This document shows positions 1 through 64,000 of a stretch of DNA of 64,000 bases, piece after piece (the stretch's first letter is position 1; each line of letters starts with the position of its first letter). The translations under genes were made by a program, and so were the position numbers. The stretch comes from Stictocephala bisonia (lineage: Eukaryota; Arthropoda; Insecta; Hemiptera; Membracidae), in the NCBI GenBank assembly GCA_035578905.1, contig JAQJVL010000059.1, positions 2,015,636 through 2,079,635 on the forward strand, in the 5' to 3' direction. The notes below the pieces were generated by a model that saw only the letters and a program-made list of their open reading frames with translations, did not search any database and was not told the origin of the DNA.

Positions 1-690
1 TTTTTCTTAGGTGGATTCCCTTGTATTTTTTCGATGAGGTGGTGTAATCCTCTTTGGGGTTGCAGGTCTGGATTTCCGTAAGAGAAGGTAAGTTATGACA
101 GTTTCTCTGAACATTTTTATGGGCATAGTTTCTTGATCTGAGATCAAATTATAAAAGAAGTGATTATTTACGAGAACCATTCCCCAGATAACTTTTACTA
201 TAAGTTTTCTGTACCACCTGGTGCATCTACACAGTATTTTTCCGTATGTGGCCATTTGGTCAGGCATGCCTCTAGAAAATTTACCACTGTTGCAAAGGAC
301 AATATTTTTGGGCTTTGTCACAACCCTGCTGGGTTATGTTGTGATATCAATAGCCTCATTTCAGTGAAAAGTTCACTCAGTTGAGTACGGAAACTTCACG
401 TTTGTCTTTCCACTTGAGGATCGTTGTGCCTTCCTCAGGTAAATAAAGAATATTTGTCTATTTCCTTTGTCAGAATTTCCCCTTTTTTAGAGATGTTAAT
501 GCAGCAGGTGGAGGGTATATCCTGCCAGTCCTGAGTGTCCCAACTAGGTGAGTGGAGTGCTCTAAAAGCATAAGAGCTAAAGGCACAGCTAGTGTGTACC
601 AATTGTCAGTATATAAAACCTGGCAACCAAACTAATAACTGTTGCCAGGTTATATTTTTATACAGATTGATGTAAAGGAAATGTCTTTTT
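1..690 (-). pseudogene. piggyBac-like transposase remnant, C-terminal half
   Basis: Minus-strand translation gives piggyBac-family landmarks in the right order but in shifting frames. DNWYTS-LPLA lies near 594-610, VGTLRTG near 520-544, a KWKDKREV-like stretch near 390-415 (all in the region of the second catalytic Asp and the following strands), and DQMATYGK near 235-266, followed by a WYRKLIV helix segment. The transposase would cut and paste DNA at TTAA sites. Frameshifts separate the blocks, the first catalytic Asp region is not recognisable upstream of 690, and the left end runs off the window, so this is a dead fragment. No terminal repeat was found at the right end. The family is fairly sure; the boundaries are approximate. 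Confidence 0.7.
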
Positions 691-1286
691 CAAGACTTAT
701 GATGACCTCAAAAGAGTGAAGATTTTATGTATTTTCGGCTTGACAATGATTACATGAAGTAGTCGAAACTGGTCGCCATCTGACATCTTGGGCCACTTGA
801 CGGAATTTAAGGTAATATAAACCTCTAATATAATTAGACAGTGGTCCGGAGGCAATACATTATGAAATTAAAATTACTTTCTACTAATCTATTTCAGTTT
901 TTAATTTTTTTTAAATATCTATATTTTATCATATTTTAATTTAGATTGTTTTAAACATATGCTTTTTCTGTTTACATTTAAACTGACGATGCCTTAACCG
1001 GTGAAAGCGCTTTTTTTAATTAAAATTTGTGGAATAATTTAAAAAATGTGTTCTTTTTTAAACTCCAATTTATTCCATCAAGTATATACAACAGAACATG
1101 AAAAACATCTACAAGAAAGCAGCACGGAAAAACTGTGTACTCTCTACAGAAAACCAAAAACTAAACAGAGGCTATGTACTCAACACATTTGGTTCAACAG
1201 TCAATGCTGTAAGTTAAGTATTTTTCCGAACTATATACAAATAAAAATTAACAGTAAATCTCATTCCTCAAATATGCACTAAAAAA
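691..1286. other. AT-rich stretch, no gene recognised
   Basis: Only short open frames are present, without a recognisable motif. The right part may be decayed 5' sequence of the Penelope-like element that follows. Confidence 0.4.
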
Positions 1287-2530
1287 ATGAAACAAACTTG
1301 TTTAAAGGAAAAAATTAAATATTGGTATAAGTTAAAAGACAATGTAAGCGTTTATCTCAAAATTAATTGTGGTCTTTTAACGATTAATTTACATTCAATA
1401 CAATTTGATATATTGTTAAGCGATATTTTTGAAATGATCAATGACATAATTTACAACGTATATACCAAACAAGTAAAGAAGATTAAAAAGCTTTCCTCAA
1501 AACAAAATGTACCTTGTCCTTTTTAAGAAAATAATCAAACTTCTGAAACAAATGAAAATACTTGTGATAATCCTTTTGTAGTTAACCTCTCCAAAAATGC
1601 ATTAAATAATGAAGAATTGAGTTAATACTTGCATAAAATAAAGGTATACATTTTTCAATTTCAAAAACACATTTTTCAAATATTGATATTGTCATGCCAA
1701 CAGACATTGCTGCTATCTTTTACCAACTGAACAAAAAGATTACTATCGAGCAATGATCAGACAAACTCTTGAAAATACAAAGAAACCTAAAAGAAACATT
1801 TTGAAACTTGAACTAAATGCTCTAAAATCTCTTTGATCTGATGAATTTATAGTAATTCTTCCAGCAGATAAAAGTAAAATTACGGTCATTTTAGATAAAG
1901 AAGACTATGATGAAAAAGTTAAACAACTAATAAATTCTGGTGAATGTTCCCAAATAAAAAGCTCCTACAACAAAAATTGAAAGAACTATTAAAATTAAAC
2001 TTAAAGATTTTGAAAATGAACTTGGAAAACCTCTTGTCATAAAACTATGTCCAAAATATTCTAAACCCCCTCATCTTTATGGAGAACAAAATTATCGGTT
2101 TTTTGTATATTAGAACTTCTGACTATATGTGTTCTGATATTCGAAACAAATTTTTAAATCATATAAATAACTTGAGACAAACTACAAAATTTACATTAGA
2201 AAATGAACATAATGGACAAATTCCTTTTCTAGATGTGTTAGTTACAAAATCACCAGAAAATAAACTTTACCATGAAAAACGTTTAGTGGACAATACATGA
2301 ATTATTTTTCAAATCACCCTCAACAAGTGAAGATCGGAATTATTCAAAGTTCATTTAAAAAAATAGATAATTTAGTAACAAACGATGAAGATAAATTAAA
2401 GGCAGGGCAAGATACTACAAAATTATTAATAAATAATAACTATCCTACAAAAATAATTGAAAAGGTGAAATTAAAAAATAAAACTCAACCTAGAAGACAC
2501 AATGATAATATCAGGTTTCTAACTACAATT
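1287..2530 (+). pseudogene. Penelope-like element reverse transcriptase, internally deleted
   Basis: Pieces in several frames match the order of a Penelope-like retroelement. A Lys-rich helical N-terminus lies at about 1287-1525, VVNLSKNALN at about 1578-1610, and ILPADKSKITVILDKEDYD at about 1857-1913, which is the typical PADKG-TVVMD-EDY block of the RT fingers. PPHLYG near 2068 is followed directly by the IPFLDVLVTK block at 2219-2251 and by NYFSNHPQQVKIGI at 2300-2341. In intact elements about 200 residues of RT palm, with the catalytic Asp pair, lie between the last two blocks. They are missing here, as is the downstream GIY-YIG endonuclease. The product is non-functional. The 3' end abuts a mariner terminal repeat at 2542. 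Confidence 0.7.
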
Positions 2531-2541
2531 ACAATTCCATA

Positions 2542-3035
2542 TACGAGCGTCGTCCAGAAAGTAAAGAACGATTGTGCATCACATGCGGCGCCGATCCCCC
2601 ACCACTGCGACTGTGTACATGCTAGTTACCTCTGGCTGTCCGGTCAGTGTTGAGTTTCGTTCCTGTGCGATCACGCCTCTCCTCTGTAAACTTTCAAAAT
2701 GGCAGCGCCCATTGAAAAATCTCGCCAAATGCGAAGTGCACAGTGTCATTCAGTTTTTGAATGCTCAAAATGTTCGGCCTATCGAAATTTATAGGCAAAT
2801 AAACACTGTTTATGGTGAGAATGTAATGAACGAATCTTCAGTGAGGAAATGGTGCATTATGTTCAACCAAGGAAGAACCAATTTGCACGATGAAGAACGG
2901 ATTGGGAGGCCATCACTTGTGACTGAGGAATTGAAGAGAAAAGTTGATGACAAAATTCAGGAAAACCGGCGATTCACTTTAACCACGATCCCTCTTACAT
3001 GAAATTGTGACTGAGCATCTTGGGTATAAAAATTA
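2542..3035 (+). mobile_element. mariner copy A, 3'-truncated
   Basis: It starts with TACGAGCGTCGTCCAGAAAG, the same terminal repeat (one mismatch) as the mariner at 46,399, and both share the next ~150 bases including the leader before the ATG. Only the start of the transposase is present and no right terminal repeat follows, so the right limit is set where similarity to mariner coding sequence stops. Confidence 0.75.
2699..3035 (+). pseudogene. mariner transposase, N-terminal HTH part
   Basis: It begins MAAPIEKS; a one-base insertion in an A-run just after the start shifts the frame, and reading continues from about 2720 as AKCEVHSVIQFLNAQNVRPI. This is the first helix-turn-helix of Mos1-type mariner transposases, which binds the terminal repeats. 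VYGENVMNESSVRKWC and a GRPSLV linker follow. After RRFTLTTIPL the frame breaks, but EIVTEHLGYK can be read in another frame near 3000-3030, and the segment normally between them is deleted. The DDD catalytic domain is absent. Together with the copy at 46,562, which has only the catalytic domain, it defines one mariner family with complementary deletions. Confidence 0.75.
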
Positions 3036-3643
3036 GCCCCCAACAAATTTCTAATATAATGCAGCGTTGAGAGGTGTTACCTACATTAGGTTTAGGTTTG
3101 TTGTTTGGGTCTGGATTATATTGTTAGTTGGTAAAATGGGATACCACTTGTGTAAGGTTTCAAAATGTCCATAAATAAAATGGTCAAATTTAAATAAATC
3201 ATATTGAAGGGGAAAATTGACTATTCCTTCAACAAACTTATGAAGTACCTTTAGAATAGGTCCATTTTATAGAGGTTTGAGAAATAAAAACAGTAGTCTT
3301 TATGAATAATTACGGAGAAATGAGACTTGCTACTTGTGGACAGACTACCCAAAATGCAATTGGCAAACTGTATTTTATTTAGCCTAATAACAATCACCTA
3401 AAAAAATGTGGGTAATTATGCAGTTGCCTCCTCTCATCAAAAGAAAATTAAACTACCATTTCAAAGGGGTTAACGTTGAGTTAGAGATTATCAGAATAGA
3501 TAATTTCACTGTATAAAAAGCTTATTTTTTTGGCAGAAAATCCTGAAGCACAATTCCTACAAAAAAATTTAAAAAATTTATTTTTCAAACCGTATTAATT
3601 AAAGAAATTAATTCTTCAAATGTATATTTTACACTAAAACCTG
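3036..3643. other. AT-rich stretch, nothing recognised
   Basis: No open frame with a recognisable motif was seen between the mariner fragment and the hAT left terminal repeat. Confidence 0.4.
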
Positions 3644-5758
3644 CAGGGTGTCTATTGCCAAATAGAAATGAAAATTCATGACTTTTCATGACCTTACAAT
3701 GTGAAAATTCATCACCCGAATAATGGTGAATACGGTTCACGTTATAGCATCGCATTATTTTCAGTCATATTCTACTAAATTAATGATACCATTATTAACC
3801 TGCAATAGACCAAGTATAGATAAAATACAACAGATTTATCAAAAGAAGCCCAGCATTTTGAGTAAAATGGATTTGCAGACATATTTCATTATTAATATGA
3901 AAACAAAACAAAAAGCAGGTTCAGACTTCAGAAACCTGCAAATTGAGCATTACCTACTTATATTTTCACCATGATTTATGTGATGATGACACACGTCTGC
4001 AGTAGGTTCAATTCTTAATTTAACATTATCAACAAATCAAATGGGCCTAACCTAAGTTGAACAGTAAATTAAATTTATATAGTGGATTAATTTACCTTGT
4101 AAAGAGTCTGTAAGTGTTCCTGTGTACCACCATGTGCTCCTATGTACTATTATAAACACTGATAAACAAAATTGTCATTTTTTTTAGTAAATATAAATTT
4201 AAAATTTCAATACACAATTAAAAATCATACAAACAAACAATTCTTCAGTCCCATAAAAATTCAGCCTTGGTCATACTGTCAGACAATAAAAAACTTTGAA
4301 GCCTTGGCGAGGCCTGTTCTTTAGAAAATTAAGATTCTGTTTCATGACTTGAGCATGTTGTAGGAGAAGCTTTTAATAAATTACCTATATCAGTATCTGT
4401 TTCTATTTTTATATTAGGCCTAGTCATAGAGCATGAAGGCATAAGGTTATCAGATGAAGGTCTATTTTGATCAAAACAATGAACCTGCATAATTTGCTTA
4501 CCACTTTTTATGTTATTTTCTATCGAAATATGTTTTTCCCTAAGAGGGCAACTAAATACATTTGAGCCCGAATGGGAAATATCAAATGATTTTTTGCAAT
4601 ACATACAAAATTTCAAATGTACATAACTTTCATTTTTCCGAAGCCACTTCTTCCAATTTTCTTCTTCGAGCCACAAGTTCTGAAATTTACACTTTCCAGG
4701 CATTGTGCACAAACACTAATCTCTTTTATTTGACTAATTTTAGGCCTATTTTGAACAATAATAAAAACCAACAACTTCGTATTAAAGTTCTTGATACACC
4801 AAATTGCTGTATATATAAGAACAAACACTAGGCCTAACTGTAATAATAGGCCTAGTAACTTAAAGACTCAGAAAAGAATTATAAAGTTGATGAAATTACG
4901 TTAAGAAATACAAAGTTTAAAGCACAACTACACACTAAAACACGCCAGTTAGATGCCCACCACTTTGAAAAATTACGATCCAACGAACGGTACCATAAAC
5001 AAAACAAACACTGATCAACGAACATCTGGTCCGGTGCCACCAATAGCGAGCTGTTTTTCTTATTTCCGTCCGTACAGCAATGGAGAATTGGAATATGGTA
5101 ACCAAGAACGTTTCAATATAAAATGCCTTATGTGAATTCAAATATTGTAAAGCACACAGTTAATCACTTTCATCCATGAAAAATTCAAAAGTAACTAATT
5201 TTTTTTTTTAATTATAGATTGCACAGTTATATAAATGTATAACATTAAAACATTTTTTAATATTGACAATTCACAACACTATTTTGACTCTGTTTGTACA
5301 CAGAAAGAACGCATAACTTCGCATACGGTACTAATGTAGCAAACATACGATATTTTGAGTGGGAATGATTACGAACGATTGCCTGATTAGTACATTACAC
5401 CTTTCTCTTTTCCTGGATAGAGAAAAGAGAAGTACGATAATTTTGAGTGGGCAAAGAGCTGGCTGGTTCTCTGCAACCTCAATATGGTATTTATATCGTA
5501 GAAAAGACTATGGTTAGAACATCGTAATGTAAACAACGAGAAACAAAAATACTTTTGGCAAAATTAGTTGCCACAGAATGCTTCGAGCAAATTTCCCAAT
5601 TCACTCCAAATGACTATCGAATTCTCTCTGGTAACGCTTTGGAACGCTAGAAAAAAATTGTGACTTTAGAAGCAATTTTCGTTACTTTTCGTGACATCCG
5701 TGACGGACTTTAAAAATTCGTTACTTTTCATGACTTTTTGTGATCAGTAGACATCCTG
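3644..5758 (-). mobile_element. hAT-type element, 2.1 kb
   Basis: The left end reads CAGGGTGTCTATTGCC and the right end, in reverse, CAGGATGTCTACTGATC. Both continue into similar subterminal runs of TCATGA(C/A)TTTTCATGAC. CAGGGTGTC-type ends are typical of one hAT lineage. The expected 8-bp target duplications are not recognisable (AAAACCTG and ATAGGGAA), so they have decayed or one end is not original. A zinc-finger-like fragment is the only coding trace inside. Confidence 0.65.
4329..4712 (-). pseudogene. hAT N-terminal zinc-finger fragment (127 aa)
   Basis: The likely start is the fourth codon (MPGKCKFQNLWLEEENW). Residues 12-70 read FQNLWL..W..WLRK, then KFCMYCKKSFDISHSGSN and REKHISIENN. 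This is a C-x2-C ... H-x4-H arrangement like the BED-type DNA-binding finger at the N-terminus of many hAT transposases. The frame ends at TES-stop, and no DDE or hATC dimerisation region was found further on, so only the DNA-binding part survives. It reads inward from the right terminal repeat, as expected for the element's own gene. Confidence 0.55.
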
Positions 5759-5835
5759 ATAGGGAAACTGTAGGCCTACTAGGTTTGACAAGAAAATTTT
5801 AATTTTCATCTTTAAAACACTTTTCGCGACCTTAA

Positions 5836-6521
5836 CCCTAGACGTGGCAGCTATGAAACTCAATAGTGGCAGGCCAGTTTTCACTGTTTAGAGCTTAATT
5901 CTCTAAAAATATGTAAAAATACTTTTGTTTTTAACATGGTGTAAAAATAACATGTTTTATAATGTTTTGTTCATAAATAGCTAAATAAAATTTATGAAAA
6001 TACCATTTTTATTAAGGTATAACGGATATACAAATTTCATTATACTAAAACAAATACAATTTTTGAAAATAAGGAAAAATTATTTTGTAAAAAGAATTGA
6101 ACAATTGTCCCAGTAATCTAAAAACTAAGTGTATGAGTAAAAATATAACTGTAAATCAACATAAACATATAAATAACACAAAACTAAACAAACAAAATTA
6201 CCAAACCATCATATAGGAAACAAAATATTACAAACAATTTCTCAGAGTTACTTGTTGAGTAAAAGTGTTGTAGGCCTACAGTACTTAGTCTTATTTCTTT
6301 TTTTGCTAAAATTCAGTTTGGTGTATTTTTATTAAAATATAAAATTTTACTCTTGAGAATATTCCGAGTTGAATGATATACAATACGATAGGATTTTTAA
6401 ATTATTTGTATGGCAAAATAGCCACTAAAAATAGGCTTGTAAATTTGATACAAATGGTATCTTTTGCCACTGGAGAAATACTTTAAATAGGTACCATTGG
6501 TATTCTTTGCCACATCTAGGG
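5836..6521. mobile_element. TTAA-flanked MITE 1 (piggyBac-type), 686 bp
   Basis: TTAA at 5832-5835 and 6522-6525 flanks inverted ends CCCTAGACGTGGCA and, in reverse, CCCTAGATGTGGCA. Exact TTAA duplication with ends beginning CCC is the piggyBac signature. The interior is AT-rich and non-coding. The motif GTGGCA/TTTGCCAC recurs near both ends. Confidence 0.8.
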
Positions 6522-6753
6522 TTAACATAGCCAAACACAACAAAGGCCTACAAATTTATGATTTGCGTTTAATTTGGGTGACAGGCCTAATGGACAACCC
6601 GCTGGCCATTCCTCCAGCGAAAATATACAGATTCTTCATTTTTCTTTGAGGTTAATAGTTGGGGTTTTGTTATTTATTTCTTACTTCAACGCCAGTGACA
6701 CTTTATATTGATCATTCAAACGTTGTTATGGGACAACGGTCCAAACCCTTTAA

Positions 6754-7509
6754 CACATTCGCTGCTAAAGGGTGATTTCACCAATTGGATGTCGGGGGTG
6801 CTGAAAATTTTTATTACAGTAAAACTTACCTTTAGGTGTATAAGTTGATTGAAGTTGGTAATAGCCTGATTCTTTGACGTTTTCCTTGTAGAAATGACGT
6901 CATAAGTTTGGCACCCACCGGTGGGGGCGCAGAACCTAGCGCTCGATCACCGTTGTTTGACCCACACAAAATCACTTGGAATGTCGTTTTATAATACAAA
7001 ACGTCCTTTTTTTATGTAAAATACTTGTAGTTCAGTACCTCAGTAGTCAAAATACCTTAGTAAAATACCTCAGTAGTCAAAATATAGCCCGACACAATTT
7101 CCAGAGTTCGGCAGTAAAATAATCTTCAAAATACACACAAATAATTTAGTCACAATAATTAAAATATTGAAATATATGTACAGACAGTAATTCAATATAT
7201 ACACACACAACACAAAGCACCAGGAATATAACTATAAGTATTAGTCTATAAGAACAGCGTGACACGGTACGCACCCTCCTGTGGGGGCTCAGCTTTATGG
7301 TACAGGACGTAGAGAACTGGAAACTAACAACGCGGCAAGTAAGGTTAGGTTACTAGGCAACGATGCGAGGCGGAACAAAACAAATGCAACGAATGGCTGT
7401 GCCAGTCTGGGCTTCCTAGTAAACAGTGTACCAAGCCCCCACTGGTGGGGGTGCCATGATTCGGATACAGACCAAACCCCCACCGGTGGGGGCTGCCGCA
7501 GCGAATGTG
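6754..7509. mobile_element. TTAA-flanked MITE 2 (piggyBac-type), 756 bp
   Basis: TTAA at 6750-6753 and 7510-7513 encloses perfect 12-bp inverted ends CACATTCGCTGC / GCAGCGAATGTG. Four copies of a GC palindrome of the type CCCCACCGGTGGGG lie near 6917, 7274, 7435 and 7476, clustered toward the two ends. There is no transposase coding. Confidence 0.85.
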
Positions 7510-7838
7510 TTAAGCTAAATTTAATTGGACCTCCTGTGATTTGAACCCGCATTGTAGTCAGGAGCCCTTAACGTTAAGCTAGTTAAGAGGCAACCAAACA
7601 AACTTGTACAGTTAATTACCTTACTTTTTTATTAATTGAGCACTGTTGCAGAAGTTATGAATTATAACTTTAAAATGGTTGTTATGGCTCGTAATCGAGA
7701 TTTGACAGGAAAGTAGTTAGTAATATCTAGAGAAATAGGCAATTATGTCAGAGACCAAAATAAATTAGGCCTAGTTATAAAATTCATGTTCAATGTACAT
7801 GAACACAACAAATAAAAAGTTATTTGAAAATCTCTTAA

Positions 7839-9059
7839 CACGTTAGCTGGCATCCTCAAAATGAGTATTTTTGCTGTAAATTGCCAAACAATGTAATGCA
7901 AATTTTTAAAACACTGATGCATTATTTTTGTTGTAATACCATTTCTGAGTATAGAAATACTAAATAAATAGGCATTATATGTATATAAATATGTCGGGAG
8001 TATTGGCCCGACACAGTTTTTTTAGTAGCGCATACGGCACATAAAAAACTCTGTCGGGCATATCGGCCTGACACATTTTGACGCAAATTTTTTTTTGCTG
8101 GTTTGGCTACACTGACTGCGTTGTTTCCGAAGGTACCGCCTCTCTTCTTCTTGATTGGCGCCAAGCTCCTTTATCCCCACCACTGCCACTTCACCGTCAG
8201 ATTTTCATTTCCCGCCAAATATCGTTTCCCGCCAACTATCGTTTCCGCTTTTTCTTGACATTATTATTGGTTCTGTAAATAGTGTAAATACTTGTAATAT
8301 AGATTGGTTGTAAATAATTAGTTTTTTTCAGAGTAGTGTTACGATATTGTAAATAGAAACATGGATGATAAAACATTAGATAAATCAGAAATCGACCACT
8401 TTCTTCAAATGCCTTCGGAAAGTGATCGTTGGTGTGAAAGTGATGAAAACTGTGATGTCACTGAAAATGAAAATGATGATGTAGATGATACCGACATTTA
8501 GGTATTTTTTGTTTGTTACAACATATAACGAAACAATTATTTTTTTGAAACAACTTTTATGATAAAAGTAATCCAGTATTCAATATCTATTACATTATTT
8601 CAATACCAAAATTTACAAAATACGTCTGTCGGGCCGATACTCCTGACAACTTGCTAGTAGAAACTGCCAAAATTTAAAGTTTTATGTACAACATTGTATA
8701 TAACCAAAAAGTACGAAATTCGCTTAGTAAATAGTATGATATTTGCAGTACAACAAAGTGTAATCGGTTTCTATAAGAAAGTAGGACCGGTCGAGTAACA
8801 ATAAAAAAAAACAAAACCATGCTGAGCAACAATGTCGGGCGTAGTGGCCCAACGGCATCTAGCTGAGACAAAGTGCCATCGGGCGTAATGGACCGACACA
8901 GCAGCAAAAGTGTTAAAATAATGGAAATAAAAAAAAAATGAAAGTAGTGACATTTTTTTAAGGTGCAAAACTTAATTTCCACAAAATAAAAAACATTGCT
9001 CGAAATGACGGCTAATGCTTTACCCACTTCAGTTTCAAAATGTTCGGCCTAGATGAGTG
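7839..9059. mobile_element. TTAA-flanked element 3, 1.2 kb, retains a coding start
   Basis: TTAA at 7835-7838 and 9060-9063. The ends CACGTTAGCTGGC and (reverse) CACTCATCTAGGC are only loosely alike. Five copies of a quasi-palindrome close to TGTCGGGC-n5-GCCCGACA lie near 7992, 8050, 8627, 8832 and 8877, on both sides of a short open frame. It looks like an internal deletion derivative of a piggyBac-type transposon. Confidence 0.65.
8361..8501 (+). CDS. 46-aa acidic peptide, probable piggyBac transposase N-terminus
   Basis: The ATG follows a run of T-rich leader. The peptide starts MDDKTLDKSEIDHFLQM and continues with SESDRWCESDENCD and an Asp/Glu tract, ending in TAG. piggyBac-type transposases often begin with such an acidic, low-complexity region before the conserved part; here the frame stops before any conserved domain. 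It lies in the middle of the TTAA-flanked element between two groups of palindromes, so it is most likely what remains of the transposase gene after an internal deletion. Whether it is translated is unknown. Confidence 0.45.
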   Translation: MDDKTLDKSEIDHFLQMPSESDRWCESDENCDVTENENDDVDDTDI

Positions 9060-9063
9060 TTAA

Positions 9064-9644
9064 CACGTTCGCTGCGGGTCACCGCCCGGGCGGTAGTACA
9101 GGAATTTGCCGGTGGCTGCGCGCCGCCCGGGCGGTAAAGGCGCCATGCCAAAATAATTCAGTCCTCGTGCGGCAGCACTGGTGTAGCCGGGAGCTACGTT
9201 ATCCGTGAAGTATAGTGGCTGTCTTTTTGCGCAATCCGTTCTCGATTATTGTTATCGGTTCTGTTACTGCTTCTGGTGGATTTATACTCCACTGCTTATG
9301 TTTAGTGTAATTGTGTATAATTACACTGTTTGTCCTGTTTAGTGTAATTGTTTGTTATATAACTGTGTTTTAATGTTAAAACACATTTGCTGCGGCAGGT
9401 TACCCAGGTATCCCTAATGCATTGGTCTTGCATAATGGTCTTGAATGGAATGAACTGGGGAGGGATGGGGATTAAATATTTTAAATACTAAATATATGAA
9501 CAAAAAATATTGTTTAAATTGCACATTAATCGATTTTACTAGTCAGAATATTGAAATATGTAAGCGGGCGGCCATGTTGCTGAATCATGCAAGGCCGCTC
9601 CGTCCCCACGTTACACGACACCATGGGCGCCACAACGAATGAGT
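9064..9644. mobile_element. TTAA-flanked MITE 4, 581 bp
   Basis: It shares its left TTAA (9060-9063) with the preceding element; the right TTAA is 9645-9648. The ends are CACGTTCGCTGCGGG and (reverse) ACTCATTCGTTGTGG. Two CCGCCCGGGCGGT palindromes lie at about 9083 and 9123. The right 260 bases, read in reverse, are similar to sequences at 56,737 and 63,116, so this is a dispersed family. An internal TTAA at 9376-9379 followed by CACATTTGCTGCGG may mark a nested copy. Confidence 0.65.
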
Positions 9645-9648
9645 TTAA

Positions 9649-11291
9649 CTGCACAATTACAATGATTTGATGATAAATTTACTATACAAGCGTAGTCAAG
9701 ACCAGAGACAACTGAGAGGGCTGGGAAGAAATTTACAAGTGTGGCATATTCAGGGACCATTTCAGTTCTGATAATTACCATCTTGTGGAAAATATCAACT
9801 GGTAGTCCTATAGCACTTAGTTCTAGATTGAATGTACAAGGACTGCAAAGTTAACTTTATTAAGCCAACAAATAAAGACATCATATTTCATTTAAAGATT
9901 AGTATAAGCCTAGATGAAGCACGTCTTAGTATCTAGTTGCCTTACGCTTAGCTTAGATCTCTTACCGATTTTAAATACATTCTGAGGCCCTCATCTTCCA
10001 AATATTTAATAGACCTCCTAGTTGGAGCTTCGACCATGATTGCTGGATTGATAGATGATTCAGTAAACTCAAAATGATCTAATTCATTACTTGCATTAGT
10101 AATACACATACAATGCTTTAAGATGTGATTATATTTCCTAAATAATTAAATATTTGATTATGAATACTAACAACACACACAAATAACAGTCCAGGGAGCT
10201 TGTAGTTAAGCCAAAGACCATAAGCATAAGAAAAAGGCGGAAAATCTTTTCATAAAATAACGTTGCAACGTGTCCACAGACTAAAGAATAAAATATTTTG
10301 TAACTTTTTTTTGCTTCCATGCAGCGGTCTGGTCCTGTTACTTTGAATAAAAACTGTTCATATTTAATTTCAACCTTGTGAAGGCGTTAAATAAAGTTAC
10401 ATATATAATTACTTTATCAGTTAAACATGAAAAAGTACCCATGGTTTAAAGTAGAACTAATATTATAACTTATTTCTTAAAACGTCAATAAATTAATGAC
10501 TGTAATGAAAAAAATTAAAATAAGATTTTAAAATGGGCCTGTCAGAATCACCCTTCTCATTTAGATTGGATTGGAACAATAATCTATCCGCACTTCTTAT
10601 TCGCCCACAGACTCATCAGCTTAAACAGCCTGAACTTTCCATCATTAGTTTCTGTGAGTCTCAGCCTAATAATTAAAACATACTTCAGAATATTTTCTTC
10701 TTAACTTATTTACTTTGTTGTCATTTTCTAAACGTATGCTTTCATTCTAGTGAACGATCATTCGGACTCCAAACAATTAAGAAAATTGTTTGGATTAAAA
10801 CTAAGTTGCCTGTATTTAAAGTTTAAAAGTATACATTTATTTAAGCATACACAAAAAGGAGTATTGAACGCCTCAAGTAAATGCCTTTTCTGAAGAATTG
10901 GATGAACCCGTGTACTCTCCTGTTGTTTTTTTTTCATTTATGCCTGTGACGAAGCAAATAAAATACGTCTCTATTCATCCATATCTAAGCTGCAACTGAG
11001 GTTATTTATCATTTGTGAAGGACACTCGTTAGAACTTCACACGGTGTCATGTGATCTGAAAATAAAAATCACGTTCGTCCGTCGATCCTCCGTTTGAGCG
11101 AATGTCCCTAGTCTTACTCGTATTATGTGCATTTGTAAAATGATTCCAGTTACTGAATAAAATAGAAACTTTTATTTCTTGTTCAAAGTAATAATTAACA
11201 AGAACAATTGTGGTGGGTGGGGTATTTGGTATTCAATTGATACCAATGAGAATTGTAAAAAATAGCCTTTAAACTGAGAATGTACATGACA
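9649..11291. other. AT-rich intergenic stretch
   Basis: No coding, terminal repeat or structured repeat could be recognised on either strand; short frames lack motifs. Confidence 0.4.
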
Positions 11292-12530
11292 TTATGAAAG
11301 GTTGTGGAGTCTATCAAAAAGCACCTTATGTTCGAGACAATCAAATGCCTTTTGCAAGTCCAAGAATACACCTACTGTTTTGAGGTTTTTGTCAAGTGCT
11401 GTGATAGCGTTTGTTGTGATATCTACCATAGCGTCAGTGGTATTTCTCCCCCTCACAAAGCCGAACTGTTCCTTACATAATAAGTTATGGTAACACATAA
11501 AATTAATTAATCTACTTGCAAATACATGCTCGTATATTTTAGAAAATGTTGAAACGTTGGCTATGGGACGATAGCTCGACGGGCTATTCTTAATCCCATC
11601 TTTATATATAGGACGTACAATATCTTGTTTCATACTCTGTGGAAACAATCCATATGTCAAAGATGAATTTATAATATCTGTTAAAGGAACTGATAAGGCC
11701 CTTGCACAGGGACGAACCACTTTGTGTGATATGCCATCGTAACCGGAGGCATTTGAATTCTTCAGTTGCATAATTATTTTGTAAATTTCACTGGGGTCTG
11801 TAGGCATGAACATAAGTGTATTAGAGCAGGTTTTATCTGACATCGACTGTATTTTCGGCTCTGTTATCGTTGAATGTTTATACTTACCAATATTTGCAAA
11901 ATAACAATTTAGTTCGTTAGGAGTCGGCATAGCGGGTAACAAAGTCGGTCTTTTGCTCCTGTCGCTGTCTATTAATGACCACGCTTCTTTTGAAACATTA
12001 TCAGTATTCCTCAGACGTTCATATAGGTGAGCCGCTTTTGCTGCTCCTATAGTTTTGCGATACGTTTTTTTTATATTGTTTACAATATTCTAAAAATCGG
12101 GTTGATTTGTTTTTTTTTTTTTTCTATAATCGAGTTCTTTAAGTTTTTTTGATGAAATAATAATGCCTTTTGTGATCCAATGCATTTTATTTTTAACCTT
12201 TCCAGTTAATTTATTTTTTACTGGACACGCTATCGAGAAATGGTACCATTTAAAAATATTTATAAAGTTTTCGAATTTATTTTCGGCTTCAGAGTTATTT
12301 ATGACTGAATCCCAGTGTTCGTTGCTAAGTAGGTTATTCAACAATCTGAGGTTGTCCGGGCTAGTGTTGTTTACCGCAGTGCGGGTGTTTTCACGTGGGG
12401 TTTTCACTCCGCATCCATCAAATCCAATCTCTACACAGATGTTCATGTTCAAGCCCAGCTGTTGCATAAATGTCAGCACATACTGTCCTAAAACGTCCCC
12501 TTTTATTGCAGGCTCAAGATCTCAATCAGA
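11292..12530 (-). pseudogene. LINE polymerase fragment (EN-RT linker and RT fingers)
   Basis: Two consecutive minus-strand frames (12,479-12,090 and 11,942-11,292) cover the linker between endonuclease and reverse transcriptase and the first part of the RT. NASGYDGISHKVV, SSYRPIANVSTFSKIYE, EQFGFVRGRNTTDA and [16 protein letters not shown] are RT blocks 1-3, the last with the first catalytic Asp (LDLQKAFD). The sequence stops just after this block, so the Asp-Asp box, thumb and 3' end are missing; the endonuclease is also missing upstream. It is truncated at both ends, with a frame break at about 12,090. The clade is CR1/Jockey-like rather than RTE, as judged from [10 protein letters not shown]. 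Confidence 0.75.
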
Positions 12531-12559
12531 ATAGCTTATATCATGGATGTTAGCAAAAC

Positions 12560-12808
12560 CTACAAAATCTTTCTTATAGTGTTATTATATACATAACATA
12601 AACTAAGGCTTAGCTGAGAGGTATGGGATTCATCGGTAGATTCGTCAAATATCATGCTATAATATTTAGCTTCAGTTATTCTTTGAGTTATTACTTCCAA
12701 AATTGTCTCAGAACAACATTTAATAAGATCACTAACATTAGTATTCTCTTCAAGCGTAACATCACCGCTGTCGATTCTAAAATCAAAGAGCTCTGAAATT
12801 GCCGCCAT
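12560..12808 (-). pseudogene. hAT/ZMYM-type transposase fragment (DUF4371-like)
   Basis: A frame of about 82 residues contains ITEAKYYSMIFDESTDESH followed by LSLCYVYNN. YFSIMVDESTD-type sequences are the hallmark of the DUF4371 part of ZMYM1-like hAT transposases and carry the first catalytic Asp. Nothing further of the protein is found on either side, and the upstream end abuts a plus-strand MADF fragment. It is not the same copy as the hAT at 17,250, whose corresponding segment reads YFAIMVDETSGIS. Confidence 0.6.
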
Positions 12809-12836
12809 TTTGGACTGGATTATCCCCAACTTCAAC

Positions 12837-13165
12837 CAAACTGATGATTGTGAGAAAATATTTACATTTCTAAATAGATGTAAAACGTTTCAGTTTTTGT
12901 GGGATTTAAAATTGCTAGATTACCTAAAACGCGATTTACTAAAAAGGTGGCATTTACAAACATCCAAACATGAACTGGAACTTTCTGGTTTGTCACCTAA
13001 GAAGGACATACTGAATAAAAAAATAGAGAACATTCGTGATGTATATAGGAATGAATTAATCAAAGTTAACAAGTCTTAGAAGAGTCGTGCTGGGATGAAT
13101 CAAGTATATAAACCAAAATTAGCTTGGTTTGGAGGAACAACAGCCTCCTTAACTTCTACCCTCTA
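12837..13165 (+). pseudogene. MADF (Myb/SANT-like) domain fragment
   Basis: Residues read FTFLNRCKTFQFLWDLKLLD then KKIENIRDVYRNELIKVNKS. A spaced F-L..Y+..P.LWD and K..NIR..Y..EL pattern is that of MADF DNA-binding domains. A shifted frame continues IYKPKLAWF near 13,100-13,130. Such proteins accompany PIF/Harbinger transposons or are domesticated from them. The sequence GTGACACGGCC at about 13,329, just before TTTAATAA, could be a Harbinger-type right end, but no left partner was found. The domain is broken by frameshifts. Confidence 0.5.
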
Positions 13166-13675
13166 ATATCTACGGACGATAGGCCTATTCTTAACAATAT
13201 TTATAACACACTGCATCTTTCAACCTCCGACTCTCGCTGACTACTACTCGCTATGTGCGACCGTAAAAGATCTCGGCAACTACGCAAAGTAGCCACTACT
13301 AAAGTCGCGGCGAGTAAATCGCCATTTGTGACACGGCCTTTAATAAACAGCCTTCAAACTCGAGTACACACAATATCTGCACCGACAGTAAAACATTCAT
13401 AAACTCACCTTATTGTCGATGATTATTTTAAGTATCTTTTTAAAATTTATTTCTTGAATTATTGCTTATGATGTTACTATAAAAAACTTGTCAGCATGAA
13501 ATTGCTGGTCACGCACATTCATAAAACAGGAATGCCATTTAAAAACACTCTTGTAATTTTTATGTTTTAAGAGGCTTTTATTTACAGAAAATTTAAAGTA
13601 GAGTATAATAATAATTAATTTCTAAACATGTTCTGTGATTTAATTATAACAAGTAATACTAATACCATAGACCTT
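13166..13675. other. AT-rich stretch without gene
   Basis: The first 170 bases are GC-richer and may belong to the Harbinger-like fragment; the rest shows nothing recognisable. Confidence 0.35.
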
Positions 13676-13789
13676 CTATTATACCTGGTATAATATAAGG
13701 TCTATGGTATTTTATCTAATTAAGAGGTAATAATTGATTTATTTTCGCTTTTTTCAACAAGGCTACAGCTTTTTGACAATTTAGATGAT

Positions 13790-14076
13790 GTATTCGGCCC
13801 CATTGGCGCTTTAAGGCTTGGAAAAACACTTTTCTTCAAGATAAATCTTGGTTTAAGATTCAATAAATCTGACTTTAAATCTCCCTCAAAATCACATGCT
13901 GTAAAGTGCTCAGATCAAATTACCGCCGTTTTAGAATTAAACACATCCTTCCTCTTACAAAAATGAACCCACTGTTTATGAATTAGTTCATGTTTAGGAA
14001 ACTTATAGAATGTTATACCTAACTGTTCATCTTTATCGCTGTGATTTGTACACCCCACAACTGCACAACAAGGCAT
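13790..14076 (-). pseudogene. THAP zinc-finger domain, broken by a stop at a zinc Cys
   Basis: Reading from ATG at 14,076 gives MPCCAVVGCTNHSDKDEQ, then ITFYKFPKHELIHKQWV and, after a stop, SEHFTACDFEGDLKS. This is the C2CH THAP fold: C-x4-C near the start, the FP-x-W core, and a C-x2-H in which the cysteine codon is now TGA (13,915-13,917). A basic KPRFILKKSVFPSLKAP tail follows. THAP domains are the site-specific DNA-binding N-termini of P-element transposases and THAP9. With one point mutation the finger is lost, so the product would be truncated at about 53 residues. Confidence 0.8.
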
Positions 14077-14802
14077 GTTTACATAACTCACTTATAAACA
14101 AATAAAACAACACACAACAACAAAAGTTCGACTAAAACAAACTGAATTCATAAGAATACACGGCAGCTGGCTCAGCCGTGCGGTGGCAGTGACGACGTCA
14201 CCACATGCAATGGCACGAAAGTGCACTGCACATCCTCGTGGTCCCTACCGTCTTCCATAATTTTCAAATTTGTATGGTAACTGTTTCCATACAAACAAAA
14301 TTCTTCAGTTTCCAAATAATGGTAACTGTTTATTATAACGTGGTTGTGACAGATAATTTATATAAGCGTTAAAATGAAAACCTAATTTTAATTCATTAAA
14401 TCCCGCGACACAAAATTTTCAAGAAGCGAGGAAATTTTTTATTTCTTGGTCAGGTAAGTTTAACTAGCGTGAAAAAGTTTTGTAACCAACCAAAGTAATT
14501 AATAAATCAACATAATTAATAAATGTTTTAAGAATTATACTTTTTTACAATAGGGCTTAAAATTCAAAAATTAGCATTTCGGTGCCCAGAAAAAAAAAAT
14601 ATTTTTAATTATCAGACTGGACGAATTAATATTCTGAAAGCATAGTTTTATGGAATATACGTTTCTCTACAACTTTTTAATTTAAAGTTGGTTTATATAT
14701 TATAGTTTTTGTATTATTACTGGAAAAAATAACTAATTTTGTGAAATAATTCAATGTTATGAATGTTATCCATACAAGTATAAAAAGGTTTAAAGATTCT
14801 CT

Positions 14803-14830
14803 GGGGTACTGAACTTAGTACCCCAGTGTA
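14803..14830. repeat. short palindrome
   Basis: CTGGGGTACTGAACTTAGTACCCCAG is a near-perfect inverted repeat in the non-coding part upstream of the THAP frame. Its role is unknown. Confidence 0.5.
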
Positions 14831-15164
14831 GTATTCCATGGTTGAAACCTTCAACGCCAAATGAAATGGAGACACAGTTACAGAATCTGTTTGAATGTTA
14901 AGGTTGGGCTGGGCTCGCTCTAGTTCCCACGGTACGGTAAATAAACGCCTCGAGGGGATATGAGGTGGGGGAGTGACATCATCAAGTTACGTCACAAGTC
15001 TAGTTTCCGAGTTAGCTAGCTGAGTCGCATGAATCAGTGAGAATAAGAGTGTATCTAATGGTTCCTACTAGGTTGCTCTGCCTCCGCTCCGATTTTTACA
15101 GTCTTCAATTTTCTGGCTGGGATGGGACTGTCTGGTATAATAGAGGGTCTATATTACTAAACAA

Positions 15165-16610
15165 GAAGTTTCTCATGAACAACTTAGGGAGAATTAATTA
15201 ATCACAGAAGGCTTACTACAACATTCAAAAAGTAGCTTAATAGACATTGAGTCAATACTCAAAGAAAACTCATCCCTAATAGAAATCAATGAAACACTGT
15301 CTAATGATTTGGAGTCAGCCAATTTACTTATAGACACATTAAAGCATAAACTGAACAAATTTGAAAATATGTTTTCATTATGCCGGCAACAATATATACA
15401 GAAAAATAAATGTACAAATTGGGCTTCTTAAGACATATCAAAGGCCATTACAGTACGTTGTTTATCGAAAAAAAGCTCTCTCGTATCTAAGAGAAGTTTC
15501 CGATTGGTTAGAATTACCCTCTACCAAGTAGGGTAACAATTAAACGACGACTGGCACAATTTTCGACTCTACCTGAGTTTTTAGATGCTAGTATAGGTCT
15601 ATTGAAGGGCCAATCAGCAATTTGTGGTGATAATTTTCAAAAAGATGTCATTTTGTGTTTCTATGAAATGAAAGTAAAATCAGACATTTGTTATGACCAT
15701 CTTCAAGATATATTCAGTGGGCCACACAGTAACGTTCAGGTTATGATTATCCGAAGCTTAGGGGAAAGTGAAAACAACCAATTTACTACAGTTTTGACCA
15801 GACAGTAACAATAAAGTTGTTTTTTGATGCAATTAATGTAATCGAGTCAACTGGATTTCAAGTTCGAGCATTTGTTTGTGATATGGGTGGCCCAAATAGG
15901 AAACTATTATCAGAACTTGGAATTACATACGAAAAGCCTAGTATACAAAACCCTTGTTTAGAAAATCGTGTAATCTGGGGTTTCTGTGACGTCCCTCATC
16001 TTCTAAAGCTTCAGAGAAACTATCTGTTAGATGATTGATGGTTATGAGTTTTCCAATGGAAATACAGTGAATAAAAATGTTTGGGCAGATCTAGTTAGTC
16101 ACCAAAAAAGTTACGATTTAAAATTTGCACACAACATTTCTGAGAAACACCTTCTAGTTGAAGGATCTGAAAGGCAAAATGTGAGGAAAGCAGCTGAACT
16201 GTTGTCTAGAACTGCTGGCAAGGCAATTTTGCACATTTACCCTGGAAACGATCACGTAGTTGATTTTTGTTTGACGGCAAATGAAGGATATGACATTTTA
16301 AACTCAAGACTTCCTCACCATCCAACGAATAAACTCAAAAGCTTATATGGTAGAAATTTAATCGAACAAAATATCATTTTAGAGAATTTTTTTGATTTGT
16401 GTTCTTCTATGAGAGTTATTGGCAAATCGAAATTACTACCTTTCCAATTTGGAATAATGATTTCAATTATAACTCTGCAAGGTCTGTTTAAACATTTCCA
16501 ATCGTAGGGTTATAACTACATTTTACTATCCATATCTAATCAAGATGTTCTGGTGTCCTATTTCTCACAAATTGGAGGTATGGGACGGTTGTATGACCAC
16601 CCTCTTCCTC
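15165..16610 (+). pseudogene. P-element (THAP9-like) transposase, part 1
   Basis: Successive plus-strand blocks follow P-transposase order. A leucine-rich coiled coil (LESANLLIDTLKHKLNKFEN, ~15,310-15,370) is followed by DISKAITVRCLSKKA (~15,433-15,477) and PEFLDASIGLLKG. The RNase-H-like core continues with DVILCFYEMKVKSD, where intact enzymes have Asp before EMKV and this copy has Tyr. Then come VCDMGGPNRKLLSELGI with its Asp, CDVPHLLKLQRNYLLD, DFCLTANEGYDILNSR (target/GTP-binding region) and NQDVLVSYFSQIGGMG. Stops and frameshifts occur at about 15,430, 15,520, 15,806, 16,036 and 16,507. The gene is interrupted at DHPLP by the hAT insertion and continues at 22,797. Confidence 0.85.
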
Positions 16611-17249
16611 CATAGGCGCCGACTCCTAGGGGCTCGCGTTGCTCGAGCCCCCCCAATGGTGCCGTCTTAGGGGCTCAGCCCCCCCAACGAAAATAAAATA
16701 ATTTAATTTAAACTTACGTTTTTTTGTTTTTTTTTTTAATTGACAAGTTAAAAACATATTAGTATACATAATAAACGTTTAATGACAAACTATTATCATA
16801 AACTAAAGTACAGTATAGGCTACAAATTAAAAACATAGACTACGTATAGATACAATGTGCATTAGGCACTCGGTTTGTAAAGCTTTAAGTGTACATGAGT
16901 GTTGGCCAAACATTTATTATTCCTCATTCCGTTTTTTATTATGTATTATGAGCAAAACCAAACTGCCCTCTCAATCTAGTTTGATTTGGGTTGGCAATAC
17001 TGTAGCAGACATACACCCTCTCCCCTCCCACTACTAAACTTCAAGGCCAGCGGCCAGATAGACAGCCAGTGGCTTGCAACTACTGTTGTACTGTACGTGT
17101 CTACTAATTGAGATATCTAACTTGTTGTTATTTTTTACACCTTAAACAGTTTACAGTTATTTAACGTAACTGTTTAGTGTACAAGTATTTAATTAATAAG
17201 TGATTATTAAATAAGTGTTCTGTTGAATTTAACTGAGTGTAGTGACAAT

Positions 17250-18790
17250 ATGGATAAGTTTTTGTCAAAAAACCACACCTAGACTCAAGCGACGCATGCA
17301 CGCCGTCAACAACTGAACTTCCTGCGACTGCGACTCCTAGCTCCTTAGTCAAAACATCTGCGCCTACCACATCATATTCTACAATTGGTAAGCAGATTGC
17401 AGTAAATGGAAGAACTTTTCAGAAGTCTTGGATTGCATCGTACGGGTGGATTGAATTAGACGAACACACTGACAAAGTATTCTGTAAAATTTGTAAGGAA
17501 GCAAATTCTAAAGGGTTATTAAAATTTTGTAAGAAAAAGGAGGACATCTTTATTCATGTCGGATTTTCGAATTGGAAAAAAGCACTTGAGAAATTTAAAA
17601 CCCACGAAAATTCAGAAACGCACAAAGAAGGTATCTCAAAACTGGCCTCCTTCTCTAGTCCTAGTGTAGTGGTTCAGTTGAATGAACAAATGTGTGTTGA
17701 TATGAAGAAGGCCCGTTCTTCCCTTATGGCTATTTTTACTACCTTGAGATTCTTATGCCGCCAAGGTCTTGCTATTCGTGGCCATGAAGAGCTAAGCTCT
17801 AATTTTCGGCAGTTCACTTTAAGACAAAGTGACATCCCTGAGCTGAATGAATGGATGGGACGTACAGGCTATAAATGGCTTTCACATGATGTTCAAAATG
17901 AAATCATTGAACTTTTAGCGGGCGCTGTTCTGCGTGATGTGGTTAACGAAATAAAAACATGTGAGTACTTTGCTATTATGGTCGATGAGACCAGTGGCAT
18001 TTCAATAAAAGAGCAAGTATCAATTTGTATTCCTACTGTGGGTACTGATCTTGATGTTTGTGAGGATTTTATAGGTCTATATGAAACAACAAACACAAAA
18101 GCTGTAACTCTTTTTGAAATAGTTAAAGACGTTCTTCTGCGACTTGGGCTATCCTTCGAGAAGTTACGTGGTCAGTGCTTTGATGTGGCATCAAACATGA
18201 GTGGCGAGTTTAATGGGCTACAAAAGTTAATTACAGATGTTCAGCCTCTCGCAACTTTTGTACACTGTACTTAGCTGAACCTTGGCTGAAATTCGCTGAA
18301 CTTAGCTGTACAATATAGTTTGCGACACCTGAGTGTCACGAGGGACATAATGAATCTGGCCAAAGATCTAATTACCATGATTCGAGCGTCACCAAAAAGA
18401 CTTCACATATTTCAAAACGTGAATGATGATGAAAACACAGTTGCAACAAATCTACGACCACTTTGTCCGACGAGGTGGACTATGAGATCAAGCAGCATTC
18501 GCCGAATAATAAACCACTACGAACAAGTTTTGATTTTTTTGGAAAAGTTTTCCCAAGAAGAAAACTCAGATGCTGCTTCAAAATGCTCTGGTTTTTTGGA
18601 CAATATGCTGCACTTCAAAACATTTTTCTTCGTCTCACTATTTTGCCAAGTGATGGACCCTGTGGAGGAAGTAAACACAACTATTCAATGTCCCAGGATT
18701 GGTGCCACAAAGGTTGAATCTAAGTTAAAGTGCCTACTTGCAATTCTAGAAGAAAAGCGTGCTGAGTTTGACAAGTTCTGGGATGATTGC
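17250..18790 (+). pseudogene. hAT transposase (TTF finger + DUF4371), part 1
   Basis: ATG at 17,250 (MDKFLSK) is followed by a frame change in an A-run near 17,270; from there one frame stays open to 18,274. It contains a TTF-type zinc finger (FQKSWIASYGWIELD, DKVFCKICKEANSKG, KTHENSETHKEG), then the DUF4371 region with FRQFTLRQSDI, YFAIMVDETSGISIKEQ (first catalytic Asp), LRGQCFDVASNMSG (second Asp) and ATFVHCT. A break at 18,274-18,320 loses the LNL helix after HC. The frame then resumes with LCPTRWTMR (the conserved P-T-R-W) and runs to FDKFWDDCL, where the piggyBac sits. Such proteins carry out DNA transposition with 8-bp target duplication. Confidence 0.85.
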
Positions 18791-18804
18791 TTAACCCTTT
18801 ACGA

Positions 18805-18834
18805 CCCAGTGTCCATAATAATTATGGACAGGTT
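18805..18834. promoter_or_regulatory. left subterminal repeat of piggyBac
   Basis: GTGTCCATAATAATTATGGAC directly follows the left terminal repeat. A similar CACTGTCCATAATTATGGAC lies at 21,528-21,547 next to a second GCGACC. Terminal plus subterminal repeats of this kind are the transposase binding sites in piggyBac. Confidence 0.7.
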
Positions 18835-19209
18835 ATTTTCCCGTATGATGCAAAATAAATACTCAGTGTTGCAAAATGAAAACCAGCTGTCAATCTAAAT
18901 AAACAACTGGAATTTGAAAAAAAAACAACAGAAACAGCTGATTTAGTTGTATTTGACCCAGATGAATAGGTTTCTCCAAGATGGATGATGTTTTTCTCTG
19001 TGACAGGTCTATGTAAAATAACAAAAATAGTAATATTTAATAGACTCTAAATGTTATAATAGTCTGATCTTTGAAAAGAAGATAAGTTAATGAACAGTAA
19101 TAAATATAATTTGTGTTAGTGTTGATTTATGTATTATTGTTGATTTTTGCTAAAATGTTATGTGCATAATTCTGGACAATGGGCTGTAGTGTAACATTTG
19201 GTAACCAAA

Positions 19210-21319
19210 ATGACTTTTGAGAATTTGAGGTTATGTATGTTTGTTTACCTGTTTTATGAAGGCTTTTGGTGTTTCAATGTGGATAAAAGTAAACATTTAC
19301 AAGCAAAAGACATCTTAGACATTATTGAGAGTGGAAATATATCTGATTTGGAGTGTCTCAGTGATGAAGAAGATAATGATAAGCTTGAAAACAATACAAA
19401 TGACCTTTTGTTATTTGATGACCTTCCAGACGAAGATGTCTTTGATGAAGATATATCACCAGATGATGATAGTGATATTGTTAAGCCCGTAAGTAATGAA
19501 AAAATTCCATTATCTAACAGTAATTCATCAGAAAAGATTAAACCTACACCTAGTGTGTCAGTAGAATGTAGGCCTATGTCTAAAAATCACAGCCCAGTTA
19601 CAGACACAACTAATATTCCAACCATAGCGAGGAAAACTAGGATTTCTAGAATTTATGATCAAGCACCAGTAGCAGAACCTAGCACTTTTAGTAGATACAT
19701 GGAAACTATAAAACTGACTAAAAGTGAAAATATATCGTGGGTACGACAGCAATTTGAGAGGAGTATTTTTCACAATATCACAGTGTGTAATAAGGAAACT
19801 GTTACAAATGTGGATGACAATGAACCATGGTCTTATTTTTCAAAATATATTACCAGCGATTTGATTGAACAGATTAGAGAAAAAACAAACATGTATGCTG
19901 CACAAAAAGGTGCTGCCAACTTTGGACTCAAAATAAGTGAAACAAACATATTCCTTGGTTTGTTATTATCTGTAGGAACTCTAAATTTCCCAAGATTGAG
20001 AATGTATTGGGAACATAATTATAAGTTACCACCCATGTTTGAGAAAATGAGCAGAAATCGTTTTTGTTCAATTTTAAAAAACTTGCATCTTATAGACAAT
20101 TTGGCAATTCCTGAGAACAACAAAGATAGATTTGTCAAATCAAGGCCCCTATACGATGCAATTAGAAGACGGTGTCAGCAACTTCCTGTTGAAGAATTTG
20201 TTTCTGTAGACGAGCAGATGATTCCGTTTACAGGAAAACTAAATGTAAAACAATACATTAATGGAAACCTACACCGTATGGAATAAAAAATTATTGTCTT
20301 TGTGGGAAATCTGGCTTACTGTATGACTTCATACTTTATCAAGGGCCGAACTCCGAATTGGACGCTGTACTAGTGGAAAACCTAGGACAGCTTCCTACAG
20401 TCGTATTGCAATTTGCAATGAGGAATCTTTTGTTTGAACCCCATGCTATATTTTTTGATAATTATTTTTCATCTTACAATTTATTTGAAGCTCTGCGCCA
20501 ACTGAACATAAAAACTGCTGGCACTGTCAGATTGGACAGATTTGGAAAAAAAAACCTGAAGAAAAATATAGACACTAGGCCCCCACTTCAGCCAGAAAGT
20601 GAATTTAAAAAAAGGGGACGAGGCGCATGTGATGAAATAAGAGATCAAGCCAACAACGTAGCTCTTGTGTCATGGTTTGATAACTCCATAGTGACTGTCG
20701 CATCAAATTTTATAGCGTTTGGGAATCCAAAAGAAGTGAGAAGATGGAATAGAAAGAATAAAGAATATGTCAATGTTGAGATGCCTGAATTAATTCACTA
20801 TTACAACACAAATATGGGTGGTGTCGACAAACTAGACCAGATGATAAGTTACTATCGGACTTTTATAAAATCAAAGAAGTGGACCCTACGGATGATTTGC
20901 CATGGATTAGACTTGGCAATTGTGAACTCTTGGCTGGAGTATAAAATTGATGCTGAGAAGATTTTGCTCCCGAGAAAATGTACAATGGATCTTTTAAAGT
21001 TCCGAACTTCCATTGTGAATCACTTCATACTTGTAGGCCAACCAGCGAACCAGCTGTAGAGCGAAGGAAGCGTGGAAGACCTGCACATTTAGAAGAACAG
21101 CCACCAGTAAAGAAAAGGGGATTGCAGCAGGTTCACCCACCTGAGGAGGTCGTTCTAGACAAAGTGGACCATCTTCCACGAATGGACGTCAAACCTGACT
21201 CTACAAGATGTAAAAAACCGGGATTTAAAGGGAAAACTCATTTCTTTTGTACTAAATGCTCAATACACCTGTGCCTAACTTCAAAAAGGAACTGCTTCCT
21301 TGATTTCCATTCAAAATAA
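19210..21319 (+). pseudogene. piggyBac transposase, two frameshifts
   Basis: The order is: an acidic N-terminus (SDEEDND, DLPDEDVFDEDISPDDD, ~40-95); the DDE_Tnp_1_7 region with FLGLLLSVGTLNFPRLRMYW, FVSVDEQMIPFTG (first Asp), AIFFDNYFSSYNLFEAL (second Asp), MGGVDKLDQMISYYRT (third Asp) and a KKWTLRMICHGLDLAIVNSW helix; and a C-terminal Cys/His finger (RCKKPGFKGKTHFFCTKC, HLCLTSKRNCFLDFH). All three catalytic Asp survive. One frame break lies near 20,280 (after NGNLHRM) and another near 21,055 before RRKRGRPAH. With only two lesions it looks younger than its host hAT. ATG at 19,210 is the first in frame, but a later start is possible because family members usually begin close to the acidic region. 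Confidence 0.9.
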
Positions 21320-21527
21320 TATGTACTGCAATTGTCACTTCAATACTTGTTATTTCTCAAATTATGCATAAAATTTAGGCATATTTTTAACTTGTTATAT
21401 ATCAAACCATTGTGTAAACTATTTTTGACTGTCTGCAGTATGTTATCCAAATTTAAAAAGTAGTTTAATTGTAACAAAATAAATATTTTATACTGACTTG
21501 TATTTTTGTTGTTGGTTAATCGCGACC

Positions 21528-21547
21528 CACTGTCCATAATTATGGAC
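21528..21547. promoter_or_regulatory. right subterminal repeat of piggyBac
   Basis: CACTGTCCATAATTATGGAC is the inverted partner of the left subterminal repeat, about 130 bases inside the right end. The asymmetry (adjacent on the left, internal on the right) is like that of classical piggyBac. Confidence 0.65.
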
Positions 21548-21683
21548 ATTGACTAAAATATCTAAAAAAATATTAAAATAGTTAAAAACCATTTTTTAGT
21601 TATATATTTGCAAATGAATATGTCTTGCCAACATTTGAAAATATTTGCAGGTAAATCAAAAATGTTGGGTCGTAAAGGGTTAA

Positions 21684-22357
21684 TGAAAAAACCTGACGGC
21701 GTTGAAGAGCCAAAACTACCTCGCCAGAGGTTTGTGCCAAAGAAGCTTGAAGAGATCAATAGCTCAAAACCTCACGAATTTAAAAGTCCCATGGAATATT
21801 TCCGAAGAATATACCTCGAAGTGATTGACACGGTGAAATGTTGTGTAAATGAAAGATTTGAATCTACTGGACTTAACAAAGTACTCATGATTGAGAAAGA
21901 GTGTGTCTCAGCTGTCAACGGAAGTAGTGTAAAATCTTTAAAAATTGATAAAGTACAAGAGTTTTTCGCAACTGACTTGGACTCTGACAGACTGCAGCTT
22001 CATCTGTCAATGCTAGGAGACATCGCAAGGCAGAGGAACATTCCCTTAACCACGATGGGAGAAGTTAGAAAGATGTTAGTGGATGATAAGACCATTCGAG
22101 AGCTTCTCCCAGAAGCTTACACATGTGTGAAGCTCCTCCATGTTGTGCCTATGACGACTGCATCAGCTGAGAGATCGTTCAGCGCACTACGTCGGCTCAA
22201 AACGTATCTGCGATCGACAGTGGGCCAGAAGAGGTTGAATAATATTGCAGTACTGAATGCGCATCAAGCTGTATTGGATAACTTAGATCTAAGACCGATT
22301 GTGAACGACTTTGTGAAAGCTAATGCAGTAAGACGTACAACATTTGCATTGTTTTAG
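21684..22357 (+). pseudogene. hAT transposase, part 2 (C-terminal dimerisation domain)
   Basis: The frame continues in phase across the piggyBac target site: TTA of the preceding part is followed by ATG-AAA-AAA. It reads PKLPRQRFVPKKLEE, then PMEYFRRIYLEVIDTV, LSMLGDIARQRNIPL and the hATC block LLHVVPMTTASAERSFSALR, LKTYLRSTVGQKRLNNIAVL. The S-A-E-R-SFS and R-L motifs define the dimerisation domain that closes hAT transposases. The frame ends in TAG at 22,355-22,357 without internal breaks, and the 3' untranslated part runs to the terminal repeat. Confidence 0.9.
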
Positions 22358-22796
22358 CACTAATGTCAATTAAAAGGTGTGTAATTTCATTTAATCGTTT
22401 TTTTACCCCTTAACAGAAATAACAGAAAACCACTGTTTATGGTATTAAAAATTTGAGCAAAACCAATATAAGAAATGTTATATGATTATAATCATTCAAA
22501 ATATTTTTAACTTACAGCTATCATCGGTTGCCCAACAAATCTAAACTGGAATGGGTTCAGATCAAGAATTTAGGCCCTCCTAGGCCTATGAAATACTAGG
22601 TATTCTTGTTGTTGAATAATCTAAACATGTGCCATAGCAAATGCATTACCTAGATTGGCTTAAAACTCACTAAAATTAACTAAATTTTCAAACCAATTTC
22701 CGGGGGAGGGCCCCCGGACCCCCCTTACCCTGGGGGGTATTCCAGACCCCCCGGTAGTGTAGCCCCCCCAAGAGTTTCTCTAAGTCGGCGCCTATG

Positions 22797-23508
22797 CTTC
22801 CTACTACATTAACACTTAGGATAAAATACCTTCTCCTGAGTCGGAGTGCTTATGAAATTATAACAACGGGAAACTGTTTAAGTGATAATTATGAGACATT
22901 AAGTGTTGAAGTCTTTAAATCAGTTGATTGTGCATGTCATCTCTGATAACCAACCGTTTCAAGAGCAAAATAAATTATTGGAGAATAATTTCGATGACAA
23001 GGAATTCGAAGCAATAGTTGACGATTTTATTCATGAAATGTCCACCCTAGTCAAGCTCGAAGACAAACCTAGTCTAAAGACGGACTTATTTAAAAGTATT
23101 GGCAGGATACGTTACATATCGTGTTAAAAAACAAAACTTGCAATCAACATTTATGTATGGTGAAAAAACAGGACTAGTATAAGTTAAGAATAGTATTGGC
23201 TTTCAACTTTATCAAGGGGCTCTCTTATTAACCCATCTCAAGAATGGCTGGAAATAGTTTTACAATGTGAAAAAGAGTTTGAGGAATTTCAAGGCAATGT
23301 TATTAATGAATATGATAATGTCATGAAAACACTTGCGAATAAGTTACAACAAAAATGTAAAAACAAAGACAAATTTGCTATAATGTGTTATGTCCGAACA
23401 TGATCATTCATAAGGATGAAAGAGCTAAACAGGAAGAACAGTCTTAAAAGAACAGTTTTTCCCAAAAAGGAGCTCATAGAAAAAATCCAAGAAAATAAAA
23501 AAAAATTC
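22797..23508 (+). pseudogene. P-element transposase, part 2
   Basis: It resumes after the hAT with LPTTLTLRIKYLLLSRSAYE, the helix that follows DHP in part 1, and continues with QEQNKLLENNFDDKEFEAIV and FKSIGRIRYIS. After a frameshift near 23,100 it gives NPSQEWLEIVLQCEKEFEEF and FAIMCYVRT, and at the end SFIRMKELN. YV+T+TFIRMK is the usual C-terminal block of P transposases. Several breaks occur and no terminal repeat was found downstream. Confidence 0.8.
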
Positions 23509-24500
23509 TAAACTAGTAACGTACTACTAGTGTTTGAATAAATATGTAAATTTTATGTATAACTTATGTTTATTTAAGAGGTGCATGTGGTCAAATTAGA
23601 AGAATTCGTTAAACTAAGAAAAATTATCTAAAATTATAATCAAACTATGCCAGCAAATCTGTCAAAATACAACAGTGCATTATTGGTAAGTAATCACAAT
23701 TATTAATTGTATTTAAAATTGTCGTTAATGAAAACAGTGATTTAGGAAAAGCAGTTACTGGTTATTACTACATTCAGTTTAACAGATGAACCAAATCTTG
23801 GTTTCAATGACGTCACACCTGTGGCGTGAGGGCCTCTGAACCTTATAGTATTTTTAAGACATATACCGCCCGCCCGCCCATACACGTACATTGGTATTGA
23901 ACCACCCACCCACGCAGACACGTACAGTGGTATTGACCCACTCGCCCACCCATACACGTACAGTGGTATTGATTTACTGCGCACTATGCGCGTGAACCCT
24001 TCCGCATTCTAGTTACCGTGGTCTGTACACTGTAGACATCGACATCATAATCACGAGCGCCGGACTCGCCAAACCAAATAAACCTTCACTCTCAACAATA
24101 CTTATTTTGACTTTTTTTACTATGCCTGTGTACGTGGTGTATTTCTATAACCTATAAGAAGTGTGATAAAAATGTATCATTTGTTTTTGGAAGATAAAAT
24201 GTTATACCACCTGATTTATTTATTTTTCGTAAATATAAAGGTATTATATATAATTAGGGGCAAGAAAGAACTATACGAATACAAACAAATGTAGCCCAAT
24301 ACTTTTTATTGGTCGATGATGGCAGCTTTGTTTACATTCGCAAACAGGGCGTCTATCATTATGTGTCTTTATTAAGAGTTTAATCTTGATAGTTGAGCAT
24401 TGAACTTACTAGGTGTCTTCAACAAATAATTGTGAGTGGCATCCACTCTACGTTTTTCCACTCCACTCCTCTTATAATCTAATTTTTCATTAAACTTCGT
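23509..24500. other. AT-rich stretch with a small minisatellite
   Basis: Apart from the GC-rich repeat at 23,865-23,975 nothing is recognisable. Confidence 0.4.
23865..23975 (-). repeat. GC-rich minisatellite, locus 1
   Basis: Three units of about 38 bases share CCCATACACGTACAGTGG and TATTGA. They are the reverse complement of the repeat at 44,315-44,562 and of a single unit at 56,655-56,698. Confidence 0.75.
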
Positions 24501-24752
24501 TGGCCATATCCCCCTGTGACGTCACTAACACTATGTCAAACTGACTTGTTCATTCCCAACATCTTCTACGTCAATTTTGTTTCTTCAGCTACTGCCCTTT
24601 GAATCTTATTTTATCACTCGCTGTTTTTCATACCATACACTATAATTGCACACATTTCAGTTCTGGATCGAGTAGCTGCTGTCAGTGTGTATATATTTTT
24701 GCCCTTGCCTTGCTATTTTTAACCACAATTAGTCACACTACCCCTGAAAATA

Positions 24753-25650
24753 ATGGCAACACAGATAAAGAATCCCTGTGGTGTCTGTCTTCGAGAGATC
24801 ACTGATCGCCAACAGGGAATTCAATGCGATGCTGTTTGTAGCAGATGGTTTCACAGAGACTGTGTAAGGATCCCTAAAGCTGAGTACGACCGCTTGACAG
24901 CAGAGAACAGTATTAAGTGGGAATGTTTTCAGTCTGATTGTGAAGATGACAATAAGAAACTCACCAACTAGCTTATGTCACAAATGGCTGGTTTTGTTAA
25001 AATGCTAACTGAACTTTCCACCAAGATAGACACTCTAATGGACCTTCCTAAGAAAATTTATACCTTGGACACCAAGTTAACTTCTTTCGAAGATAGAATT
25101 GCATGCACGGAAAAGCGCCTTGACGCTCTTGAAAGTACAAAGACGTCTCAGGTACACAAACCTTATGACATCATATCTGAGGTGAACGATCGATCTAGGT
25201 GAGCTTGCAATATTTATGATTTATAACCATTAGGAATCAAGCAAAAAAGACACCAAGACTATAAAGTCCCATGATGAAAATCTTACCACGAAGCTTTTTG
25301 AAGCTACTTGTCCTGGCCTTATCTCCTACAAATTCACAACGGCTCGTCTTGGGAAAGCAGTTCCTAGCAAGTCCCGGCCTTTGAAAGCCATGCTGAAAAG
25401 CCAGAATGACGTCTAACTTCTCAAGTGAACACTTGGTTTCTATTGATAGTGTATATCAAGACGTAAAAGTCTCCAGAGATCGAACACCCTATGAAGCTAG
25501 ACACTTTAATGATCTCAGGGAACAGCTTAAATCTAGGCAGATCAAGGGTGAGACTGATATAACAATCAAATATGTTAATGGCATACCTTACATTGTTAAA
25601 TCTAAGCAAAAAAATCGTACAATCTCCAACGGCCAAAAGAAACGTTGGAT
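24753..25650 (+). pseudogene. LINE ORF1 (PHD finger, coiled coil, RNA-binding part)
   Basis: ATG at 24,753 opens MATQIKNPCGVCLREITD with Cys pairs, WFHRDCVRI and KWECFQSDC, a C4HC3 PHD-type finger in residues 9-60. An in-frame TAG at 24,969 separates it from SQMAGFVKMLTELSTKID, a coiled coil ending in RLDALEST. After a further stop at 25,201 shifted frames carry FEATCPGLISYKFTTARLGK and YEARHFNDLREQLKSRQIKG, which resemble the RRM-like end of such ORF1 proteins. ORF1 proteins coat the element's RNA. It is broken by at least three lesions. Confidence 0.75.
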
Positions 25651-28437
25651 GCTTTACCAAAATGTTATGGTCTAAGGACCAAACTTCCATTATTACGCAC
25701 ATCCATTAGTCATTCAATCTATAATATTATTGTCTTAGTTGAAACCAACCTTACACCTGATATCAGTAATTCAGAACTTGGTTTTGACAACTATGCTGTA
25801 TACAGATGCGACAGATCTTCGTCATCAAGCTTCAAATCTAGCAGTGCAGGTGTCTTGGTGGCAATAAGAGGGGATCTCGACTCATGGGAGCTCCACCCAT
25901 CTACGAGCAGCATTGAGCGTGTCTTCACAAACATTAGGCATAATAACTCCCTTTTCCTTTTGTGCGGTGTTTATCTACCTCCAAACCAAAACTCATCTCA
26001 ATATCTTGAATCCTCTTCCTTACTCGAGGACCTCTCTGTTGCCCATTCCAACCAAAACAACATGTTAGTACTTGGAGATTTCAACCTACCTAATGTTGAT
26101 TTGTCTAATTCCTCTCCTAGCCTCATGGATTTATCTGCTCAAACTGTGTATGATATGGCGTGCTTCCTTAATCTTAAACAATACAACTACATCAGAAATG
26201 AACGTGGTGTCCTTCTCGACCTGGTTTTCTCCTCCGAAGTTTTGGGGGTCCAAAACGCCTCTGACCCACTCCTTCCCACCGAATGCCATCATCCAGCTTT
26301 GGAGATGGAATTTGCTGCATGCCCAAATGAGGAACTGAATTATAGTTTCGTTGTTCCAAATGTAAGTAAATGTGACATTGACCACAAGTCTGAATGGGTG
26401 CAATGCCTCAATTATCCTCTACTTGATAACACATCCTTTGTTGATCGGCATTTTTCAGAATTTTGCTCACTATTGAGTTGCACTATTAGAAATGCGAGTC
26501 CACCCAAGTATATAGGACCTAGATGCTTCCCTGTATGGTTCTCTCCCGAACTTAAATTGATGATAATCAAGAAGAAGACTTTTACATAGGCGCTTCAAAC
26601 AGAGTTTCGATGATAGGATTTACCTACAGTTCTGTGATGCTCGTGCTGCCTGCAAGAGATTGGCGAAAGAATGCTACTCAACATACATCAATGCTGTTGA
26701 GTTGTCAATACAAGGACACTTTCGTGCCTTCTGGAATTATGTCAAGTCTACCAAGAAACTACCATCCCTTCCATCAAGAATGCAGCTTGATGATGAAACT
26801 GCCAGCAACCCACAAGATATCTCTAATCTGTTTGCCAAACATTTTTCCTTGGTCTATCGGCTCCCGTCATCAAATCCACCAGTGTACGATATTGAAGCAA
26901 CTACTTCTATTGCTTCATGCAAATTTACCTGTGAGGAAGTGGAGGCTGAGTTGAAGTCGCTCGACACTAAAAAGGGTGCTGGACCTGACGACATTTCTCC
27001 ACTGATTTAGAAACATTGTAGGAGTGTAATATTACCACATATCACATATTACTTCAATGCTTTCATGGCTGCTGGCATCTTTCCTGCTAATTTGAAGATT
27101 GGGTATATAACATCTATCTTTAAATTTGAATCTCATTCTGATATTAAGAACTATCGCCCTATAGTCATCCAGTCAACCTTGGCTAAGGTCTTTGAAGCGC
27201 TCGTCCTCAGAACATTAATGTTCAACTCCAAGAGTCTTATCAACATTGAACAGCACGGATTTGTTAAAGGACGATCGACCATTTCAAACCTCTCATCTTT
27301 CCAAAATCATATTCTCAAAGCGTTCTCTAACTCTCACCAGATAGATGTCATTTATATGGACTTCTCGAAAGCATTTGATCAAGTCAGTCACAGTCACCTT
27401 ATTGCTAAGCTCAGAGCTGTTGGTGTCAACGGGACTCTTTTGCTTTGTCTAAAGTGTTACCTCCAGGGTCTTCTTCAGGTGCAAGTGGCGGGCTCTTTAT
27501 CCCAACCTTTCCCTGCTATTTCTGGGGTACCTCAGGGTTTCCTTCTGGGTCCAGCATTATTCACAATCTTCACTAACGATATTATGCAATATGTGGATTC
27601 TAATGTTTTACTCTTTCTGATGACGCAAAAATTTTCAAAGAAATTACATCAGTGGAAGATTGTGTGTCCCTATAAAATAGCATTGACTTGCTGACAGAAT
27701 GGTGCTGTGTTAACGACATGCTTCTGAATGTTTCAAAGTGCTCTATTGTGATTTTTTCTAGATCAAATGGGCCTATTCTTTTTCACTATAATCTTAATAA
27801 CCAACCCCTCACATGCTGTACTAAGATCAAGGATCTGGGTGTCATACTAGCTTCTGACTTGGGTTCTCATGAGCATATCAATCATATAGTAAAGAAGGCT
27901 AATTCAGCACTCTATTTCGATATGAGAACCAGTCGTGGCACTTTTTCTATCCATGCTCTGAAGACTCTATTCATCCACCTTGTTAGGCCCATACTTGAGT
28001 ACTCTTCTATTGTCTGGAATCCCTATCTTAGTGAACATATTGATAGGCTGGAAAACATACAAAACCGCTTCCTCCGTTTGATTGGGCTGCGGCTGGGCTT
28101 TGAGTACCGTACTGTTCCAATCAACGACCTTCAACTTCAGTTGAACTTAAGACCCCTCCATATAAGATGGAAAGTCCATGATCTTGTATTCCTGAAGAGG
28201 TTGATCTGCTTGGCCATTGATGCACCTGACCTGCTCAAGGAAATCAATTTCCGGACATCTCGTCATCTTCACCATCCCCAGCTGTTTGCAAGGCGACACT
28301 GCACTACACAGCTCATGTTCCATAGTGCTTTTCCCCGCCTTCAACGTCTGGCCAACAATTTGCCCCGGCATCTGGACCTCTTCAGTATGAGTGGCGACAC
28401 CTTAAAGAAAGTACTCTTGGCCTGTCTTGACCTATAG
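25651..28437 (+). pseudogene. LINE ORF2 (AP-endonuclease and reverse transcriptase)
   Basis: The endonuclease blocks IIVLVETNLTPD, LCGVYLPPN and VLGDFNLPNVD are intact; the final SDH site reads TECHHPALE, so the usual Asp is lost. The RT blocks are NYRPIVIQSTLAKVFE, EQHGFVKGRST, DVIYMDFSKAFDQVSH (first Asp) and ISGVPQGFLLGPALF. The Asp-Asp box is shifted out of frame by one missing base at about 27,619, where DDAKIFKEI is read in the next frame. The thumb and C-terminal part from 27,688 (TEWCCVNDMLLNVSKC, IKDLGVILASDLG, ILEYSSIVWNPY) is open to the TAG at 28,435-28,437. Other breaks lie at about 26,590 and 27,009. Confidence 0.85.
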
Positions 28438-28690
28438 AGTAAATTATTTAATTGTTGTAATTTATTATTGTTAATTTACTGTATATTTATTGTGTTATTA
28501 TTATTAATATTTATTATAAATTAAACACATTTAAAGTACTGTTAATTAAGTCTAAGATTAAAAGTCCAGTTGCATGTTTGGCTTGACCCTTAGCTTTTAA
28601 GTTGTATTTAGCCATCTTTTTACTCTGTATATATGTAAATTGGTCTTTGGCAGTTGGAAATAAATACATAAATACTGAACTCATATATAC

Positions 28691-29791
28691 TAAACAGTTT
28701 TAACCGTTGTAACATTATTTTTTTTAAATTCTAAAAATTGGCCTAGTTGATAATCACCATACACATATACCATAGTACCAATAGTTACACATAAATAAAC
28801 CTAAATGAGAAATGTCTATTTATTTGTTATAATATGCATGATACTCTTATATAAAAATATGACATAATTGTCTTGGATTTATCTGATGATATCTCATATC
28901 ACAACAGTTTTATTTAATTCGCCAAACTAGGAGTGTGATTGAATTTAGGTAATAGAATTATTGTTTCAGTGTTTGGTACCAATAAAGGGCGATGGCAAAA
29001 ACGATTACAAATGCATAAAGCGTTTGGGCGGGGCAGGCCAGCTGAGTACGGACAGGCCCAGTCTCTCTTGAGTACGACAGTGATAAAAAACAAGGAAGGA
29101 ACGGTGAGTGACGTTGTTCCTTAGGAGGGTGGGAGACAGTCAACGCCAGCGCAGTTTGACGAGGGCTCTGACAACTAGCCGACACGTTGAACCAGAACTA
29201 CGACCAGCTGAGCTGTATCACTTGCTGTTGGTTAGAGTGTGATTACATTTCGGACAGTTTTCTACTGAGGGAATAACCAATCTACCTGTTTTTAGGGATC
29301 TATAGTTTTTACAGACAGTAACTTTCGATAAGTATTACAGGCATCTTCTTAAAAGGAATAGCTTTGTCAAATTGGAAATTTATCATCATTAGTGATGTAG
29401 TAGGAGCATATTTTATAAGAATTGGATTCCCCAAAGGGTTAAATTAAGAGTGAAGCTAGTTGATAAATAGGATAATAAAACAATGAATTCAAAAACACAA
29501 TACAAATTTTTAATATCTGTTTAGTGTACAAAACAATAAATAAGCTCTCAATAACAGTTGCTGATTAAGACAGTGATCATTTACAATAAGGCACATCAAG
29601 AAATGATATAATTTACAAAAGAGTATCTTATACAACTAAATTAATTTACAATTACATATGAATTCTTTATTTAAATATCTACATGATTTGACTAATTATA
29701 ATTTCTGACAAAGTGAACGTCAGATTGTTTTGTCAAGCTGTACATCATGGTTCACCTGCTGCACAATTAATGTTTACTCAGCTGCGATATT
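28691..29791. other. AT-rich stretch containing a GC-richer island
   Basis: Positions 28,970-29,260 are clearly richer in G and C than the surroundings and include AACGGTGAGTGACG, which fits a splice donor, so this could be a promoter and first exon of an unseen gene. No protein motif was found. Confidence 0.3.
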
Positions 29792-29989
29792 CTAGGATGC
29801 AGTTTTTTCTTTGGACACTTCTGATTTCACATCAGTTCCAAGGTTTCTAGTTTCATTAACCCTCCTAACTTTGCAATCTAATATATTTAATTTTCGTGGA
29901 CTTGCCAAAACCTTTTTGATTCGATACCTTATATTCTTCTTAGTTTTGTATTTATGAACATTGCATGCTCCAAATACCTCAAAATTCAT
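29792..29989 (-). CDS. hypothetical 65-aa basic protein
   Basis: An intact small frame starts MNFEVFGACNVHKYKTKKN and ends in ...EKTAS-stop. It is rich in Lys and Arg, with no signal peptide or membrane segment. I do not recognise it. Its composition is unlike the AT-driven shadow frames nearby, but a 65-codon frame in this DNA can arise by chance, and no splice sites or neighbours support it. Confidence 0.2.
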   Translation of the reverse strand: MNFEVFGACNVHKYKTKKNIRYRIKKVLASPRKLNILDCKVRRVNETRNLGTDVKSEVSKEKTAS

Positions 29990-31649
29990 ACTGGCGACTT
30001 AAAACTAAATAAAACTTCAGTTCTTTGATAATTTTCAAGTCTATCATCAAAATCAGGCGTTCAGAACTTGTAAACAGCTAGGTAGCTGTCTGGTGTTTTG
30101 GTACTCGTAGCGTATTGTCTTGTACAATGTTGATATTTTAACCAAAGAACTGGAATTAAACAAATTTTCATCGCCAAGGGCCCGTCTAATTTGGCAACGA
30201 CAAATATTCGTCACCAAAACAGACGTGTAATTTTTGTTAAAATTTTGGTAATAAACTTCATAAAATGACTTTTAATGATTGTATTCTGAAAGAGCATCAA
30301 TTATAGATCTAATTTATAATTTTTATATTCTCTTTTTTAACATATAAAAATTCGTTGCCTTTGGGCGACGCCAGCTATCGCAAACTAAATACCGCTTAGC
30401 CATTGTGGCATTTGTTTGTTTTGTTTATTCATATGTAAATAAGGTGAGACTTCACATTTATTATTTTATTTTGTTTTAGTTTTAGCTACCATTCTTACAT
30501 AAATATATATTTTGTAATATCATGTTGATTTATTATGTTGGATTGTAAATTTTAGCAGACTTGCTATAAATTTTTGACAGAAATGTAAAACTACACACTT
30601 TTTAATTTACATTAGAAAATTATAGGTAATTGTTATAATGACTATATATTTTTGTAATCATAATAAAACTGTGAACAAACTATACATTTACACTTTTATC
30701 ACATAATGTACTAGTTCACAGTTAGACAACGGAATTATAAAAATATGATTTAAAATTAATTTCAAAGACATAAAATTTAACAAATTGAGGAACTGAATTA
30801 GTTAGGGATCATAACATATACAAATGACATGGAAAAGTGAATATTCAGTAATGAAAGAACGAATGATTCTCTTTATCTCCATACAGTAAACCCATGAACT
30901 TGTCTAATAATTTTGGACTGATGCCAACTGCTTTAGTTTGATTATTTTTTGAAAAAGTGATTACTGTAACTGTATGTGGGGTGAACTACCCTTGTAGAGA
31001 ATGGACTTTGTTAAATTGCTTCCAAACTAGTGTGCAGATGTAATTACTTGAAATATAAATGGGGATTAACACTAGACCAGTCATTTGATTACTGGGAGTC
31101 TATACAAACTATGGCTCAAATAGTTACAGAGTACCCCTGCGCTATTTTAATGGAAGGGTTAGTCAGTAAAAATAAAATCAGTGAGGCAGGTCTTAAATGG
31201 CTAGATGGATTGGATTTAGCTATGACAGATCACTTTATTATTTATATATTAACAAATAACACCACTTTTGGATTTTGTTCCAAACAACAAACTCCTTTGT
31301 TTGTTGGACTGCTTCTTTTTTAAATTAATAAATGGTAGCTGTCAAGAAACCATATGCTATACATACACTCTTCATGAAATCAACCATTTCAAAAGACATT
31401 TTACAAGCCTGCCATTACTGGGGAGTTGAAATCGGGTAAATTCACTCCTGACTTGTTGCCCTTGGTCAATATTGATAAGCAATGTTTCACCCTATACAGA
31501 ATTTTGACACATCAACTACCTGCTATAAGAAGTTGCCATAGTATATAAGAAGTAAAGTAGAGTGTAACTTATCCGACGTAAACGAACCGTGATGACGTCC
31601 GATAACTAAAAATGTCAGGTAGTAGGGAGTGATAATAACAAAAATTGGT
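29990..31649. other. AT-rich stretch with one unrecognised 97-codon frame
   Basis: A plus-strand frame at 31,030-31,323 (MCRCNYLKYKWGLTLDQSF...) is open but matches no family I know; it ends in a hydrophobic low-complexity tail. Nothing else is visible. Confidence 0.3.
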
Positions 31650-31653
31650 ATTA

Positions 31654-32508
31654 ACCTTTTGCACTTGAGAGTTCTTTAGAAAATGTCCTTTGGGGTTTTA
31701 TGGCCATTGTGAGTGGCCACAGTCATTTCTGTGACAGCTTGTCATTTTTGTTGTTGTAAATGTCCTCCAAGATTGCAAGGCCACTGTAAGTGGACAATGT
31801 GAAAATTGCCGAACACGCGCACGGCCATTGTGAGTGGCCATAATACAGTTCTGCGTTTTGTATTTATTTTTTAAATGTTATTCCTCTGCAAGGTGGAATG
31901 TTATTCCTCAAAATGCCTGTTGAGAAACTTTGCAACTAAGTGTCTGTCAGTTTCCCGCTTTTTTAGCCAGCTACAGGTTCCACAGATATAGCCTCAGTGC
32001 TCACCAGTCACCAAGTACTAAAAAGAGAACAAAATATATCTGTAAGACATGTACCTCACAACCTGGTCTGTGTATTGGACAGTGTTTTGAACAATATCAC
32101 ATTGCAAAAAACTTAACCCTTGAAGAACCCCTATATTTCTATTTGATTTTAAAAGAAGAAAGTTTTATTTTCCAATATTATTATTTGTAACTGACAAATA
32201 TAATTTCATTTGTCACAAACTGTAATTGTAGTATAACATAGTTTTAACGTTATGATAAAAACAAGGTTATGTAGTTTACATGAGCTTTTAATTTTTAAAT
32301 GCCTATTTTTCTACTTCAGCAGAGTATCAACAAAACAATTCCGACCCAGTGACAACTGGCAGACAACATGGCTGATGCACAGTGTATGAGGGTGGCGTGG
32401 CCACTCGTAGTTGCCGTGCGACATGGGAGGACAGATTGAACGGCAACTAATACGAGTTGTCTAGGAGTGGGGACTGGCCACTGCCAGTGACCTTTCCAGT
32501 GCAAAGAA
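31654..32508. mobile_element. TTAA-flanked MITE 5, 855 bp
   Basis: TTAA at 31,650-31,653 and 32,509-32,512; the ends are CCTTTTGCACTTG and (reverse) TTCTTTGCACTGG. The quasi-palindrome TGGCCATTGTGAGTGGCCA occurs near 31,700 and 31,826, with diverged forms near 31,780, 32,397 and 32,474. No transposase coding is seen. Confidence 0.7.
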
Positions 32509-32512
32509 TTAA

Positions 32513-32558
32513 GTTTATCTTCCAAAGAAACTTCAACTCTTTTATGTTTAGAAGCCAT
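32513..32558 (-). pseudogene. Tigger/pogo-type transposase start (15-17 codons)
   Basis: From ATG at 32,558 on the minus strand the peptide is MASKHKRVEVSLEDKLN. This is close to the usual opening of Tigger transposases (basic, then SLEDKL at the start of the CENP-B-like helix-turn-helix). It is cut at the TTAA of MITE 5. The sequence beyond the left TTAA does not resume a recognisable Tigger frame, so the rest is lost or too diverged. Confidence 0.4.
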
Positions 32559-32769
32559 TACACTAGGCCTAAGTTCAATAAAGCTATGGTAATATACAAC
32601 AAGGTAAATAAACATAATATAACTAAAAATTCTGATAGTGCCAATTTTAGTCATAAAATTAACTACTAAAATTCATACAGGGAAATGAACTAGTCTAGCT
32701 GAAGAGAAAGTTGTAAGAAAAGAGAAGACACATGAATCTATTGAAGATAAGAATGTTGAGGATGTAAGT

Positions 32770-33100
32770 CAGCGGTTCTCAACCTTTTAGCACTGGCGCC
32801 CCCCCCCCCTTTGAACACTGAAGATAGCTCACGCCTCCCCTCCAGTCAATAATTGGTTGGTTCAAGTTAGAACAGTGAAATTATGAAACTGACGATGCTA
32901 ACTCTACGTTAGCAAAAGCTGGGATGCAAGATAAAAATCCAGATATATTTAAATACGAAAGTTTATTTGATGGTTTTGAAAGTTTTTGTTAATTTAACAA
33001 AATATATATTTTTTAATTGTTTTCTTTGTACCCTCACGCCTCCCCTGAAACTCTCTCACGCCCTCCCAGGGGGGTGCGCCCCCCAGGTTGAGAACCACTG
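32770..33100. mobile_element. hAT MITE, 331 bp, with perfect 8-bp target duplication
   Basis: The ends are CAGCGGTTCTCAACCT and (reverse) CAGTGGTTCTCAACCT, with C-rich and G-rich subterminal runs. ATGTAAGT is found on both sides (32,762-32,769 and 33,101-33,108). CAGTGGTTCTCAA is a widespread hAT end. The perfect target copies imply a fairly recent insertion. Confidence 0.9.
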
Positions 33101-33108
33101 ATGTAAGT

Positions 33109-36100
33109 GATCATTTAGAAGCTGAAAAGAGTACATACTAAAATTGACGAAATTGATCAATTTCTGAACAAGGATATGCTACAATTTATCAGCTGTTTTT
33201 TGGTCATCTGATGATGATTTGTTGCCAATGGTAAAAATTAAACAGGAAAATGTCGCTAAGAATGAATATTATGTAAAAAGACGTCTGTCAAGGAACAAAT
33301 CACATTAAAAAAGGAAGAAAAATATTGCTCTGAAAGATGATGATGAACTAGAAGCTCTCTGAATGGCTGTATTAAAAAAGCTTCTCTCTAATAATAAGTT
33401 CTCTCTAAACCTAGCTATTCAATATTATATTTCCACCTCACATGGGAAATCCAAACCTAATAGCCGTTGATCTAGAGGAAGCAGTGTTGCCACCAATGTG
33501 CCATACTTTTTTTATACCAGCTCCTCATCAGCAAAGTTTTCAGGCATCAACTGTAAAATGTTACGTTGACAATTTTAGTTTTTAAAAAAATTTTTGTTAG
33601 TTAAAAATGTTTTAAATACAAAGAATAAACAATTTGCTATCTAAGTTGGGTGCGAACTCTCATTTCTAGGGGCATCATTGCCATACTTGAGCTTAATGAT
33701 TAAACATTTTAACAATCAATTTTAATTGTTAAAAATACAGTTACATTTTTAACTTAACCATCACTCTTTTAATTTGTGATCGTAAATATAATTGTTAACA
33801 ATATAAATTATTAATTGTGTTATGATATATTGACTATAAGATATTCTCATGTATTTTAAGGGATTTCCTATTTACAAACGGAATCTGACTATTGACGTTT
33901 TCTAATTCGAGAATGGAAAATGTTAACATTTCATTCTACCATACGTATCAGTCCGAATTTGAGGAGTGGTATATGAAACTCCCTTGGTGAAGCACTATTA
34001 AGACCAGCACGTTAATGTTTTACCTACCTATCCAGCTGGCTGGCCTATGTATCAGGTTTATATATTTTTCTGGATTGTAAAGACTTGAAGACCAACAGGA
34101 GAAATGTCATTAGCATCTACATGCAGCTAGGACCCATAATTGACCTTAACATTGGTTCAATATTTGTGAGTATCATTGACAGATACTAAAGGCACTCTAA
34201 ACCTACTACATTAATCTATACACATCTAATTTCTCTTAGTATGTAGGAAATACTGGAATGTATTACGGAATGCTTAAAATATGATCTAAGTCATAATAAT
34301 TTTTTCTAATATAAAGTATGAAATGGTGAGTTCCACAAAGTGGAAATCTTAGCATATTAATTCTGTTATTATTTGTTAATGTTAATTCTGTTATTATCTG
34401 TGTTCTATGAGCAAGTGAAATGTTATGGTGAGTATTAGAGGCAAAACAATTAAATAATCTATAAGTTACAGTCACACTGTGCAACATGACATTTAACATG
34501 TGCAAAATTACACTTAATACGTAAATTATATTTTTCACAACTTAGTAATTACAGAAAATAAGTATTTCAGTGAGAAATGGCACACCAATAGAAGCTAGAT
34601 TATGAAATAATCGCAACTGCCATTTGTTGGAAGATTACAATATGATGTTTATCAATTTGATATAAACTACAGAAATAATTTCAACATAGTTTATAAGACA
34701 AAATAGTGATCTACTTATTTCAAATGTATAGAAATAAAAAAACAAATATTATGTTTCAATATAACAAAATAATCTCAAATAACTGTATATAATAATTGTT
34801 TGAATATATTTGGATAAAACTTATATGGATACATTTTTAATATGAATAAACAACTTATATGAATAAATTTTATATGGATTAAAATTTTTAATTAATTAGT
34901 AATTTCTGGATGCTCTTCACTTAACTCTACTATTCTTAGAAAATTTGAAATAATATCTTTTTAATGGAATAATACGTTAAATAAATAAACACAAAGAAAA
35001 AGTATATCACTACTAGTGATGGAATTCACCTTTGTGTTACGTAACTTAGAAACCTCTCCTATTGAATAAACGATGGGTAATACTCAAGCACGTAAACAAA
35101 ATTATGCTGTTACACATTAAAACTCTTTTAGGTACCTGTGCAATAAGTTGTAGTATTATTCTTAAAAAAGAAAATTAAGATGATTACTTACGTTGAATTT
35201 GCAAAATACTTGATGCTGGGACTCTGTGGAGGTACGGCTGGTTACGATAGAAATTTGGTTGTATCTGAGTTAATATTAAAAGCTAGAATCTCTAGTGCAC
35301 GCAACAGTCATCAGATCCAAAACAAAATATACCAGTACGACAGGCATAACAGAGATTTCAATAGTCAAATCAATATAATTGAGAACGCAGATGGTACTAG
35401 TCTGTCTGTAATAAAGTTGGAGTAAACACTTATTTATGAGATATGTAATTGTTTGATTCGATTAATATAATCAAATCCTCATTAATTTGCATAGAACCCT
35501 GTAAAACTAGAACATATAACTGTAATTTATCCAAGTAAAACACACAAACTATTAATATATGACACACTCTATAAAATAATGACATTACATTGGTCAAACA
35601 TCACAACACCATGCAATACAACCATATCAAATTGTGATGCTTAACTGCTCTTTAAGATCATGTTAATAAAGAATATATGGCTATTACAGCAACCAAAATT
35701 CCAATAAAAATAAGTGCTTAGACAATTTACTGTTGAGTTTGTAATCTATCCTAAGTAAACAAACAATATTATTAACAACAGATTTCAGCATCAGATTTAT
35801 GTCATAGCTTAGCAGCCAAATAAATTAATACTATAAAATATTTAGAAATGAAACCTATTTAATAAATGCAATTTATATCTATCAATTGTCCAAAGAATAT
35901 GCCATTATTTAGGTAAAACAATTCAGTATTTTACTTAACCAAGCAACCTTATGACAGTTAGAGACTGAACGCTTTAAGAAATTCTTGATAATTATGCTTT
36001 CTTATTTTCAATTGGTTAGTTATTAATATATTTCTTCATAAACTAGATAGACAGACCCCTGACAAGTAATCAATAGTTTTCTTCTTTTAGGTATGGAAAT

Positions 36101-36542
36101 AGATATTTTACATAGACATAATTAGTGAAAAGTTAAATTGTCAGAATCATTAAGCTACTTTGATAAGAGAGATAGGAGTTGAAAATATTAAGTAATTTTA
36201 CTGTAAAATTCATAGTATCCACAAAAATAGTAGTTAGTTCAATATTATCTCGAAACCTCTAATTTTATTTTTTTCTACTAGAATTTTCTAAGTATAGGAT
36301 GAACCTTCTTATAATTGTATTTGTACACAACAGACTTATTATGAATTACAACTATGTAAACCAATAAGAAGAGGAAAAATATAAAACCACCAACAAGAAA
36401 TAATTTAAAAAAATAATAACAATCCAACTCATAACGAATCTCTTTTAGATATGAACAAACAACTGCTATGAGAAAGACTCAGTGAATTACTAAGAACTGA
36501 TGGTGATGTTTTATAAACCTTTTAACATTTCCTTTCACAATT
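33109..36542. other. AT-rich stretch, no gene recognised
   Basis: At 33,109-33,480 several plus-strand frames are Lys/Glu-rich and may be a decayed coding sequence flanking the hAT MITE, but no family could be assigned. Between 33,500 and 36,540 only low-complexity AT-rich sequence is seen; a frame at 35,180-35,425 has no recognisable motif. Confidence 0.35.
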
Positions 36543-37225
36543 TAAGGTTATATTAAAGGGAATTAGGCCAGGAATCTATATATTAGGAGAGATAGGACAT
36601 CAACAAACTTACCTAAGGAGATAAGTCAATTAACACCTTGCAGTAGAAAACATATGAAGATAATTCACATGGAACTTTTCTCAGGTGAGTAGAGAGCGAG
36701 ACTGAATTAGCTCAATATATTGCTGGGTAGGTGGCAATGGTAGGAGTTGTATATCCACAGAGCAACGCTCAGGTTTTAATGCAGGTTTTTCTAGTTTGTT
36801 TATGTGAAGTTTGTTTATGGTTGAGGGGTAGGCAATAAGTGGTAAGTCATCTAACTGATATTCAGATTAGGAGTGTCACAGGATTTACTCAGAAGGATGG
36901 AATTAGCACACCAACGGATAAATAAATATTTGTACCCTCCTGATTTGAACATCAAATAGATTTCTTTCCTACCCCTCAACCATCAACAAACTTCACATAA
37001 ACAAACTAGAAAAACCTGCATTAAAACCTGAGCGTTGCTCTGTGGATATACAACTCCTACCATTGCCACCTACCCAGCAATATATTGAGCTAATTCAGTC
37101 TCGCTCTCTACTCACCTGAGAAAAGTTCCAGTGGCATTGAACATTTGTGTAATATAATTTGACTTCTCTACTACAAGGTCTTAGTGGACTTGACTTCTCA
37201 GGTAAGTTTGTTTTCACTATTTAAG
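36543..37225. mobile_element. foldback element, copy 1
   Basis: Two arms of about 165 bases (36,669-36,833 and 36,966-37,128) are reverse complements with only one or two mismatches around a spacer of about 130 bases. Outside them lie further inverted blocks: AGGACATCAACAAACTTACC on the left and AGGTAAGTTTG on the right. A diverged relative lies at 42,025-42,400, so this is a dispersed family. It is non-coding. The left end may start at GGTTATATTAAAGGG (36,543). Confidence 0.75.
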
Positions 37226-37940
37226 TAATTTGTAATGATAGCTAACACCTGGAAATGTCAACATCAGTTACAGAGTCACAATAAAAATAGATTCTATCAC
37301 ATCAACAAATTGCTAAGCAGTTTATGTCAAACCATTAACTGGCTCAAATTGTGCAAAATTCATAAAAGGTAGAAAAACATAAACAATAATCATTTTCTGT
37401 GAAAGACAATGGGGTTTAGACTTTTCTGATATACAAAAATATGTAACTGAACTTTTATAAAATAATCAAACTAGCTCTATTTAACTAATTACCACGTTAT
37501 TGCTAGAAATGGCCAAGCTAGCTTTTGTGTTCTACTAAAATATGCTATAATATCATTATCAATAATTAAAAATTTATTCACCGTTAAACAATCATAGAAT
37601 TACAGTAGGTCACGTCACAAACACTAAGTTAAATAGATTTTACTGAAAATTATACTTGTTTAAAACCTAAAACATTTTGAACCAATGTACGAAACTCCAC
37701 AAAATTGGTGTTTAAAATCCGTAAAAAAATAAAATAAATTGATTATACATACAACAATCTAAATATACAACTTAAAATATAAATACATTAAAATATTTTC
37801 TCTAATACACCTCAGGCTAACAAATATAAACAAGATATCTCAAATTAACACAATTTCATTTTATGACTAAAACATGCCTTTTAGGCTACAGAACGAAAAA
37901 AGACTAAATGTTGATTTAGTCTTATTTCTATCAAGAATAT

Positions 37941-37946
37941 TTTATT
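37941..37946 (-). terminator. candidate polyadenylation signal of the FGD-like gene
   Basis: AATAAA on the minus strand begins inside the stop codon (37,945-37,947). It is a good signal sequence, but whether it is the one used is not known. Confidence 0.35.
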
Positions 37947-37984
37947 ATTTCAGTAGTGTTGCTTCTTGAAGACAAGATATCCAC
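37945..37984 (-). CDS. FGD6-like: FGD-like gene, terminal exon
   Basis: Acceptor TTATTTTCAG is followed by G-TGG-ATA-TCT and ends ...EATLLK-TAA. The first base completes an Arg codon begun in the previous exon; the next codon is the invariant Trp of the PH C-terminal helix ([15 protein letters not shown]). Vertebrate FGD6 ends with a very similar short tail after this helix. Confidence 0.85.
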
Positions 37985-40900
37985 CTGAAAATAAAAAAAA
38001 TTACAGTTACTATATACAGTTGTTGATAGTCACAGATATAATCCAACAGGAATTACTGGTATATACGTGACTAGTGCCAAGAACATTTGAAAGTTTATGT
38101 GAAACATCTACATCTTTCAAAAGTACATTAATTCTAATGGTACAAACACTATAAATAGAATTGATGTGTTGAAAATGTTGAACAGTAGCCATTTTGAAAG
38201 GCATAGAAAATGTTACTTAATAAAGATGCTGCAATAAACTTTAGCACACAATTGTATTGTTATCATTATGAACTGATATCCAGTCCAAGCCTAGATCTTT
38301 CTCGTCTGGTGTTTGCTGGTATGTCACTTGCTTAGTGTAGGGAGACCGTTTGCTCCAGGGGCCAATGGAAAGGAGACCAGTTGGTAACGGTTATGGGTTG
38401 TGGATCACTTGGACAGTCGACGGAGAGGTAATGTGGCTTAGAAATGATTGCACTTCTTAAGGTGGTGGAGGATCCACCATTTATTACTTATGTATTACAA
38501 GTTTAAAATACATAAGCACAAAAAAGTATAACTATTATTGTTGTTGATTCTGATAAACTATGCATATCATCCTCAGACCAGAAGGAATCACAGAGGAAGC
38601 TCATCTTCCTATCACTTTAGGATAACTCAACATCAGGATGTCCTGAAATTATTTACCCTTTGCACGCTGTATCAGATTTGAGTTAAACCTTCTTCGGCAT
38701 GCAATTATAAAACATATAATACTTTTTCTATTAAAAACTGAATTTAGTTTCTCATGATAAATTTTAACAAAAAAATATACTCATACTTTGGACATTTTAG
38801 TCTGTTTTAGCTAAATTACATTTCAAGTAGATATTGCAACATTTACTAATTGTATCATTAAGAAAAAAAATTATTTGTGTTATAAATGTATATATCAGTA
38901 AAATAATCAGGGACATGTTCAATAAGAAGTTAGAAAAATGAAACTTTTGGATGTCATGAACCAAACTGGGAAGAAAGTGTTGGAAGTCATAATCATCCAT
39001 CTGTTTTTTACATATGAACAAATAATATACAAACTACGAAAAAACCTGATATTTTCACTGACTTTTACAATTTATACAAAATAATACGACAATAAGAAAA
39101 AAAGAACATAAAATAAATAAAACAAAGTAAACACAAAACCAAGCAATTGAAATAACAATGCAATAAGGTAATCAGCTGCTAGCGATTGAATCTACAGCCG
39201 TCTGTCATATAGTTCAAGCCTATGTTATATCACAGCTTTGTTTTGCTTCTGCCAGGGATAAAATGTTTCAATAACATCAAAAACACTCTAATTTATCTAC
39301 CCAAACCTAATTGACACTATAGGCCTCAATGGCAAATATACATTAAATTTATTACGGAATTCGTTGCCGCGTTTTGCCCAAACGCGAAGGTTGCGTCTGT
39401 AAATGTTTGCCACATGCAGAGCTGATTTAATTCTAATGGCAGTTTGTTATAGGGCACATATCTCAGTCCTATGGCTCTTTATCATCCTGTTACTGTCATG
39501 AGGAGCTGCAACTATAACTTCTTGGATTTGATAACTACGTCAAAACCAACTTTATTCATTTATTCCAGTCTTGTAACTTTATGATCTGCCTCTACTATTT
39601 TTACTATATATTTAAAAAAATTTAAATCCTTAACAAATTAAAAAGAGTGAAATATGAAAGCTCTCATTTCAATTTAATTTTCGATCCTCTATTAAATGGC
39701 ACTTTTATTGGAATAGAGTTCTCCTAGCTCCTGATGTTCACCTTATGGTCAATAAATAATTTACTTTATTAAAATCTTATCTCTATGACTTGTAATTCCA
39801 ACAGATTGTTGCCTAACTTGCAGTCTAGTTTTCTCAATAGTCAAAGTATTCTGACAACCCTCTTAAAGAATAAATATTATATTTGGTTAGTGATGGACTA
39901 GAGGTGTGCTTGAATTTTAACTTTTTACTCATCAAAAGCTTTTGTTTATGAATATGATTCCTTTCTCCTTTTATAAATTTCAAAACTAGGGTTGTAGAAC
40001 TCTCAAAAGTATGTTAGATTCAGTGATTAATGAATCTCACTAGACAATGGATATATGGAGATCACCAAGGTTCTGTTCTTGGTCTTTTTTTATTTTCAGT
40101 AAACAATAATGATGTCACAACTGTGATAAACATGTGCTGATGACTGTTACTAACTTAAAGGTACTGTAGCTGACATAAACAATGAATGATCCTCATGCTA
40201 TTGCCTCTTGTGAAACTCAAAACATTAGCTCAAACTTAAATAAAGCAATACTAACACCATTTTGATTGGTAACCATGGGACTCTATAAATATAGACATTG
40301 AAGTCTCCTAAATTTATAATTAACAATAACTAATTATTTGCAGAAACAAATTAAATAGTTTTTTAATTAGCATAATACGTGCTGGTACATATACAGTACA
40401 AGTAAACGTCACACAACACACATTTATTACAATATAAGCACAAAATGCACAAATATATTAAAATACAAGTACAAAATGCACAAATATTATGGTGATCGAT
40501 TTCGGTGAACCACGCTTTTTCAGATTCATGCACAAATCAGATTCTTTTGTGTATCCCTCTGGTCTGAGGAAGGTGAGCGTGGTTCACTGAAATCGATTAC
40601 CATAATATTTGTGCATTTAGTACTTGTATTGTAATATATTTGTGCATTTTGTGCTTATATTGTAAAATTTGTGTTGTATGATGTTTACTTGTACTGGAAA
40701 CAAATTAAAAACACCTTGAATGTGCTTTGACAAAAAACTTGAGTTGGATCTAATTATACTATCAAAAATTGTAATAGAAAATTTCCTGACATTCACAGCC
40801 TTAAACAATTTGCTCTCTTACTAACAATGAATATGAAATTGATGCTTGAGAAGGCTCCATCTGTCCTTACTTTAATAAGGTGTGGTTGTTAATAACATGA

Positions 40901-43900
40901 CAGTTAAGCTCTTGGACAGATTGCAGCATGCTCAAAACCATTGTATCCGTTTTATTAAGACATTAAGATCACATTAATACCTTTTAAATTACCGTTTTAT
41001 TCTATAATAAGTCAAATAGACTCACTACTTTGCATTAAATTTTATGTCAAAGGGCTCCTTCTTTCCTGCTGTAATCTTTACCTTACACAACACAGATCTT
41101 GACTACTGTCAATTCCAGATCAAATAACCTCATTTTTTAGTAATTGAGTTATACTTAATTGTGACTTTGGAATAGTAAAACTGACAATGGTAGAGAGCTG
41201 ATGGTAGGCATCGTCGATTTCGGACAATGGTTGTAAATTTTCAAGTCAATACAAAATATACCAATTATTGTGTATCTATTATTAGGTAATATTGATTAAC
41301 ATTAGGTACGTGCACTAGTAGATGCATATACGTGATTCAATTTATCAGAATTAATTTTGTTTTATAGCCTCTATTAGTATATATAATTTCATCCATCAAA
41401 ATTGTTCCACGCTATTGCCCAGCTAGTATTGGGCGAGAAATTAGAACTGCTCAACTGGAAAGCAGTGCATAGAGATCGGTTTCGAGCTTTTAAGCAACTG
41501 TTCTAGCAAATCTATAAAGCAGTACGTACCTCTTGGGTAATTCTAAATGAGCAACAAAACTATTGACAGGACTGTCATGAATTTGTTACCTCCCAGCTAA
41601 CACACTTTAATCAGCTATCTAAATCTTTAATTTAAAGTTATATTACATTTATGTCAAAATAAGATTTTATTTATTGTTAAATATTTTATAATATTATATT
41701 ACAAAAATATAACATAATTCTTTTGTTTTTATTGAACTTTGTTAATTTTTTTTAGGTGTAAGAGAGGAATCTCTGGTCTTACTCTAACCAGTTATTCAAT
41801 TTGATAAATAATTTAACGTACCTCTCAGCAGTGTGTGAGTCTGTAGCAAACATCAGAGGTGGCTGACCTGGGTGGATAAGTTTAAATACAGACTTGGACT
41901 CACTACTCAACTCTTCAAATTCGCACTGAAATAAAAACAGTAACATGTGAAATAAAAGTAAAATATAAATTTACCCTTCAATTTGCAAGTTGCAATTTAA
42001 AATTTAAAAAAATATGTATAAGTATATTAGGAGATATAGGACATCATAAAACTTACCTAAGAAGACAAGTCCACTAACACTACAGTGGTAGAAAACAAAT
42101 ACAATAATAGCAGATTCTGCACAAATTTTCTGCACCACTGGCACTTTCTTCAGATGAGTAGGGAGAGAGGGAGAGAGAGACTTAGCTTTGACTATTGCTG
42201 GGTTAAGAGACTGATTTAGCTTCCATTATCGCTAGAATAGCTTCCAATATTACCTACCAAGTAATCTCCCTATCTCTCTCTCTCTCTGCATTTGTTTACT
42301 ACTACTGTGATGAGTGGACTTGTATTCTTAGGTAAGTTTGCTGATGTCCTATCTCTCCTAATTTACTAATTCCTGGCCTAGTGCCCTTTAACCTAACCTA
42401 AAATATGTATAAGAATAATTTCCCGGTTGTTTGTTTAAATTTAGATTATGCTGTCCCCACGTTGTAAGAGTCATCACTCTGTTACCATTTTTAGGAATTG
42501 AGATTGCAAATGTGATTACTTAAAATATCTTAGTCACGATGGTTTTGACGCTCAACCAATATCAATATAATTTACAGGCAGGTCTCGGTTAAACAAAATT
42601 TGATAAAAATGTAGTTCATTCAGTTTACAGGTGGTATCAGATGCCTGAGATAAATTTATAACTAAACAAGTTCTTTTTGAATGTGAATTGAAAGAATAGA
42701 ATTTAGCTTCTGTGTTTATAAAACATTTGATGTCATAATTTTGACTTTACATAACAGAATATATACAAAAATACTACTGTACTTGGATTTTTAGTAAATT
42801 TTCTGACACAAATAAAATGTTTTTTTTAATAATAATAATAATACAATCCATACTATATGACAAATAAATAGTAATTATGGAGTAGGACTAGCTACTATAA
42901 ATATATGATTTAATCACTATGACAGGGAATTCAAACCTTCCCAGTCCCATCCTGTACTTATTAGTCTCCTCTACTGATGTGTCAGTTCTAGTTTTTTGGT
43001 TCAGTTCTTATTCAAAACGGTTCTCGGGTCTGAGTACTATGTAATACCTTTACGCCCATGAATCAAGGTTTTCGAGTCTGAGTACTTTGTAATACCTTTA
43101 CGCGCATGAATCAAGGTTTTCGGGTCTGAGTACTTTGTAATACCTTTACGCTCATGAATCAAGGTTCTCAGGTCTGAGTACTTTGTAATACCTTTACGCC
43201 CATGAATCAAGGTTCTCGGGTCTGAGTACTTTGTAATACCTTTACGCCCATGAATCAAGGTTTTCGGGTCTGAGTACTTTGTAATACCTTTACGCCCATG
43301 AATCAAGGTTCTCGGGTCTGAGTACTTTGTAATACCTTTACGCCAGTGAATCAAAGAATAATGTGTGTTCGGTCAACAACAAATTCAGAAGACTATGGTT
43401 CAATGTAATGGGTGGATGTAATTGGCCTATAGATTTTAATTAAATAAAGAATAAATTAGTATAAATATAGTTAATAATAAAAAATTATAGTTATTTACAA
43501 TTAATGATAGAAAAACAACTACTCTTTTCTTGACTGTGATCATGAGAGAAAATGAACGCCACAGATTCATTGAAAACAATGCAGCCTATAATACAATTAT
43601 GTTCTTAGAAATTATATATTTTGTTTTAAATATAACAGATACTAAACTATTTTAATTTTTGTTTGTAATTGCCAAAGAAGTCAATGCAATCTAAAACTTT
43701 CAATTAAAACTTTGTAAAAAAAAAAAATATTCTCTCAATAATAAACAATACTACAATTATTCTCAATGAAGTGAATTGAATTATACAACACATTATTTAA
43801 GGAAGATATCAAGCTTATCATCTCAATACTTGCAGCTCAATAGTTCACACAGTAGAGAAGTGCGTAAACACCGAACGTGAGGAAGGGAAATGCTGGGACC

Positions 43901-46900
43901 AGGAATGTTTTTGTTTATTATTAGTGAATTGATTTTAGGACAGGAGTAATTGGTGTATTACGGAGTTTACTAATAAGCCAGAGTATTTACTGGTCAAAAT
44001 AAACATGGGTGGACTCAACAAAAGCTGAATGGCTTTTACTGACATTGACAATTTCTAATCATGTAACATTTTCTTTTCAAAGGGATGATAACGAATAAAC
44101 AAATTTATTTCCTTCAAAAACATAACATTTTTACAAAGTAAAAATAGAAATTGAGTAGCCACTGTTGCTAGTAATGTGGCCAATAGAAAAAATTAACTTA
44201 ATTTAACTAAAAATTAAAAAGAAAATTGAGTCTAGCTAGTTTGATTGTAAAATAAACAACTGATTACAATAGAACATAAAATATGATGTTCTTTCTTTAG
44301 CAATTATAAGTATTGTATGGGCGGGCGGGTGTGTCAGTACCACCATACGTATATGGGCATGTAGGTGGGTCATTACCACCGTACGTGTATGGGCGGGTGG
44401 TTGGGTCAGTACCACCGTACGTCTGGGTGGGCGGGTAGATCAATACCACAGTACGTGTATGGGAGGGTGGGTGGGTCAATACCACTTTACCTGTATGGGA
44501 GGGCCTGTGGGTCAATACCACCGTACGTGTCTGGGTGGGCGGGTGAGCTGGGTGGGTTCATACATAGTGGCCTGTAATTATGGGCAGGTATTTTCTGATA
44601 TAAATATATTTTGTTTATTTTCTGGCCAGATACTAATGTTCATCGTTCTGCATGAAACATTTCTGATATGAAAGCTCATCTTCTCCTTTTTGTTTCTGGA
44701 TCCTGAACGAAGAAACCTTGGTCCTGGTTATTTTGTCAAGATCTGACAGAATGGAGAACTTACTTGATGAATCGGAAAATCCCTAGTCTCCTCATATCTA
44801 ATCTTTAAATGCTAGGTAGTATTTTTCAAATATCAACCATTCAAGAAAACAATATATTATTTCATGGCATTCAATTGGTTAAATAATATAAATTTGAATT
44901 AATAAAAATATATTTTGAGATTTTTGAGTACTGATTATGATTCAGGGTGCAACTCAGTCTAAAATAAAACAAATATATGTTTAGATATATAATCAAGCCA
45001 TAAGTTAGATTGAGAATAGATGTAATAATGCAAATTACTAATTCAAGTGTAATACCTCAGGCACAGGTTCCACTGTGTATCCCAGGACTGGGATACTCTG
45101 CAGTGCTACAACATCCTCTGACGCCTTATAAACATAGAGGACTTGCTCCTTCAGCACAAACCATGAGCGTTTCCATCGAGTTCGGGACCGCCGAAGCAGC
45201 CATCCACTGATTTCAGATCCTGAGTCACCAGCGGTTACCTGGTATTTTTTTCGTGACATTGATTCTTTTCATAACCAATAATATTATATTATTTTAAAAA
45301 CTAGATTTGTTTTAAGGATAATATTAAAACTTATAAAGTCCAATAATTATATGTACTGACTCCGAGTTCAAAATAAAGAAAAACATGTAGGCATGTTTTA
45401 TTGTAAACGCATATCATGACATTTTTCAGTTGTCTACACCAATCATTTGAAATTGTGGCAGAAATAGTGAGGCACCTGAGAATATGCCACTGGATTTAAA
45501 GTCTCTACTAAACACAATGCACAATTTTTTACTGAAGTCTTGTTCATCACATAAGTGTATCAGTTTTCTTTTAATATGTTGAATGTGGCGTACATTAATT
45601 AACGTAGCGCTGCAGTGATACGCCTGGTGGCCTATGTTGGATTATGTAGGGCTCCTGTTTCAAATGCATTGGTTTAGGAGTTAAGCTATTGCCGAGAACG
45701 GTGTGTCACTCACCGCTTGTTGTGCCAGTTTTTGTGTTCGAGAGTAGTTCGTTTTCCATTCCTGCCATTTTTGTAGGAGTGGTGACTGTACAAAGTGATA
45801 GTGTTTGGTGGTTAGCCATTAAGGTGTACAATTATTTAGTCTTTCAGCATTCAACGTGTTAACCCCCAAAACAACCTTAAAAATGTAAATATCTGCACAT
45901 TTTTTTTTAGGTTGACAGTATTAGATCTACTTGCAATCTACTTTTTAAAATAAACATTACAACACTCGGAAGTGTGTAGACACTTATTTCAGCCAGTATG
46001 TGACAGCTTCAGTGTTTCATTGCACAATGTTGAGTGACAGCGCATTGTAACCATGTAGACATAACACAACAATAATATAATGTGTATATTGCCTATACAT
46101 AAGTGATTACTCTTTTCATAAATAAATAAGAAAGTCATATATGATTGAAAATTTCATTAACAAAGTATTGAATGTTGTATACGTGCATTATTTATTTAAA
46201 TGTACACCAGTAACGTGTGAAAAGCTTGGTAAAAAAATTGGTTGTTTTCTGTTCTTCTCATAACTGTCATTTTGCATTTTAAATTGGTAGTAAATTTCAT
46301 GACACATTATAGGTATCGCATACGAAAATAGCAAATTTAATTAGGAACTGCCTACATGCTTGGCTGTCATTGTTGCTAACTATGATTTCTTATTACTTTA
46401 CGAGGGTCGTCCAGAAAGTAAAGAACGATTGTGCATCACATGCGGCGCCGATCTCCCACCACTGCAACTGCGTGCACGCTAGTTACCTCTGGCTGTCCTG
46501 TCAGTGTGAGCTGAGTTTCATTCCTGTGCGGTCACGCATCTTTGCTCTGTAAACTTTCAAAATGGCAGCGCCCATTGAAAATCCCGCCAAACTGATGGCA
46601 ACTGTTTTTTGGGACTGCAAAGGTTTAATCCATGTCGAGTTTTTGCCAAGGGGAGAAACAATAAATTCAGAAGCCTATTGCGAAACCCTTCAAAGACTCA
46701 GACGTGCAATACAGAACAAAAGACGTGGCATGTTGTCAAAAAAAGTGTTTTTGATCCACGAAAATGCTCGACCCCATGCATCGGTACGAACCCAGCAATA
46801 ACTTCAAGGTCTAAAGTGGGAAATTTTTGGACACACTCCCTATAGTCTGGACCTCGCGCCTTCAGATTACCATCTGTTCCCGAAACTGAAAACATTCTTG

Positions 46901-49900
46901 GGTGGGAAGCGGTTTGGAAACGATGAAGAACTGAAAGAAGAAGTGACAACCTGGCTCATATCATTGGCGGCTGAAGAGTATAACACCGGCATTGAAAAAC
47001 TGATTCCTCGGTACAATAAATGCTTTGACAACCAAGGCAACTTCATTGAGAAGTAGGCTAGGTTACTGTGAGTATGTAAATAAAGTTCTGTGTTGTTATC
47101 TTTCGTTTTTAATTTTTTATACCAAAACGTTCTTTACTTTCTGGACGACCCTCGTATATCCATTAAAATAATTGATATGTATAGAAAAAGATTTCCTGTA
47201 TCAATTGGTACCATTGTCATCCTGATTTGACATCAGTTAATACAATATTCATTGTGGCAAATAGATACATTTACGCAGCCTATGTCTGTACCAGATAACT
47301 ATTATTACAGCACAAACAACATATACAGCCTAAAATATTTACTGACCATCTAAATAATTGTTCAAATTCAAATTCAAATTGTTTATTTGTCAATTAACAA
47401 TAGTATATTGCATAACAATGGTCAATATAAATACAATAAAACAAAGGTTAAAATTGTGAGGGCTTAAACCTAATTAGAGCTATGTTTATCATACTTAGAC
47501 ATCAAGTATTCACTTACAGAGTAAAATTCCTTTTCAATCAGGAAACATTTTAGTCTTAACCTAAACTTACTAACTACGGTTACTGCTCTCAATTCCAGAG
47601 GGAGGCTGTTAAATAATTTAATTGCAGAATAATATAACTGGCTCTAAAAAAATGATGTTCGGTGCTTTGGAAAGGGTAGACGGCTGGATTTTCGGAAATT
47701 ATGTTGTACAGGTGATTCGGTGGTAAAAATATGCATGTTTTTTTTTAATAAAGGTTAAGGTCTCAAGTATGTACAGGCTTGGAAATGTAAGTAAATTGTT
47801 TGCACGGAACAGCCCCCTGCATGATTGATTCCTTGCCAATCCCAAAACAATCCTCAGACATTTCTTCTGTAAACGGAAGATGTACAATGTCCTGGTGTTT
47901 TCAGAGCCCCAAATTGGAAGTGCATAAGTAAGATGTGGAAATATGCATTCATAATAGCAGGCCAGAAGAACTTCAGTACTGGAAAAACGAGAAAGTCTAC
48001 ACAGTAAAAAGATACCACTGCACAATTTGCCACAAACTTTGTCCATGTGAAGATGAAAGTACAACCTTGAGTCCAGAACGACACCCAAGAAGTTTGTACA
48101 TTGTGACGGGCTAGTAACGAAATCACCTAAAAGGAGGGACGAGCTTCCACTAGCACTGTTCATAGGTGCTCGAATTCTAAAGTCGAGAAATGTTGTCTTT
48201 GCAGTGTTCACGGTAAGGCGATTTTCTTCCAGCCATTGAAGAAGACAACTACCTTGTACAAAAATATCGCATTCCAGAGTTTCCCTATTTTTATGTGACA
48301 TATTGATGGATGTGTCGTCAGCAAATAGACATAAATTCCCTCCGTTTACACTTGACGAGATGTCATTAATAAATAACAGAAACAAGACTGGGCCAAGATT
48401 AGAGCCTTGGGGTACCCCTGACTTCACTGTTTCTACAGAGGATACTCGATGACTTAAGCAACCGGAGTCGTCAACAAAGGGAATTTCAACCACCTGGCTA
48501 CGGCCTTTTAAAAATGAAGAAATCCAGTCGAATGCAGCTCCCCTTATTCCAAGGTTATGTAGTTTAAACAATAAGAGCTCATGATTGACAACGTCGAATG
48601 CCTTTTGGAGATCTAAGAATACACCAAACGAATGCTGACGTTCATCTAAAGCTAAAGAAACATTTTTGATGAAGTCAAACACGGCATCAACTGTTGAGAA
48701 TCCTCGTCTAAATCCAAATTGTTTTTCGAAAATGATATTATTTTTCGAAAGGAATGATAATAAACGAATGAGGAATAGCTTTTCCAGACTTTGGAAAACG
48801 TTGATAGGATGGATATAGGCCTATAGTTTTCAATGTCACATGGGCTTCCCTTTTTAAATAATGGTTTAACTACAGCTTGCTTTAGAATACCTGGAAAAAC
48901 GCCACTTTCGAAGGTAGCATTCGCAATGTGGGCCAAGGGCAAAGCCGACTACTCAACAACATGTTGTTAGTTATATAGAACAGAGGCCTAGTCGAAATTT
49001 TTGCAGATTTTTTCATGGTATATAAATAACTAAGAAACAAGGATATGATCGTTTTCCTGAGCTGAAAACAAGAAAAACCGAAAAATAATTTTGTACGGAA
49101 ATATAGCATTATGGGTAGTTATCCAGAATTTCATCCTGACTTTGAATATGCTGAGGGGTATGCAATCAAACCATTAGTAATCGTGTCGGCGCCGGAAATG
49201 TGCAGTTTCTGAAAGATTATATTTTGTTAGGAAAGGCTAGGTTGGGCATTGATTGATAGGTATGTTTGGTTTGCTTAGTTTAAGTAGATTACATTCTGTT
49301 TGGTTAGGTTTGGATAGGTTATTCATTATTATTTATTTATTCATTATTTTTAAGACGCCGATCATAGAGATATGTGCGAATATGAGAGATGAACGAGTGT
49401 AGTCATTGTTACTATCTGAGCTTGATTTTTTGGTTAAATTTAAATTTTAAAAAAGTTAGGTTTTGAAAGATAAGGTAATTTTTTTGGATTAGTCTTTGTT
49501 AACCTAGCATACTTAAACCTAACTTAACCTAACAATACTCAATCTATCAAAATATAACATGTCTGAAACCAGTACATATTCAGCGCTAACATGCTGTTCC
49601 GACATACTTGTGATCAAGACAATATTCCTCACAATCTGAGTACCCACGATACTATATTTACGACATTTATTTTTCCATTTTTACTCATTCCGTAATTTTC
49701 CTGGCTTTTCCGCTGAAAAAATGATCATATTCTTTTTCTTAGCTATTAATCTAGTATTAAAAAAAATTCAGCCAAAAAAATCTGTCTGTCTATATATACT
49801 TAATTTTCTGATCTAAAAAAATAGGAATCATTGTTTCAAAGTAATGGATAAAGTTCTATTCTAGGTATTGAAAACAACAAAACCTCACATAAATTCCAAA

Positions 49901-52900
49901 TTTTTAGATGAATTCAAATTTGTTCAATTTAATCTGTGAATGAATAAATTGTGCCGAAATCATATCCGGTACAACATTACACAGTATATTTGATGTGCTT
50001 AACTTATTCTTATTTAAGATTGTATGACTTTTCTTGAATATTACATCACACCCTGATAATTTATTATTTACCATGGGAAATTTAAATACGGTACTAACAT
50101 AGAAATATAATCAAACCATTATACAGCGTGGTCACAATTAAGCCTGGAACCCCTTTTTTAACTCTTTCAGCCCCAACACCCGATATATTGGACGTGTAGT
50201 GTTAGGGATTCTGAACCGTCTTATAGTTTATGACCTGGTACAATTCTCTGTCTGTGATCACCGGTATTTAGTTAGTGGACTATGATTTATTCGAGGTGTC
50301 CCAGCTATAGTGGCTTTGTGATCAATGATATTTAGTAAGTGGACTATGACTTCTTCGGGGTGTCCGAGTTGTGGTGGTGTCGACCACTCCCGATCGTCCA
50401 GTGCCAAATGCTAGAACCATTAACAAAAACTGAAACAGTTTGGTCTGTCAGACAACGAGTGCATCGAGAGGTGTACAGAGTAAAATGCAATCTCGCCTCG
50501 ATCCTGTGTCTGATACTCGGCAACGACCTGTCTCGTCGGTATCTGAATATGATACGTAAGGACGTTATGGACTTATCCAGGCTTTCGTATCTTATCAACT
50601 TCTTCTACAAGAGCTACTACCTGTCGAACGGTGTCGACCGACAGCGGTTATACAAACTGTTTCCGAAATTGAAGCGCATCAATTCTCGCACGCTCTCAAA
50701 GACAACACGCGATAAGTCTCGCTTAAGGATCCAATCGGCAAAATACAAGAGTACAGGACGATGATCGGTCGGCACCTTGTACGAAGGCAAACAGAACGTA
50801 CAACACAATTTGGTTGGCGCAGAGGTACACGACATACTGGAAACCAATATCACGACAAACATTTTACCAGATTAAACGGTGCGTGAAATGTGTATTCACC
50901 CGAGATGAACTGTCCAGTGAAGAGGTACACGATAAGTTTTTCGACTATTTCTACGAGACCAGCTGGTACGACAACGACAATGACTGTGCGATTAAGAAAT
51001 GGTTCCTCAAGCAGGATCTGACCTGGAAGAAGTTGAAACGTAACTACTGGCGCTACGTTTATCTGTTTTTGGATGTACAGAGACGACTGTGAGAGGTGGA
51101 AAAGGAGAAGTCTTTCAACGTGTTCACCATCTTCAGACACAGTCTCAAGTGCGTTCAATACAATTTCAACAGTCTGTACAAGTTGATGTGACATACTGAA
51201 CGACAGTACTGCTAAGTATCGCAGGCAATGTTCAAGGAAAACAGGCCGGCCACGTGGTGTAAGCTGTTCGACTTGGGACAACTTGCCAAGAAATTTGGTT
51301 ACTGCATCAGCATTGATAGTGTCACCTTTAATCTGTTGATGAACAGATACGTGAAGAAGTTGAAAGGGAATGCATTTAAGAAAAGAAAAGCTGAACCGAA
51401 GGTGTGGAAAGTTTCACCTTTGACGGTATACAACTCCCACCGTGTGATAACCGTCGATTCCGGCGCTAAGACTCCCATTGTCACATGTACCAGATCGAGT
51501 GAGTCCATGGGTTTCACATACCGGACGCTAAGCAAATGTACAGTGTCGTCTTGGAACCAGGAACATCATCGTAGAAAAAAAGCGGTTGGAAATTACACGC
51601 GAGATTGATGGTGAGGTGTGACTCGATATAGAGTATAGATATTTCCGCGAAAAGCTCACATGTCATTGAATACACGCTGTTTCAAATGAAATGGTTCGAC
51701 CGAAAACAGAGCATGTACGAAAGTAGAAAACTGCAACGTCTCAAGTTCAACAAGTACAGTACATGAACGATCAAAAGTGTATAGAAAGGATAGTGGACAA
51801 ATATTTCAACAGCGAAGTTCGTAGCAAGAGAACACTTGTCGTTTAGGGTTCTTGTGTGAATTTCATGAACTGGTCATTGTTCAGAGGACAACACAAATAC
51901 TTTCATGATGAGTTGAAAAGAGCCGTGAGGAGGTGTGCTGGCTAGGACATGATAGTATACAACGAATTGTACACCACCAATACACGTAGCAACTGTTACG
52001 ATCGGCTCGCTACGCAAATGCTTTATTTTTTTTATATATACATATATACATTTTTTTTTCTCTTTCATAATAACCCTAATCAAAGGCATTTAACATTTTC
52101 TTGTTTTAAATACCATCCAAAATTGTTTAGTTTTTATTTTTATTAAATTGCCATAACTCATCAAATTGTGTATTTTATTCAGTTTGAATTTTTTATTTAA
52201 TCCTGAATAAGAGTAGTCCATTAGTTTTAGTATTAATTGTTCATTGTACTGTTTAAGATTGAGCTTTTTTTTATTCTCTATTTTTATTTTTGAATTAAAG
52301 AACTCCCTTCCACGCACAAGCCTTGGGCTTATGTGGAAGGTACTCACATATAAAACATGTAGATTTTTTTCTTTCTTTTTTTTCATCTACCTTTTGTATA
52401 ACCTTGTAAGTGATATATATCGATGTATTTATTTTCTTCATATAACTATGTATCTATGTAACCTTATGATTTATATTTGAGTGAGTAAATAAAGATTTTG
52501 ATTTTGATATCTCAGCACCGTTAGGTTTATTGTGATATATGTCGTAAGGGTATGTACAGAGACAAAAACGGAGCAAAAAATATATTGTTAAAATTTGAAG
52601 AAACAACAACAACGATCAAAAACGTCTCTGACTTCTGTCGTCCTCGTCACACCCTACGAGAAGGCCATAAGGTCGAAAATCGTAAATCTCAGATTTCATC
52701 TTTGGGGCTGAAAGGGTTAAATCACAACAGAGAAAACCATGAAAGTTCACACACCATTACTGGTGACAGTAACCTACATTTCTGTTCAATTACCGACTGC
52801 ATGACGCCTTTGGCGGACGTCCCACTAGGAGTCAGAACAAAATATTTAATGAGAGTCTATTTTAAGTTGTACATCAATTTAAAGGTTGAAAAAAATGCTG

Positions 52901-55900
52901 CCAAACCGAACTTAAAAAGGTTGATCCAGTCGGAAGAAATTGCTGTTTGAATTTTAAAACTATTCCAAACTGTAAAACATTAAGTGTTACAAGTTAAATA
53001 ATGTTTAATTACCTTAGATCAAGTAAGTGTTCAAAATGTCCTCCTCCAATTGTCTGACAATGTCCTAGACGGTTGTAAAAGCCTCCCACTGCATTTTGAA
53101 GGTAGTCACGAGGAATATCTTGAGCTTCTAGATACAAGTTGTCTTAGGTGCACCAAATCTTGAGGCTTACTATAGTAAACTTTATCTTTGAGTTATCCCC
53201 ACAGAAAAAAAATCAAGCGGAGATAAATTTGATGAATGAGCAGGCAACTCTACTGCACCGCATCTTCCTATCTTGTTTGAGGGAATATTGTATCCAAGTA
53301 TTGTCAATTTCAACGCCATAGCGTAGTGGTGCTCCATTTTGTTAGAAATAAATTGTTTGGAATTGTGGGCAATGTCTAGCTTGTAGGGCGGGAATTATCT
53401 CATTATGGAGTATTCCTAAGTACAAGACAGCATTTAAATTACCACTGATAAAAAATAAGCCTACAATTTGGTTTCCAATCATACCTGCCCAAACATTAAG
53501 GTTTTGTGGGTGCTGTGTGCAAGTCTCATCTTTCTGGTGTGAGTTGCTGTTGTCCCAATACCGACAATTATGCCTATTAACAGTGCCATTAAGCATAAAT
53601 GTTGCCTCATCTGAGAATAAAATATTGTTCAGAAGTATTTGGTTTCGGTTAATTCTATCCATCATACCTTCACAAAATTCGAGCTGTCGATCGAAGTTGT
53701 CTTCGTTGAGTTCCTGAAACAGATATACTCGGTAAGCCTTAAAACCTGATTTTTTAAAAACTTTTCTGATTGACTCCCGAGACATTCCATGTTCTTGAGC
53801 TGATGTTCTAACCGATTCAGTGGAATTTTTGACAAAAAATTGAAGAACATCTACTGATGAGAGTTCATCTTTCACTGTTGTTGGTCGTCCAGTTCTGACA
53901 TGATCCTTAACGCTGCCAGTCTCTTCAAAATGAGCAACGGTTTTAACTGCTGTTGACTTGGAAATAAAATTTCTGTCAGGAAAACTATCGTTAAATAAAT
54001 ATGTTACTGCATCATATGATCGTACACTATCTCCCCATCCACGCATCATTAGCAGTGTTATTGTTTCACATTCACAAAGTGACATAACGGTAAATAACAA
54101 AAACAAAATTATACGATTTTAAAACTTGAAACCGAATGAAAAACTTCTTTTATGTGCATAACTAAACCTGCTGAAAGCTTCAGTGCAACTGCTTACAAAA
54201 GATATAAAACTGCTGTTGGATTCAAATTCAAATTTGTGGAAAACCCAAAGAGCCCACTTTCACTTTCTAACTGTAGTCATGTTTTTTTAATGTTATTGAT
54301 GCATTCTTCCTGATTTAAATTAACACATTGGCAGACAACGGGAGGAGGACATTTTGAACACTTACTTTGATCTCAGGTAATCAAACATTGTTTTAACTTG
54401 TAACACTTATGATCAGTTTCACCAACCTTAGTTAAATTTGCTCTAACCTTGGTTAGTTTGATCGTGGTTAAAATATTTAATCATCGTTAATATTAATGCG
54501 TTTCATCATCAACATTTTGGTTAAATTTAAAACCAGAGATCAAATAAATATATTCAAAGAAGACCATGCATCTAACAAATGGACAACTCTGATTGGATGA
54601 CTGTTGTAAGAAAAATAAGCTAACTACCTAGCGACTATGACGTGAGTTTGTTTACATCGAATAGGTTATGTCAGTTGGGATATTCCTTACTAACAAACTG
54701 TGCTAGCTAGCATTTTAAAGTAAAAGTGAAAAACAGGAAAACAATACTTATTATATCTTAAATTAATCCAATTTTAAATCTTGAGTTGCTTATTATGGTA
54801 GAAGTAAAGAGAGATAAAGGCTGAAGTTTCAAACCTGATGAGAAAGCAATAGGCCTACTACTCAACATAACTAGGCCTACACAATTTACTTATAAAAAGA
54901 GAATGAAAAAAAAAACTGACGGTAAAGTTTTAAAGATAATAGAAAAATCTCTGAATGTTATTACTAAAATTGTTAACAGGTGACATTTTCTGTGTCGCTG
55001 TCCGCCGATCATAATTTGTTACCTCTCTTGCACAAAGTCGTAGGTTAGTTTTTCAGTTGCAGTAAAAGGGTAATTCATATTTTTGATTTTCTAAGGCATC
55101 GTCGGTTTGAGAAACTAATTTTACAACCACCTCCTTTGATAATCTAAGGCGTGAAATAAACTGGATATCACTTGAGGCTATTAATGGCCTCGTCTAAAAT
55201 AATAGCCTATCCTTTCAGGTGCTATATTTTCTATAAATTTCAATATAGGCTACATCTCTTCAGTTTGAATTTTACTTATTAATTAGTTAAGAATCTGACA
55301 AACAATTAACAAAAAAAAAAAATGATTTGTAACAGAATATATCTATTACATTATTATTAACCTCTTCTGTACGTAAAATTAAATGAATGAAAAGTCAACA
55401 GATGCAGACGATTATTGTTACTTAACCATGATTTAAAGTTTTAACTGGACCACACGCTAACCGAGGTCGGCGAAACCAGCCATTAATGTTTTACAATTTG
55501 GAATACTTTTAAAATTCGAACAGAAATTTCTTTCAACTGGATCAACTTTTGAAGTCCGGTATGCAACATTGTTTTACTGAAAACAAGACCTGTAGCATTA
55601 GTTTACTGAAACTAAGACCTTTCAATTGATGTACAACTTGAAATAAGCTCTCATTAAAGATTTTGTTCTGACTCCTTGTGGGCCGTCCCGCAAAGGCGTC
55701 ACGCAGTCGGTAATTGAACAGAAATGTAGGTTACTGTCATCAGTAATGGTGTGTGAACTTTCATGTTTTCCTCTGTTGTGGTTTAAAAGTTGAAAAAACT
55801 TTTAAACGACGGACTTAACTGTCACCCTGTATACTTAGTACTAATACAATAGTGATTATTTTTCTTTAATGTTCTAAATAATATTTGGGAAATGTGTGAC

Positions 55901-58900
55901 TTACTTCCTTCAACCGCTGTGGTATATACTTCTTAATTTTCTTTCCAGAACTCTGTCCAATTTTCTTAAACGTAGAGCGGATTTCTAACAATTTCAATTT
56001 CACTTCCTCCTCTTTCAAACCCAACTCTTTCTTGATTACGTCAGCCATGTCATCAAATTCTGCGAATTCATACATTTGTTAAATAATTGAAGAATTTTTT
56101 GAACAATCAAAGTAAACTATTAATGAATAATGAATTTTTATTAAAAAAAGATGACTTAAAATTACAAAGTATGTATGGAGTAATGACTAGCTACAGTAAC
56201 AAGTTACATGGCTAGTTGACACTAAACAGATAACAATGGACCTCTAAGTCTGGCATCAACTATGCTTGACCTTACAGTTAGCAGTGATGATTGTGTACTA
56301 TACACTAACTAAAAATGAAACAAAACAAGAAATTCCAAATACATCATTTGTGACAGTTAGGTAGTCTTTGTGTTACACATATAAAAAGTTGAAAAAAAAT
56401 ATAGAAATGTTTTCAAAACTTTTATATTACTTCAATTGTATTTTGTATCACTGCACCACATGCTGTTGATTGCCAGTCAACACTCCAAAGACTCAGTAAT
56501 AACAATAAACTGGGTGTGCACGACTTCAACACATGATGTTGATTGCCAGTCAACACTCCAAAGATTCGGTAATACACAATAAACTGGTGTGCACAACGAC
56601 TTCAACACATGATGTATTAAATTCAATAAACTATGCTTTTAATACATACTGCAGATGTATGGGTGGGCGGGTAGGTCATTACCACTGTACGTGTTATTAC
56701 TAAGCTACTCTGTTGTTACGCAGTTTGTTTGTTTAACACATTCGCTGCTGCGACACAAGGAGTAGCGTATTGTGCGGCGTTGCCTTGCACCATGACCGCA
56801 CGCGCGTCGACATATTTCAGCATAGCGATAAGTAAAATTTATACATGGGCAATTCATGCAATATTTTTATTAGTTCATTTGTCATGAATTTACATATTTA
56901 ATCCCCTTTAAACCACTGGTTCATTCTATTCCAGTCTATTTATTGCCAATAGTTGTTCTTTGCTGTTGTTGTGGGAGAGCAACTGGTCAAAATTATCAAT
57001 ATTTAATTTGTTACAGTTAAAATAATATATTTCACAGGCAAAAAGAAGAACGTATAAAATAATGGATAACAACTTAATTATTGTTATTCACTATCATGGT
57101 GAAAAATGATGACATCCATATAAATGATTACTTTTTTTTAAACTTACGATGAGTTGACTGAATCGTTGATTTGATACATCAAATCGCATTGATTTTTCAA
57201 TGCTTTTCAATGCATTGCACATCCCTAATTGCCAGTGAACATTCCAAAGACTCAGTAATAAACAATAAACTGGGTGTGCACAACGACTTCAACACATGAT
57301 GTTGATTGCCAGTCAACACATCAAAACATCAATATTAATTGTGTTTAAATTATGTAAATCCAAAAATAATGTTCTGTTTTTGACAACGCTAAGTACTGTT
57401 AATAGAGCCTTGTTGATCCATCTAATTTTAAAAAAACATTCCACTGTAAGTTTTACAAGCTCATATATGTTTGAAATTCTATCTTATGGGTAAAAAATTA
57501 TAAGTATTTTTCTGAATTTAATGTTAAACACACATACTATACTTAAGAATTCAAAAAAGTCCTCTTTACTTGGGTTTTAGGTTGTCCAACCATCTGCCTA
57601 TAGTCCATAAGCTTTTTAAAGCTAGCAACTTCAAAAATAAATTCAAAGATTCCTACGACTGAAATATTATTATTCCCTTGGAGAGCTGCTGGATGATGTA
57701 GATTTACCGTTTATTGGATAAAAATGTACTATATATACATTAAGTTACTGTTGCATTAACCTTCTGGGACGCGCCTCATTGTACAAAGTACAACAGTCAT
57801 ATTTTTTTTAATTTTAACCAGCATAATTTTGCACTGTAAGATTGGTAACCGCGATGTATTCCTCAGCCACTCGCAACTACACACTTCCTTCATCGGATAT
57901 TACTATGGTAAAGGTCAGCCAGTTGTCAGGGTTAAATCGAGCTGATTCAGGGTTGTTGTACTTTATACAATGCACACGTTCTTGTGCAGAGTTTTTTATC
58001 CAGTAAATGTTGTTAAAACTATCTAAATAGTCATTTTGTGTGTTTTATGTCCTGTGAACATTGTTAGAAATACTATATGTACAGTTATTTTGAATGTTAT
58101 CTGTGTGTTTTTATTTATTAGTCGTTAATTTTTTCAGCAGTTTAGATTTTAAAATTTGAAATTCGGCAAGTTTATTTCTATCATTACCTTAATTTAAGTT
58201 ACTGAGCAACACATTTCTCCAACTTTGTTAATAAAACAGCAGTATCATTTTTAAAGAAAAATACATTTTTTCTATCCTTTACATTATTTTTCATTAATCA
58301 GTATAAAAAAGTGATTAACACACTTAACATTATTTTCCTAGTGTAAGACAGAATTACCTGATAAAAGGTACTTGTAGCATGAAATACACACTCGGACAGG
58401 ATTGAATTTAGAAATAAGCATGGGCGCCTTGTAATCGGAGCAGTCACTGCAGACAACCTTCACAAATACATTATTGTATTAGCTCCTATGTAGTGATAAC
58501 TGGTTTTGGAATGTTTCATTAGTTACTAAACAATTACAAATAATAAACCCTCCCCGTGTACCTAAAAGTGTTAAGGGCTTTTACTAAAAAATAGTAAATA
58601 TTACAAAGGTATGACATGTTATATATCTCTCAAATTACATAAAAAAACACACACATACAAAATAAAGATATATTGACAAAAATTAAATGTACTTATATCC
58701 TTAAACACAATTTTTTACCTATAAAAAGTTTTCAAAGTTTGGACTATTGTCACAAGCGTTACAGTGAACCTAGAAACAATTCCAAAATATAACAATTGTA
58801 GATAATTTTGTGTGTATTAATATATTAAAGAAAAATAAAACAAATTGAAACATTAACTCTTTGAGCCCCAGACAAATTATCTAATGTAACTCTGAGAAAG

Positions 58901-61900
58901 CCCAGGCATTTGTGACTGGTAGTGTCTGGGAATTTCCAGCTCAAAATCACATATAACTGCTTAGAATGCCCAGGCCTAAAATGAGAATTATGTAAAATTT
59001 TGGCAAAGAATGTATTACAGCCTTTAAAAAAATGGGCAATCTAAAAACATCTTTTTAAAGACAATTAATCATACTAACAGAAAATTAATTTTATTTGAAA
59101 TATATACATTTGTAAATATTTTTTGAATATTTGTTAGTTAGCAAACATTATTTTAATTTTTTTGTAATTATCAAACTCGGTAAGAATTAATGTTACAGTA
59201 AACACTAGTACTTTTCTTTGTTAAGCATATTTCATAGAGCATATCCTGAAAATTTAAAGAAACTATACTACAATTTTTTTTATACTAAGAATATAATCAT
59301 GTCAATTTTATGCGAAATAATGTAGCCTATAGGTTCGTTTAGTATATATATAAAATAATATTAGTATTTAGTTTTCAGTTTATTTCCATTAATTTAAATA
59401 TTGGAAAGTATACGAGGTCTGTCTAATAAATAAGCAAGCTGAGGCCTTAAAAACTTATTTTGTAAAATTTTGTCTAAAGTTATTTTGCCCCTTCAAAGTA
59501 CTCTCCATTCGTTGCTATGCACTTATTGCATCTTCTTTTTCACTGTTCAAAGCACTATTGGAAGTCCTCGGCTTTTTAGTTTTCTCGCCGTTTCTTGTTT
59601 TATTGTTTCCACATCTTCCCAGTGATGTTCCCTCATGACATTCTTGCATTTTGGGAATAGGAAAAAGTCACAGGGGGCAGGATCTGGCGAATAAGGAGTG
59701 TGATCAAGGATCATGATTGAATTTTCAGTCAGTAACTGGAGAACAATCAATGCTGAATGTGCAGGTGCATTGTCATGGTGAAGGATCCATCCATCGCCTT
59801 GAATCAAATTCGGTTGCACACAATCTTTCAAACGCTTGAGAACCATAAGGTAGAACTCAGCATTGACTGTTTGTCCTTCAGGAAGAAACTCATGATGGAC
59901 AACACCTTCCACATCAAAGAAAAAAAGGAGCATGACTGATATTTGATCGGCTTTTTTCTTGATTTTTTTGGTTTGAGGGTCATCTTTTGCTTTCCACTCC
60001 TTGCTTTGTGATTTTAGTTCAACGTCATACTCATACAAGCACGACTCATCCTATTGAGAAATCCAGCATCGTTTTGAAGTGAATTTTTCCAGTCAGTAAC
60101 ACCATTGATTTTATATTCAAATAGATTTCCCATCCAATGTTAAATTTTGAGTCTCAAAATATCAGCTGTTTTTGTGGTCCATTGTGGAGCGCTAGTGTAG
60201 TCCCATGTAAATGTAATGCAGTTTAAACCAGCTGTGGTTGTGGGCCACACAAACTAACGAAATTACTGCCACAAATATTCCTATTAGATGGTTTATCTAT
60301 TGTAGGTTTATATAATCAATGGTAACACATTCAACTCTTCTCAACTTTTAATCTGACATCAGCAACTTGGGCACGATTTTTTCACACATCTTTTTTAAAC
60401 CCAAATGTTTGGTTAATATTCTGTGCATGGTTGATTTTCCTAAATTCAGTTCATCAGCTATCATTCGGACAGTTTTTTGACGATCAGTAAGGACAAGAGA
60501 CTGCACATAATCGATGTTGTCATCAACACAGGAGGTTGAAGGTGGCCATGGCCTTGCATCATTCATGGCGTCTTGTTGGCCATCTTTAAAACATTTCATT
60601 CACTTGAAAATAGATGTTTTCTTTAGAGCATTATCTCTATAAATAGCCATCAACATTTCATTAATTTCTTAGCAGCTTTTACCACACTTCACCAAAAACT
60701 TGATGTTGATTCGTTGCTCTGTAATTTTGCCAATTTCCATTTTCGGCAAACAGCAAAAACAACGACAAAAGACAGTGACACAAACAGCACAATATGCACA
60801 GCTCGACGATCTGGCAAGCACTGACGGCTCATTGGGTTTCAGGCAACTAGCGCCACTAGTGAGCGGGCTGTAGTCCACGTCATTGCCGCCAGATTGCACC
60901 AGTTCGCGTATTTATTGGACAGACCTCATATATTTTACTCCAAAAAGGTTGATGTAGCTATATGTATCACTAGATTTTAAATTTACACACTAAAAATGTA
61001 GCCTAACTATGTACACTAATAATCAACACTTGGTAAACCAGAGAATAATAAATATATACAGGGTGAGTTACGTAAGGTGTCCTAAATGGATAACGGAAGA
61101 ACGGTGTGAGCTACAATAAAACTGACAACACCAAAACCTACTAAGTCTTGTATGGGGAATTTACTGAAAATAGTTTCATTTCACAGAAAAAATATATTCA
61201 CAGAATATGCCAAAACTCGTGGTTCGGATTCCAAATCTCAAAATGTTAAAATTCAAACATATGTCATATTGTACATAATTTTAAATATCCTTTAAAATGA
61301 AATGTGCTGGTGAAACAATTTTGTAAAAATATTATATTGTTTAAAAATGGCGAACGAAAACATAAAAAATTCTGTCATTTGCAAAAATCACTCTATTTTT
61401 TAAGTTTTTTGCAATACAATATTTAAGCTTAAAATTTCAAGTTATTTAGTAAATTTCCTACAAAATTACATGTTACATGATCACATTTGAACAATCTTTC
61501 GTACCCCCAAATCTTCTAGTTACCAGCTTCTCAACTTTTTCCAAATATTTTAAGAACAAATATTGCAAACAATTTCTCAGATTTACTCATCGGAGTCGCT
61601 TGCATTGTCATGTCCCCTTTTGCGTCCTCTTTGTTGGGGAGGACTAAAATGCACGACAGGTTAGACAAATAAACCAACTTGAACTAATACAAGTAATTAC
61701 AATAGAAAAAACAAACAAACATTTTTAAAAAATTGGAAAAAAAACATTTTAACATCTATAGTGATGTATAATAGATTAATCTTATGTAATTTTTTTTCTC
61801 CTGAACACAAATATGACATAGAATTATTCATACAAAGAATAATAACTGAGATATTATAAAATATAGGTCAGGTTAGTATGTTGACTATTAATACATATTG

Positions 61901-62321
61901 CTAATCTAACTCAACCTAACTAACCAACATAGCCTAAACTAACTTATGTTAAATATCTAAGTTTTTACTTGTCGAAGAAAGAAATGGAAGTCATAGGCCT
62001 ATTCGTGCTTAGGGAAACTACATAATATGAATATATGTACATAGTTTTTTTGCATAAAATGTTTTTCTTTTTTTCAAATTTTTTAATATCTATATTTCCA
62101 CAAACATTTTTTTATAGATTCGTGTTTATATTGACAAGTTTGGGTGAGACCCCTATATTCCATGTTTACCTACTGCACAGTTCAATGAATCTCCGTGAGT
62201 CATAAGTGGTGTTTCTTACCTTGCCACAGGCCCTGCAGTGATGTCTGCGAAATGTTAATGTAAACTCCGCCGTACAAATCTGACACATAGACACCCTTTG
62301 ATCTTGGATCCAAACAGGTGC
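37945..62321 (-). CDS. FGD6-like: FGD-type protein (FYVE, RhoGEF and PH), C-terminal 227 aa in six exons
   Basis: Six exons at 62,321-62,220, 58,457-58,358, 56,059-55,905, 45,238-45,056, 41,925-41,822 and 37,984-37,945 have AG/GT borders and compatible phases. They sum to 684 bases with a single terminal TAA. The protein part contains a FYVE finger, a Lys-rich linker and a PH domain, then ends a few residues after the PH Trp, as in FGD5/FGD6. The family activates Cdc42-type GTPases through a DH-PH pair that must lie upstream, outside the window; FYVE binds PtdIns3P on endosomes and the last PH domain binds membrane lipids. The introns carry most of the mobile DNA of this half of the window. 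It is the only host gene I can support. Confidence 0.88.
38000..40049. other. intron DNA, no gene recognised
   Basis: A GC-richer patch at 38,290-38,480 ends in the palindrome GGTGGAGGATCCACC and may be an old repeat; I could not assign it. The rest is AT-rich. Confidence 0.35.
40050..41120 (+). pseudogene. LINE reverse-transcriptase remnant, antisense in FGD-like intron
   Basis: [14 protein letters not shown] at about 40,053-40,094 corresponds to the RT block GVPQGSVLGPLLF. It is followed in a shifted frame by ADDCY near 40,135, the Asp-Asp box. After an inserted inverted repeat, [20 protein letters not shown] at about 40,910-40,970 matches the post-RT helix of CR1/Jockey-type LINEs. All frames are broken. 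The 5' limit is not determined. Confidence 0.55.
40357..40700. repeat. inverted-repeat element, ~125-bp arms
   Basis: The arms at about 40,390-40,514 and 40,567-40,697 are imperfect reverse complements (CACAAATATTATGGT... and ACCATAATATTTGTG) around a ~50-base spacer. GAAACAAATTAAA stands on both sides (40,344-40,356 and 40,697-40,709) and may be a target duplication. It sits between two parts of the LINE remnant, so it inserted later. It is non-coding. Confidence 0.7.
41822..41925 (-). CDS. FGD6-like: FGD-like gene, exon with PH strands 4-7
   Basis: Acceptor TTTATTTCAG, donor GTACGT. It reads [20 protein letters not shown] then [19 protein letters not shown] and MFATDS-TAER correspond to the strands and the start of the last helix of a PH domain. 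Its length of 104 leaves two bases for the next exon. Confidence 0.87.
42025..42400. mobile_element. foldback element, copy 2
   Basis: The left part AGGACATCATAAAACTTACC and right part GGTAAGTTTGCTGATGTCC are inverted; GA/TC-rich runs mirror each other inside. It is similar to copy 1 at 36,543, and its right end (CCTGGCCTAGTGCCCTTTAA) matches, in reverse, the left end of copy 1. Its left end is shorter. Confidence 0.65.
43019..43352. repeat. minisatellite, 7 x 48 bp
   Basis: Seven head-to-tail units contain GGTCTGAGTACTTTGTAATA and CCTTTACGCCCATGAATCAA with few differences between units. Because 48 is a multiple of three, the minus strand stays open for 105 codons as a 16-residue repeat ([19 protein letters not shown]). 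There is no start, splice or neighbour support for translation, and it lies in an intron. Confidence 0.9.
43360..44314. other. intron DNA, no gene recognised
   Basis: AT-rich; nothing recognisable on either strand. Confidence 0.4.
44315..44562 (+). repeat. GC-rich minisatellite, locus 2
   Basis: About seven units of ~36 bases with GGGCGGGTGGGT, CA(A/G)TACCAC and GTACGTGTATG. Same family as 23,865 (reverse) and 56,655. GC-rich in an otherwise AT-rich intron. Confidence 0.85.
45056..45238 (-). CDS. FGD6-like: FGD-like gene, exon with first half of last PH domain
   Basis: It reads [18 protein letters not shown] then [20 protein letters not shown] and [18 protein letters not shown]...W-R-WFVL....LY-YK is the PH-domain signature, with [14 protein letters not shown] as in FGD proteins. 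Donor GAG/GTATTA. The acceptor AATACCAG has a weak pyrimidine tract; it is chosen because it restores KE-VTAG continuity and frame. An in-frame ATG lies 21 bases further upstream (45,257-45,259). Confidence 0.88.
45603..45858. mobile_element. possible small TTAA-flanked MITE
   Basis: TTAA at 45,599-45,602 and 45,859-45,862. The inner ends CGTAGCGCTGCAGTG and (reverse) CACGTTGAATGCTG are only weakly alike. GC-richer than the surrounding intron. Confidence 0.3.
46399..47156 (+). mobile_element. mariner copy B, internally deleted, both ends present
   Basis: The terminal repeats CGAGGGTCGTCCAGAAAGTA and its exact reverse complement are flanked by TA on both sides. At 756 bp it is shorter than an intact mariner (~1.3 kb); the missing part is the HTH region of the transposase. 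Confidence 0.92.
46562..47056 (+). pseudogene. mariner transposase with N-terminal deletion
   Basis: The first nine residues (MAAPIENPA) are the family's N-terminus, joined directly to [16 protein letters not shown], the first catalytic Asp block. The second block reads [13 protein letters not shown], with Glu-Asn where HDNARPH is expected, so the second Asp is lost. An in-frame TAA follows at 46,799-46,801. Past it the frame continues with [19 protein letters not shown] (third Asp of the D34D triad) and ends at TAG 47,054-47,056. Terminal repeats are intact, so the copy could be mobilised in trans but encodes no enzyme. Confidence 0.88.
47355..48960 (-). pseudogene. 5'-truncated LINE (RT and 3' end)
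   Basis: Two overlapping minus-strand frames. The first (from 48,942) has [19 protein letters not shown] and [15 protein letters not shown]; the second (from 48,682) has [19 protein letters not shown] (first Asp), [30 protein letters not shown] (Asp-Asp box), [17 protein letters not shown] and [10 protein letters not shown], and ends at TAG 47,699. A frameshift near 48,760 lies in the GFRRG block. The 3' region ends at three TTGAAT units (47,360-47,378), as in LINEs with short tandem tails. The endonuclease and ORF1 are missing. It lies in the sense orientation of the FGD-like gene. Confidence 0.85.
48961..50121. other. intron DNA, no gene recognised
   Basis: It contains scattered TTAGGTTAGGT/CCTAACCTAA words but no array. 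AT-rich; no coding was seen. Confidence 0.4.
50257..50378 (+). repeat. tandem duplication at the Fanzor start
   Basis: GTGATCACCGGTATTTAGTT and GTGATCAATGATATTTAGTA begin two ~62-base units that both continue AGTGGACTATGA-TT-TTCG. The second unit carries the better preserved start (CPSCGG against CPSYSG in the first). Confidence 0.7.
50346..52650 (+). pseudogene. Fanzor (eukaryotic TnpB-like RNA-guided nuclease), decayed
   Basis: A start at 50,346 gives [19 protein letters not shown], a Cys-rich opening. A shifted frame then carries [19 protein letters not shown] and [14 protein letters not shown]. From 51,228 come [19 protein letters not shown] and [13 protein letters not shown], the RuvC-I strand with its Asp (51,456). 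After breaks, [19 protein letters not shown] and [15 protein letters not shown] follow, with the Glu (51,964) and half of the zinc finger, whose first Cys is now Arg (CGT). A LINE tail intervenes; then [20 protein letters not shown] gives the second Cys pair and RuvC-III Asp (52,561). RDxNxAxNI is diagnostic for TnpB/Fanzor. Family members cut DNA guided by an omega RNA. At least seven stops or frameshifts make it inactive. Confidence 0.85.
52015..52509 (+). mobile_element. LINE 3' tail inserted in the Fanzor gene
   Basis: AT-rich 3' region with a strong hairpin (CCTTCCAC...GTGGAAGG, 52,308-52,341, around AAGCC-TTG-GGCTT), ending in AATAAAG and GATTTT units at 52,494-52,509. Coding stops at Fanzor residues ...CYDRLAT and resumes at ...VYCDIC. 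Only the tail is present, as in strongly 5'-truncated LINE copies. Confidence 0.7.
52632..52716 (+). ncRNA. candidate omega RNA region of the Fanzor element
   Basis: The non-coding stretch between the end of recognisable Fanzor coding and the right terminal repeat can form short stems (CTCGT with ACGAG at 52,643-52,660; AAATCTCAGATTT at 52,684-52,696). In TnpB and Fanzor loci the omega RNA overlaps the 3' end of the gene and the right element end. Position is the main argument; there is no expression evidence. Confidence 0.25.
52721..52982 (+). repeat. left arm of long inverted repeat
   Basis: It reads ATCACAACAGAGAAAACC... to TGTAAAACATTA. Roughly 80% similar, by eye, to the reverse complement of 55,483-55,774, with a few small indels. 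Confidence 0.85.
52983..54407 (-). mobile_element. Tc1/mariner-type element, 1.4 kb
   Basis: The inverted ends AGTGTTACAAGTTAAA (52,983) and, in reverse, AGTGTTACAAGTTAAA (54,407) are flanked by TA and extend with good similarity for about 80 bases, through TCAAAATGTCCTCCTCC. It is inserted into the left arm of the larger inverted-repeat element. Confidence 0.9.
53050..54085 (-). pseudogene. Tc1/mariner transposase with DUF4817-like N-terminus
   Basis: From ATG at 54,085 ([14 protein letters not shown]) the frame is open to 53,342. It has an N-terminal helix-turn-helix ([39 protein letters not shown]), like the DUF4817 domain of a widespread insect group. A second HTH follows ([20 protein letters not shown]), then [19 protein letters not shown] (first Asp), [18 protein letters not shown] and [10 protein letters not shown]. 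At the second catalytic position IYF-stop-QNGAP replaces the usual QQDGAP, so both a stop and an Asp-to-Asn change are present. The third block is recognisable only in broken form (FFFCG). Confidence 0.85.
54410..55482. other. central segment of the inverted-repeat element
   Basis: TTA is found on both sides, and the ends TGATCAGTTTCACCAACCTT and (reverse) TGGCTGGTTTCGCCGACCTC are similar. This segment is either the inner part of the long arms or a separate PIF/Harbinger-type insertion with TTA duplication. No coding was seen. Confidence 0.45.
55483..55833 (-). repeat. right arm of long inverted repeat
   Basis: Partner of 52,721-52,982. Uninterrupted, so it shows the ancestral order across both insertion sites of the left arm: TTTTAAACCACAACAG at the Fanzor target and AAACATTA at the mariner target. 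Confidence 0.8.
55905..56059 (-). CDS. FGD6-like: FGD-like gene, FYVE-PH linker exon
   Basis: Acceptor TTCGCAG, donor GTAAGT. It begins [18 protein letters not shown] and ends [17 protein letters not shown]. In FGD6-type proteins a Lys-rich KKIP..LKEV motif stands at this place between FYVE and the last PH domain. The rest is a charged helix. The length of 155 joins phase 1 to phase 0. Confidence 0.82.
56060..56462. other. intron DNA
   Basis: AT-rich; nothing recognised. Confidence 0.4.
56655..56698 (+). repeat. GC-rich minisatellite, locus 3 (single unit)
   Basis: TGGGTGGGCGGGTAGGTCAT then TACCACTGTACGTGT; one unit of the family at 23,865 and 44,315. Confidence 0.7.
56737..56960. mobile_element. 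TTAA MITE 4-family copy, right end not found
   Basis: TTAA at 56,733-56,736, then CACATTCGCTGCTGCG. It continues similar to 63,116 and, in reverse, to 9,644-9,380, including TTCATTCTATTCCAGTCTAT. The right terminal repeat was not located. Confidence 0.55.
57321..58357. other. intron DNA with a possible TTAA element end
   Basis: At 57,758 TTAA is followed by CCTTCTGGGACGCGCC, and CATTGTACAAAGTACAACA at about 57,778 recurs inverted at about 57,953. This resembles the end-plus-palindrome pattern of the other TTAA elements. No right end was identified. Confidence 0.35.
58358..58457 (-). CDS. FGD6-like: FGD-like gene, exon with second half of FYVE finger
   Basis: Acceptor TTTGTGAAG (the AAG repeats the end of the previous exon, so the exact border rests on frame), donor GTAATT. 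It reads [16 protein letters not shown] then [15 protein letters not shown]-x2-C and the RVC-x2-C that close the eight-Cys FYVE domain. Length 100, phase 0 to phase 1. Confidence 0.88.
58461..59410. other. intron DNA with a TTAA end like that of the Fanzor element
   Basis: At 58,852 TTAA is followed by CTCTTTGAGCCCCAGAC, 13 of 15 bases like the left end of the Fanzor element. No right end was found, and no coding follows. Confidence 0.4.
59411..60930 (-). mobile_element. mariner element C, 1.5 kb
   Basis: The ends CGAGGTCTGTCTAATAAATA and (reverse) TGAGGTCTGTCCAATAAATA are flanked by TA. A different family from copies A and B. It sits antisense to nothing: its gene runs in the same direction as the FGD-like gene, inside an intron. 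Confidence 0.9.
59547..60740 (-). pseudogene. mariner transposase (D34D), several breaks
   Basis: ATG at 60,740 gives [19 protein letters not shown], the first HTH. After stops in this frame, the segment from 60,599 reads [19 protein letters not shown] and [20 protein letters not shown], the second HTH. A gap with no clear frame follows (~60,340-60,040). From 60,038 come [20 protein letters not shown] (first Asp), [17 protein letters not shown] (second Asp) and [19 protein letters not shown] (third Asp), ending at TGA 59,547-59,549. All three catalytic Asp are kept, but the N-terminal part has at least three lesions. Confidence 0.88.
60931..62219. other. intron DNA
   Basis: ATACAGGGTGAGTTACGTAA at 61,059 looks like a transposon end of the TACAGGGTG type, but no inverted partner was found. 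The rest is AT-rich. Confidence 0.35.
62220..62321 (-). CDS. FGD6-like: FGD-like gene, exon with first half of FYVE finger
   Basis: Acceptor TGTTTCAG, donor GTAAGA. It reads [20 protein letters not shown] then [12 protein letters not shown]. The W-x2-D motif, C-x2-C and the R(R/K)HHCR-x-CG patch that contacts PtdIns3P are all present. Length 102 (34 codons). Exons further upstream (DH and first PH) are not in the window. Confidence 0.93.
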
Positions 62322-63115
62322 CTGAAACATTGAGGCAACCACTTATAAATTATAACAATACAATTAATTTTAATACTATTCTATTCAAGAGAGAACTTCT
62401 CCTCAAAATATCCACCTTGTTACATGTTAAGACACTTGGTTTAAGCAGGATGGTATTTTATTCAATAATAAAAAAACTAACTTTATTCACTTACATGGTA
62501 TAAAATTAAAAAAATAACCTATACTATATCAACTAAATTTTATTGGTTATAATTGATATAGTGATAATTTATAGATCACAATATAATTTATATTGTGATA
62601 AATTTATAGATATAACCAATTATATCTATAAATTTATATATGTGTGTGTGTGTGTGCGCGCACATGCGTGCGTGTAGGCATGTGTGCCATTTACCACTTA
62701 TCGCTATTTCTCAAAAACTATACGTCCAACTGACTTGAAATTTTGTACATAGGTTTTCTTGCCACTTAGAGGCTCACTAAGAAAGAATTTTCCTCTTTCA
62801 CCTCAGGACTCCGTCACACTGCCTTCCAATTTTTCCATAGTATTCTTATGGAGTTATAGTAATTGATTGATTTATTTGATTAAAAGCTGTTAAATAAAAA
62901 CAAATTGAATAAAATTGTAGAAGGCTCACCTTTAAAAATTAAAAATAATTGAGTACAGTAGTAAATGATACATAACATCAGCTGTTCTAAATTGGACATA
63001 AGATTAAATAATTGTTTTTCAAACACAAAGTAGTTAGTTTTATTTACTTTAAGTAATTTTTTAATGTTCTTGAATTTGTTGGAAATTTTACTCATATTTT
63101 TATTGTCATCTTTAA
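62322..63115. other. intron or upstream DNA with microsatellite
   Basis: It contains a (TG)n-(CG) tract at 62,641-62,665 and an AT-rich palindrome around 62,530-62,630. No FGD-like exon was found here. Confidence 0.4.
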
Positions 63116-64000
63116 CTCATTCGCTGCGATGGTGCATGGAGTCACACAACATGCGGTGCAGTGCTGCCTTGCCTGGCTCGGCACTATGGCCGCATGCTTA
63201 CGTATTTCAACTTTGGGACAAGTAAAATTGATACATGTGTAATTCATACAATATTTTTAGTTCTTATGTTAGGTATTAACAATATTTAATCCCATTCACC
63301 GACCGGTTCATTCTATTCCAGTCTATTTATTCGTCATCATAATAAACAAATCTGAAACTCCTGCTATATCTTCGAACTGTAAATTCACTCTCTTCTGACT
63401 CACTGCAAGTCACATTTTGGTCTATAATAGGTAGTACTGTACCGGGTCGTTTCACCGGTACATTTTTGTTTCTCTTCTTTTTCGTTCATAAGGCTGCCTG
63501 AGACCGTTCTTGCGCTTTTGACTTGTTACTTTCGTGGCCGTTGGCTCAAGCCTTGGTCTGTTCCGTGGTTCCGGCTTTTGGTTCACCAGTTCGCCTGGGT
63601 TTTCTAGTTAGTTTTGCCTCCTTCTGTTAACATAATGAGCGGCTAGAAAGGCAATTAACTCCAGGGTCCTCGAGTAAGACTGCTGCCTGGCCGATCTTCT
63701 GCCATCTCTACTGTGCTGGCCTGGCCTCGGTGGAATCATGGGATGTGAGCTAAATTGCCGGTTATTTGGTTTTGTTTGAATTTCTAAATTTTTCAATGTA
63801 AATTCTCTTAAATTTTGTCATTCTAGTAATTATGCAGGTAAGCATGTCTGTAATGTCATTTATGGAATTTGTAGCTTTCGCCGATTTTGTGTATAATTTG
63901 TAATTCTTTGTTTTTTTTTAGTGTTTCATGATGTATTTATTGTTTTGTGTGTTATTTATGAGATTGTGGCCTTTACAAAATTTGCTGAATTCTTTTGTAA
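63116..64000 (-). mobile_element. TTAA-family element with C-terminal coding trace, runs toward window end
   Basis: TTAA at 63,112-63,115, then CTCATTCGCTGCGATGG; the next ~200 bases resemble 56,737 and (reverse) 9,644. Further right, minus-strand frames give HPMIPPRPGQHSRDGRRSAR, RTLELIAFLAAHYV, RQPYERKRRETKMYR and SESEESEFTVRRYSRSF, possibly the C-terminal region of the family's transposase read toward this end. No conserved catalytic block is in view, so the assignment is tentative. Confidence 0.4.

What the first reader, a model, noticed from the sequence alone, without database searches (positions are those of the whole stretch)
50162..52716. Fanzor (eukaryotic TnpB-like nuclease) gene inside a TTAA-flanked transposon in an animal intron
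Seen: RuvC-I ITVDSGAKTP, a RuvC-II-like NELYTT, two halves of a Cys4 finger and RuvC-III YRDKNGAKNI, all on the plus strand in the right order, between inverted ends CTCTTTCAGCCCCAA bounded by TTAA. Known: RDxNxAxNI plus C-x2-C pairs define the TnpB/Fanzor family, and Fanzors have been reported in several eukaryotic transposon types; in Fanzors the catalytic Glu is often in the N-E-x-x-T-S motif, as here. Inferred: this lineage rode on piggyBac-type mobility supplied in trans. The copy is dead, but it points to a possibly active relative in the same genome.
Basis: partly seen in the sequence, partly recalled or inferred. Interest (0 to 1): 0.92.

Follow-up and report, generated by a model that had tools for sequence, protein, structure and literature searches.

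The report
Dead Fanzor inside piggyBac-type transposon
A transposon-rich stretch of a genome, probably that of an insect or other animal, holds the broken remains of a Fanzor-type gene (a relative of CRISPR nucleases) between inverted ends flanked by TTAA that resemble those of a piggyBac jumping gene in the same stretch, so the element was likely moved by a piggyBac transposase.

Summary
At 50,158-52,720 a TTAA-flanked element with 15-bp inverted ends (14 of 15 matching) contains a degraded Fanzor-type gene. The broken frames alone hit no curated profile. A read-through finds two relatives: one carries the TnpB/Cas12f zinc ribbon with the Fanzor-type displaced glutamate, the other comes from an insect filamentous virus. 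The copy is dead: at least four frame changes, at least six in-frame stops, a ~490-bp insert, DSG for DPG, one zinc cysteine lost. The right boundary is fixed independently: flanking DNA is one arm of an inverted repeat whose other arm lacks the element, and homology begins at the TTAA. The ends read CYCTTT, like piggyBac and unlike Kolobok, the other TTAA superfamily considered. Of 1,358 TTAA-adjacent 15-mers in the window, the nearest to the element's right end, after its own left end, are both ends of a broken piggyBac at 18,791-21,683 and one orphan end. Mobilisation in trans by piggyBac is likely but inferred. The intron is not shown; an active copy in the same genome could not be sought, as the own-genome search did not complete. 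Fanzor in diverse transposons is known; no piggyBac carrier appeared in the passages read.

The parts
50158..50161 (.). left TTAA (one copy of the target-site duplication)
50162..50176 (+). left terminal inverted repeat CTCTTTCAGCCCCAA
50253..50377 (+). tandem duplication, two 61-nt copies 82% alike, 64 nt apart; the second copy includes the start codon at 50346
50346..50411 (+). start of the Fanzor reading frame with a CCHC-type zinc knuckle (C-x2-C-x4-H-x7-C), followed directly by a stop
   Evidence: 22 aa aligned to residues 1-25 of P0002, score 60, 0 of 5000 shuffles reach it
50468..50671 (+). N-terminal block of the Fanzor gene, shifted frame
   Evidence: 42% identity to P0002
50751..51446 (+). 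middle part of the Fanzor gene (recognition and wedge region by position), three in-frame stops
51447..51476 (+). RuvC-I, ITVDSGAKTP (relatives read VDPGAKTP)
51632..51757 (+). block between RuvC-I and RuvC-II, shifted frame, 62% identical to P0001
51757..52002 (+). RuvC-II region with the displaced glutamate (E of NELYTT at 51964) and first half of the zinc finger (Arg at the first Cys position, 51985); two in-frame stops
52021..52509 (.). AT-rich insert that splits the zinc finger (ends approximate); likely a later transposon fragment, as the relative P0001 has none here
   Evidence: no second copy in the window at E 1e-3
52510..52602 (+). second finger half and RuvC-III (YRDKNGAKNI), one in-frame stop
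   Evidence: 77% identity to P0001
52603..52720 (+). 3' region up to the right TTAA; where a Fanzor guide-RNA scaffold would lie (predicted, no structural support)
   Evidence: RNA folds z -0.04 to -0.83
52702..52716 (-). right terminal inverted repeat CCCTTTCAGCCCCAA
52717..52720 (.). right TTAA
52717..52886 (.). host DNA: arm of an inverted repeat into which the Fanzor element inserted; homology to the other arm begins at this TTAA
55617..55786 (.). other arm of the inverted repeat, 92% alike, without the Fanzor element: an empty-site homologue
18791..21683 (+). resident piggyBac element (TTAA, ends CCCTTTACGACCCAG / CCCTTTACGACCCAA, broken transposase 19195-21319), inserted in a hAT-type gene
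58853..58871 (+). orphan end TTAACTCTTTGAGCCCCAG; no facing end among the pattern matches in the window

Best explanation
Window 50,158-52,720 is a dead Fanzor-carrying transposon: a broken Fanzor-type gene fills the space between 15-bp inverted ends flanked by TTAA, and a piggyBac transposase supplied from elsewhere likely moved it. Shown: the ends, the TTAA on both sides, an insertion site whose uninterrupted counterpart lies about 3 kb away, and a gene with two relatives that between them keep the Fanzor catalytic layout (DPG in both; glutamate six residues before the C4 finger and RD in P0001, the one that covers that part). Inferred from published Fanzor work: the intact ancestor would have made a nuclease loaded with an RNA read from the element's right end, through the right inverted repeat and TTAA into the flank. 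The flank would be the guide and TTAA the adjacent motif, so the enzyme would cut exactly the empty site that seamless piggyBac excision restores, and repair from a sister copy would put the element back. piggyBac would supply movement, Fanzor retention.
For: Fanzor identity: read-through search finds P0001 (E 3.8e-51) and P0002 (E 1.5e-34). P0001 passes Pfam PF07282 (37.1 bits, cut-off 26.3), matches the end of NCBIfam guided_TnpB (3e-07, 30 bits, below its cut-off of 100), and has D91, E261 six residues before C268, a second CxxC at 292 and D302, the arrangement PMC10711439 gives for Fanzors (passages); it fits the TnpB/Fanzor motif of PMC3627910. Transposon: inverted 15-mers next to TTAA, 14 of 15; 4 such pairs in the window against 0.03 in shuffles. 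Boundary: homology to the other arm of the host repeat starts at the right TTAA (joined flanks 158 of 172 nt). piggyBac type: ends start C[C/T]CTTT; PMC10813416 gives CCCTT as the best-conserved piggyBac 5' motif (passages), whereas Kolobok ends are 5'-RR (PMC9587614, passages). Of 1,358 TTAA-adjacent 15-mers, after its own left end (14), the closest to the right end are two at 12 and one at 11, which by the sequences are the piggyBac right end, the 58853 orphan and the piggyBac left end; all others 9 or fewer. No transposase inside: none of 84 piggyBac relatives hits the element, all 84 hit elsewhere in the window. TTAA as adjacent motif has precedent in GtFz1 (PMC10432273, PMC11423790, passages), and reRNA running through inverted repeat and target duplication in insect-virus Fanzor1 (PMC10711439 section 27).
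Against: The window's own frames hit no Fanzor/TnpB profile. P0001's spacings (167 residues from DPG to E, 20 between the CxxC pairs) fall outside the pattern PMC10711439 used to find Fanzor-related TnpBs (120-160 and 12-18). The profile of A1 finds no Fanzor in the PDB by sequence. The 3' region folds no better than shuffles (z -0.04 to -0.83), so there is no support for a guide-RNA scaffold. The left flank matches the empty-site homologue only weakly (18 of 23 nt with a 3-nt gap; 10 of 2000 shuffles reach it). The two ends differ at position 2. The resident piggyBac transposase is itself broken, and its ends differ from the Fanzor ends at 3 to 5 of 15 positions, so it need not be the helper. 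Its subterminal palindrome (z -4.26) has no significant counterpart in the Fanzor element (z 0.29). This is a single copy; other copies could not be sought.
Confidence: 0.82

Rival explanations
1. The Fanzor gene is a chance passenger of a non-autonomous piggyBac-type element: carried along, with no functional link between RNA-guided cutting and piggyBac movement.
For: Only one dead copy seen; no transposase found within the element; no significant RNA structure at the 3' end.
Against: The gene fills almost the whole element (50346 to at least 52602 of 50162-52716) and its 3' end lies about 100 bp from the right end; P0001 keeps the catalytic residues.
Confidence: 0.35
2. A virus-borne Fanzor element: the unit came into this genome from an insect large DNA virus and the TTAA insertion happened once, from viral DNA.
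For: The only named relative is from Microctonus hyperodae filamentous virus. Bao and Jurka (PMC3627910, section 12 read in full) report five insect-virus Fanzor1 families with 4-bp TTAN duplications and 13-bp inverted repeats, not assigned to a superfamily.
Against: No viral gene among the 18 other ORF pieces scanned (33 ORFs of 110 aa or more listed); scans of viral contigs with P0001, P0002 and A1 confirmed no relative. Compatible with the main reading rather than exclusive of it.
Confidence: 0.3
3. The ends belong to Kolobok, another superfamily that duplicates TTAA.
For: TTAA duplication alone fits Kolobok (PMC9587614, passages).
Against: Kolobok ends are 5'-RR and YY-3'; these begin CT and CC, read CCCTTT at the right end, and resemble those of a piggyBac in the window.
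Confidence: 0.04
4. The TTAA ends are unrelated to the gene: a Fanzor remnant lies by accident between two piggyBac-like miniature-element ends.
For: An orphan end of similar sequence lies at 58853.
Against: The right boundary coincides with the edge of host-repeat homology; the two ends match each other at 14 of 15, better than the right end matches any other TTAA-adjacent 15-mer in the window (12 or fewer); gene homology starts 184 bp inside the element and ends about 100 bp before the right inverted repeat.
Confidence: 0.06

Closest known systems
Fanzor-type genes of insect large DNA viruses (P0002, Microctonus hyperodae filamentous virus; Fanzor1 of ascoviruses and baculoviruses in PMC3627910 and PMC10711439)
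   Same: P0002 is the only named homologue found and shares the N-terminal zinc knuckle, N-terminal blocks and DPGAKTPIVTC; insect-virus Fanzor1 elements also have short inverted repeats and 4-bp TTAN duplications, and that of SfAV encodes just the Fanzor.
   Different: Those papers leave the superfamily open ('could not be assigned', 'unknown family of DNA transposon'); here the ends look like piggyBac. Whether P0002's locus has TTAA ends was not seen, nor its relation to the ascovirus group.
Fanzor1 in other eukaryotic transposons (Helitron, Mariner, IS4, Sola, MuDr; PMC3627910)
   Same: A TnpB-like protein captured by a DNA transposon.
   Different: piggyBac is not among the superfamilies its abstract lists as carriers; its one mention of piggyBac is for another nuclease.
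Fanzor2* of molluscs and Chloropicon (PMC10711439, passages)
   Same: Encoded by cut-and-paste transposons with inverted repeats and target-site duplications.
   Different: IS607-derived Fanzor2 in two distinct transposon families; relation to this protein not tested.
GtFz1 of Guillardia theta (PMC10432273, PMC11423790)
   Same: Its adjacent motif is TTAA(N), the sequence that flanks this element.
   Different: Its locus is said to seem to lack inverted repeats, with no clear transposase association (PMC10432273 section 11).
piggyBac superfamily (DDE_Tnp_1_7)
   Same: TTAA duplication, 15-bp ends beginning C[C/T]CTTT, resemblance to the resident piggyBac's ends.
   Different: No transposase inside; a Fanzor-type gene instead.

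Membership tests
Fanzor | RuvC-I with DPG | tested here: inconclusive
   This dead copy reads DSG; both relatives read DPG. Met for the lineage, substituted in the copy.
Fanzor | catalytic glutamate displaced to six residues before the zinc finger | tested here: met
   P0001: E261-x6-C268; window: E-x6-R at the Cys position, E kept. P0002 does not reach this part.
Fanzor | C4 zinc finger between RuvC-II and RuvC-III | tested here: met
   P0001 has C268xxC and C292xxC and passes PF07282; the window copy keeps three of four Cys, split by an insert.
Fanzor | RuvC-III RD shortly after the finger | tested here: met
   RDKNGAKN in window and P0001; whole motif D-X(125,275)-[TS][TS]-X2-C4-X(5,50)-RD fits P0001.
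Fanzor | spacing pattern used in PMC10711439 for Fanzor-related TnpBs (DPG-x120-160-E-x6-CxxC-x12-18-CxxC-x4-8-D) | tested here: not met
   P0001 has 167 and 20 where 120-160 and 12-18 are asked. The paper used the pattern to collect TnpBs, not to define Fanzors, so this does not bar membership.
Fanzor | direct profile hit of the window frames | tested here: inconclusive
   None in Pfam or NCBIfam for the six single broken frames of the element given; the intermediate relative hits.
Fanzor | RNA-guided DNA cleavage with an RNA from the element end | not testable with these tools
   Needs biochemistry; folds of the 3' end not significant.
Fanzor1 versus Fanzor2 | place in the Fanzor tree | not tested
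   No reference Fanzor sequences obtained. About 614 aa expected full length and a non-IS607 carrier lean to Fanzor1.
non-autonomous piggyBac-type element | TTAA target-site duplication | tested here: met
   TTAA at 50158 and 52717; homology of the right flank to the empty-site homologue starts at TTAA.
non-autonomous piggyBac-type element | ends beginning CCCTT | tested here: met
   Right end CCCTTT; left CTCTTT, one change.
non-autonomous piggyBac-type element | ends shared with an autonomous piggyBac of the same genome | tested here: inconclusive
   Resident piggyBac ends match 10 to 12 of 15: alike, not the same family; rest of the genome not searched.
autonomous piggyBac | own DDE_Tnp_1_7 transposase | tested here: not met
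   None of 84 piggyBac relatives hits 50158-52720 (tblastn); so not filed as an autonomous piggyBac.
Kolobok | ends 5'-RR and YY-3' | tested here: not met
   Ends begin CT and CC (criterion from PMC9587614).

The most novel reading that the evidence does not exclude
A Fanzor adapted to piggyBac: its RNA ends in TTAA plus flank and its adjacent motif is TTAA, so it recuts the very site that piggyBac's scarless excision restores and turns cut-and-paste into copy-and-stay homing, a eukaryotic counterpart of the TnpA/TnpB pair working in trans. This would give the unassigned TTAN-flanked insect-virus Fanzors a mobility partner and explain why a TTAA-reading Fanzor (GtFz1) exists.
Probability: 0.25. 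Interest if true: 0.85.

Novelty: new variant of a known kind. Interest (0 to 1): 0.58.

Why it matters
Why eukaryotic transposons keep an RNA-guided nuclease is open: PMC10432273 (section 11) says the biological role of Fanzor remains unknown. A Fanzor inside a TTAA element is a clean test case, because piggyBac excision restores an unscarred TTAA (recalled) and at least one Fanzor reads TTAA as its adjacent motif. It also offers a candidate mobility partner for insect-virus Fanzor elements with TTAN duplications, which were left unassigned.

Full report
What was checked. The ends TTAA-CTCTTTCAGCCCCAA at 50158-50176 and TTGGGGCTGAAAGGG-TTAA at 52702-52720 match at 14 of 15 positions. Among 39,905 TTAA pairs 200 to 6000 bp apart, four have inverted 15-mers with at least 14 matches; 60 dinucleotide shuffles average 0.03 and never exceed one. 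The four are this element, the resident piggyBac, an A-rich pair at 61725-62086 and a foldback at 36776-37024.

Is it a Fanzor? A read-through of the frames found two relatives with E of 0.01 or less in a database of 5.8 billion proteins, and an alignment search returned the same two; that search sees only relatives that share short exact words and have a similar length. P0001 (338 aa, unnamed 1,143-bp contig, E 3.8e-51) passes Pfam PF07282, Cas12f1-like TNB, with 37.1 bits against a cut-off of 26.3. It also matches the end of NCBIfam guided_TnpB, below that model's cut-off, and a phage transposase family, phrog_506. It has D91 (DPG), E261 six residues before C268, a second CxxC at 292 and D302. 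PMC10711439 describes DPG plus a glutamate six residues before the zinc finger as the features by which Fanzors differ from typical TnpBs (passages), and the longer motif of PMC3627910 fits. Against it: two spacings, 167 and 20 residues, exceed the 120-160 and 12-18 of the pattern with which PMC10711439 collected Fanzor-related TnpBs. P0002 (382 aa, E 1.5e-34) is a hypothetical protein of Microctonus hyperodae filamentous virus, a virus of a parasitoid wasp (PMC10403939, passages; its main text holds neither 'Fanzor' nor a word beginning 'transpos'). It covers the N-terminal part and stops shortly after DPGAKTPIVTC. tblastn places the two on the window in six blocks in order from 50468 to 52602, one pair overlapping. 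The reading frame starts earlier: MTSSGCPSCGGVDHSRSSSAKC at 50346-50411 aligns with the first 25 residues of P0002 (0 of 5000 shuffles as good), so both share an N-terminal CCHC-type zinc knuckle; in Pfam the knuckle of P0002 stays below threshold (zf-CCHC 0.027).

State of the copy. The homologous blocks run through frames 0, 2, 0, 2 and 1, so at least four frame changes, and hold six in-frame stops. That count begins its third block at 50751 and so leaves out one more stop that the tblastn alignment spans, and a stop right after the knuckle. An AT-rich insert of about 490 bp lies between the two finger halves; P0001 has no interruption there. RuvC-I reads DSG, and Arg stands at the first finger Cys. 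A tandem duplication of about 64 bp covers the start region. The gene is dead.

The transposon boundary. The 170 nt from the right TTAA onward (52717-52886) form one arm of an inverted repeat whose other arm is 55617-55786. In the window as it stands the match starts at 52717, the first base of that TTAA. Joining the two flanks at a single TTAA and comparing with the other arm gives 158 of 172 identical nt, two T of the left flank included. The other arm is thus an empty-site homologue, and the right edge of the element is fixed. On the left the match is weak: 18 of 23 nt with a 3-nt gap, reached by 10 of 2000 shuffles.

Which superfamily? TTAA duplications are made by piggyBac and by Kolobok, and Kolobok ends are 5'-RR and YY-3' (PMC9587614, passages). 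The best-conserved start of piggyBac ends is CCCTT (PMC10813416, passages), CCCT or CCCTTT in beetles (PMC12732532, passages). Here they begin CCCTTT and CTCTTT. The same window holds a piggyBac: DDE_Tnp_1_7 at 6.8e-30 and 2.1e-31 in two broken frames, ends TTAACCCTTTACGACCCAG at 18791 and TTAACCCTTTACGACCCAA at 21683. Joining its flanks gives one open frame through the hAT-type gene it interrupts, so it is a true TTAA insertion. I compared 1,358 TTAA-adjacent 15-mers of the window with the Fanzor element's right end: own left end 14, two at 12, one at 11, the others 9 or fewer. By the sequences these are the piggyBac right end, the orphan end at 58853 and the piggyBac left end. None of 84 piggyBac relatives hits the Fanzor element; all 84 hit elsewhere in the window. 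The piggyBac's strong subterminal palindrome (z -4.26) has no significant counterpart in the Fanzor element (z 0.29). So the ends are piggyBac-type but not those of this piggyBac family, and the resident transposase is itself broken.

Mechanism. Shown: TTAA insertion and the gene. Likely: movement by a piggyBac transposase in trans, since no transposase was found within the element. Inferred from published work: insect-virus Fanzor1 guide RNAs extend about 15 nt beyond the target duplication, with inverted repeat and duplication predicted to be part of the scaffold (PMC10711439 section 27, read in full), and GtFz1 needs TTAA as its adjacent motif (PMC10432273 and PMC11423790, passages; one sentence of the second paper gives two motifs in the other order, a later one agrees). 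Put together, an intact ancestor would cut the TTAA-plus-flank empty site that piggyBac excision restores, and repair from a sister copy would return the element. The local test was negative: the 3' region folds no better than shuffled sequence in any of four stretches tried (z -0.04, -0.74, -0.83, -0.65).

What is known and what is new. Bao and Jurka (PMC3627910; [quoted passage not shown] They describe five insect-virus families with TTAN duplications and 13-bp inverted repeats that could not be assigned; their one mention of piggyBac concerns another nuclease. PMC10711439 still calls the lepidopteran and viral carrier an unknown family. The searches 'Fanzor + piggyBac' (11 papers held, 10 listed) and 'Fanzor + TTAA' list 12 different papers; I read passages or sections of five (PMC3627910, PMC10432273, PMC11423790, PMC12324416, PMC12292965), where no piggyBac carrier is reported, and saw the other seven as listings only. 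Searches were seen as listings, apart from the papers named here. The library holds open-licence papers only; a 2023 Science Advances survey of eukaryotic Fanzors (recalled) is not held and may contain such cases. I therefore call it a new variant of a known kind, not a new kind.

Limits. The own-genome search was unanswered in all 13 tries, so copy number, an intact copy and the host are unknown. 'Animal' rests on the transposon content (piggyBac, hAT-type, mariner, reverse transcriptases) and on named piggyBac relatives, mostly arthropod with two fishes. 'Intron' has no support, though short host exons were not sought. Fanzor1 or Fanzor2 is open.

Noticed in passing
18791-21683: A piggyBac element with intact TTAA ends and a transposase broken by frame changes, inserted in a hAT-type (DUF4371, Dimer_Tnp_hAT) gene at 17258-22357; joining the flanks gives one open frame.
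   Followed up: yes
52717-55786: A roughly 3-kb inverted-repeat element (outer arms about 300 nt, 78%; inner pair 52981-53063 / 54325-54409, 91%) around an ORF at 53342-54118 (-) with weak, below-cut-off Tc3-type HTH similarity; possibly one element nested in another.
   Followed up: partly
50346-50411 and P0002 residues 1-25: A shared N-terminal CCHC-type zinc knuckle in this Fanzor lineage; I saw no comment on one in the passages read, but did not search for it.
   Followed up: partly
P0002: The virus protein ends shortly after RuvC-I, so the virus gene may be truncated or split.
   Followed up: no
58853-58871: Orphan piggyBac-like end TTAACTCTTTGAGCCCCAG; no facing end among the pattern matches in the window.
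   Followed up: partly
from 199: At least one of the 84 piggyBac relatives also hits near the start of the window (lowest hit position 199): perhaps a second piggyBac remnant.
   Followed up: no
36670-37130: A foldback of two 169-nt arms, 98% complementary, 123 nt apart.
   Followed up: no
42971-43402: Tandem 48-bp repeat array, open in one frame on the minus strand.
   Followed up: no
2515-2718 and 46372-46581: Two direct copies of a repeat 44 kb apart, 87-95% alike; the first overlaps a Mos1-type HTH ORF.
   Followed up: no
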